Assembly: GCA_903876795.1 (NCBI GenBank)
Contig: CAIRBK010000057.1
Location: 1 to 36,261, forward strand
Length of the DNA stretch: 36,261 nt
Reading direction: 5' to 3'
Source: an uncultured Verrucomicrobiota bacterium
Lineage (GTDB): Bacteria > Verrucomicrobiota > Verrucomicrobiia > Opitutales > Opitutaceae
Below, piece after piece: positions 1 to 36,261 of this stretch. The notes under the pieces are model-generated. The model did no database searches. It saw only the letters and a program-made list of their open reading frames with translations, and was not told the origin of the DNA. Within the stretch, counting starts at the first letter, position 1, and each line of letters starts with the position of its first letter. A program made the position numbers and the translations under genes.

Positions 1-117
1 AGCATGGGAAGTATGGGGATGGGGAGGGTGGATCGAAAGGATCGGCCTGGCGGGGTAGGCGCGGAGCATGGGAAGTATGGGGATGGGGAGGGTGGATCGA
101 AAGGAGCGGCCTGGCGG
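1..117. repeat. Two-copy direct repeat, 53-bp unit, 64-bp period
   Basis: Positions 1-53 and 65-117 are the same 53-bp G-rich unit with one difference (T at 42, G at the matching place in the second copy), separated by 11 bp. The first copy begins at the window edge, so more copies may lie upstream. It sits just ahead of a sugar-permease gene. A frame stays open through it, but the permease homology starts only at about 232, so I treat the repeat as non-coding. It could be a recent duplication of a gene junction; its function is unknown. Confidence 0.8.
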
Positions 118-231
118 TGGTGCGAACATCACGGAGAGTCAGGCAATATCGGCTGCCGGCGGGGCATCTTAAGCGGCTTGAGTGAAAAATTGCGCCGGCG
201 GGCCATTTCTGCGCCAGATGCGTGTCCCGCG

Positions 232-1071
232 ATGAAGATCACCCGTGTTCTCATGTTTGCCGTGTTGGCCGCCTACCTTTTGTGGGTGGTTTATCCGATG
301 GTGTGGGTGGCGTATTCGTCGTTGAAGGATGACGAGGCGATTTTCCGCGAGGCGTTCGCCTTGCCGGCGTGGGACGGGTTGCGGACGGAAAACTATGCGC
401 GGGCCTGGAAGGAGGCGCGTTTTGGCGAGTATATCTTCAACTCGGTGTGGATAACGGCGGTTTCCGTTTCGTTGATCGTCCTGCTCGGGGCGATGGCGGC
501 GTATGCGTTGGCGCGGTTTTATCATCCGCTGGGCCGCGGGGTATTCTGGCTGTTTCTGTCGGGCTTGATGATACCGGTGCAGCTCTCGATCGTGCCGTTG
601 TTCTTTGAGCTGAAGGCGCTTGGGTTGCTCAATTCGCGCCTGGGTTTGATCCTGGTCTACACGGCCAACGGGCTGCCGTTCGCGATTTTTATACTGGCGG
701 GCTTTTTCAAGTCGTTGCCGCGTTCACTTTACGAGGCGGCGGTGGTGGACGGGTGTTCGGAGGCGTCGGCGTTTTGGCGGGTGATGCTGCCGCTTGCCAG
801 GCCGGGGCTGGTCACGGTGGCGATTTTCCAGTTCATCGGGGTGTGGAAGGAGTATTTTTTTGCCTTCATGTTGACGAGCGGCGAGGCGGGGGAGGCGGTG
901 CGCACGTTGCCACTCGGGCTGGCAAACCTGTCCATCACGTCCCAATACCGGAGCGACTACGGCATGTTGTTCGCCGGGCTGGTGATCGTGACGGTGCCGA
1001 TCCTGGTCGTGTTTGTCGCGCTGCAAAAGCAACTGGTCAAGGGCGTCACGGCCGGCGCGCTGAAGGGTTAG
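232..1071 (+). CDS. Carbohydrate ABC transporter permease, MalG/UgpE type
   Basis: Inner-membrane permease of a sugar ABC importer (CUT1 type), 279 residues from the ATG at 232. That start gives the usual family N-terminus, a first membrane helix at about residues 5-25. The longer open frame upstream would add 76 residues of G-rich repeat translation and is rejected. The EAA loop that docks the ATPase is visible as EAAVVDGCSEASAFWRVMLP, and about six hydrophobic segments are present. The C-terminus (QKQLVKGVTAGALKG) is typical of MalG-like permeases. The ATPase follows 54 bp downstream; the partner permease and binding protein are presumably upstream of the window. The sugar cannot be inferred. 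Confidence 0.9.
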   Translation: MKITRVLMFAVLAAYLLWVVYPMVWVAYSSLKDDEAIFREAFALPAWDGLRTENYARAWKEARFGEYIFNSVWITAVSVSLIVLLGAMAAYALARFYHPLGRGVFWLFLSGLMIPVQLSIVPLFFELKALGLLNSRLGLILVYTANGLPFAIFILAGFFKSLPRSLYEAAVVDGCSEASAFWRVMLPLARPGLVTVAIFQFIGVWKEYFFAFMLTSGEAGEAVRTLPLGLANLSITSQYRSDYGMLFAGLVIVTVPILVVFVALQKQLVKGVTAGALKG

Positions 1072-1125
1072 CCGGTTTAAACGCCCAAGGAACACCATAG
1101 ACGCCTGCCTCACGATATTTCTCAC

Positions 1126-2265
<1,140 letters not shown>

Positions 2266-2729
2266 TGGCTGGCCCGCAATGAAATCCTGAGCCTCCGGGT
2301 GGAGCCGACGAACATGGCCGGGTTTCGCTCTCCCTGGAGAACCCAAGAAACTACGCGCAGGCCGTCGCGATGAACCGTTCGGATGGCAGTCCGGTGTCTG
2401 CGAAATCCAGCTTCATCCCGTTGGCATACCCTTACGCTGGGCGGACGGCTCCACGGTGAGAACCGTTTAGGTTAATCGATTCCAGAAACCGCAGTTGGAT
2501 CGGGTCGTCCTCAGCAACCTGTTGGTCGCCTGCCGATCATGTGACCACCCGTTGCCTCAACAGTTTGCGCGATCCTTTCCCTCTCAAATGCGGGTTCCAG
2601 GTTGAATTGAGGCGCATGGCGAGGGCCGCGCCACGGCTAAGCCTCAACAAGCGGCTTGGCGTGGTGGGCAACGCTGGAACGGTGAGTTTCAACGTGAAGA
2701 GCGGCCGCGATTTCACGTCTTACATTTTA

Positions 2730-2758
2730 TTAAATGCTTTATTCCAATATCTTATAAT
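2730..2758 (+). promoter_or_regulatory. Candidate sigma-70 promoter for the TonB-receptor operon
   Basis: A perfect TATAAT (2753-2758) lies 17 bp after TTAAAT (2730-2735), inside the AT-rich island. The -35 box is poor, so an activator may be needed. It would give a leader of about 470 nt before the receptor start. In an AT-rich patch such boxes can arise by chance. Confidence 0.3.
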
Positions 2759-2796
2759 TAAAAAATAGAAACTATTTGACGACGGAATCAGGTTAT

Positions 2797-2822
2797 ATAA
2801 CTATTCTTATCAAGATAGTTAT
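2797..2822. promoter_or_regulatory. Inverted repeat ATAACTAT-N10-ATAGTTAT, candidate operator
   Basis: Perfect 8-bp arms at 2797-2804 and 2815-2822 with a 10-nt spacer; a further AACTAT half-site lies at 2770-2775. The spacing resembles sites of LysR-type or other dimeric regulators. A related 24-nt sequence, minus strand 25410-25387, lies upstream of the convergent operon. No regulator gene is in the window. Confidence 0.35.
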
Positions 2823-2908
2823 TTTATCAGGCTACTGAAAGATAACGCAGGGTAAGATTAAGCGAATGTGGGGCGCACGACGCCAAATCGCTTTGTTTTC
2901 CTCCGCAG

Positions 2909-3007
2909 GGTTCCAAGCCACCACCACCGTGGCTTGGTCTAACCATCCCGCTTCAGGCGCTGCGTTCAGCATGTTTCTCGCTTGGGAAACGCACAGAAAG
3001 CAGCGCC
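2909..3007 (+). promoter_or_regulatory. Structured 5' leader of the TonB-receptor operon
   Basis: The first stem is CCAAGCCAC (2913-2921) with GTGGCTTGG (2929-2937), extended by GGTT (2909-2912) and AACC (2941-2944). A second long-range stem pairs GGCGCTGC (2956-2963) with GCAGCGCC (3000-3007) and encloses a smaller GTTTC/GAAAC hairpin. It matches no riboswitch consensus I know; I looked for the SAM-I core and did not see it. It may be a regulatory leader or incidental GC-rich folding. Confidence 0.35.
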
Positions 3008-3235
3008 GTTCCATTATCCGCTTTGCCACCGAATTCTCGGAGCGAGCTTCAACTCTCTCGTTTCCTCAAAAGGTATCAGGCTTGGCTGAAGATCGTGGGC
3101 CAGTCCGGCCTGCCTGGGCGTTTTCGCGGCGCGCTTGGCGTCATGCCAAGTGATTCGGCAGCGCTCATACGCGGCCTTGCCGGCCACACCATCGAAGGAA
3201 TCGGGAGGACCCATCCAACTCCACACACGTCCCAA

Positions 3236-5566
3236 ATGTCTCAAAAAAGTCATGTCTTCGAAAATGCCGGTTCTGCTGCGTTAGCCACGCGGGAGGCCGG
3301 ACGGTCGCGGTTCATCTCGCCTTCTTCCCGCTTCGTGCGCACGCGCTCACTCGGAATGCTGTTGTCGCTGCTGTCGCTGCCCGCTTTCGCTCAGCCCACT
3401 CCGCCAGGCTCGCCCAAAACCTCGGGTGACGTGGTGGTTCTCGACAGGGTGGAGATCGCCGAAAAGAGCGACGACCAGACTCCGCTCAATGCGGTCGGCG
3501 CGCTCGACGCGCTGGTCAAAACTCCCGGTGCGGTGAGTGTCGTGGATTCCTCGCTGGTCAGTCGCGGCCGCGTGGGCACGTCCGCCGATATTCTCGCCTT
3601 CCAGCCGGGTGTATTTGCCGCGCCGCCCGCCGGCAACGGCGACGGCATCAAGATTTCCGCGCGCGGCTCGGGCATCGCCCGCAGCGCGGGCAATTTTTTC
3701 CGCAACGGCATTCTGTTCACCTTCGATGGCCTTCCCGTGACCGGGCCTGGAGGCACGCCTTACGAGTTGTTTGAAACTTACGGCGTGAACTACACCGAAG
3801 TGCTGCTGGGCGGCAATGCGTTCGATTACGGCGCGCTCCAGTTGGGCGGTGCCATCAACTATGTCACCAAGACTGGTTACGACGCACCCCGGTTTGAGGC
3901 CCGCGCCGATGTGGGGAGCTTCGGTTACCGCAAATACCAAGTCTCCTCCGGTCAGGTGATCGACAAGGCCGACGCATTTATCAGCGTCACCTCTTCGCAG
4001 GCGGATGGTTACCAGGAGAACGCGAAAAGCAGCTCCGAGGGCTTTGCCGGCAACTTCGGCTATCGGTTCAGCCCCAACCTCAGCACGCGCGTCTTCCTGC
4101 GCTACCGCCAGACGGAGAACGAAAACCCCGGCAACATCACGCTCAACCAGCTTCGCGGCGACTCCAGCAAGGCCAATCCTGACAACGTGGTCGGCCGCGT
4201 GAACCGTATCCAGCCGGGCTCGACCTGGATCGGCAACCGCACCGACATCGTGATCACGCCCGATTCCAAGCTGGAACTCGGTTTCGTCCATCACAACGCG
4301 CCCATCGACATCCAGCCCAACCCGTCGCCCGGCACCGCATCCAACGCGAACGCCGACCGCGAGCGCAGCATCTGGAACTTCCGCGACGTCACGGCCTCCG
4401 CCAAATACACGCGTCAAGACACGCTGTCGGGCCATGAGAGTGACACCACGGTCGCGCTGGTTGTGAGCGAGGAATACGACGCAGACGTCAACACTTACGC
4501 CCAGAATCCCAACGTCACGACCGGCGCACGCAAATACGGCAATCTGCTGAAAACCGCCAATTACAATGGCTCCAACGACAGTTCGGTGCGCCTCAGCAAC
4601 CAGTTCGGCCTGACCGACAAGCTGTGGGTCAACACCGGCGCGTCCGGGGTCTATATCCGGCGTGCGAGCGAGGTGACCTACTTTAATCCCGCGCTCACTC
4701 CCGCCACGCCGCCTCCCGGATCGGGCGGCGCCAGCCTCGACCGCGACAACCTCTATTTTGCCCCCCGCTTCGGCGTGCGGTATGACGTCAATCCCGCCGC
4801 CAGTCTGTTCGCCAACGTCACGCGCTCGATCGAGGGACCGAACTCGTGGCAGCTCAACCGCGGCTCGGCCGGCAACGTCAACTTCCACGACGACATCCGC
4901 GATCAAAAGGCCATTGCTTACGAGATAGGCGGTCGTGCTCGTGCCGGGGCGTTCACCGGCAGCGTCGGCGTTTATTACAGCGCCGTGAAGGACGAGCTGC
5001 TGTCCGTGCCGATCAATCCGCTCAATCCCGCCCTCGGCAATTACACGTTCAACGGTCCCGACACTTACAAGCAGGGCGTCGAGATCGGCCTGCAGACGCT
5101 GCTCTGGAGCGGGCGCGGTTTCTTTGAGCAGCCGCTTAACGGGCCGGCGACCAAGGTGACTTTCACCCAGACGCTCACGGCGAACGATTTCGGCTATCGC
5201 CGTTCTTCCGTGTTCGGCACTGCGGACGAGCTGCCCGGCGTGCCGCGCCAGAGTTACCAGGCCCGTCTGGCGTTTGAACATGCCGCCGGCTTTTACGCCA
5301 ACGCCTCCTTGTTCTACGCGTCTTCCTATTACGCGGACTTTGCCAACAGCCTGGAGACCCCGTCCTACGCCCTGCTGGACCTCGGCGTGGGTTATGAGCA
5401 TCCCAGGACCGGCTGGAAGGTGTTCCTCGACGCCAGAAACGTCACCGACCGCCAGTATGCCTCCAGCGCCGGCCCGGCGTTTAACGCGGCCGGATCGGCC
5501 AACAGCGCCCAATTCCAGGCCGGCGACGGCTTCGGTCTCTATGGGGGCGTGACGGTTCGCTTCTGA
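3236..5566 (+). CDS. TonB-dependent outer-membrane receptor
   Basis: Outer-membrane active-transport barrel with an N-terminal plug, 776 residues from the ATG at 3236. That start gives a plausible signal peptide: basic RFVRTRS, hydrophobic MLLSLLSLP, cleavage after AFA. The plug spans roughly residues 55-190 (GRVGTSADILAFQPGVFA, then GGAINYVTKTG), followed by the barrel. It ends in an aromatic beta-signal (GGVTVRF). The frame extends 71 codons further upstream, but that part has no signal peptide logic. No clear Shine-Dalgarno is seen. Its place at the head of an operon with a MetQ-MetI fusion and sulfur oxygenases suggests an organosulfur ligand (inference). The motor would be ExbB-ExbD-TonB at 30.9-32.6 kb. 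Confidence 0.92.
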   Translation: MSQKSHVFENAGSAALATREAGRSRFISPSSRFVRTRSLGMLLSLLSLPAFAQPTPPGSPKTSGDVVVLDRVEIAEKSDDQTPLNAVGALDALVKTPGAVSVVDSSLVSRGRVGTSADILAFQPGVFAAPPAGNGDGIKISARGSGIARSAGNFFRNGILFTFDGLPVTGPGGTPYELFETYGVNYTEVLLGGNAFDYGALQLGGAINYVTKTGYDAPRFEARADVGSFGYRKYQVSSGQVIDKADAFISVTSSQADGYQENAKSSSEGFAGNFGYRFSPNLSTRVFLRYRQTENENPGNITLNQLRGDSSKANPDNVVGRVNRIQPGSTWIGNRTDIVITPDSKLELGFVHHNAPIDIQPNPSPGTASNANADRERSIWNFRDVTASAKYTRQDTLSGHESDTTVALVVSEEYDADVNTYAQNPNVTTGARKYGNLLKTANYNGSNDSSVRLSNQFGLTDKLWVNTGASGVYIRRASEVTYFNPALTPATPPPGSGGASLDRDNLYFAPRFGVRYDVNPAASLFANVTRSIEGPNSWQLNRGSAGNVNFHDDIRDQKAIAYEIGGRARAGAFTGSVGVYYSAVKDELLSVPINPLNPALGNYTFNGPDTYKQGVEIGLQTLLWSGRGFFEQPLNGPATKVTFTQTLTANDFGYRRSSVFGTADELPGVPRQSYQARLAFEHAAGFYANASLFYASSYYADFANSLETPSYALLDLGVGYEHPRTGWKVFLDARNVTDRQYASSAGPAFNAAGSANSAQFQAGDGFGLYGGVTVRF

Positions 5567-5583
5567 TTGCCCCGCGCATTCCC

Positions 5584-5609
5584 GACGCCGGCGTGTGCAC
5601 GCCGGCGTC
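5584..5609. promoter_or_regulatory. Perfect 12-bp stem hairpin between receptor and metQI
   Basis: Arms 5584-5595 (GACGCCGGCGTG) and 5598-5609 are perfectly complementary around a TG centre. It lies 18 bp after the receptor stop and 20 bp before the next start. There is only a weak T-run after it. It may attenuate transcription, stabilise the receptor mRNA, or be a repetitive palindrome. Confidence 0.55.
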
Positions 5610-5628
5610 TCTCCCTTTGGTTGCCGCC

Positions 5629-7218
5629 ATGCCCTCCTTGTTTCCCAGTCCGATCAATTTTGTGCTTCGTTGGTTCGCGCTTGCCGCCGCCGTCTCGACC
5701 TGCGCCGTGGCCGGGTCATCCACTCCGCCCGGCGACGACCGTGTGATCTCGCTCATCATGAGCGACGCCGGGTTCAACGCCGAAGTCGTTCCGATGCTCA
5801 AGGCCGAGGTCGCGCGCCAGGGCTTCGAGCTGAAGTGGGTCGTCGTGAACGACATCATCCAGCCCAACAAGCTCGTCAACGACGCCCAGGCCGACAGCAA
5901 TTCGTTCCAGCACGAACCTTATTTTGACCAGTTTGTGGCCGACCACGGGTTAAAAAACATCGTGCGCGGCTTCTACACGATTTTCACGCCGTCCGGGCTG
6001 TATTCGCGCAAATACAAATCGCTCAAGGACGTCCCCGACGGCGCCACGTTTGGCATCCCGGTCGATCCGTCCAACAACGGCCGCGCGCTCTTCATGCTGC
6101 AGGACCACGGGCTGCTTAAGATGCGCCCGGGCGTTTCGGTGACCCACGCCGGCGTGCGCGACATCGCCGCCAATCCGCGCGGCTTCAAGTTCCGCGAGGT
6201 CGATCAGATGATGCTGACCCGCACGCTGGACAACGTCGATGTCGGCTTCCTGTTCGCCGGCAACGCGGTGCTCGCCGGCATCGATCCCCGCACCGAGTCG
6301 CTGGCGCTCGAAGACGTCGCGACCAATCCCTACAAGGGCGTGGTCGCCGTGCACCGCTCCGTGCTGGGCACGCCCAAACTGGAGGCGCTGCGCCGCGCCT
6401 ACCACAGCGAACCGGTCCGCGCGTATTTCCAAAAACGCTACGGCGATGCCATCGTCTTCCTCGACTATCTGAATGCGCCCGCTGCGGCCGCGGTTCCGGC
6501 GGAGGCGGCCCGTGAACCGGCCCCGGTGGCCGCGCCCGACAACAAACCATCGTTGTGGGCGCAGCTCGCCGTTCTGCGCCCCGAGATCGTCAAGGCCTCG
6601 CTCGAGACGCTGTTCATGCTGGTGGTGACCATCCCGCTGGCCGTTCTCTTGGGCACGCCGCTGGGCACGCTCCTCTACCTGACCCGGCCCGGGTCTTTCA
6701 TGCACGCGCCTCGTTTCTACCTCGTGCTTAACGGCGCGGTGAACCTTGTCCGCTCGTTTCCGTTTCTGATCCTGCTCATCGCGATGATACCGGTGACAAA
6801 GCTCATCGTCGGTTCCGCGCTGGGCACGCTCGGGGCCATCGTGCCGATGGTGGTCAACTCCATCCCCTATTTCGCGCGCTTCGTTGAACAAAATCTCCTT
6901 GAGGTGAACCGCGGGGTGATCGAGGCCGCCGAGTCGATGGGGGCCGGCCGCCTGCAGATCATCTGGAAGGTGCTCTACTCCGAGGCGCGTTCGGGGCTTG
7001 CGGGCGCCATCACGATTCTGAGCGTGAGCTTTTTGTCCTACTCCACGGTCGCCGGTTTGGTCGGCGGCGGCGGGATCGGCGATTTTGCCATTCGTTACGG
7101 CTACTATCGTTACCAGACCGAGGTGATGTTGTTCACCATCTTCCTGATCGTGGTCTTTGTGCAGGCGCTCCAATTCGGCGGCAACCTGGTGGTGCGGAAA
7201 CTCGACAAGCGGATCTGA
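5629..7218 (+). CDS. MetQ-MetI fusion: ABC binding protein joined to permease
   Basis: 529 residues combining two proteins that are normally separate. After a hydrophobic N-terminal segment, residues about 38-275 are an NlpA/MetQ-type binding domain: FQHEPYFDQF matches the FQH-PYL ligand region of MetQ, followed by VPDGATFGIPVDPSNNGRAL. An Ala/Pro-rich linker (about 283-308) leads to a MetI permease with about five membrane helices and the coupling loop AAESMGAGRLQIIWKVLYSEA. The ATG at 5629 gives the cleaner signal segment; an in-frame start 36 bp upstream is possible. A lipobox is doubtful (VSTC). The family imports methionine and related sulfur compounds. The likely ATPase is the minus-strand MetN at 17.7 kb, not an adjacent gene. 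Confidence 0.9.
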   Translation: MPSLFPSPINFVLRWFALAAAVSTCAVAGSSTPPGDDRVISLIMSDAGFNAEVVPMLKAEVARQGFELKWVVVNDIIQPNKLVNDAQADSNSFQHEPYFDQFVADHGLKNIVRGFYTIFTPSGLYSRKYKSLKDVPDGATFGIPVDPSNNGRALFMLQDHGLLKMRPGVSVTHAGVRDIAANPRGFKFREVDQMMLTRTLDNVDVGFLFAGNAVLAGIDPRTESLALEDVATNPYKGVVAVHRSVLGTPKLEALRRAYHSEPVRAYFQKRYGDAIVFLDYLNAPAAAAVPAEAAREPAPVAAPDNKPSLWAQLAVLRPEIVKASLETLFMLVVTIPLAVLLGTPLGTLLYLTRPGSFMHAPRFYLVLNGAVNLVRSFPFLILLIAMIPVTKLIVGSALGTLGAIVPMVVNSIPYFARFVEQNLLEVNRGVIEAAESMGAGRLQIIWKVLYSEARSGLAGAITILSVSFLSYSTVAGLVGGGGIGDFAIRYGYYRYQTEVMLFTIFLIVVFVQALQFGGNLVVRKLDKRI

Positions 7219-7222
7219 CGCC

Positions 7223-8929
7223 ATGAGGAACGCGATTCATCAAACCGGCCTCGGCTGGGTGGCTGCCGGAGTGCTCGCGGTGCTGGCCGGCGGCTGCAAG
7301 CCCGCTCCTCACCCCGTCGAGCCGCCTGTGTCCGCCGCGAGCGCGGCGATCAGTTACCCGGCGGAAGACTACCGGGAGCAGTCGCGCGGACGCCCGGGCG
7401 GCACGCTCAAGGTCTCGGTGGCGGCCGACACGGGCACGCTCGATCTCCACGCCATCTCCCACACCAACGCGCAATGGCTTGGCCGGCTCATCTACGACAA
7501 CCTGGTCTATCTCGACGCCAAGGGTGAGCCGTCGCCCTGGCTGGCCAAGTCCTGGACGATTTCGCCCGACGGCAAAACCTACACCTTCCACCTGCGCGAC
7601 GACGTCACGTTCAGCGACGGCTCCAGGTTCAACGCCGAGGCCGTGCGGCTCAACCTTGAGCACATGCGTGATCCGGCCACCAAGTCGCCGCTGGCGGCCG
7701 CCTACATCGAGCCGTATGCGGACGGCCGCGTGATCGACGAATTCACCTTCGAGGCGCGCCTGCGCGAGCCTTACACGCCGTTCCTGGATGTGCTGGCGCA
7801 ATCCTGGCTGGCGATGATCTCGCCGAAGCAAATCCGGGAAAATCCCCGGCTGATCGGAGAAGCCCCGGCCGGATCGGGGCCGTTTGTGGTCGAGCGCTAC
7901 ACGCGCCAGCAGGGCATCCGCCTGGTCCGGCGGGACGATTACCACTGGTCGCCGCCGGTCATCGGCCACGAGGGGCCGGCCTACCTCGACCGCATCGAGC
8001 TGGAGTTCGTGCCCGAGGCGCTCATCCGCTACACCTCGCTGGCATCGGGCCAGTACGATTTCACCATCGACGCCCCCGCGCAGAACGCGGCGGCCATCCG
8101 CGCCGATGCTTCGCTCGTGATTCAGAGCCGCGTGCGCAAAGGCATCCCGACCCGGGCCATTACTTTCAACGTGACCCGGGAGCCGTTCACCGACGTGCGG
8201 GTGCGCAAGGCCTTCGCTCTGGCGGTGGACCGCGAGGGCATCGCCCAGATCATGGGCTTCGGCGAGTTCAAGCCGAAGACCGACTACCTTGCGGCGACCA
8301 CGCGCTACTACGATCCGTCGTTTCAGGATGCCTTGAAATACGACGTGCCCGCGGCCGACCGGCTCCTCGACGAGGCGGGCTGGACCGCCCGCGACGGCGC
8401 CGGCTATCGCGTGAAGGACGGCCGCCGCCTCTCGGCCGAAATCCTTGCGGCCGAATCGGCCACCCCCGGCGCTCTGACGGTCGCGATGCAGTCCGACGTT
8501 AAAAAGATCGGCTTCGATCTGGTCATCGTTCAGCTCCCCGCGGCGCAACTGACGGACCGTCGCAACGCCGGCGCTTATCAGGCGCTCAGCGGAGGCGTGT
8601 GGCACACGAACACGCCGGACGCCCTGTATATCCTGCATCACAGCCGGGCGATCACCACGCCGAAGCTCATCGGCCAAAACACTTCGCGACTGCAGGACGC
8701 CGATCTGGATGACATGCTCGCGCAGGCCCGGCAGACGGTCGATCCGGCGGTGTTGAGCGATCTCTACAGCCGTGCCCAGCGCAGGCTTACCGAGCTGGTC
8801 CCGTCGGTGCCGGTCTATGAAAACCTGCCGATCATCGCCTACCGCCGAGATGTCAGAGGCGTGGTTTTCGACACCTCTCACAACACCCCCGTGTTCACGA
8901 CGGTGTGGTTGGACAGGGAAAACCCATGA
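7223..8929 (+). CDS. Peptide/nickel-type ABC substrate-binding lipoprotein (SBP_bac_5)
   Basis: Periplasmic binding protein, 568 residues from the ATG at 7223, four bases after the metQI stop. The N-terminus is a lipoprotein signal ending LAVLAGGC, with the cysteine near residue 25. The body has family-5 features: GGTLKVSVAADTGTLD, LAKSWTISPDGKTYTFHLRDDVTFSDG and FNVTREPFTDVRVRKAFALAVD. Family members bind peptides, nickel, glutathione, opines or other solutes, so the ligand is open; the sulfur genes around it suggest a sulfur compound. The stop overlaps the next start (ATGA), implying translational coupling with the permease. Confidence 0.93.
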   Translation: MRNAIHQTGLGWVAAGVLAVLAGGCKPAPHPVEPPVSAASAAISYPAEDYREQSRGRPGGTLKVSVAADTGTLDLHAISHTNAQWLGRLIYDNLVYLDAKGEPSPWLAKSWTISPDGKTYTFHLRDDVTFSDGSRFNAEAVRLNLEHMRDPATKSPLAAAYIEPYADGRVIDEFTFEARLREPYTPFLDVLAQSWLAMISPKQIRENPRLIGEAPAGSGPFVVERYTRQQGIRLVRRDDYHWSPPVIGHEGPAYLDRIELEFVPEALIRYTSLASGQYDFTIDAPAQNAAAIRADASLVIQSRVRKGIPTRAITFNVTREPFTDVRVRKAFALAVDREGIAQIMGFGEFKPKTDYLAATTRYYDPSFQDALKYDVPAADRLLDEAGWTARDGAGYRVKDGRRLSAEILAAESATPGALTVAMQSDVKKIGFDLVIVQLPAAQLTDRRNAGAYQALSGGVWHTNTPDALYILHHSRAITTPKLIGQNTSRLQDADLDDMLAQARQTVDPAVLSDLYSRAQRRLTELVPSVPVYENLPIIAYRRDVRGVVFDTSHNTPVFTTVWLDRENP

Positions 8930-9858
8930 GACTGGGGAAGCGCATCTTCCTGCGCCTGCTGGCCGGGGTCGGCGTGCTCTGGGGTGCGGCGACCCTCACC
9001 TTTGTGGCGGTCAACGTGACGGGCGGCGACACCGCGCTGGCCATACTCGGCGGCCCCGACGCCCTGCCGACTCCCGAGGTCGTGGCGCGCGTGCGCGCCG
9101 AATACGGCCTGGACCGGCCGCTCATCGAGCAATACGGCCGCTATCTGGCGAGGCTCGCGCGCGGAGATCTCGGTGAATCCTACCGGCTGCGCATCCCCGT
9201 GACGCGGGCCATCGGCCAGCAACTGCGTGCGACCGTCGAACTCGCGCTCTGCGCCACCCTGCTGGCGGTAACGGCGTCGATCTTCTGGGCGATGCTCACG
9301 GCCAAACGGGCGCGCTGGGTGCGGTCCTTTTCCTCCGGTTCCGAGCTGGTCGTTTCCTCCATGCCGTCCTTTGTGATCGGCATACTCCTGCTGCTGGTAT
9401 TCTCGTTCCGGCTGCACGTGTTTCCCGCCTCGGGCTCGCATGGCTGGAAGTCGCTGGTGATGCCCGCCCTCACGCTGGCGCTGCCCATGATCGCGGTGCT
9501 CAGCCAGGTGCTGCGGCAGCAATTGGAGGAAATCCTGGAGCAGCCCTTCATCGTCACGGCCCGCGCCCGCGGCCTGGGCGACGCCGCGGTGCGGCTGCGT
9601 CACGCGCTGCGGCACGCGTTGATTCCTTTGGTCACGCTTTCGGGCTACATCACGGCGGGCCTGCTGGGCGGGGCGGTCATCGTCGAGTCGCTTTTCGCCC
9701 GCCAGGGCGTGGGTCGCCTCATGGTCGAGGCGACCACCAACAAGGACGTGCCCGTGGTGCTCGGCATCACGCTCATGGCCGCGCTCGTCTACGTCGTCGT
9801 CAACCTGATCGTCGATCTCCTCTACACCGTCATCGATCCGCGCGTGCGCATTGGCTGA
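8926..9858 (+). CDS. DppB-type ABC transporter permease
   Basis: Inner-membrane permease, 310 residues, starting at an ATG that overlaps the binding-protein stop. The N-terminal LGKRIFLRLLAGVGVLWGAATLTFVAVN is typical of DppB/OppB, as are the GLDRPLIEQYGRYL segment and the coupling loop [26 protein letters not shown]. About six membrane segments are visible. The usual gene order would continue with DppC, DppD and DppF. Here those partners are on the opposite strand at 22.5-25.1 kb, and the next gene on this strand is an oxidoreductase. Confidence 0.93.
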   Translation: MRLGKRIFLRLLAGVGVLWGAATLTFVAVNVTGGDTALAILGGPDALPTPEVVARVRAEYGLDRPLIEQYGRYLARLARGDLGESYRLRIPVTRAIGQQLRATVELALCATLLAVTASIFWAMLTAKRARWVRSFSSGSELVVSSMPSFVIGILLLLVFSFRLHVFPASGSHGWKSLVMPALTLALPMIAVLSQVLRQQLEEILEQPFIVTARARGLGDAAVRLRHALRHALIPLVTLSGYITAGLLGGAVIVESLFARQGVGRLMVEATTNKDVPVVLGITLMAALVYVVVNLIVDLLYTVIDPRVRIG

Positions 9859-9886
9859 TGCCGGCCGCCCTTTGCTTTTTCAAAAC

Positions 9887-11251
9887 ATGTCCAATTCAAC
9901 CGTCGCCTCCAGCCAGCCGGCCGCACCGGCATCGTCTCCGCCGCCCGCGCTGCGTTCCGTGAATCCTTCGGCGGTCATCTCCGCCGCCACCTCCCCGGAC
10001 TACGGGACGCTGGCCGCGCGGTTCCGCCCGGTTTTCGCGCGCATCGCCGCCGGGGCCATCGCCCGCGAGCAGTCGCGCACGCTGGCCTTTGCCGAAGTGG
10101 CCGAGCTGCGCGCCGCCGGCTTCCACACCCTGCGCATTCCCGCCGCCTACGGCGGACTGGGCGCCACGCTTCCGCAGTTGTTTTCCCTGCTGCTGGAGCT
10201 GGCCGAGGCCGACTCCAATCTCTCGCACCTGTTTCGCGGACATTTCGCGTTCCTTGAGGGCAGGCTCAACCTTGCCGACAAGCCCGCCCAGGAAATCTGG
10301 TTCAGGCGGGTGACGTCGGGCGCGATCATCGGCTACGCGATGGCCGAGCGCACCGCCCACACCGGCGGCGACTGCCGCATATTCCAGGAGGACGGCCGCT
10401 GGTATATCGACGGCACCAAATACTACAGCACCGGCACCATCTATGCCGACTGGATAGTCGCCGCCGTGAAGGACGGCAACGAGCGCGTCTCCGTCGCCAT
10501 GCCCGTGGAGGCGCCCGGCGTCGAGCGCATCGACGATTGGGACGGCTTTGGCCAGCGACTCACCGGCTCCGGCACCACCCACTTCCGCCGCGTGCCCGTG
10601 CCGCCGGAAAACATCATCCGCCGCTTCTCCGCCTCGGAGCTCTTCACCCACTCCTACCAGAAGTCGTTTCTCCAGCTCATCCTCCTCACCAGCGCGGTTG
10701 GCGCCGGCCGCGCCGCCCTCCGCGAGGGCATCGGGTTCGTGAAGCCCCGCACCCGCGCCTTCGGCATACCCGGCCTCTCCAGCCCCAAGGACGATCCGCT
10801 CGTCCACCGCGTCATTGGCCGCGTCTCCAGCCTTGTTTACGCCGCGCAGGCCCTGCAGGAGGCCACCGCGCGCGACCTCGAACAGCTCTACCAAAAGGCC
10901 GTCGAGGGCACCGCCACCGAGGCCGACTACGTCGCCACCGAGATCCGCGCCTACCAGGCGCAGCAGATCATCTTTCCGCAGATTCTCGACGCCGTCACCT
11001 ACGTCTTTGAGGTCGGCGGGGCCTCCGCCACCAGCGAGACCCGCCGCCTCGACCGCCACTGGCGCAATGTCCGCACCGCCGCCTCGCACAACCCGCTCAT
11101 CCATCGCGAGGCCGCCATCGGTGCCTACCTCCTCAACGGCACCGTGCCCGACGCCGCCTGGCGCCAGGAGTTCGAAAAGCCCCGGCAAGCCGCGCCCGCC
11201 CCCGACTCCGCGATTCCCGAGCCCGACCAGGCCACCGCCTGCCGCGCGTAG
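9887..11251 (+). CDS. Acyl-CoA-dehydrogenase-fold flavoprotein, SfnB/DszC-like
   Basis: 454 residues with the acyl-CoA dehydrogenase fold: N-terminal helical domain (AELRAAGFHTLRIPAAYGG), a central strand domain (GYAMAERTAHTGGDC, DGTKYYSTGTIYADW) and a C-terminal helical domain containing the LDRHWRNVRTAASHNP signature of the DszC/SfnB group. Members of this group are FMN-dependent oxygenases or sulfur-acquisition oxidoreductases rather than beta-oxidation enzymes. The first 40 or so residues are a low-complexity Ala/Ser/Pro extension, so a later start is conceivable; I chose the ATG at 9887. It follows the permease by 28 bp. It probably uses reduced flavin from the SsuE-like reductase at 29.3 kb. 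Substrate unknown. Confidence 0.88.
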   Translation: MSNSTVASSQPAAPASSPPPALRSVNPSAVISAATSPDYGTLAARFRPVFARIAAGAIAREQSRTLAFAEVAELRAAGFHTLRIPAAYGGLGATLPQLFSLLLELAEADSNLSHLFRGHFAFLEGRLNLADKPAQEIWFRRVTSGAIIGYAMAERTAHTGGDCRIFQEDGRWYIDGTKYYSTGTIYADWIVAAVKDGNERVSVAMPVEAPGVERIDDWDGFGQRLTGSGTTHFRRVPVPPENIIRRFSASELFTHSYQKSFLQLILLTSAVGAGRAALREGIGFVKPRTRAFGIPGLSSPKDDPLVHRVIGRVSSLVYAAQALQEATARDLEQLYQKAVEGTATEADYVATEIRAYQAQQIIFPQILDAVTYVFEVGGASATSETRRLDRHWRNVRTAASHNPLIHREAAIGAYLLNGTVPDAAWRQEFEKPRQAAPAPDSAIPEPDQATACRA

Positions 11252-11300
11252 GTTTGTTTCCGGTCTCACCTTTCAGCCCTCAACCTTCCATCCCAATCCC

Positions 11301-12653
11301 ATGTCCTCCAACAAACGCGCCGGCCAGATGAGCATCGGCATGAACATCCTCGGCCTCGGCGGTCACGCCGCCTCCTGGCGCGCCGCCGAAGCACCCTGGA
11401 GCGCGCTTCAGGATGTCGCCTATTTCCAGAACATCGCCCGCATCTCCGAACGCGGCTGTCTGGACGCCATCTTTCTCGCCGACGGCCCCGCCCTCCAGGC
11501 CGACGTCTCCCGCTCCCCCGCCGGTCGCCTCGAACCCATGGTCCTGCTCACCGCCGTCGCCCTCGCCACCACCCGCATCGGCGTCATCTCCACCGCCTCC
11601 ACCACCTACAACTCCCCCTACAATCTCGCCCGGCGCATCGCCTCCATCGACTTCATCTCCAAGGGCCGCGCCGCCTGGAACGCCGTCACCAACGCCGGCG
11701 ACGCCGCCGCGCAAAACTTCGGCCTCGGCGAGGCGCCCTTGCATGTGGACCGCTACGAACGCGCCGCCGAATTTGTCGATGTGGTGCAGAAACTTTGGGA
11801 CAGTTGGGAGGACGACGCCATCATCGGCGACCCCGTCAACGGCCGCTTCGCCCACCCGGAGAAAGTCCACGCCATCGACCACGTCGGGAAACATTTCTCC
11901 GTCAAAGGCCCGCTCAATGTTCCCCGCTCGCCCCAGGGTCGCCCCGTCGTTTTCCAGGCCGGCGGCTCCGAGGGCGGCAAAGCCCTTGGTTCCCGCCATG
12001 CCGACGCGATTTTCTGCACCCAGACCACGCTCGAGGACGGCATCGCCTTCTACAACGAGATGAAGTCCCGGGCCGCCGCCTGGGGCCGCAACCCCGAGCA
12101 CTTCAAGATCATGCCCGGCCTCTCCACCACCATCGGCTCCACCGACGAAGAGGCCGAGCGCCGCGCCGACACGCTCGACGAATACGCCGGCCCCGAGGGC
12201 GCGCTCGCCCAGGTCGCCGGCCGCATCGGCATCCCGGTCAAGGAGCTCGACCTCGACGGACCGCTCCCCTGGCACCGCCTCGGCGACCTCATCCCGCCCG
12301 AGAAAGGTTCCCACGGTTTCTTCGAGGCCCAGATCAAGCTCGCCAAACGCGAAAACCTCACCGTCCGCCAGCTCTCGCGCCGCATCCGCACCGGCCACCG
12401 TCTCACCATCGGCGGCCCCGGGAAAATCGCCGACACCCTCGAGGAGTGGTTCCTGGCCGGCGCCGCCGACGGTTTCAACCTCATGCCCGACGTCTTCCCC
12501 TCCGGCGCCGAGGCCTTTGTCGATCACGTCGTCCCGCTCCTCCGCAAGCGCGGCGTCTTCCGCCACGAATACACCGGGACGACGCTGCGCGACCACCTCG
12601 GCCTCCCGCGCCCCGCCAGCCGTTATGCCTCCGCCGCCGCCGCGTCCGCCTGA
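11301..12653 (+). CDS. FMN-dependent luciferase-like monooxygenase, NtaA/DszA type
   Basis: 450 residues, the usual size for the NtaA/SnaA/DszA group of class C flavin monooxygenases. Visible features are ALQDVAYFQNIARISERG, FLADGPAL, the GVISTASTTYNSPYNLARRIASIDFIS block, RAAWNAVTNAGDAAAQNFG, VVFQAGGSEGGKALGSRHAD and the C-terminal AGAADGFNLMPDVFPSG. These enzymes take FMNH2 and oxygen to cleave C-N or C-S bonds of small organic substrates (EDTA/NTA, dimethyl sulfide, dibenzothiophene sulfone). It follows the SfnB-like gene by 49 bp and closes the functional part of the plus-strand operon. A sulfur substrate is inferred from context. Confidence 0.9.
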   Translation: MSSNKRAGQMSIGMNILGLGGHAASWRAAEAPWSALQDVAYFQNIARISERGCLDAIFLADGPALQADVSRSPAGRLEPMVLLTAVALATTRIGVISTASTTYNSPYNLARRIASIDFISKGRAAWNAVTNAGDAAAQNFGLGEAPLHVDRYERAAEFVDVVQKLWDSWEDDAIIGDPVNGRFAHPEKVHAIDHVGKHFSVKGPLNVPRSPQGRPVVFQAGGSEGGKALGSRHADAIFCTQTTLEDGIAFYNEMKSRAAAWGRNPEHFKIMPGLSTTIGSTDEEAERRADTLDEYAGPEGALAQVAGRIGIPVKELDLDGPLPWHRLGDLIPPEKGSHGFFEAQIKLAKRENLTVRQLSRRIRTGHRLTIGGPGKIADTLEEWFLAGAADGFNLMPDVFPSGAEAFVDHVVPLLRKRGVFRHEYTGTTLRDHLGLPRPASRYASAAAASA

Positions 12654-12659
12654 TTTTCC

Positions 12660-13244
12660 ATCCACTATCGCAAACTGGGTAAACCGACCTCAACGTCAGC
12701 GTCATCGGCCTCGGCACGATGACCGGGGCCAACAAAACACCGAAGCGGAGTCGCACGCCCAGCTCGATCATGCGCTCGCGCAAGGCGTGAACCTGGTGGA
12801 CACCGCCGAGATGTATCCCGTGCCCCCGCGCCCCGAGACCCAGGGCCGCACCGAGACCTGCCTCGGCACCTGGTTGAAGAAAACCGGCCGCCCAAACACG
12901 ACGCGAAGAACTTCGCCGGCTGGGAAATCGCCACCGCCAACCTTGCCGCGCAGCGACGCCACCTGCCCGGCCTGGTCAGCGAGCAAAGCATCTACCGCCT
13001 CGCCAACCGCACGGTGGAGCTTGAGGTCATCCCGTCGGCGCGTCACCACGGCCTCGGGCTGCTGCCGTGGAGCCCGCTCGGCGGCGGCATGTTGGGCGGC
13101 GTGCTCGCCAAGGCCACCGAAGGCCGGCGCGCCAGCGAACTCACCTTGAAACGCATCTCGGAAAAACGTCCGCAGCTCGAGCGCTACGAGGCATTTGCCC
13201 GGGAGCCGGGCGAGCAGCCGGCCGACCTCGCGCTGGCGTGGTAA
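12660..13244 (+). pseudogene. Aldo/keto reductase remnants (composite, disrupted)
   Basis: No single frame encodes a whole enzyme. Around 12660-12895 broken frames read as the start of a Tas-like aldo/keto reductase: YRKLG, VSVIGLGTMT, then QLDHALAQGVNLVDTAEMYPVPPRPETQGRTE in one frame. From about 12910 another frame reads NFAGWEIATA, LVSEQSIYRLANRTVELEVIP and LLPWSPLGGGMLGGVL, the middle and end of an aldo/keto reductase, stopping at 13244 before the final strands. The part between catalytic Tyr and the substrate region is missing. The two pieces may come from two different genes or from one with a large deletion. Not expected to be functional. Confidence 0.75.
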
Positions 13245-13257
13245 GCCTGCAGGAGAT

Positions 13258-13320
13258 CGGACCTCCCGGTCCGTCTTTCACGGAATGCGCAACGCTTCCT
13301 GCGGCGGACCGGGAGGTCCG
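13258..13320. terminator. 16-bp perfect inverted repeat between convergent operons
   Basis: CGGACCTCCCGGTCCG at 13258-13273 is exactly complementary to 13305-13320, with a 31-nt loop. Each arm is itself nearly palindromic (GGACC...GGTCC). It lies between the end of the plus-strand operon and the end of the acetyltransferase gene on the minus strand, a good place for a bidirectional terminator. There is no U-run, so a REP/BIME-like repetitive element is an equal possibility. Confidence 0.6.
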
Positions 13321-13335
13321 TCCTCCTTCAAACGT

Positions 13336-13887
13336 TCACTCGGTCGTTGGTCTCTCGGCTAAGACCGCCCCGGCGGCAGGCAATTTCGCCGGTGTCGGCA
13401 GCACCAACTGATAAAACTCCACATCCAGCCAGCGGTCGAATTTGTAGCCCGCCCGGCGGATGCGGCCGCACGGCGTGAAGCCCGACTCCGTGTGCAGGCG
13501 GATGCTGGGTGCGTTGGCCGCGTCGATCACGCCGACGAGCACATGGTAGTCCTGCGCCTGCGCCGCGGCGATGACCGCGTGCAAAAGCCGGCGGCCGACG
13601 CCGAGCCGGCGTTTCTCCGGATGAACGTACACCGAGTGCTCCACGGTGTAGCGGTAGGCGGGAAACGCGCGGAACGTCCCGTAGCTGGCGAAGCCCGCCA
13701 GGGCGCCGTCGGCGTCGAACGCGCCGATCACCGGATAGCCGCCCGCCTCCTTGGTGTTAAACCACGTTTCCATGACCGCCGGCGTGCGCGGCTCGTACTC
13801 GTAGAGCGCGGTGGTGTGCAGGATGGCGTGGTTGAAGATCGCGAGGATTTCCGGCGCGTGCGCCCGCGCGCAGGGTGCGAGGTTCAT
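13336..13887 (-). CDS. GNAT acetyltransferase, phosphinothricin/methionine-sulfone type
   Basis: 183 residues from the ATG at 13887, whose first bases overlap the stop of the upstream cysteine-synthase-like gene (ATGA). Features of the Pat/MddA/YncA branch are IFNHAILHTTALYEYEPRT near residues 17-35, the acetyl-CoA-binding RRLGVGRRLL (93-102) and GVIDAANAPSIRLHTESGF. Family members N-acetylate phosphinothricin, methionine sulfoximine or methionine sulfone. Tight coupling to a sulfur amino acid enzyme favours a role with a toxic sulfur amino acid analogue or by-product of the pathway; that is inference. It is the last gene of the minus-strand operon. Confidence 0.88.
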   Translation of the reverse strand: MNLAPCARAHAPEILAIFNHAILHTTALYEYEPRTPAVMETWFNTKEAGGYPVIGAFDADGALAGFASYGTFRAFPAYRYTVEHSVYVHPEKRRLGVGRRLLHAVIAAAQAQDYHVLVGVIDAANAPSIRLHTESGFTPCGRIRRAGYKFDRWLDVEFYQLVLPTPAKLPAAGAVLAERPTTE

Positions 13888-14867
13888 GCGGTGAACGATG
13901 TGGGCAGACCTCGCGCGGCCAGCCAAGAAGGATTGTGGATCGTGGCCGAGTAACGGGCTCCGCCATCGCAAAGGATGGCGACAATTCTGCGGCCCGGCCC
14001 GTTGATGCGCGCGTCTCTCACGGCTGCGGCCACGTTCATGGCCGCCGACAAACCCAGGAACAAACCCTCTTCCTCACGCAGGCGATGAAGCATCGCCACG
14101 GCCTCGGCATCGGCGATGCGGTAGGCCTCGTCCACGCGGGCCCGGGCGACGTTGACGGTGACGCGACGCTGCCCGACGCCCTCGGCGACCGATTCGCCGT
14201 CGGCAAAGTCCAGGTGCCCGTGCTTGAACCAGGACCACATGGCCGCCCCCATGGGGTCGGCGCAGATGATGCGCACGGAGGGCGCATGTTCCTGAAAGTA
14301 ACGGCTAAGGCCGGCCAGCGTTCCGCCCGAGCCCACTGCGGCAACCACGGCGTCGAGCCGGCCTTGGCAATCGCGCCAGAGCTCCGGGGCGGTGCCCCCG
14401 TAATGGGCTTCTTGATTGGCAAGATTGTCGAATTGATCGACCCACCACGCGTGCGGCGCGCCGGCGGCCCGCCGGGCGAGGCGTTGGAAATGTTCGGGAT
14501 GATCCGGATGCACATGGGGCACCACGGTCACCTTGGCTCCCAGGGCTTGAAGCAGGTCGATCTTGGCCTGGCTGACGCAGTCGGGCACGAAGAACAGGAA
14601 GCCGTATCCGCGCGGTTTTCCATAAAGCGCGAGCGCCGCGCCGGTGTTCCCCGCCGTGCCTTCCACCACCAGACTTCCGGGCCGCAGAAGCCCGGCGCTT
14701 TCCGCGGAAGCCATCATCGCCAAGGCGGCCCGGTCCTTGATGGAGCCGCCCGGGTTGAGGAACTCCGCCTTGCCCAGGATCTCGCATCTGGTCTCCGCCG
14801 AGAGGCGGTTTAGCCGAATCAGCGGGGTTTCTCCCACCGCTGCTTGAAGGCGATTGAGTTGGAGCAT
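13884..14867 (-). CDS. PLP-dependent cysteine synthase family protein
   Basis: 327 residues of the CysK/CysM fold-type II family. The PLP lysine is Lys44 in NPGGSIKDR, the substrate loop is EGTAGNTG (69-76) and the phosphate-binding loop is GSGGT (179-183). The EGTAGNTG variant, where typical CysK has PTSGNTG, marks a sister branch, so the carbon acceptor could be O-acetylserine, O-phosphoserine or another beta-substituted amino acid. It would capture sulfide made from released sulfite, or break down a substituted cysteine. The ATG at 14867 matches the family start. About 65 bp separate it from the upstream FAD protein gene. Confidence 0.88.
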   Translation of the reverse strand: MLQLNRLQAAVGETPLIRLNRLSAETRCEILGKAEFLNPGGSIKDRAALAMMASAESAGLLRPGSLVVEGTAGNTGAALALYGKPRGYGFLFFVPDCVSQAKIDLLQALGAKVTVVPHVHPDHPEHFQRLARRAAGAPHAWWVDQFDNLANQEAHYGGTAPELWRDCQGRLDAVVAAVGSGGTLAGLSRYFQEHAPSVRIICADPMGAAMWSWFKHGHLDFADGESVAEGVGQRRVTVNVARARVDEAYRIADAEAVAMLHRLREEEGLFLGLSAAMNVAAAVRDARINGPGRRIVAILCDGGARYSATIHNPSWLAARGLPTSFTA

Positions 14868-14932
14868 GGTATGAATTTAACCCGATGGAAAAACGAGCGT
14901 CCGACGAACAAAATCCCGGCGGCAAACGCACG

Positions 14933-16369
14933 TTATGACGGGTCCTGCGGCGAGGCGGTCACCGGGCCCAGGAGCTCGCGGGCGATCACCCGGGCCTGGG
15001 CGCGGATTTCGGGCACGGCGGTCGATTCCCAGAGCACGCCCTTGAGCGGCGAGCCGAGCGTGTAGAGCCAGGGGATGGGGCCGTTGCGATGGCGCAGGAG
15101 TTGTCCGGTGGGCAGGGCGGCCGCGCCGAGCGCGAGCGGATCATGGTCGATCAGGCCCCGCGCCAGAAGGTTGATGAGCAGCGGGTGCTGGTACTTGGAG
15201 TAGTCGCTGCGCGGACCGGTGCAGTTGATGAACTTGGCGACGAACAGCGTCTCGTCGGCCGGGGCGCGCCGGCGATGGATCGTGACGGCGAGCCCGCCGG
15301 CCGTCTCCTCCACGTGGATGAAACGGGCGGCGATGAACTCGAGCCGGCCTTGCGCGGCGAGGGCGGAGAGTTGCGCGTCGATCTGCGGGGCGAGGCGGTG
15401 GCGGTGGATTTCCCAATAGGGGCGCAGGTGGCGGAGAAAGCGCGCGCGCTCGGTCCAGTCGAGCGCCTGCCAAAGGCGATGCGAGTGGGGCCGCAGGGCG
15501 TCGACGACATCGGTCCAGGGTATGCCGCGCGCGGCGGCGGCGCGCACCTCGGCCCGGACGCGGCGCAACAGGGCGAGCAAGGTGTGCGGCGCGGGCTCGT
15601 CCTTGAGAAAATCATGATGGCCCGGACCCGGGGCGTGGGCCTTGTGGCGCAGGCCGCGCCGGGAGATGCAGACGATGCGCCCGCGATGTCCCTGGGCGAC
15701 GAGTTCCAGGGTGATGTCGGATGCGGTGAGTCCCTGGCCGGCGATGACCACGTCGGCGTCGGGGCCGATGCCGGCGACGGCGTCGGGAGCCCAGGGCGTG
15801 TGCACATAGCGACGGCTGCGATAGACCTGGCGGCCGGAGCGCACGGGGTATTCGCCCGGCAGGTTGCCGATGGCGAGCACCACGCGATCGGCGGCCAATT
15901 CCGTGCCGTCGGCCAGAACGACGCGGGCTCCGTCGGCGCCCTCGCGCTCGGCCACATCGACCGCCTCGCCCGTGCGCACGGCGAAGGCCACCGCCGGGCT
16001 GGCCGCCTGGCGGGCCTCCAACAGGACGTAGGCGATGTATTCGCCGTAGAGGTGGCGCGGCAAAAAGTCGCCCGGCGACACCGCGTCGGGACATCCCGGA
16101 CGGCCGAGACGTTCGCGGACCCAGCGCAGAAAATGCCCGGGATCGTCCGGGTGGGCGCCCATGCGCTCGACGGGGACGTTGAGCAGGTGCGAGCGCGAAT
16201 GCGTGTTGTAGGCCACGCCGCGCCCGATGGGGGAGCCGCGCTCGATGACCGTGATGATCGTGCCGTCGGGGGCGAGGGGCAGCAGTTGCGCGGCCACCAG
16301 TGCGCCGGCCACGCCGCCGCCGATGATCACGATGCGCAAGGGTGCGGTCGGCTGGGGAGTGGTTTTCAT
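14933..16369 (-). CDS. FAD/NAD(P)-binding protein (NAD_binding_9-like)
   Basis: 478 residues from the ATG at 16369; a longer open frame adds an Arg-rich tail unlike any dinucleotide-binding start and is rejected. The FAD-binding Rossmann motif is IIGGGVAGALVAAQLL (15-30), followed by ERGSPIGRGVAYNTHSRSHLLNVPVERMGAHPDDPGHF in two conserved blocks. A second nucleotide-binding-like stretch is VVIAGQGLTASDITLEL. This family is often annotated only as FAD/NAD(P)-binding protein or FAD-dependent hydroxylase and recurs beside sulfonate and sulfone oxygenase genes. It may be an N- or S-oxygenating enzyme or an electron-transfer partner. Specific reaction unknown. Confidence 0.85.
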   Translation of the reverse strand: MKTTPQPTAPLRIVIIGGGVAGALVAAQLLPLAPDGTIITVIERGSPIGRGVAYNTHSRSHLLNVPVERMGAHPDDPGHFLRWVRERLGRPGCPDAVSPGDFLPRHLYGEYIAYVLLEARQAASPAVAFAVRTGEAVDVAEREGADGARVVLADGTELAADRVVLAIGNLPGEYPVRSGRQVYRSRRYVHTPWAPDAVAGIGPDADVVIAGQGLTASDITLELVAQGHRGRIVCISRRGLRHKAHAPGPGHHDFLKDEPAPHTLLALLRRVRAEVRAAAARGIPWTDVVDALRPHSHRLWQALDWTERARFLRHLRPYWEIHRHRLAPQIDAQLSALAAQGRLEFIAARFIHVEETAGGLAVTIHRRRAPADETLFVAKFINCTGPRSDYSKYQHPLLINLLARGLIDHDPLALGAAALPTGQLLRHRNGPIPWLYTLGSPLKGVLWESTAVPEIRAQARVIARELLGPVTASPQDPS

Positions 16370-16391
16370 GCGGCGGCGGAGTGCCTGGTCG

Positions 16392-16643
16392 TTATGCGGA
16401 CTTGGGCGGCGGAGGCGACGGCGGCGGAGTCGGTTGAACGCGGACTTTTTCGGTGATCTCGATCTGGTTGATGCGCCCCTCCTGGACGATGAGTTGCAGG
16501 GAACCGTATTTGAGGGCTTCGACTTTGTCGCGGACAAAGCCGAGGCTGGCGTCGTTGGGGGTGGCGGCGGGCGCGGCCGGCGGGGCCGCCGGAGATTTGA
16601 CCGGCGGCGTGCGCCGTTGGCGGTTCTTTTTGGGCGAGCTCAT
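16392..16643 (-). CDS. DUF2292 (YezD-like) small protein
   Basis: 83 residues from the ATG at 16643, or 90 from an in-frame ATG at 16664; the second lies just after the aldo/keto reductase stop. After a basic, Pro/Ala-rich N-terminus comes the short conserved domain EALKYGSLQLIVQEGRINQIEITEKVRV, which matches the DUF2292 pattern (aromatic-G-S-hydrophobic stretch, Q-D/E-G, Q-I-E-x-T-E-K). It ends in a Pro-rich tail. To my knowledge this family tends to lie beside sulfur assimilation genes in several phyla, and its function is not known. Confidence 0.75.
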   Translation of the reverse strand: MSSPKKNRQRRTPPVKSPAAPPAAPAATPNDASLGFVRDKVEALKYGSLQLIVQEGRINQIEITEKVRVQPTPPPSPPPPKSA

Positions 16644-16669
16644 GGCGAGGGTGGGAAAACTCATGGCGG

Positions 16670-17689
16670 TCACCAGCGGTGGAGGGAGGGGCCGTGGTCG
16701 GCTTCGTAGAAAGGCGCGACGTGCGCGCCGGGCGGGATGATCTCGTCGATGCGCCTGAGGTCCTCGGCGGTGAACGTGACGTCGAGGGCCCGGAGGGCGT
16801 CTTCGAGTTGGTCGAGCGTGCGCGGGCCGATGATCGGGCTGGTGATGCCGGGCCGCCGGGCGACCCAGGCGAGGGCGAGTTGGGAGAGCGGCACGCCCTT
16901 CTCGGCGGCGAGGGCGTTGAGCGGCTCGATCACGTCGAACGAAGTTTTGGTGAAACGCTTCGCCTGGACGGGGCCGGGGTCGGCGTAGCGTGAGCCGGCG
17001 GGGGCGGCGGTGTCGCGTTGATATTTGCCGGTGAGCAGGCCGCCGCCAAGGGGGCTCCAGGGGATGACGGCCAGGCCGTAGGTCCGGGCGACGGGGATGA
17101 GTTCGCGCTCGATGCGGCGGTCGAGGAGGTTGTAGGGCGGCTGTTCGGAGACGAAGCGGTTGAGGTGGAGTTTCTCGCTCGCCCAGAGCGCCTCGACCAC
17201 CTGCCAGCCGGCGAAGGTGGTGGTGCCGATGTAGCGGACCTTGCCGGCGCGCACGAGGTCGTCGAGGGCGCGCAGGGTTTCGTCGATGGCGACCTCGGGG
17301 TGCGGGCGATGGATCTGGTAGAGGTCGAGGTGGTCGGTCTGGAGGCGTTTGAGGCTGGCCTCGGCCTGGGCGACGATGTGGCGGCGGGAGACGCCCTGGG
17401 CGTTGGGGTCGGCGTCGTCCATCGGGAAGTGGACCTTGGAGGCGAGGAAGACGCGGTCGCGTTTGCCGTTCCGCTTGAGGGCCTCGCCGGTGAACTGCTC
17501 CGAGACGCCGCGCGAGTAGGAGTTGGACGTGTCGAGGACGTTGATGCCGGCGTCGAGGGCGCGGTCGATGATGCGGACGGAGTCTTCGAGTTCGGTGCGG
17601 CGGCCGAACATCATGCAGCCCAGCGTGAGCGGGGAGACTTTGACGCCGGTGCGTCCGAAGAGGCGGTAGTCGGAGGAGGTGATGGGCAT
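16670..17689 (-). CDS. Aldo/keto reductase
   Basis: 339 residues, complete TIM-barrel oxidoreductase using NAD(P)H. The catalytic tetrad is readable: Asp53 and Tyr58 in NVLDTSNSYSRG, Lys85 in LASKVHF, His127 in LYQIHRPH. The coenzyme end has TSPIIGPRTLDQLEDALRAL. It belongs to the YajO/MocA/Gre branch. It may reduce aldehydes released when alkanesulfonates or similar molecules are desulfonated, which would explain its place in the operon; that is inference. An aldo/keto reductase fossil of a different type ends the plus-strand operon. Confidence 0.92.
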   Translation of the reverse strand: MPITSSDYRLFGRTGVKVSPLTLGCMMFGRRTELEDSVRIIDRALDAGINVLDTSNSYSRGVSEQFTGEALKRNGKRDRVFLASKVHFPMDDADPNAQGVSRRHIVAQAEASLKRLQTDHLDLYQIHRPHPEVAIDETLRALDDLVRAGKVRYIGTTTFAGWQVVEALWASEKLHLNRFVSEQPPYNLLDRRIERELIPVARTYGLAVIPWSPLGGGLLTGKYQRDTAAPAGSRYADPGPVQAKRFTKTSFDVIEPLNALAAEKGVPLSQLALAWVARRPGITSPIIGPRTLDQLEDALRALDVTFTAEDLRRIDEIIPPGAHVAPFYEADHGPSLHRW

Positions 17690-17707
17690 GGCGGGTGTTT
17701 TTAAAGT

Positions 17708-18493
17708 TCAGATGTTGGGGGTGAAGTCGTGGAGCAGGGTGGCGCCGACGGCGCGGTCGCGCAGGAGCAGCTTGCCGAGATTGGAAAGCGGCTCGTGGAA
17801 GGGCTCGCGCAGGGAGAACTTTTCGACGACCTGGCCGGCTTCCATCACGGCGACGCGGTTGCACACGGCGTTGACGGCGTTCATCTCGTGGGTGACGAGC
17901 ACGATGGTGAGGCCGAAGCGCTGGTTGAGCTGCACGAGGAAGGCGAGGAGGTTGCTGGTCATCTGCGGGTCCACGGACGACGTGGGCTCGTCGCAGAGGA
18001 GGACCTTGGGGTGGTTGGCGAGGGCGCGGGCGATGGCGACGCGCTGGCGCTGGCCGCCGGAGAGCTTGGCGGGGTAGGCGCGGATCTTGTCGGTGAGGCC
18101 GACGATCTCCAAAACCTCGGCGACGCGGGCGGCGCGGGCGGCCTTGGGCACGCCGGCGATTTCGAGCGGGAAGGCGATGTTGTCGGCGACGGTGCGGTTG
18201 TTGAGGAGGTGGAAGTTTTGAAAAACGAAACCGATCGACCGGCGGGCGCGGAGAAGTTCGGCGGGGGCGAGGGCGAGCAGGTCGCGGCCGTCCACCTCGA
18301 TGCGGGCGGCGGGATTCGGGTCGGGGCGTTCGAGGAGATTGATGGTGCGCAGGAGGGTGGATTTGCCGGCGCCGCTGAAGCCGATGATGCCGTAGATGTC
18401 GCCGGCGTCGATTTGCAGGGAGGCGTTGTGGACGGCGCGCAGCGGTCCGTCGGGGGTGGCGAAGGTTTTGGAAACGTGGTGGAGGGAAATCAT
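17708..18493 (-). CDS. metN: MetN-type ABC transporter ATP-binding protein, short form
   Basis: 261 residues. Walker A GFSGAGKST (38-46), Q-loop Gln92, signature LSGGQ (144-148), Walker B Asp168-Glu169, H-loop His202. The start ISLHHVSKTF, with DGPLRAVHNASLQI and GFSGAGKSTLLRTINLLERP, is characteristic of MetN. The protein stops about 60 residues after the H-loop, so the C-terminal NIL domain (about 80-100 residues in E. coli MetN), which senses methionine and causes trans-inhibition, is missing. The cognate membrane part is probably the plus-strand MetQ-MetI fusion at 5.6 kb, the only MetI in the window. Confidence 0.88.
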   Translation of the reverse strand: MISLHHVSKTFATPDGPLRAVHNASLQIDAGDIYGIIGFSGAGKSTLLRTINLLERPDPNPAARIEVDGRDLLALAPAELLRARRSIGFVFQNFHLLNNRTVADNIAFPLEIAGVPKAARAARVAEVLEIVGLTDKIRAYPAKLSGGQRQRVAIARALANHPKVLLCDEPTSSVDPQMTSNLLAFLVQLNQRFGLTIVLVTHEMNAVNAVCNRVAVMEAGQVVEKFSLREPFHEPLSNLGKLLLRDRAVGATLLHDFTPNI

Positions 18494-18522
18494 GGCGGAC
18501 ACGGCACGGGGAGGCGGCGGGT

Positions 18523-19782
18523 TCAGATAAACTCGGATTGGGCGGCGGTGACCGGGTCGGGCGGCGTGTCGTCGGCGAGGCGGCGGGCGGGTTTTTCCGG
18601 GGCGACGCCGTTGAGAAACCAGTTTCCGGCGGCGTGGTATCTCCACGGGTTGGCGTCGTGGACGGTGTGGACGCGGGCGTTGCGCCAGTGGCGGTCGAGG
18701 TTGAGGGACTCGTCGGCGGCGCTGGTGCCGATGAGGGCGAAGAGTTCGCTGGCGATTTCCACGGAGACGTCCTCGGCGTAGGCCTTGGCCTCGCCGACGA
18801 GCACGGCGGCGTGGGCGGCGACGGACGCGGTCGGGCGCGAACCGGCGGCGTCGATCGCGCGGGCGGCGCGCAGCAGCAGGGCCTCGGCGGCGTGGAACTT
18901 GGCGTGGAGCTGGCCGAGCCGGTGAAGGAGCAGAGGGTCCTCGGTCGGTCGGGCTACGGGCGCGCCGAGGCGGGGGCGTTTGCGGGCGCGCACGGCGGCG
19001 ACGGCGTCGGCGAGGGCGTTTTGGGCGATGCCCACGTCGATGGCGGCGTGGAGGAGCTGGGCAAAGGCGTGGAAGGTCGCGGGCCGCGAGAAGAGTTTCC
19101 AGTGCTCGACGACGTGGCCGGCGGGCACGGAGACATTGCGGAAATGGGCGGTGCCGCTGTAGGTGGCGCGTTGGCCGAGGGCGTTCCAGTCGTCCTGCAC
19201 CTCGACGCCGGGCGTCTCGCGGCGCACGTAGGCCAGAACGAGGCGACCGGCGTGGTCGATGGCGGCGACGGGCAGCCAGTCGGCGAAGAGCGCGCCGGTG
19301 GTGTAGTGCTTGGTGCCTTCGAGGAGGAAGGCGTCGGGCGCCTCGGGATCGCGACGCAGGCGGGTCTTGAGGTCGAGGGCGGAGGCGGAGCCGCGTTCGG
19401 CCTGGGCGTTGCCGAGGCGGGAGCCGGCGAGGACTTCGGCGTAAAAAAACCGCTTTTGCTCGTCGGTGCCGTCCTCGCGCAGGGCGTTGACGAAGACGAA
19501 GTGGCTCTGCGGGAGCTGGGCGACGGCGGGGTCGGCTGCGGCGAGGATTTGAAACACCTGGGCGAGGGTCTCGGCGGTGACGCCGGGGCCGCCGTGGAGC
19601 GGCGGGACGGTGAGCGCGAGCAGTCCGCGGGCGGAGAGCAGGTCGAGTTCGGCGACGGGCTTGCGGCGCTCGCGGTCGCGGGCGGAGGCCTCGGGCGCGA
19701 GCAACGCGGCGACCTCGCGGGCGACGGCGAGCGCCTCGGCGTCGGTGCGGATGATTTTGGCGGGCGAGAAGGCGGAGGACAC
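18523..19782 (-). CDS. Acyl-CoA-dehydrogenase-fold flavoprotein, SfnB-like (second copy)
   Basis: 419 residues. Landmarks are LSARGLLALTVPPLHGGPGVTAETLAQVFQILAAADP, GNAQAERGS, LEGTKHYTTGALFADW and the C-terminal LNLDRHWRNARVHTVHDANPWRYHAAGNWFLNG. The last stretch is the signature of the SfnB/DszC branch rather than true acyl-CoA dehydrogenases. SfnB-type proteins are induced by sulfur limitation and act with FMNH2-dependent monooxygenases on dimethyl sulfone or related compounds. It lies between MetN (30 bp away) and the SsuD-like gene (18 bp). It is clearly diverged from the plus-strand paralogue at 9.9 kb, so the two probably differ in substrate. Confidence 0.9.
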   Translation of the reverse strand: MSSAFSPAKIIRTDAEALAVAREVAALLAPEASARDRERRKPVAELDLLSARGLLALTVPPLHGGPGVTAETLAQVFQILAAADPAVAQLPQSHFVFVNALREDGTDEQKRFFYAEVLAGSRLGNAQAERGSASALDLKTRLRRDPEAPDAFLLEGTKHYTTGALFADWLPVAAIDHAGRLVLAYVRRETPGVEVQDDWNALGQRATYSGTAHFRNVSVPAGHVVEHWKLFSRPATFHAFAQLLHAAIDVGIAQNALADAVAAVRARKRPRLGAPVARPTEDPLLLHRLGQLHAKFHAAEALLLRAARAIDAAGSRPTASVAAHAAVLVGEAKAYAEDVSVEIASELFALIGTSAADESLNLDRHWRNARVHTVHDANPWRYHAAGNWFLNGVAPEKPARRLADDTPPDPVTAAQSEFI

Positions 19783-19799
19783 GGGAGGCGGGCGGGTGT

Positions 19800-20993
19800 T
19801 TAGCGGGCGGCGGCGACGGGCTCGCGCAAGGTGGCGGGCGGGGCGAAGGGAACCTCGACCTGGCTTTTTTCGGCGCGGGCCGGCGCGTGGGGGTGGCTCC
19901 AGAGGCCGTCTTTTTGGAGCAAGGGCAGCACGCCCTCGGCGAACCAGTAGGCCTCCTCCAGATGCGGGACGCCGGAGAGGACAAACTCGTCGATGCCGAT
20001 GGCGTGGTAGGCCTTGATTTTCTCGGCGACCTCGCGGTGGCTGCCGACCAGGGCGGTGCCGGCGCCGCCGCGCACGAGCCCGAAGCCGGCCCAGAGGTTG
20101 GGCTCGATTTCGAGGTTGGCCTTGGAGCCGTTGTGCAGGGCGAGCATGCGCCGCTGGCCCTCGCCCTCGCTGCGGGCGAGGCCGGCCTGGACGGCCTGGA
20201 TGGTTTCGGGGTCAATCGCCTGGAGCAGGCGTTCGGCCTCGGCCCAGGCGGCCTCGGCGGTGTCGCGGGTGATGACGTGGAGGCGGATGCCGAAGCGCAC
20301 CTCGCGACCGGTTTTGGCGGCGAGGGCGCGGATGCGCGTGATCTTCTCGATGACGGCGGGCGTGGGTTCACCCCAGGTCAGGTAAACGTCGATGTGTTTC
20401 GCGGTCACGGGGCCGGCGCCGGCGGAGGAGCCGCCGATGTAGAGCGGAGGCGCGATCTCGGGGCGGGAGGGCAGAGTGGCGTTTTCAACCTGGTAGAAGC
20501 GGCCCTGGAAATTGACGTTCGGGCGCACCCAGAGTTCGCGGACGATGTGGAGAAACTCGTCGGCGCGCTCGTAGCGCCCGGCCTTGTCGGAGAAGTCGGC
20601 GTAGGCGCGCTGCTCGTGGGGCTCGCCGCCCACGACGATGTTTACGAGCAGGCGGTTGTTGGAATAACGCTGGAAACTCGCGGCCATCTGCGCGGCGAGG
20701 GTGGGCGAGATCAGGCCGGGGCGCAGGGCGACGAGGAATTTGAACGTCTTGGTCACGCCGGCGAGCATGGCGTCCACGATGAAGGCGTCCTCGCACCAGG
20801 CGCCGGTGGGCGTGAGCGCGCCGATGTAGCCGAGCTGCTCGGCGCTGCGGGCGATCTGCCCGAGATAGTCGAGCGTGGCGGGACGGGCGCCGCCGGCGAC
20901 GCCCGCGGGCAGGCCGTGGCCGCCGCCGACGATGTAACGGGAGTCCCCGTAGGTCGGAAGGAACCAGAGGAATTTCAAGGGCGAGGTGCTCAT
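19800..20993 (-). CDS. ssuD: FMNH2-dependent alkanesulfonate-type monooxygenase, SsuD-like
   Basis: 397 residues, slightly longer than E. coli SsuD, with a C-terminal extension of about 25 residues. Strong SsuD-group features are FLWFLPTYGDSRY, DYLGQIARSAEQLGYIGALTPTG, FKFLVALRPGLISPTLAAQMAASFQRYS, RLLVNIVVGGEPHEQRAYADF and LYIGGSSAGAGPVTAKHIDVYLTWGEP. The reaction in the family is alkanesulfonate (or sulfone) plus FMNH2 and oxygen to aldehyde plus sulfite. The start overlaps the stop of the upstream DszA-like gene by 4 bp. The flavin would come from the SsuE-like protein at 29.3 kb. SfnG and MsuD are close relatives, so methanesulfonate or dimethyl sulfone are also possible substrates. Confidence 0.9.
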   Translation of the reverse strand: MSTSPLKFLWFLPTYGDSRYIVGGGHGLPAGVAGGARPATLDYLGQIARSAEQLGYIGALTPTGAWCEDAFIVDAMLAGVTKTFKFLVALRPGLISPTLAAQMAASFQRYSNNRLLVNIVVGGEPHEQRAYADFSDKAGRYERADEFLHIVRELWVRPNVNFQGRFYQVENATLPSRPEIAPPLYIGGSSAGAGPVTAKHIDVYLTWGEPTPAVIEKITRIRALAAKTGREVRFGIRLHVITRDTAEAAWAEAERLLQAIDPETIQAVQAGLARSEGEGQRRMLALHNGSKANLEIEPNLWAGFGLVRGGAGTALVGSHREVAEKIKAYHAIGIDEFVLSGVPHLEEAYWFAEGVLPLLQKDGLWSHPHAPARAEKSQVEVPFAPPATLREPVAAAR

Positions 20994-22504
20994 GTGGTGG
21001 CGAGGGAATGTGCGGGGCGGGCGGAGGGTGGCGTGAGAGGAGCGGCGGGTTTGACGGCGGCGCGCTCGCGTTGCTCGTGCATGGAAAGTTCGGAGGCCGG
21101 ACGATCCGGGAACAGGATCGGCGTGAACGGCTCGCGGAGCCTGGCGGGGTCGCGGTAGCGGGCGCCGTAATGGTAGTCGGGCAGGCGGGCCCGACCGGGG
21201 CCGAAGAGCCGCTGGCGGAGAGTCTCGCCGTCGTTGTAGGCCTCGCGGTAGCGGCCGCGGGCGCGCAGCTCGGGCACCACGTATTCGACGAAGTCGCGGG
21301 CGGTGTCGTAGCTGTGATATTGGACGAGGTTGATGCCGTCGATGCCGTCCTCGTCGAGCCACTTCTCGATGGCGTCGGCAACGACCTTGGGAGTGCCCGC
21401 GACGAAGTAGCGGCCGTAGTTGATGCCGCCGAGCTGGTCGAGGACGTCGCCGACGGTCTGCTCGGGCTTGAAACGGGGGGCGATCTGGTCGTGGCCGGGA
21501 TCTTTGCGGGCAATGATGTCGGCCAGCCGTTCGGTGCGCGGGTAGCGCGTGTAGTCGATGCGCGACATGCTGTGGGCGAGGCGGCCCTCGACGCTCATGT
21601 TTTTCTGGTAGAGCGCCAGTTTGGCGGCGACCTGCTCGTCGGTGCGGCCGGTGATGATGCCCGCGCCGGTGATGAACTTGATGTCGGTGGGCTTGCGGCC
21701 GTGGCGGACGAGGCGGGCGCGCATGTCGGCGATGTTGGCGCGGACGGCGTCGGCGTTGATGCCGCCGGTGAAGACGGCCTCGGCGTGGCGGGCGGCGAAC
21801 TCCTTGCCGGCGTGGGAGCCGGTGGCCTGGTAGAGGACGGGCGTGCGCTGGCGCGAGGGCTGGCAGAGGTGCGGACCGGCGACCTTGAAGCGGGGGCCGG
21901 CGTGATTGATGTAACGGACCTTGGCAGGGTCGGTATAGATACGGCGGTCGCGGTCCTGGATGACGGCGTCGTCGTCCCACGAGCCCTCCCAGAGCTTGTA
22001 GAGCACGTCGATGTATTCGTCGGCGATGGTGTAGCGGTCGTCGTGGGGAACCTCGCCTTCCAGGCCGAAGTTGCGCGCGGCGTTGGGCAGGTAGGAGGTG
22101 ACGATGTTCCAGGCGAAGCGGCCGTTGGTCAGGTGGTCGAGCGTGCTGGCGCGGCGGGCGAAGGCGAAGGGCGGCTCGTAGGTGGTGGAGAACGTCGCGC
22201 CGAAGCCGAGGTTCCTGGTGACGGCGGCCATCGCGGGGATGACGAGGAGCGGGTCGTTGCTGGGGATCTGCACGGCCTCGCGCAGCGAGGCGTCGGCGCT
22301 GTCGCGGAAACCATCGTAGGCGCCGATCACGTCGGCGAGGAAGACGCCGTCGAACGCGCCGTGTTCGAGGATCTGGGCGAGTTCGGTCCAGTAGGAGAGT
22401 TCGTTGAACCGGTGGCGGTGGTTGTCGGGCAGCACCCACTGGCCGTGGATGATGTGACTCACGCAGTTCATCTCGAAGAGATTTACATGAAGTTGTTTAG
22501 GCAC
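20990..22504 (-). CDS. FMN-dependent monooxygenase, DszA/NtaA-like
   Basis: 504 residues, starting with GTG at 22504 because KQLHVNLFEMNCVSH is the conserved N-terminus of DszA-like proteins; an AAGGA lies about 10 bases upstream. The start overlaps the preceding ABC gene's stop by 8 bp. Diagnostic blocks are FNELSYWTELAQILEHGAFDGVFLADVIG, FGATFSTTYEPPFAFARRASTLDHL, RFAWNIVTSYLPNAARNFG and LYQATGSHAGKEFAARHAEAVF. Close to the DszA (dibenzothiophene sulfone) and DmoA (dimethyl sulfide) lineage. The last 50 or so residues are an Ala/Pro-rich extension. It probably opens a C-S bond using FMNH2; the exact substrate is unknown. Confidence 0.9.
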   Translation of the reverse strand: MPKQLHVNLFEMNCVSHIIHGQWVLPDNHRHRFNELSYWTELAQILEHGAFDGVFLADVIGAYDGFRDSADASLREAVQIPSNDPLLVIPAMAAVTRNLGFGATFSTTYEPPFAFARRASTLDHLTNGRFAWNIVTSYLPNAARNFGLEGEVPHDDRYTIADEYIDVLYKLWEGSWDDDAVIQDRDRRIYTDPAKVRYINHAGPRFKVAGPHLCQPSRQRTPVLYQATGSHAGKEFAARHAEAVFTGGINADAVRANIADMRARLVRHGRKPTDIKFITGAGIITGRTDEQVAAKLALYQKNMSVEGRLAHSMSRIDYTRYPRTERLADIIARKDPGHDQIAPRFKPEQTVGDVLDQLGGINYGRYFVAGTPKVVADAIEKWLDEDGIDGINLVQYHSYDTARDFVEYVVPELRARGRYREAYNDGETLRQRLFGPGRARLPDYHYGARYRDPARLREPFTPILFPDRPASELSMHEQRERAAVKPAAPLTPPSARPAHSLATT

Positions 22505-24197
22505 TGAGGAGGTTCCTTTCGGGTGTTTCCAGGCGGGGGATGGCGTTGAGCAGGGTGCGGGTGTAGGGATGTTGCGGCCGGTCGAAGACCTCGCGGACGG
22601 CGCCGGTCTCGACGACGCGCCCGTCCTTCATGACGAGGATGCGGTCGCAGACGCGGTAGATGACGCCGAGGTCGTGCGAGATGAAGAGGCAGGCGAGATC
22701 CAGTCGTTTTTTTAGGTCGGCCAGCAGGTCGAGGATTTGCGCCTGCACGGAGACGTCCAAGGCCGAGACCGGTTCGTCGCACACCAGCACTTCGGGCCCG
22801 GTGGCGAGCGCGCGGGCGATGGCGACGCGCTGGCGTTGACCGCCGGACAACTCCAGGGGCCGGCGCGAGAGCAAAGCGGGGTCGAGGCGTACCAACGCGA
22901 GCAACTCGCGGGCGCGCGCGAGGCGTTTTTCGCCGCGCTTGAAACCGGCGACGGCGAGCGCCTCGAAGAGGATTTTGTCGACGGTGTAGCGCGGGTCGAA
23001 GGAGGCGAGCGGGTCTTGGAAAACCACCTGGATGCGCCGCCGGGCGTCGCGCTGGCGTTTGCCGGGCAACGCGTGGAAATCGCGGTCTCCCCACTCGACC
23101 GCGCCGCCGTCGGGTTTTTCCAGGCCGAGCATGAGCCGGGCGGTGGTGGTTTTGCCCGAGCCGGATTCGCCGACGATGCCCAGGGTCTGGCCGGGGCGGA
23201 GCACGAAGGAAACGTCGGAGACCGCGGCGCGGGTTACGGCGTCGGGGCCGACGTAGTTTTTGACGAGCCCGCGAGCGGCGAGCAGGGGGCGGCCGCGACC
23301 GTTGTCGCCGTCGGGCCGGGGAAAGGGGGCGACGGCGGTGTCCGCGGGCCGGCCGTCGCCGTTTTCGCGAAACCCGCGGACGCGGACGGCGGGCAGGCGG
23401 GCGTTGTGGGCGTGCACGGCGACGTGCGCGGCAAGCAGCGCACGGGTGTAGGGATGTTGCGGGTGGTGGAGCACGGCGCGCATCGGGCCTTGCTCGACGA
23501 TCACGCCCGCGTGCATGACGGCGACGCGGTCGGCGAGGCGTGCGACCACCGCGAGATCATGGCTCACGACGAGCATGGCCCGGTCCGGGCCGCGCAGGGA
23601 TTCGAGGAGGCGGAGCACATGGGCCTGCACGGTGGCGTCGAGCGCGGTGGTGGGCTCGTCGGCGAGGAGAAGCTCCGGGTCGCCGGCGATCGCCGAGGCG
23701 ATGAGCGCCCGCTGGCGGAGTCCGCCCGAAAGTTGATGGGGATATTGGCGGGCGCGCACGGCGGGCTCGGGCACGCCGACCTTGTCGAGCAACGCGACCA
23801 CGCGGGCGTCGCGCTGGTCTGCGGTGAGCGGGGTGTGCAGGCGCAGCGTCTCGCCGATTTCACGGCCGGCGGTGCGGAGCGGGTCGAGGGAGCCGAGTGC
23901 GTCCTGCATGACGAAGCCGATGCGGCCGCCGCGGATTTGCCGCCAGTCGCGTTCACCCAGGCCGGTGAGATCGCGGTCGTCAAAGCGGAGGCGGTTGGCT
24001 TCGATGCGCGCGTTGTCGCCCGCCAGGCCGACGAGCGTGCGCGCGGTCACGCTCTTCCCTGAGCCGGACTCGCCGACCAGCGCCAGGCACTCTCCGCGCC
24101 GGATGGCGAACGAGATGCCCTTGACCACCGGCGGTCCGTCGGCGCCGAAGCGCACGCGGAGGTTGTCCACCTCGATCAATCTCCGCGCTTCGCTCAT
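22497..24197 (-). CDS. Fused dual ATP-binding protein of a peptide-type ABC importer (DppD-DppF)
   Basis: 566 residues with two complete nucleotide-binding domains, where oligopeptide-type systems often have two separate proteins. Domain 1: Walker A GESGSGKS (42-49), signature LSGGL (156-160), Walker B Asp180-Glu181. Domain 2: Walker A GESGSGKT (343-350), signature LSGGQ (450-454), Asp474-Glu475. Each domain ends with the PQHPYTR motif of the oligopeptide/nickel group. The linker is about residues 262-303. The start overlaps the stop of the DppC-like gene (ATGA). It should energise DppB at 8.9 kb and DppC next door. Confidence 0.93.
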   Translation of the reverse strand: MSEARRLIEVDNLRVRFGADGPPVVKGISFAIRRGECLALVGESGSGKSVTARTLVGLAGDNARIEANRLRFDDRDLTGLGERDWRQIRGGRIGFVMQDALGSLDPLRTAGREIGETLRLHTPLTADQRDARVVALLDKVGVPEPAVRARQYPHQLSGGLRQRALIASAIAGDPELLLADEPTTALDATVQAHVLRLLESLRGPDRAMLVVSHDLAVVARLADRVAVMHAGVIVEQGPMRAVLHHPQHPYTRALLAAHVAVHAHNARLPAVRVRGFRENGDGRPADTAVAPFPRPDGDNGRGRPLLAARGLVKNYVGPDAVTRAAVSDVSFVLRPGQTLGIVGESGSGKTTTARLMLGLEKPDGGAVEWGDRDFHALPGKRQRDARRRIQVVFQDPLASFDPRYTVDKILFEALAVAGFKRGEKRLARARELLALVRLDPALLSRRPLELSGGQRQRVAIARALATGPEVLVCDEPVSALDVSVQAQILDLLADLKKRLDLACLFISHDLGVIYRVCDRILVMKDGRVVETGAVREVFDRPQHPYTRTLLNAIPRLETPERNLLSA

Positions 24198-25111
24198 GGT
24201 GCGCGGCCCTCCGTCCGGCGGACGATCTCGCGGCCCAGCGCGGTCAGCGAAAGCACCGTCAGGGTGATGGCGGCGGCGGGCGCGGCGGTGAGCCACCAGG
24301 CGTTGCCGAGGAAATTGCGCCCCACCGACAGCATGGAGCCCCACTCGGGCGAGGGCGGCGGCGCGCCGAAACCGAGGAAACTCAGCGAGGCGCCGGCGGC
24401 GATTTTGCCGCCGATGCCGATGATGGAGAGGACCAGGATGGGTTTGACGGCGTTGGGCAGGATGTGGCGGAAAACGAGCGCCGGGTTGCTCAGCCCGAGC
24501 GTGCGCGCGGCCTCGACGTAGCCGGCGCGGCGCACCACATGGGCCTGGGCCCTGACCATGCGTGCGTAGCGAGGCACGCTCGCGATGCCCACCGCCACGA
24601 TGGTGTTGAACGTGCCCTGGCCCCAAAACGTGATGATCACCAGGGCGAACAGGAGGTCGGGGAACGCCAGCAGCACATCGACGCCGCGCATGATCAGGCC
24701 GTCCACCACGCGGTGGCCGAGTCCGGCCAGCAGGCCGACGGCCACGCCTGCGCCGACCCCGATGGCGGTGGCGGCGAGACCAACCAGCAGCGACGGTCGC
24801 ACGCCGTGAACGAGGCGGGTGAAAATGTCGCGGCCATTTTCATCGGTGCCAAGCCAGTGGGCTTCGCCGGGTGCGCGAAACGCCATGCGTGCGTTGGCCG
24901 CCAACGGATCACCCGACGCCAGCCAGGCCGGTTGCAGGGCGGCGACGGCCAGAAAGGTGAAAAACAAGGCCGCGAGCACCAGGCCGGGCCGCGATTTGCC
25001 GAGCCGCGAGACGGCGCGACGCCAAGGCCGGTTCGGTCTTTGCGGCGAGTCGGCCCATGTCATCGGCAGAGGGTGGCCGTTGGCGAGAGTGGTTTCTTCG
25101 CCCACGCTCAT
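24194..25111 (-). CDS. DppC-type ABC transporter permease
   Basis: 305 residues from the ATG at 25111, which has a strong Shine-Dalgarno (AAAGGAG) four bases away; a start 33 bp further upstream would lie across a hairpin and is less likely. Typical DppC features are ANARMAFRAPGEAHWLGTDENGRDIFTRLVHGVRPSLLVG in two conserved blocks, the coupling loop YVEAARTLGLSNPALVFRHILPN and SFLGFGAPPPSPEWGSML. About six membrane helices. First gene of the minus-strand operon, partner of DppB on the other strand at 8.9 kb, and coupled to the fused ATPase by a 4-bp overlap. Confidence 0.92.
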   Translation of the reverse strand: MSVGEETTLANGHPLPMTWADSPQRPNRPWRRAVSRLGKSRPGLVLAALFFTFLAVAALQPAWLASGDPLAANARMAFRAPGEAHWLGTDENGRDIFTRLVHGVRPSLLVGLAATAIGVGAGVAVGLLAGLGHRVVDGLIMRGVDVLLAFPDLLFALVIITFWGQGTFNTIVAVGIASVPRYARMVRAQAHVVRRAGYVEAARTLGLSNPALVFRHILPNAVKPILVLSIIGIGGKIAAGASLSFLGFGAPPPSPEWGSMLSVGRNFLGNAWWLTAAPAAAITLTVLSLTALGREIVRRTEGRAP

Positions 25112-25141
25112 GCCGCTCCTTTCACCAGGGAAAGGAGCGGC
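25112..25141 (-). promoter_or_regulatory. Hairpin that buries the dppC Shine-Dalgarno
   Basis: On the mRNA, GCCGCTCCTTTC (25141-25130) pairs perfectly with GAAAGGAGCGGC (25123-25112) around a six-base loop; the start codon follows at once. The 3' arm contains the whole AAAGGAG ribosome-binding site, so translation should be blocked unless the stem opens. A second GCTCCTTT lies about 200 nt upstream (25345-25338) and could compete for the same site. Confidence 0.65.
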
Positions 25142-25457
25142 CAAGCGCGGACTTCACTTGCGGGAATCATGACGGGACAGGCGGATCAAAACGTTGTTTT
25201 TACACGGCACAGCCAGGGAGCTTGTGCGGAAAATGGGATGGAAACGGCGCATCAAGGCGCGCTCGGTAATGCTGCCGGAAGAACCTCCGATCATGCGGTC
25301 GGTCTTCTTGGGCCATGCCTCCGCAATTACGGTCGGCAAAGGAGCGTCGCCAGTGGCGCAGCTCTGAATGGACTTAAATCAGACTAAACTAGTATAGTAA
25401 GTCAAGTTATTCAGAACGGGTGAATGGAAATTTATTAAAAATTTTAACAACAATATG
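25142..25457 (-). promoter_or_regulatory. Promoter and long leader of the minus-strand operon
   Basis: About 315 bp without a gene. 25380-25457 is AT-rich and probably holds the promoter: minus-strand TTGACT (25405-25400) with a weak TCTGAT 16 bp on, or a TATACT at 25396-25391 lacking a good -35. The rest, to the dppC hairpin, is GC-rich untranslated leader; a 61-codon minus-strand frame within it (25339-25154) has no recognisable homology. Confidence 0.4.
25387..25410 (-). promoter_or_regulatory. 24-nt motif shared with the receptor-operon upstream region
   Basis: On the minus strand this reads ATAACT-N3-CTTA-N2-A-N3-TAGTT and agrees at 16 of 24 positions with 2797-2820, with no gap. It overlaps the candidate promoter and, on the plus strand, a 14/16 palindrome (25383-25398). 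A shared operator is possible; AT bias makes chance similarity a real alternative. Confidence 0.3.
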
Positions 25458-27326
25458 TTATGGGATAAAATTATCGCGGGCCGTGGACTTTGATCCGTCG
25501 GTTTCGCCGGCGAGGCCGGAGAAGACGAACTGGCGGTAGAGGTGGTGGTAAGGGCCGCGGGCGGCGAGCAGGGCGAGGTGGGAGCCGCGTTCGACGATGC
25601 GGCCGTGGTCGAGGACGAGGATGAGATCGGAGCGAACGATGGTGCTGAGGCGGTGGGCGACGACGAAGCTGGTGCGGCCGGCCAGCAGGGTGGAGAGGGC
25701 GCGCTGGAGGCGGGCCTCGGTGACGGGATCGACCGCGCTGGTGGCCTCGTCGAGGATGAGGATGCGCGGGTCGGCCAGGAGGGCGCGGGCGAAGCAGACC
25801 AACTGGCGCTGGCCGAGGGAAAGATTGGCGCCGCCTTCGCCGACATCGGTGTCGAGTCCCCGGGGCAGCGACTCGAACAGGTCCAGGCAGTCGAGCCGGC
25901 GCGCGGCCTCGGTCACGGCTTTGTCGGAGGCCGAGGGGCGCCCGAAGCGGATGTTCTCCCGGATCGTCCCGGTGAACAAAAAGTTGGTCTGAAGCACGAT
26001 GCCGAGCTGGTGGCGCAACGAATCGGTGCGCAGCCGGCGAATCTCGTGACCGTCCACCAAAAGCTCGCCTTCGGTGGGCAGGTAGAACTTGGCGACAAGA
26101 TTGATGATGGAGGATTTGCCGCTGCCGGTGTGACCGACGAGGGCGACGGTCTGGCCAGGCTCCGCCACGAGGGAGATGTCGTGCAACACGCGACGCTCCG
26201 GGTCGTAGCCGAACGAGATGCCGCGCAGCTCCACCCGGGCTCCCGGAGCGGGCGCCGCCGGCGTGCGCGGGTCGGGAAGATCGATCGCGTCGGAGACGTC
26301 GGTCCACTCGGGCCGCAGGTCGATGAGTTGGAAGACGCGTTCCGCGCCGGCCATGGAGGTGACCGTTTGGGTGTAGAGGTTGCCCAGTTGTTGGAGCGAC
26401 TGGAAGAAGAGCGCGGGCAGAAAGAAAAACGCGATGAGGCTGCCGATTTCCATGCCGGCAAAGCCGTGGAGCGCGCCGTAGCCGCCCACGACGAGCATGG
26501 CGGCGATGAACAGCTGGCTGCCGAGGTCGAGCAGCGGCACATAGAGAGCGGATTCGGCCGCGAGCACGACGTTGTCCTTGGCGAGACGGTCCACATAGCC
26601 CTCGAAGATACGCTCGCCCCGCTCCTGGCGGGTGAAGCCCTGGATCACGCGGATGCCGCGCACCGACTCGGCGAGGTTGCCGGTGAGCCGGCTGCTGCTC
26701 TCGGCGGCGGTGCGGGAGAAGCGGCTGAGGCGCGGGTGAAAATGCCGGTTGGTCGCCCAGATGAGCGGGCCGACTCCCAGCAGCAGGCAGAAGAGCACCC
26801 AGTTGTAGTGCAGCATCAGTGCGGCTGAGCCCAGCATCTGGCCGATCAACAGCAGGCTGAAGAAAAACACCTGCTGCACGCCGCGACGCACGGCCTCGAT
26901 GTCGGTGATCACGCGGCTGAGGATGCGGCCGAGCTTGGTCTTGTGGTAATAGCTCAGCGGCATGCGCTGGAGGTTTTCGTAGAGGTCGTTGCGCAGGTCG
27001 TGCACGACCGACTCGCCCAGCTCGAGCGCGTTGCGCTGGCGAAAGTGAAACACGGCGGCGGTGAAAAGCAGCAGGCAGCCGAAGCCGAGCGTCTCGATGA
27101 CGGCGAGGCGGTAGTCTCCGCGCGAGACCGGACCGTTGATGATCGCGGCGAGCAGCCAGGCGAGCGCGGGTTTCTGCAACGCGCGCAGGGCGGTGAGCGC
27201 AAAGACGGCGTTGCGCTTGGCCGCGTAGGGCCGGGTGTAGCCGAGCACGCGCTTGACGACGCGCCAGTCGATGGAGGTGTTGTCGGGACGTTCGTCGCCG
27301 ATACCGCGGAGAGGGTTGCCCTTCAT
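25458..27326 (-). CDS. ABC exporter half-transporter, subunit B (membrane plus ATPase)
   Basis: 622 residues: six-helix exporter domain (about 35-325) followed by a nucleotide-binding domain. Walker A GHTGSGKS (398-405), signature LSLGQ (502-506, degenerate; canonical is LSGGQ), Walker B ILILDEATSA with catalytic Glu527, then VAHRLST. Its start overlaps the stop of the other half by 4 bp. The degenerate signature complements the atypical Walker B of subunit A, as in asymmetric heterodimeric exporters such as TM287/288. Substrate unknown; it may export a toxic product, lipid or drug. It ends just before the AT-rich promoter zone of the dppC operon. Confidence 0.92.
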   Translation of the reverse strand: MKGNPLRGIGDERPDNTSIDWRVVKRVLGYTRPYAAKRNAVFALTALRALQKPALAWLLAAIINGPVSRGDYRLAVIETLGFGCLLLFTAAVFHFRQRNALELGESVVHDLRNDLYENLQRMPLSYYHKTKLGRILSRVITDIEAVRRGVQQVFFFSLLLIGQMLGSAALMLHYNWVLFCLLLGVGPLIWATNRHFHPRLSRFSRTAAESSSRLTGNLAESVRGIRVIQGFTRQERGERIFEGYVDRLAKDNVVLAAESALYVPLLDLGSQLFIAAMLVVGGYGALHGFAGMEIGSLIAFFFLPALFFQSLQQLGNLYTQTVTSMAGAERVFQLIDLRPEWTDVSDAIDLPDPRTPAAPAPGARVELRGISFGYDPERRVLHDISLVAEPGQTVALVGHTGSGKSSIINLVAKFYLPTEGELLVDGHEIRRLRTDSLRHQLGIVLQTNFLFTGTIRENIRFGRPSASDKAVTEAARRLDCLDLFESLPRGLDTDVGEGGANLSLGQRQLVCFARALLADPRILILDEATSAVDPVTEARLQRALSTLLAGRTSFVVAHRLSTIVRSDLILVLDHGRIVERGSHLALLAARGPYHHLYRQFVFSGLAGETDGSKSTARDNFIP

Positions 27327-29218
27327 GGCGATGACGGCAGGGCGGTTTCGGAGATTTCCGCGGCGAGCAGGCGACGGCTTTCCTCGTCCACCATCTGGTG
27401 GAGGGCGGCGCCCCGGTAGGGGCCTTCGGCGTGCATGAGCTCGGCATGCGTGCCGGTCTGCACGATGCGGCCGCGTTCCAGGACGATGATCCGGTCCGCG
27501 CGGCGCAGGGTGCTCAGGCGGTGCGCGACCACAAACGTCGTGCGGCCGGCCAGCGCGCGCTCTATCGCGGCCATGATCTCGTGCTCGGTCTCGGGGTCGA
27601 TGGCGGCGGTGGGATCGTCGAGGAGGAGGATGGAAGGGCCGGTCAGCAGCGCGCGGGCGATGGTGAGACGCTGGCGCTGGCCGCCGGAGAGATCGACTCC
27701 GCTCTCGCCCAGCACGGTCTCGTATCCCTGCGGGAGCGCCTCGATAAAATCGTGCGCGCAGGCGGCTTTGGCGGCGGCGACCACGGCTTCCCGCGACGCT
27801 TCCGGCCGCCCGAAGGCGATGTTGGCGGCGACCGTGTCGCTGAAGAGAAAGTTTTCCTGAAACACGATGCCGACACGGCGGCGCAGGGCCTGCAGGTCCC
27901 ACGCGCGGACATCCAGCCCGTCCACCAGCACGCGGCCGGCCTCGGGATCGTAGAAGCGAGGGATCAGGCTGAGCAGCGCGCTCTTGCCCGAGCCGGTCTC
28001 GCCTACCACGGCCACGCATTCGCCGGGGGCCACGGAAAAGTCCAGGTCGCGCAGCACGACCGGCCCCGCGTCGAGATGGCGGAAGCTGACGTGTTCAAAC
28101 GCCACCGCCCCCGCGTTCGATGCGGGCACGACGGGATTGGCCGGAAGCGGCAGCCCGGCGGGGGCGTCGAGGATGTCGAACACGCGGCGGGCTCCGGTAA
28201 GGCTCTCCTGGATACCGTTTGCGATCTGGGCGATGGTGGTCACCTGGTTGGCGAATTGCTGGAGCAGTCCCGCGAAAACGACCAGGCCGGCACCGAGCGG
28301 AAGGCGTCCGTCGATCACGAGTTTGCCGCCGTAGAGCAGCAGCACGACGAGGCTGACCTGGGTGAGCAGGTCGATCGAGGGGGTGAACAGGCTCATCCGC
28401 CAGAAAATGCGCCGCTGCTGGTCCTTGACCTCAAGGTTGTTGGCGCGGAAGCGGGCGTTGATTTCGCCCTCCCGGGCGAAGCCCTTGATCACGCCGATGC
28501 CCTCGATGGATTCGGCCAGCGTGAGCACGAGGCGGTCGAAGAGCCGGCGGTTGCGCAGGTAGAGCGGGTGCACCGCGTGCGAAAACACGATGCAGCCCCA
28601 CCAGAGCGCGGGCAGGATGGCCAGGCACGCCAGGGTGAGGGCCACATGGATCGATAGCATGTAGGCCAGATAGACGGCCACGGTGAGCACGGTGACGAGC
28701 GCCTGGATGAGCACGGTGTCCACAAACGTGCGGACGGACTGGATGTCGCCGGTGGCGCGGTTGATGATCTCGCCGCGGCCGTGCTGGTCGAAGAAGCGGA
28801 AGTGGAGGTGTTGCAGCTTGGCGAAGACGGCGTTTTGGAGGCCGGCGATCACCTTGCGGTGGACCAGCCTCGCCAGCAGGGCGCCGCCCAGCCAGGTGAG
28901 CGCGCCGCGCAGGACGGCCGCGACCACCACCAGACCGGCGATCGCGCCTAGGACGCCCAGGGGGCTCCAGGCGACCGGCGGCGCGATGCCGAAAGGCCAG
29001 CGCACCGCCGGCGCGCCGGGTTGCAGCAGCGAGCGCAGGTAGTCGATGCCGAGACCGGCGGAGCCCAGGCCCACCAGGCCGAGGGAGAGCACGGCGAGTT
29101 GGCAAAGGATGACTTGGATGCAGAGCGCCCGGTCCCGCCAGCAAAGCCGCAGGAGGCGCAACAAAGCCGACCCTCCCTCCGGGCGGGCGGGTGGAGTCGG
29201 CGCGGGAGGACGGGACAT
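27323..29218 (-). CDS. ABC exporter half-transporter, subunit A (atypical Walker B)
   Basis: 631 residues from the ATG at 29218; a TTG start 33 bp upstream is less likely. Exporter membrane domain (about 35-340) and nucleotide-binding domain with Walker A GETGSGKS (406-413), canonical signature LSGGQ (510-514), and Walker B ILLLDDPTAA, where the catalytic Glu is Asp535. The long external loop between the first helices (about 63-88) is Pro/Gly-rich. With subunit B it should make one active and one degenerate ATP site. It is 42 bp from the end of the SsuE-like gene upstream, so the three genes form one operon. Confidence 0.92.
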   Translation of the reverse strand: MSRPPAPTPPARPEGGSALLRLLRLCWRDRALCIQVILCQLAVLSLGLVGLGSAGLGIDYLRSLLQPGAPAVRWPFGIAPPVAWSPLGVLGAIAGLVVVAAVLRGALTWLGGALLARLVHRKVIAGLQNAVFAKLQHLHFRFFDQHGRGEIINRATGDIQSVRTFVDTVLIQALVTVLTVAVYLAYMLSIHVALTLACLAILPALWWGCIVFSHAVHPLYLRNRRLFDRLVLTLAESIEGIGVIKGFAREGEINARFRANNLEVKDQQRRIFWRMSLFTPSIDLLTQVSLVVLLLYGGKLVIDGRLPLGAGLVVFAGLLQQFANQVTTIAQIANGIQESLTGARRVFDILDAPAGLPLPANPVVPASNAGAVAFEHVSFRHLDAGPVVLRDLDFSVAPGECVAVVGETGSGKSALLSLIPRFYDPEAGRVLVDGLDVRAWDLQALRRRVGIVFQENFLFSDTVAANIAFGRPEASREAVVAAAKAACAHDFIEALPQGYETVLGESGVDLSGGQRQRLTIARALLTGPSILLLDDPTAAIDPETEHEIMAAIERALAGRTTFVVAHRLSTLRRADRIIVLERGRIVQTGTHAELMHAEGPYRGAALHQMVDEESRRLLAAEISETALPSSP

Positions 29219-29260
29219 GGGCGGGCTTTTTTCCGAGTTCGGGCGGGGCAACGCTCGGGG

Positions 29261-29803
29261 TCAGCGAACGAGGCGGGCTTTGGTTTGGGTGGCGAGATGG
29301 TCGATCGCGGCATCCAGACGACTGCGCAGATCGTCGTGGAGCCAGAGCGGATCGACGCCGGCGACCTTGACCTGATCGTCGGTGGCATAGACGCCTTGCA
29401 GAAGATCGGTCGCACCGAGCGCGGAGAGCACGGGTTTGAGCGCGTAGTCGATGGCGAGAAGGTGCGCCGGCGAACCGCCGCTGGCGATCGGCAGCACGGT
29501 TTTGCCCCGGAGCGCGGTCTGCGGCAGGATGTCGAGGAATGTCTTCAGCGTGCCGGCGTAAGCGGCCTTGTAGATCGGCGTGCCGACCACGATGCCGGCC
29601 GCCTGCGCCACTTGTTTCCGGGCCTCGGCGAAAACCGGGCTGTCATGCTGCGCGAGCACGAGTTCGGTCGCGGGAAATTCGCGCACGTTGATTACCGTGG
29701 CGTCGAGGAGGTGCCCGCCCAGCTTGCGGCGGGCGTAGTCGAGAATTGCAGCCGTGCGCGAGGTTGCCGACGGGCTGCCTGAAATAAGAACGATATCCGG
29801 CAT
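29261..29803 (-). CDS. ssuE: NADPH-dependent FMN reductase, SsuE-like
   Basis: 180 residues from the ATG at 29803. Flavodoxin-like fold with the FMN-phosphate loop SGSPSATSRT (8-17) and the conserved GTPIYKAAYAGTLKTFLDILPQTALRGKTVLPIASGGS region. SsuE proteins reduce FMN with NAD(P)H and pass FMNH2 to SsuD or related monooxygenases. It is the only flavin reductase I recognise in the window and could serve all five oxygenase-type genes. No Shine-Dalgarno is evident at this start. A good promoter on the same strand lies about 250 nt upstream. Confidence 0.92.
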   Translation of the reverse strand: MPDIVLISGSPSATSRTAAILDYARRKLGGHLLDATVINVREFPATELVLAQHDSPVFAEARKQVAQAAGIVVGTPIYKAAYAGTLKTFLDILPQTALRGKTVLPIASGGSPAHLLAIDYALKPVLSALGATDLLQGVYATDDQVKVAGVDPLWLHDDLRSRLDAAIDHLATQTKARLVR

Positions 29804-30854
29804 GGTGATTGAAGGAGGTGAAGAGCCGGGAGCGCACGATGTTGCGTCCCGAGGGTGGGGGGCTGGTGAGGGGCGGCAGCAGCTTGGCATAGGCTCAAAG
29901 CGCCCCCGATATGCCCCCGGGGATCACCGTGGTCGGCTAATCGCTGTCGGGGGGCTGGCTGCTGGTGTGATATGACGTGGACCGCGCCAAGGTCATTACC
30001 TGCGTAGATAAATGTAAATACTATTAATACCGGGTGGCGGCTTCGTTTTTTGATGAGATTATATTTATTTTAAGTTATGCATTTCAAATATTTAAGTGGT
30101 TTCGTGGCGTTCGCAGTCGGGTATTGACTGCGTCATCTCCAAACGAGATCACATGGCCAAATCGGGATTAAAGGTGTTCGGACGACCACTTCTGTTTAAA
30201 TCCAGGTGGTTTCGTCCCAGCGATCGGTTGGTCGAGGCCGGTGATCTGCGAGATCGTGAACGTCGCGGTACGATGGCGCGTCAGTCCGACCTGCGCCGCT
30301 TCTCCCGAAGGTACCGCCGACGGGCACGCACGGTCCGCGCGAGGATCGAAATGACGTCGCCGCTGCAAAAACCCCGGTGAGCGTCAGGAGCGTGGGCGTT
30401 TGGCCTGCCATGCCAGACGACTTTGACTCGGTGCTCTGGCTGTCGCTCAGAGGCGACCCACGCCCCAAAAGAAGATCAGCGGCTGGAGGTCTTCGGACTA
30501 AAAATCACCAAAACCGTGCCGATCCCCATCGCTGAAAAAATCTTCATAAACCGCTTTATATAAAAATTAAGCGAGATAAAGAGGAGGCACATGTTCCCCC
30601 GGGGGAAACTTTTTCTTTACTTAAGACATAAAAATACTCTTATTTAGGTCATGCGCTGCGTTTACAAAACGTAAGCCTGCTCCTCTGCGCAGCACTTGGC
30701 CGACCACGGCAAGGCCGCGACAAACCCCGCGAGACCACCGAGCATGATATGGCGTCTCGTCCCCCGGTCCTCTTCGGCCACGATTTGTCCTTACCCGGGC
30801 GGATCGTTTCCGCAGCCGCACCGCCTCCAGTAACGTCAACGTGTTTTTCCCACC
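29804..30854. other. Long intergenic region between ssuE and exbB
   Basis: About 1050 bp. 29995-30100 is AT-rich and holds a minus-strand promoter. 30112-30325 is rich in short perfect hairpins. 30520-30655 is a second AT-rich patch with a 14-bp palindrome (30594-30607) followed by a T-rich run, overlapping an 18-codon frame (30591-30647) that has a GAGGAGG just upstream. I see no convincing protein gene; frames on both strands at 30100-30470 are short and unrecognised and could be decayed coding sequence. Confidence 0.5.
30058..30087 (-). promoter_or_regulatory. Sigma-70 promoter for ssuE and the ABC exporter
   Basis: On the minus strand TTGAAA (30087-30082), 18-bp spacer, then a perfect TATAAT (30063-30058). 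This is the best promoter in the window. Transcription would start near 30050 and run about 250 nt before the ssuE start codon. The spacer contains ATAACTT, a piece of the motif seen ahead of the two sulfur operons, but the rest of the motif is not kept. Confidence 0.5.
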
Positions 30855-31523
30855 ATGATCTCCGCAACGCCTCCCGCCTTTTTGATGGGGCAAAGTCCCC
30901 TCGAACTCTTCACCCACGGCGGCCCCATTATGTGGCCGATCCTGCTCGTCTCCTTTCTCGCGGTCACCGTCGTGATCGAGCGAGCCGTCTTTCTCGTTCG
31001 CGAGAACGCCACCCGCGAGCCGGAGGTGGTCGAAAAAATCCTCGACCTCGTCGAGTCGCGCGACGCCGAGGCCGCCGTCAAACTCGGCCGGCGCTGCCGG
31101 GACTACATCGCGCGCATCCTCACTCACGCGCTTTCCCATCGGGAGCACTCGCTGGCCAACGCCTTCATCCGCGCCGCCAACCAGGAGCTCCAGCGCCTTC
31201 AGCAGGGGTTGTCGGTGTTGGACACATGCATCACCGTCGCCCCGTTGCTGGGCCTGCTAGGCACGGTGACGGGCATGATGGCGACCTTCGGCGCCCTGGG
31301 CGAAGGCGACATCGGCGCCAGCGCCGGCAAGATCACCGGCGGCGTCGGCGAGGCGCTCATCGCGACCGCCGCCGGTCTGGTCATCGCCATCATCGGTCTC
31401 TTGCCCTACAACATCCTCACCGCCCGCGTGGAGACGGCCAGGCATGACATCTCCGACGCCTCCCACGCCCTTGAGGTGATCATAAAGAAGACCGCCCCCG
31501 AGGCCGAGTCCTCGCGCGCCTGA
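30855..31523 (+). CDS. exbB: ExbB/MotA/TolQ-family proton channel protein
   Basis: 222 residues, three membrane segments: about 20-45, 130-155 (CITVAPLLGLLGTVTGMMATFGAL) and 165-190 (GGVGEALIATAAGLVIAIIGLLPYN). These last two are the family's conserved channel helices. With ExbD it uses the proton gradient to energise TonB. First gene of an exbB-exbD-tonB operon, 25 bp from exbD. The TonB-dependent receptor at 3.2 kb is the only client in the window. Confidence 0.94.
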   Translation: MISATPPAFLMGQSPLELFTHGGPIMWPILLVSFLAVTVVIERAVFLVRENATREPEVVEKILDLVESRDAEAAVKLGRRCRDYIARILTHALSHREHSLANAFIRAANQELQRLQQGLSVLDTCITVAPLLGLLGTVTGMMATFGALGEGDIGASAGKITGGVGEALIATAAGLVIAIIGLLPYNILTARVETARHDISDASHALEVIIKKTAPEAESSRA

Positions 31524-31548
31524 TCGCCCCCGGTTCCGCGCCATTCCC

Positions 31549-31983
31549 ATGTACACCCAAATCCAGGACGCCTTCGCGGGCGCTCCCAAGCGTGCCCGCA
31601 TCGAGATCATCCCGCTCATCGACGTGATTTTCTTCCTGCTCGCCACCTTCGTCCTCTTCACGCTTTCGCTCAATAAAATCCAATCCCTGCCCGTGGATCT
31701 TCCGCAGGCCGCAACGGTGGCGCGGCCCAATCCCGAGGACGAGACGGTCGTTCTCCAGCTTTCCGAGGCCGGCACCGCCTACTGGAACAAGGAACTCGTC
31801 AACACCTCCGAACTCGGGCCGCGCCTTGCCACCTACCGTCTCGCCGCCGTCTCGCCGCGCGTGCTCATCAGCGGCGACGACAAGGCCAGCTACGGCGCCG
31901 CCGTGCACGCGCTCGACGAGGTGCGCAAGGCCGGCATCGCCCAGGTCTCCATCGAAACCGCCTACCGCCCTCCGGGGCGCTGA
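31549..31983 (+). CDS. exbD: ExbD/TolR-family protein
   Basis: 144 residues, a cytoplasmic N-terminus, one membrane helix and a periplasmic domain. The helix region IEIIPLIDVIFFLLATFVLF contains the conserved membrane aspartate (Asp25) needed for proton use. The periplasmic part carries the expected small fold (VLQLSEAGTAYWNKELV, VLISGDDKASYGAAVHALDEVRKAGI). It lies between exbB and tonB and ends 5 bp before the tonB start codon. Confidence 0.94.
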   Translation: MYTQIQDAFAGAPKRARIEIIPLIDVIFFLLATFVLFTLSLNKIQSLPVDLPQAATVARPNPEDETVVLQLSEAGTAYWNKELVNTSELGPRLATYRLAAVSPRVLISGDDKASYGAAVHALDEVRKAGIAQVSIETAYRPPGR

Positions 31984-31988
31984 CACCC

Positions 31989-32636
31989 GTGAACCGCTCC
32001 TTTGTCATTGCCGCGGCGGTTTCCCTGCTGCTCCACGCCGGCTTTTTATTCGGCGGACACCGCTTTAAATCCCCCCCCGCGCCCGCGCCGGCCAAAGAGG
32101 AGATTCCCGTGGTCGAGCTGGCCCCGCTTCCTCCGGTCGAGCCCGATCCGGTCACACCCGACGTCGCCGAACCCGCGCCCGCCGACGTGAGCGACCTGGC
32201 GCCGCCGACCCAGGCCGACGTGCCCACCGCCGCCATCACCTCGCCCTTTGTGCAGCAACTACAGCCACCGCCCGTCGTCGGCTTAAACCTGGACCGGAGC
32301 ATTGTCATCCCCGCCGGCCGCCCCGCCGTCGCCGGCCTCGGCAACATCTTCGATCTGGCCTCCCTCGACCAGCGCCCCGTGCTCACGGTGCGCGTCAACC
32401 CCGCGTTTCCGCCCGACATGAGGCGCGCCGGCATCGGCGGTGAAGTCGTGCTCGGCTTCGTGGTCGATACCGAAGGCGTCCCGCGCGACGTCGTCGTCCT
32501 GAGCGCCAGTCGGCCGGAGTTCGAGGCCGAGGCGGTCAAGGCCATCCTGAAGTGGCGCTTCACGCCCGGCCGAAAGGGCGGCGCCGCCGTGAACACCCGC
32601 ATGCAGCAGCCGCTCAGCTTCACGATCAAAAACTGA
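31989..32636 (+). CDS. tonB: TonB-family energy transducer
   Basis: 215 residues, GTG start at 31989. An N-terminal anchor (FVIAAAVSLLLHAGFLFGG) with the conserved histidine, a Pro/Ala/Glu-rich spacer (about 30-95) and a C-terminal TonB domain from about residue 130 (VNPAFPPDMRRAGIGGEVVLGFVVDTEGVPRDVVVL, then AILKWRFTPGRKGG). It spans the periplasm and transmits ExbB-ExbD energy to receptors by binding their TonB box. The spacer is short, which is common outside Proteobacteria. Confidence 0.93.
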   Translation: MNRSFVIAAAVSLLLHAGFLFGGHRFKSPPAPAPAKEEIPVVELAPLPPVEPDPVTPDVAEPAPADVSDLAPPTQADVPTAAITSPFVQQLQPPPVVGLNLDRSIVIPAGRPAVAGLGNIFDLASLDQRPVLTVRVNPAFPPDMRRAGIGGEVVLGFVVDTEGVPRDVVVLSASRPEFEAEAVKAILKWRFTPGRKGGAAVNTRMQQPLSFTIKN

Positions 32637-32644
32637 ACCTCGCC

Positions 32645-32856
32645 ATGCGCTCCGTATTTCCCCGCCGCCTCTCCGCCGCGCTCCTCGCGTTCGCGCTGGC
32701 CGCGGGCTGCGTCCGCGCGCAGACGCCCTCCGCCAGTCGGCCTTCGAGCGCGACCGCCAGATCGAGCTGGCCCGCATCGCCAAACGCAACGCCGAGATCG
32801 AGATTCAACGGCTGACCGAAATCGTCGCGCGCAAGGCCGGCCTTGATCGGCCCTAG
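32645..32856 (+). pseudogene. Small exported protein after tonB, frameshifted
   Basis: The ATG at 32645, eight bases after the tonB stop, opens a good signal peptide (FPRRLSAALLAFALAAG, cleavage near CVRA or AQ). The same frame then becomes low-complexity Ser/Pro/Arg. In another frame, from about 32720 to the TAG at 32854, the sequence reads as a charged amphipathic helix, SAFERDRQIELARIAKRNAE then IEIQRLTEIVARKAGL. One indel near 32720 would join the two into a periplasmic protein of about 69 residues. Either a frameshift has broken the gene or there is a sequencing error. No family assigned. Confidence 0.55.
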
Positions 32857-32871
32857 CGCTTTCGCAAAGCG
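32857..32871 (+). terminator. Small hairpin after the tonB operon
   Basis: CGCTTT and AAAGCG pair around CGC directly after the last stop codon. There is no U-run, so at most a weak terminator. Confidence 0.25.
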
Positions 32872-32988
32872 GGTTATCGGGCGAGGTGGGGAACGGATGG
32901 AGTCCGCAGGCGGACGAAACCCCGGCGCCTCCTTTGCTGTTGTGCTGGCATGGCGAACTCCGCAACGTCTGCCGGTTCTTTGTCAGGC

Positions 32989-33283
32989 GGGCCTTTAGCT
33001 CAATGGTCAGAGCAGGGGACTTTAACGGGTCGCCGTCGCGGAAACGCGGCGGTAGTCAGGTGTAAATTCGGCGAACGGTTTAATCTCCCAACGCCGAGCC
33101 AAGCGGCGCGCCTCGCGGTGCGCTGAAGGTGTAGAGACTATAATCACCCACCTTCGTCGCCTTCGGGCGGCATGGTGAAGGCATAGTCCAGACCACCAAC
33201 GATCCGGCGACGGATCGGCGGCGAAAGCCGAAGTGGCAGGCATAATCCCTTGGTTGCGGGTTCGAATCCCGCAGGGCCCACCA
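32989..33283 (+). tRNA. ileX: tRNA-Ile(CAU), interrupted by a group I intron
   Basis: Exon 1 is 32989-33021, exon 2 is 33241-33283. Joined, they fold as a normal cloverleaf: acceptor GGGCCTT with AGGGCCC, D arm GCTC/GAGC, anticodon stem GGGGA/TCCCT, loop CTCATAA, T arm GCGGG/CCCGC, encoded CCA. The spliced sequence closely resembles E. coli ileX (GGACTCATAATCCC against GCGACTCATAATCGC), so CAU here is the isoleucine AUA decoder that needs TilS-made lysidine, not methionine. The intron lies between U33 and C34. Confidence 0.93.
33022..33240 (+). ncRNA. Self-splicing group I intron (IC3-like), 219 nt
   Basis: P1 pairs exon GACT (33018-33021) with GGTC (33028-33031), putting a U-G wobble at the 5' splice site. 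P2 is 33033-33040 with 33045-33052, capped by GAAA. P7 pairs GACTA (33136-33140) with TAGTC (33184-33188) within the R and S core sequences. P9-type stems are 33200-33206/33211-33217 (GCGA loop) and CGGC/GCCG (GAAA loop, 33219-33230). The intron ends in G33240. Core blocks match, as I recall it, the Azoarcus tRNA-Ile intron: AAATTCGGCGAA (33064-33075), CAACGCCGAGCCAAGC (33089-33104), TGAAGGTGTAGAGACTA (33124-33140). It carries no endonuclease gene. Confidence 0.92.
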
Positions 33284-33354
33284 ACAAAAGAAGCGTGCTG
33301 TGAACCGACGAACTCGGGCTGGCGCGCCACACCGGCGTTGCCGGCGGCGGGGCC

Positions 33355-34452
33355 TCAATTCTCCGTCTCGCCGTCGAGCGCCGAGAGGCGGCCGGGCACG
33401 TGTTTTTCCACGTTGATGCGGATGGATTCCAGATTCTCGCGCACCAGCGCGCCCATCGACTCGCAGCGCATGTAGGCGTCGCGGCCGTAGTGCTCGGCCA
33501 GTGTGGACCGCAGCTCCTGGATGTTTTCCCAGGTCGAGATGGTGTCGGCCGACATGCCCGCGAGCAGCATCGCCAGCCGCTCTTCACTGATGAGCGCGCG
33601 TTGCAGGATGAGCACCTGCTCCTCGCGCTGGTATTGCTGCGCGGTCTCCAGCCGCAGCTGTTTCACGCAGAACAGCGCCAGCGACCGGTTGTCCTTGAAA
33701 AACTGCGGCCGGTAGAGGTTCATGCGCCCCTCGTAGCTCTGCTGGTCGAAATCCATCGCGCGGATACGCACCTGCGCCCCTTCGAAGTCGGGGGTGAGCA
33801 CCACCACGAAGTTGTAGCTGCGCATGTCGCCGAGCAGCCGCACGAAGGAGCGCTCGTTGAACTTCACCAGCTCCTTCGCCAGGCGCACGGGGCTGATCTC
33901 CGGGCTGCCCAGCCAGCGGGCGATGAACTCGTTGCCGGGGATGCCCGCGATGTGTTCCTCGACCAAGGTGCCGCCGCATGTCAGGTAGTTGAGACGGTTG
34001 GGCGACAGCAGGTGTTCAAGTTCCAGTCCGTAAATGCGGGAGGCGTCGCCGCGTTTGATGTAGAAATAGTCGGGATTGTCGTTGTAGGCGTTGACGATCC
34101 GGATGCGGAAAGGCGTCGAGTTGCCGAACGCGCAGAAGTCGATGCGGTCGATGTAAAGATGCTTCATCACCGACAGGTCGCCATCCACGCGGATGAGCGC
34201 ATACACGCGCTTCAGGTCGTCCTGCAGCGACTCCATCTCGAACGGATCGTAGAAAACGCTCTCCCAGAGGGTGGGCCGGCCTTTGGCATCGTTGAGCGGC
34301 ACCGAATCGGCAAACCGCCGCAGCCGCTCGTAAGTCACCGGCAGCTCACGCTCGCGGCGGTAGCGTCGCAGGTAAGCGCGCAGCCCCGCGCTGATCGGGT
34401 AACTGGGTTTTTTTTGCTGCTGACGCGGTGCGGTGCCCGGAGATTCTTCCAT
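33355..34452 (-). CDS. Unrecognised conserved-looking protein, possible kinase-like fold
   Basis: 365 residues from the ATG at 34452 (an upstream in-frame start would add 16). No family recognised by name. The order of motifs recalls the protein-kinase/aminoglycoside-phosphotransferase fold: YFYIKRGD (Lys133) as the ATP lysine, GLELEHLL (Glu144 or Glu146), LVEEHIAGIPG (163-173) as hinge, GDMRSYNF (208-215) as catalytic loop with Asp209 and Asn214, and RAMDFDQ (231-237) as the metal-binding segment. The last 130 residues are helical and charged. No signal peptide or membrane helix. It converges on the tRNA gene and is divergent from the small membrane protein at 34.6 kb. The kinase idea is inference. 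Confidence 0.6.
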   Translation of the reverse strand: MEESPGTAPRQQQKKPSYPISAGLRAYLRRYRRERELPVTYERLRRFADSVPLNDAKGRPTLWESVFYDPFEMESLQDDLKRVYALIRVDGDLSVMKHLYIDRIDFCAFGNSTPFRIRIVNAYNDNPDYFYIKRGDASRIYGLELEHLLSPNRLNYLTCGGTLVEEHIAGIPGNEFIARWLGSPEISPVRLAKELVKFNERSFVRLLGDMRSYNFVVVLTPDFEGAQVRIRAMDFDQQSYEGRMNLYRPQFFKDNRSLALFCVKQLRLETAQQYQREEQVLILQRALISEERLAMLLAGMSADTISTWENIQELRSTLAEHYGRDAYMRCESMGALVRENLESIRINVEKHVPGRLSALDGETEN

Positions 34453-34602
34453 GCCGCCCGCAACGTGCGTCCACCCCGCCCGCATGGCAACGCCGGACAC
34501 GCGGTCCGCCCCGCTGGTTTTTAAAAATCCATCAAACCCCCCGCGCCCGGCCTTTCGCCTCGTCTCAGGCCCCGCCCGATTTAACCTGCTCCCCCAACCT
34601 CC

Positions 34603-34911
34603 ATGCCGCTCCTCGCCGCCGCCGCCACCACGCTAGAGAAGATCCAAGCCGTGCCGCCCAGGTTCTGGCTCAACGTGCTCATGGGCGTCGGCATCCTCGC
34701 GGCCGCCCTTTTCCTTATCCGCAAGGCGGCGGAGATGAACAAGATCGTGCTGTCGGTGATCATCTTCGTCGCCCTGAGCATTGTCGGCTTGAACTGGATC
34801 TACCATCGCAACGAGCCCGCGTTTCTCACGCCTTATGTGGACAGTGTGGCCCCCTTCTTCCCCTCTGCTCAAAAGCAGGCGCAGAAAGAAAGAAAACTGG
34901 GCATGCCGTGA
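34603..34911 (+). CDS. Small membrane protein of unknown function
   Basis: 102 residues with two hydrophobic segments, about 23-39 (LNVLMGVGILAAALFLI) and 48-65 (VLSVIIFVALSIVGLNWI), joined by a short charged loop (RKAAEMNK). The C-terminus is polar and ends in basic QKQAQKERK. I recognise no family. Codon usage matches the neighbours and the ATG lies in a good context, so I take it as a real gene. It is divergent from the kinase-like gene with about 150 bp between, which may hold both promoters; it precedes gnd by 133 bp. Confidence 0.7.
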   Translation: MPLLAAAATTLEKIQAVPPRFWLNVLMGVGILAAALFLIRKAAEMNKIVLSVIIFVALSIVGLNWIYHRNEPAFLTPYVDSVAPFFPSAQKQAQKERKLGMP

Positions 34912-35044
34912 CCCGCACGGGACAATGCACCGACTCTGGCGGGGCGTGCATGACCGCAGTTTGCCCTGAGAATGAATGCAAAGCGGCAAGATTGGGATTG
35001 GTCTTTGCGCGGGCTTCATCCAGAAAGCTCCCTTTTTTCACACC

Positions 35045-36261
35045 ATGCCCAAGACGCACTCCGACATCGGACTCATCGGCCTCGCCGTGATGGGTCAAAA
35101 CCTTGCCCTCAACATCGCCGACCACGGCTTCCAAATCTCGGTTTATAACCGCACGGTCGAAAAGACCGACAAGTTCGTCGCCGAAAACCCCAACACCCCG
35201 GGCGGCCTCGTCGGCGCAAAGACCCTTGAGGAATTTGTCCAGTCCATCGCCGCCCCTCGCAAGATCGTCATCCTCGTCCAGGCCGGCAAGGCTACCGACG
35301 CCGTGATCGACGGCCTCGTCCCCCTCCTCGCGCCCAACGACATCATCATCGACGGCGGCAACGCCCTCTGGACCGACACCATCCGCCGCGAAAAAGCCCT
35401 CAAGGAAAAAGGCTTCCGCTTCATCGGCTCCGGCGTGTCCGGCGGCGAAGAAGGCGCTCGCTTCGGCCCGTCCCTCATGCCCGGCGGCGATAAATCCTCC
35501 TGGGACGAACTCAAGCCGATCTGGACCGCCATCGCGGCCAAGGTCGACAAGAAGACCGGCAAGCCCATCATGGGCGCCAAGCCCGGCAAACCCGTCAAGG
35601 GCGGCGTTCCCTGCACCACCTACATCGGCGAAAACGGCGCCGGCCACTACGTCAAGATGGTCCACAACGGCATCGAGTATGGCGACATGCAGATGATCTG
35701 TGAGGCCTACGAGCTCATGAAGGGCCTCCTCGGTCTCAAGCCCGCCGAGATGGGCGAGATTTTCTCCGCATGGAACAAGGGTGCGCTCGACAGCTTCCTC
35801 GTCGAGATCACCGCCGACATCCTCAAGCAGAAGGACCCCGTCACCAAGAAACCCTTCGTCGATGTCGTCCTCGACACCGCCGGTCAGAAGGGCACGGGCA
35901 AATGGACATCCGTCAACGCCCTCGACATGGGCGTGCCGGCCCCGACCATCGCCGAGTCGGTCTTCGCCCGCTGCCTCTCCGCCATCAAGGAAGAGCGCGT
36001 CGCCGCCGCCAAGGTCCTCAAGGGACCGAAGGTCAAGAAAGTCTCCCCCGCCAAGAAGAAGGAGCTCATCCAGGCCATCCACGACGCCCTCTACTGCTCC
36101 AAGATCTGCTCCTACGCCCAGGGCTTCCAGCTCATGCGCACCGCCCAGGGCGAATACGGCTGGAAACTCAACTTCGGCCAGATCGCCCAGATCTTCCGCG
36201 GCGGTTGCATCATCCGCGCGGCCTTCCTGCAAAAGATCACCGAGGCCTACGCCCGCAACCC
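35045..36261 (+). CDS. gnd: 6-phosphogluconate dehydrogenase, decarboxylating (partial)
   Basis: The first 405 residues; the window ends before the stop (usual length about 470-490). It oxidises 6-phosphogluconate to ribulose 5-phosphate with NADP in the pentose phosphate pathway. Visible are the NADP fold [39 protein letters not shown], the catalytic region [17 protein letters not shown] with its lysine, [13 protein letters not shown], and [10 protein letters not shown]. Compared with E. coli Gnd there is an insertion of about 18 residues, rich in Lys/Gly/Pro, just before GVPCTTYIG. Start chosen at 35045 because [14 protein letters not shown] begins nine residues in. Confidence 0.96.

Follow-up and report, generated by a model that had tools for sequence, protein, structure and literature searches.

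Translational riboswitches of sulfur metabolism, namely the SAM and SAH classes, combine an occluded ribosome site with sulfur genes and a long leader, and amino-acid leader-peptide attenuators include cysteine-responsive ones of mycobacteria. A description of the leader studied here was not found in the open literature, among the matches listed. In one of two accepted models of translational coupling, a hairpin over its ribosome site silences the downstream gene until translation from upstream opens it (PMC12548453). Another paper mentions a common attenuator element, without naming it, ahead of an operon for sulfonate transport (PMC2965389).

We analyzed a stretch of 36,261 nucleotides from an uncultured Verrucomicrobiota bacterium of the family Opitutaceae (contig CAIRBK010000057.1, hereafter the window), in which a predicted hairpin covers the ribosome site and start codon of dppC. 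The arrangement is like the SAM and SAH riboswitches in its occluded ribosome site, sulfur genes and long leader, but neither an Rfam match nor an ON structure was found for the dppC leader, and its stem is not conserved. It resembles leader-peptide attenuators in having short ORFs in a sulfur-operon leader, but Cys or Met codons do not form a run in them, and peptide conservation is weak. With the RNA unfolding model of coupling (PMC12548453), it shares a hairpin over the ribosome site and start, and an overlapping upstream ORF (ATGA) could open the hairpin here; unlike in that model, the upstream partner is a short putative ORF without a clear ribosome site.

The dppC operon and the hairpin at its start codon

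The initial annotation had placed dppC at the head of an eleven-gene operon, behind a perfect 12-bp stem that hides AAAGGAG right before the start codon. Both statements stand: eleven genes were recovered with Pfam and NCBIfam, and the stem is present and even stronger than described, as it is extended by a 10-bp outer helix (-41.9 kcal/mol). From dppC onward, the genes are dppDF, an NtaA/DmoA-type flavin monooxygenase, an SsuD-like gene, an acyl-CoA-dehydrogenase-like gene, a MetN-like ATPase, an aldo/keto reductase, DUF2292, an FAD protein, CysK and GNAT (the names SsuD-like and MetN-like rest on scores under the NCBIfam cut-offs). By gene content, the operon would serve sulfur scavenging. 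The features discussed below are collected in Table 1.

Table 1. Positions of the operon, the hairpin and the leader features in the window
Feature	Position	Strand	Remarks
Eleven-gene sulfur-scavenging operon (putative)	13336..25111	-	Pfam and NCBIfam; taken as an operon by gene spacing and shared strand
dppC, permease, first operon gene	24194..25111	-	PF00528; N-terminus compared with relatives
Extended hairpin, 10-bp outer helix, dppC start codon inside	25100..25152	-	Folding, -41.9 kcal/mol
20-codon ORF through the hairpin	25108..25170	-	TGA 25110-25108 overlaps dppC ATG 25111-25109 (ATGA); function inferred
Perfect 12-bp hairpin, 6-nt loop	25112..25141	-	Sequence and folding; AAAGGAG in the 3' arm, directly ahead of the dppC ATG
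46-codon ORF	25154..25294	-	Starts in motif 2, stop just ahead of the outer helix
38-codon ORF	25200..25316	-	Frame best matching an L036 frame
Conserved motif 2, ACCGCATG-N1-2-CGGAGG	25284..25299	-	14/14 outside the spacer identical in L036
Conserved motif 1, TGCCGACCG-N6-CGGAGGCA	25316..25338	-	L036 324-346: flanks 17/17 identical, spacer 0/6
Second CGCTCCTTT (9-mer), complementary to the ribosome site	25338..25346	-	Overlaps a predicted 5' hairpin in part; missing in the leader of L036
AT-rich promoter or operator stretch, TTGAC(T/A)TAC...TTAA	25369..25408	-	Similar in L036; candidate

On the minus strand, the arms GCCGCTCCTTTC (25141-25130) and GAAAGGAGCGGC (25123-25112) enclose the loop CCTGGT (25129-25124) and are followed by ATG 25111. 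In the predicted outer helix, 25152-25143 pairs with 25109-25100; three of the ten pairs are G-U, and the G of the dppC AUG is paired. The 66 nt of the start region fold at -41.9 kcal/mol (z -6.7), which none of 200 shuffles equaled, and the inner 12-bp hairpin by itself reaches -22.0 kcal/mol. Unpaired probabilities were at most 0.003 across AAAGGAGCG, that is, the Shine-Dalgarno site is predicted to be paired in a stable stem at the start codon. The outer helix stands out only mildly, since 160 of 5000 flank shuffles fold as well.

For comparison, we used the window and 15 further stretches of the same genome (252 kb together), in which a composition filter kept 142 coding-like ORFs from 544, with starts picked by a heuristic. 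The dppC start has the lowest start-region energy of the 142 (next lowest -32.7 kcal/mol; mean -17.1, sd 7.7), and it is the sole one that combines a stem of at least 8 bp with more than three matching Shine-Dalgarno bases. AAAGGAG lies 4 nt from ATG 25111, and in only 8 of the 142 sampled starts do at least six Shine-Dalgarno bases match. Length alone does not make the stem exceptional, since stems of at least 11 bp with loops of 3-12 were found at nine places in the 252 kb, two of which precede T runs and two of which are copies of one repeat. The 3.57-Mb genome contains the paired pattern GCTCCTTT-N3-14-AAAGGAGC at a single place.

Other hairpins were noted along the way. One 11-bp hairpin sequence is present in opposite orientations on two contigs of the same genome (L083 8107-8138 and L087 2645-2676) and constitutes a dispersed repeat. 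A 12-bp stem in another stretch (L080) was considered as a counterpart; it is of equal length, but it lacks a ribosome site and seems to belong to an intergenic repeat. Within the window, a perfect 11-bp GC-rich hairpin (5584-5609) lies between the TonB-receptor gene and an ORF at 5593-7218 that joins an NlpA lipoprotein domain to an ABC permease domain.

The genes for the Dpp solute-binding protein and the first permease belong to a plus-strand run headed by a TonB-dependent receptor. The Dpp transporter is thereby split over two operons of opposite strands, with the binding protein and dppB at 7157-9858 (+), and dppC and dppDF at 22497-25111 (-). Three relatives (L039, L051 and L037) have their Dpp genes in one run.

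Related loci and the position of the stem

The closest named monooxygenase loci, L035 and L036, are Verrucomicrobia metagenome bins; 27 of the 43 loci are titled Pseudomonas. L036 represents the same locus with a different first gene, and its first 3615 bases equal the locus of a family genome (G147). In L036, the last part of the same exporter gene precedes a leader, behind which come the genes for the monooxygenase, the SsuD-like, acyl-CoA-dehydrogenase-like and MetN-like proteins and the aldo/keto reductase. The shared genes are 80-90% identical to those of the window, and the L036 stretch contains neither dppC nor dppDF.

The L036 leader was recognized through gene order. A blastn search with the window leader against 45 loci gave no match at E ≤0.01, though the L036/G147 leader was included, and a blastn-type search of the own genome matched the leader itself alone. 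When aligned with the window, the 5' leader and promoter of L036 were equaled by 7 of 2000 dinucleotide shuffles, and the 5' leader without the promoter stretch by 20 of 2000. The likeness rests mostly on motifs 1 and 2. Downstream of these the two leaders diverge, and the first start region of L036 is almost unstructured (-2.2 kcal/mol). Neither the stem nor GCTCCTTT nor AAAGGAG is present in the L036 leader, the only homologous one found.

Among six relatives tabled, dppC follows a monooxygenase or aldo/keto reductase gene in four (L039, L051, L037 and L063), in the order dppB, acyl-CoA-dehydrogenase-like, monooxygenase, aldo/keto reductase (in two of them), dppC, dppDF, monooxygenase. The other two, L035 and L036, have no dppC within the stretch compared. 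Ten dppC starts of relatives gave -9.7 to -27.7 kcal/mol in the same 66-nt frame; they were drawn from fifteen N-termini, and the remaining five were omitted as their start could not be settled. Gene-order comparison shows the stem to lie at a lineage-specific junction: dppC is internal in relatives, and L036 has a similar leader directly before the monooxygenase gene.

No relative of dppC was found at E ≤1e-75 in 251 other family genomes. The monooxygenase was found in 2 of 150 family genomes at 1e-100 and in 2 of 387 phylum genomes at 1e-120, and these were G000 and G147 both times. L035 holds a third verrucomicrobial monooxygenase copy (86% identical), and the L035 genome and G576, of the same family, share a weak match at identical contig and coordinates. 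This coincidence indicates that the family samples for the monooxygenase missed some bearers.

A proposed fixed translational brake and its main alternatives

We tentatively favor the reading that the start-codon-occluding hairpin is a fixed translational brake on dppC, opened by ribosomes arriving from upstream, and that it does not sense sulfur. Such a brake would be lineage-specific, at a place where a Dpp gene pair sits behind a sulfur-operon leader. As the stem is predicted to hide both the Shine-Dalgarno site and the AUG, a free ribosome should rarely start there, and dppC would be made mainly when an upstream-translating ribosome meets the hairpin. Any sulfur control would then reside in the promoter and in the conserved motifs of the 5' leader rather than in the stem. 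This reading hints at a way in which a pair of transporter genes, once placed behind a pre-existing sulfur-operon leader, may be held back right at the start codon of the pair.

The energy and rank of the hairpin support this reading, as do the weaker folds at the dppC starts of the relatives and the predicted cost of 21.3 kcal/mol for freeing the ribosome site as far as the first base of the AUG (-87.9 versus an MFE of -109.2). The comparison with L036 (shared upstream exporter, similar 5' leader, shared downstream genes) and the internal position of dppC in four relatives point the same way. Against it, the stem is found in one genome only, so that selection on the stem cannot be claimed, and a dppC start further in, such as ATG 25063, would leave the stem in the leader. 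Structure just 3' of the first stop codon, moreover, correlates with weaker coupling, according to PMC12548453, and this also counts against a brake.

The likeliest route for an arriving ribosome would be the 20-codon ORF. Its stop overlaps the dppC start in the manner of coupling pairs, an overlap that is not rare by chance. By reading the sequence, no convincing ribosome site was seen for the 20-, 46- or 38-codon ORF, which for the first two speaks against the brake. A ribosome halted at the 46-codon stop is predicted to open the outer helix only and would leave the inner stem closed, which is a further point against it. A search with the 46-residue frame in 150 family genomes matched 71 genomes at E ≤1, including the own genome, with 0.0055 as the best other value; the inspected matches, as well as the L005 and L010 loci, lie in or across other reading frames and were treated as noise. 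The 38-codon frame is the best of nine frame pairs with L036, but its score is reached by 18 of 1000 shuffles and is weak.

Alternatively, the stem could be a relic of the rearrangement that presumably placed dppC here, an inverted repeat made by template switching and tolerated since dppC is little used. The hairpin does lie between the L036-like leader stretch and dppC, the gene that is absent in L036, and the pair has no second copy in the genome. We consider this reading unlikely, as perfect arms (12/12) would decay if old and neutral, and as the dppC reading frame is intact.

A stem of 22 base pairs in two helices could also act in mRNA processing or stability, for example as an RNase III-type site, with dppC starting further in or from the processed end. 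With ATG 25063 as the start, the length of the N-terminus would be one that is known in Pseudomonas relatives. The proximity of AAAGGAG to ATG 25111, a rare match among the sampled starts, and the beginning MS..E, which resembles the starts of several relatives, argue instead for initiation at 25111 and make a processing element distinctly unlikely.

Improbable, and ranking behind a processing element, is a DNA operator, in which a dimeric protein on 25112-25141 would block transcription downstream of the promoter. Perfect 12-bp arms around a 6-bp spacer are palindromic in DNA as well, such a pair occurs once in the genome, and the 9-mer CGCTCCTTT is commoner in the window than expected. However, the arms reach right up to the start codon and include the ribosome site, and the sister operon has no second copy of the paired form. 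The three outer G-U pairs would be kept by RNA alone, yet this argument is tempered by the outer helix being only mildly unusual.

No sigma-70-like promoter passed a simple scan of the minus strand. Were the conserved TTGAC stretch the promoter, the leader would begin near 25365-25370. An inverted repeat, ATAACT-N14-AGTTAT, is present at 2797-2822 (+), ahead of the TonB-receptor operon, and 25385-25410 in the dppC promoter stretch matches it at 10 of 12 positions with equal spacing. Possibly, one regulator acts on both operons.

Leader motifs and the second pairing

Regulation borne by the leader is possible through its conserved promoter-proximal part, and the conserved 5' motifs are better candidates for regulation than the stem. 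They point to a short leader element common to two genera of one family, which may be the real sulfur-control site. Compared with shuffles, the 5' part of the leader folds somewhat better in L036 (z -2.7, 1 of 200) and hardly better in the window (z -1.5, 15 of 200). Between the two leaders, the only ones to compare, the ten pairs modeled for motifs 1 and 2 do not differ, and so speak neither for nor against pairing. With the modeled pairs invariant, RNA structure of the motifs is not proven, and a DNA operator with conserved halves and a free spacer would look alike. In L036, a predicted hairpin before the motifs (305-322) has a sequence unlike that of the 5' hairpin in the window, and an extra predicted hairpin between the motifs (350-376) has no counterpart there.

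A pattern comprising both motifs was found in 4 of 252 family genomes (G147, which is the L036 leader, G065, G534 and G539); it was set with a 5-base second spacer and hence misses the window itself. The G065 locus (L095) was not matched by R1, a model built from the window and L036 leaders, the scores of these two parents being a matter of construction. Of the 252 family genomes, 35 have an R1 match at E ≤1, the best besides the two parents at 5.6e-5, and the seven weak matches inspected (L101, L102 and L104-L108) lie within long coding-like frames. Among 20 monooxygenase-holding genomes, which account for 20 of the 43 loci, 11 matched at E ≤0.5, with only L036's own match below 0.01, and 384 class genomes gave the two parents and four matches at E 0.004-0.009. 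The large R1 searches used a loose first pass, after which part of the candidates was scored. A convincing third member was not found in the 252 family, 20 monooxygenase-bearing and 384 class genomes.

It is quite improbable, on these data, that verrucomicrobial sulfur operons carry a new regulatory RNA in the promoter-proximal part of the leader. Such an RNA would consist of two (CCGA)CCG-N5/6-CGGAGG motifs with variable hairpins around and between them, and would bind a protein or metabolite; the dppC stem would have been added here as a second output, and the CGGAGG repeats could help to open it.

Beyond the occlusion itself, the initial annotation had proposed that a second sequence upstream can pair with the same ribosome site, giving two mutually exclusive pairings, and that the leader, fitting no known riboswitch, could be a sulfur-responsive RNA switch. 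The upstream copy is real: GCTCCTTT at 25339-25346, within the 9-mer CGCTCCTTT, is a copy of the 5' arm of the stem and rivals it for the ribosome site. The pairings do exclude each other, but both hide the same site, and forcing the upstream one is predicted to cost 14.1 kcal/mol (-95.1 versus -109.2). As the copy targets the same site as the 5' arm, either pairing is OFF. An ON partner would have to bind the 5' arm, and the best upstream partner reached -11.3 kcal/mol compared with -22.5 for the stem; none is competitive, and the proposed switch is thus left without an ON state.

The absence of a known riboswitch was borne out, as no Rfam family reached its gathering score in the window and a loose search near the leader gave a single match, to a eukaryotic snoRNA model (E 1.7), with no known riboswitch class. 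That a ligand bound by the leader moves the ribosome site between the two pairings is very improbable: the operon is a sulfur operon, its 5' leader carries conserved motifs, and the window leader is more stable than its shuffles (z -2.4, 0 of 200, a figure that includes the stem), but both pairings are OFF, the stem and the upstream copy are missing in the single homologous leader found, and the L036 leader as a whole shows no unusual degree of structure (z -0.9, with 17 of 100 shuffles reaching its stability). Sequence and folding models thus support ribosome-site occlusion ahead of a putative sulfur operon, and do not support a metabolite switch.

A complement to the 3' arm as long as the 9-mer was obtained in 13 of 2000 leader shuffles. 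The 9-mer CGCTCCTTT occurs five times on both strands of the window versus 0.4 expected, with two sites in the stem, one upstream, and the others at 100 and 31995. At 99-110 (+), the complete 12-base 3' arm GAAAGGAGCGGC recurs inside the permease ORF with which the window begins.
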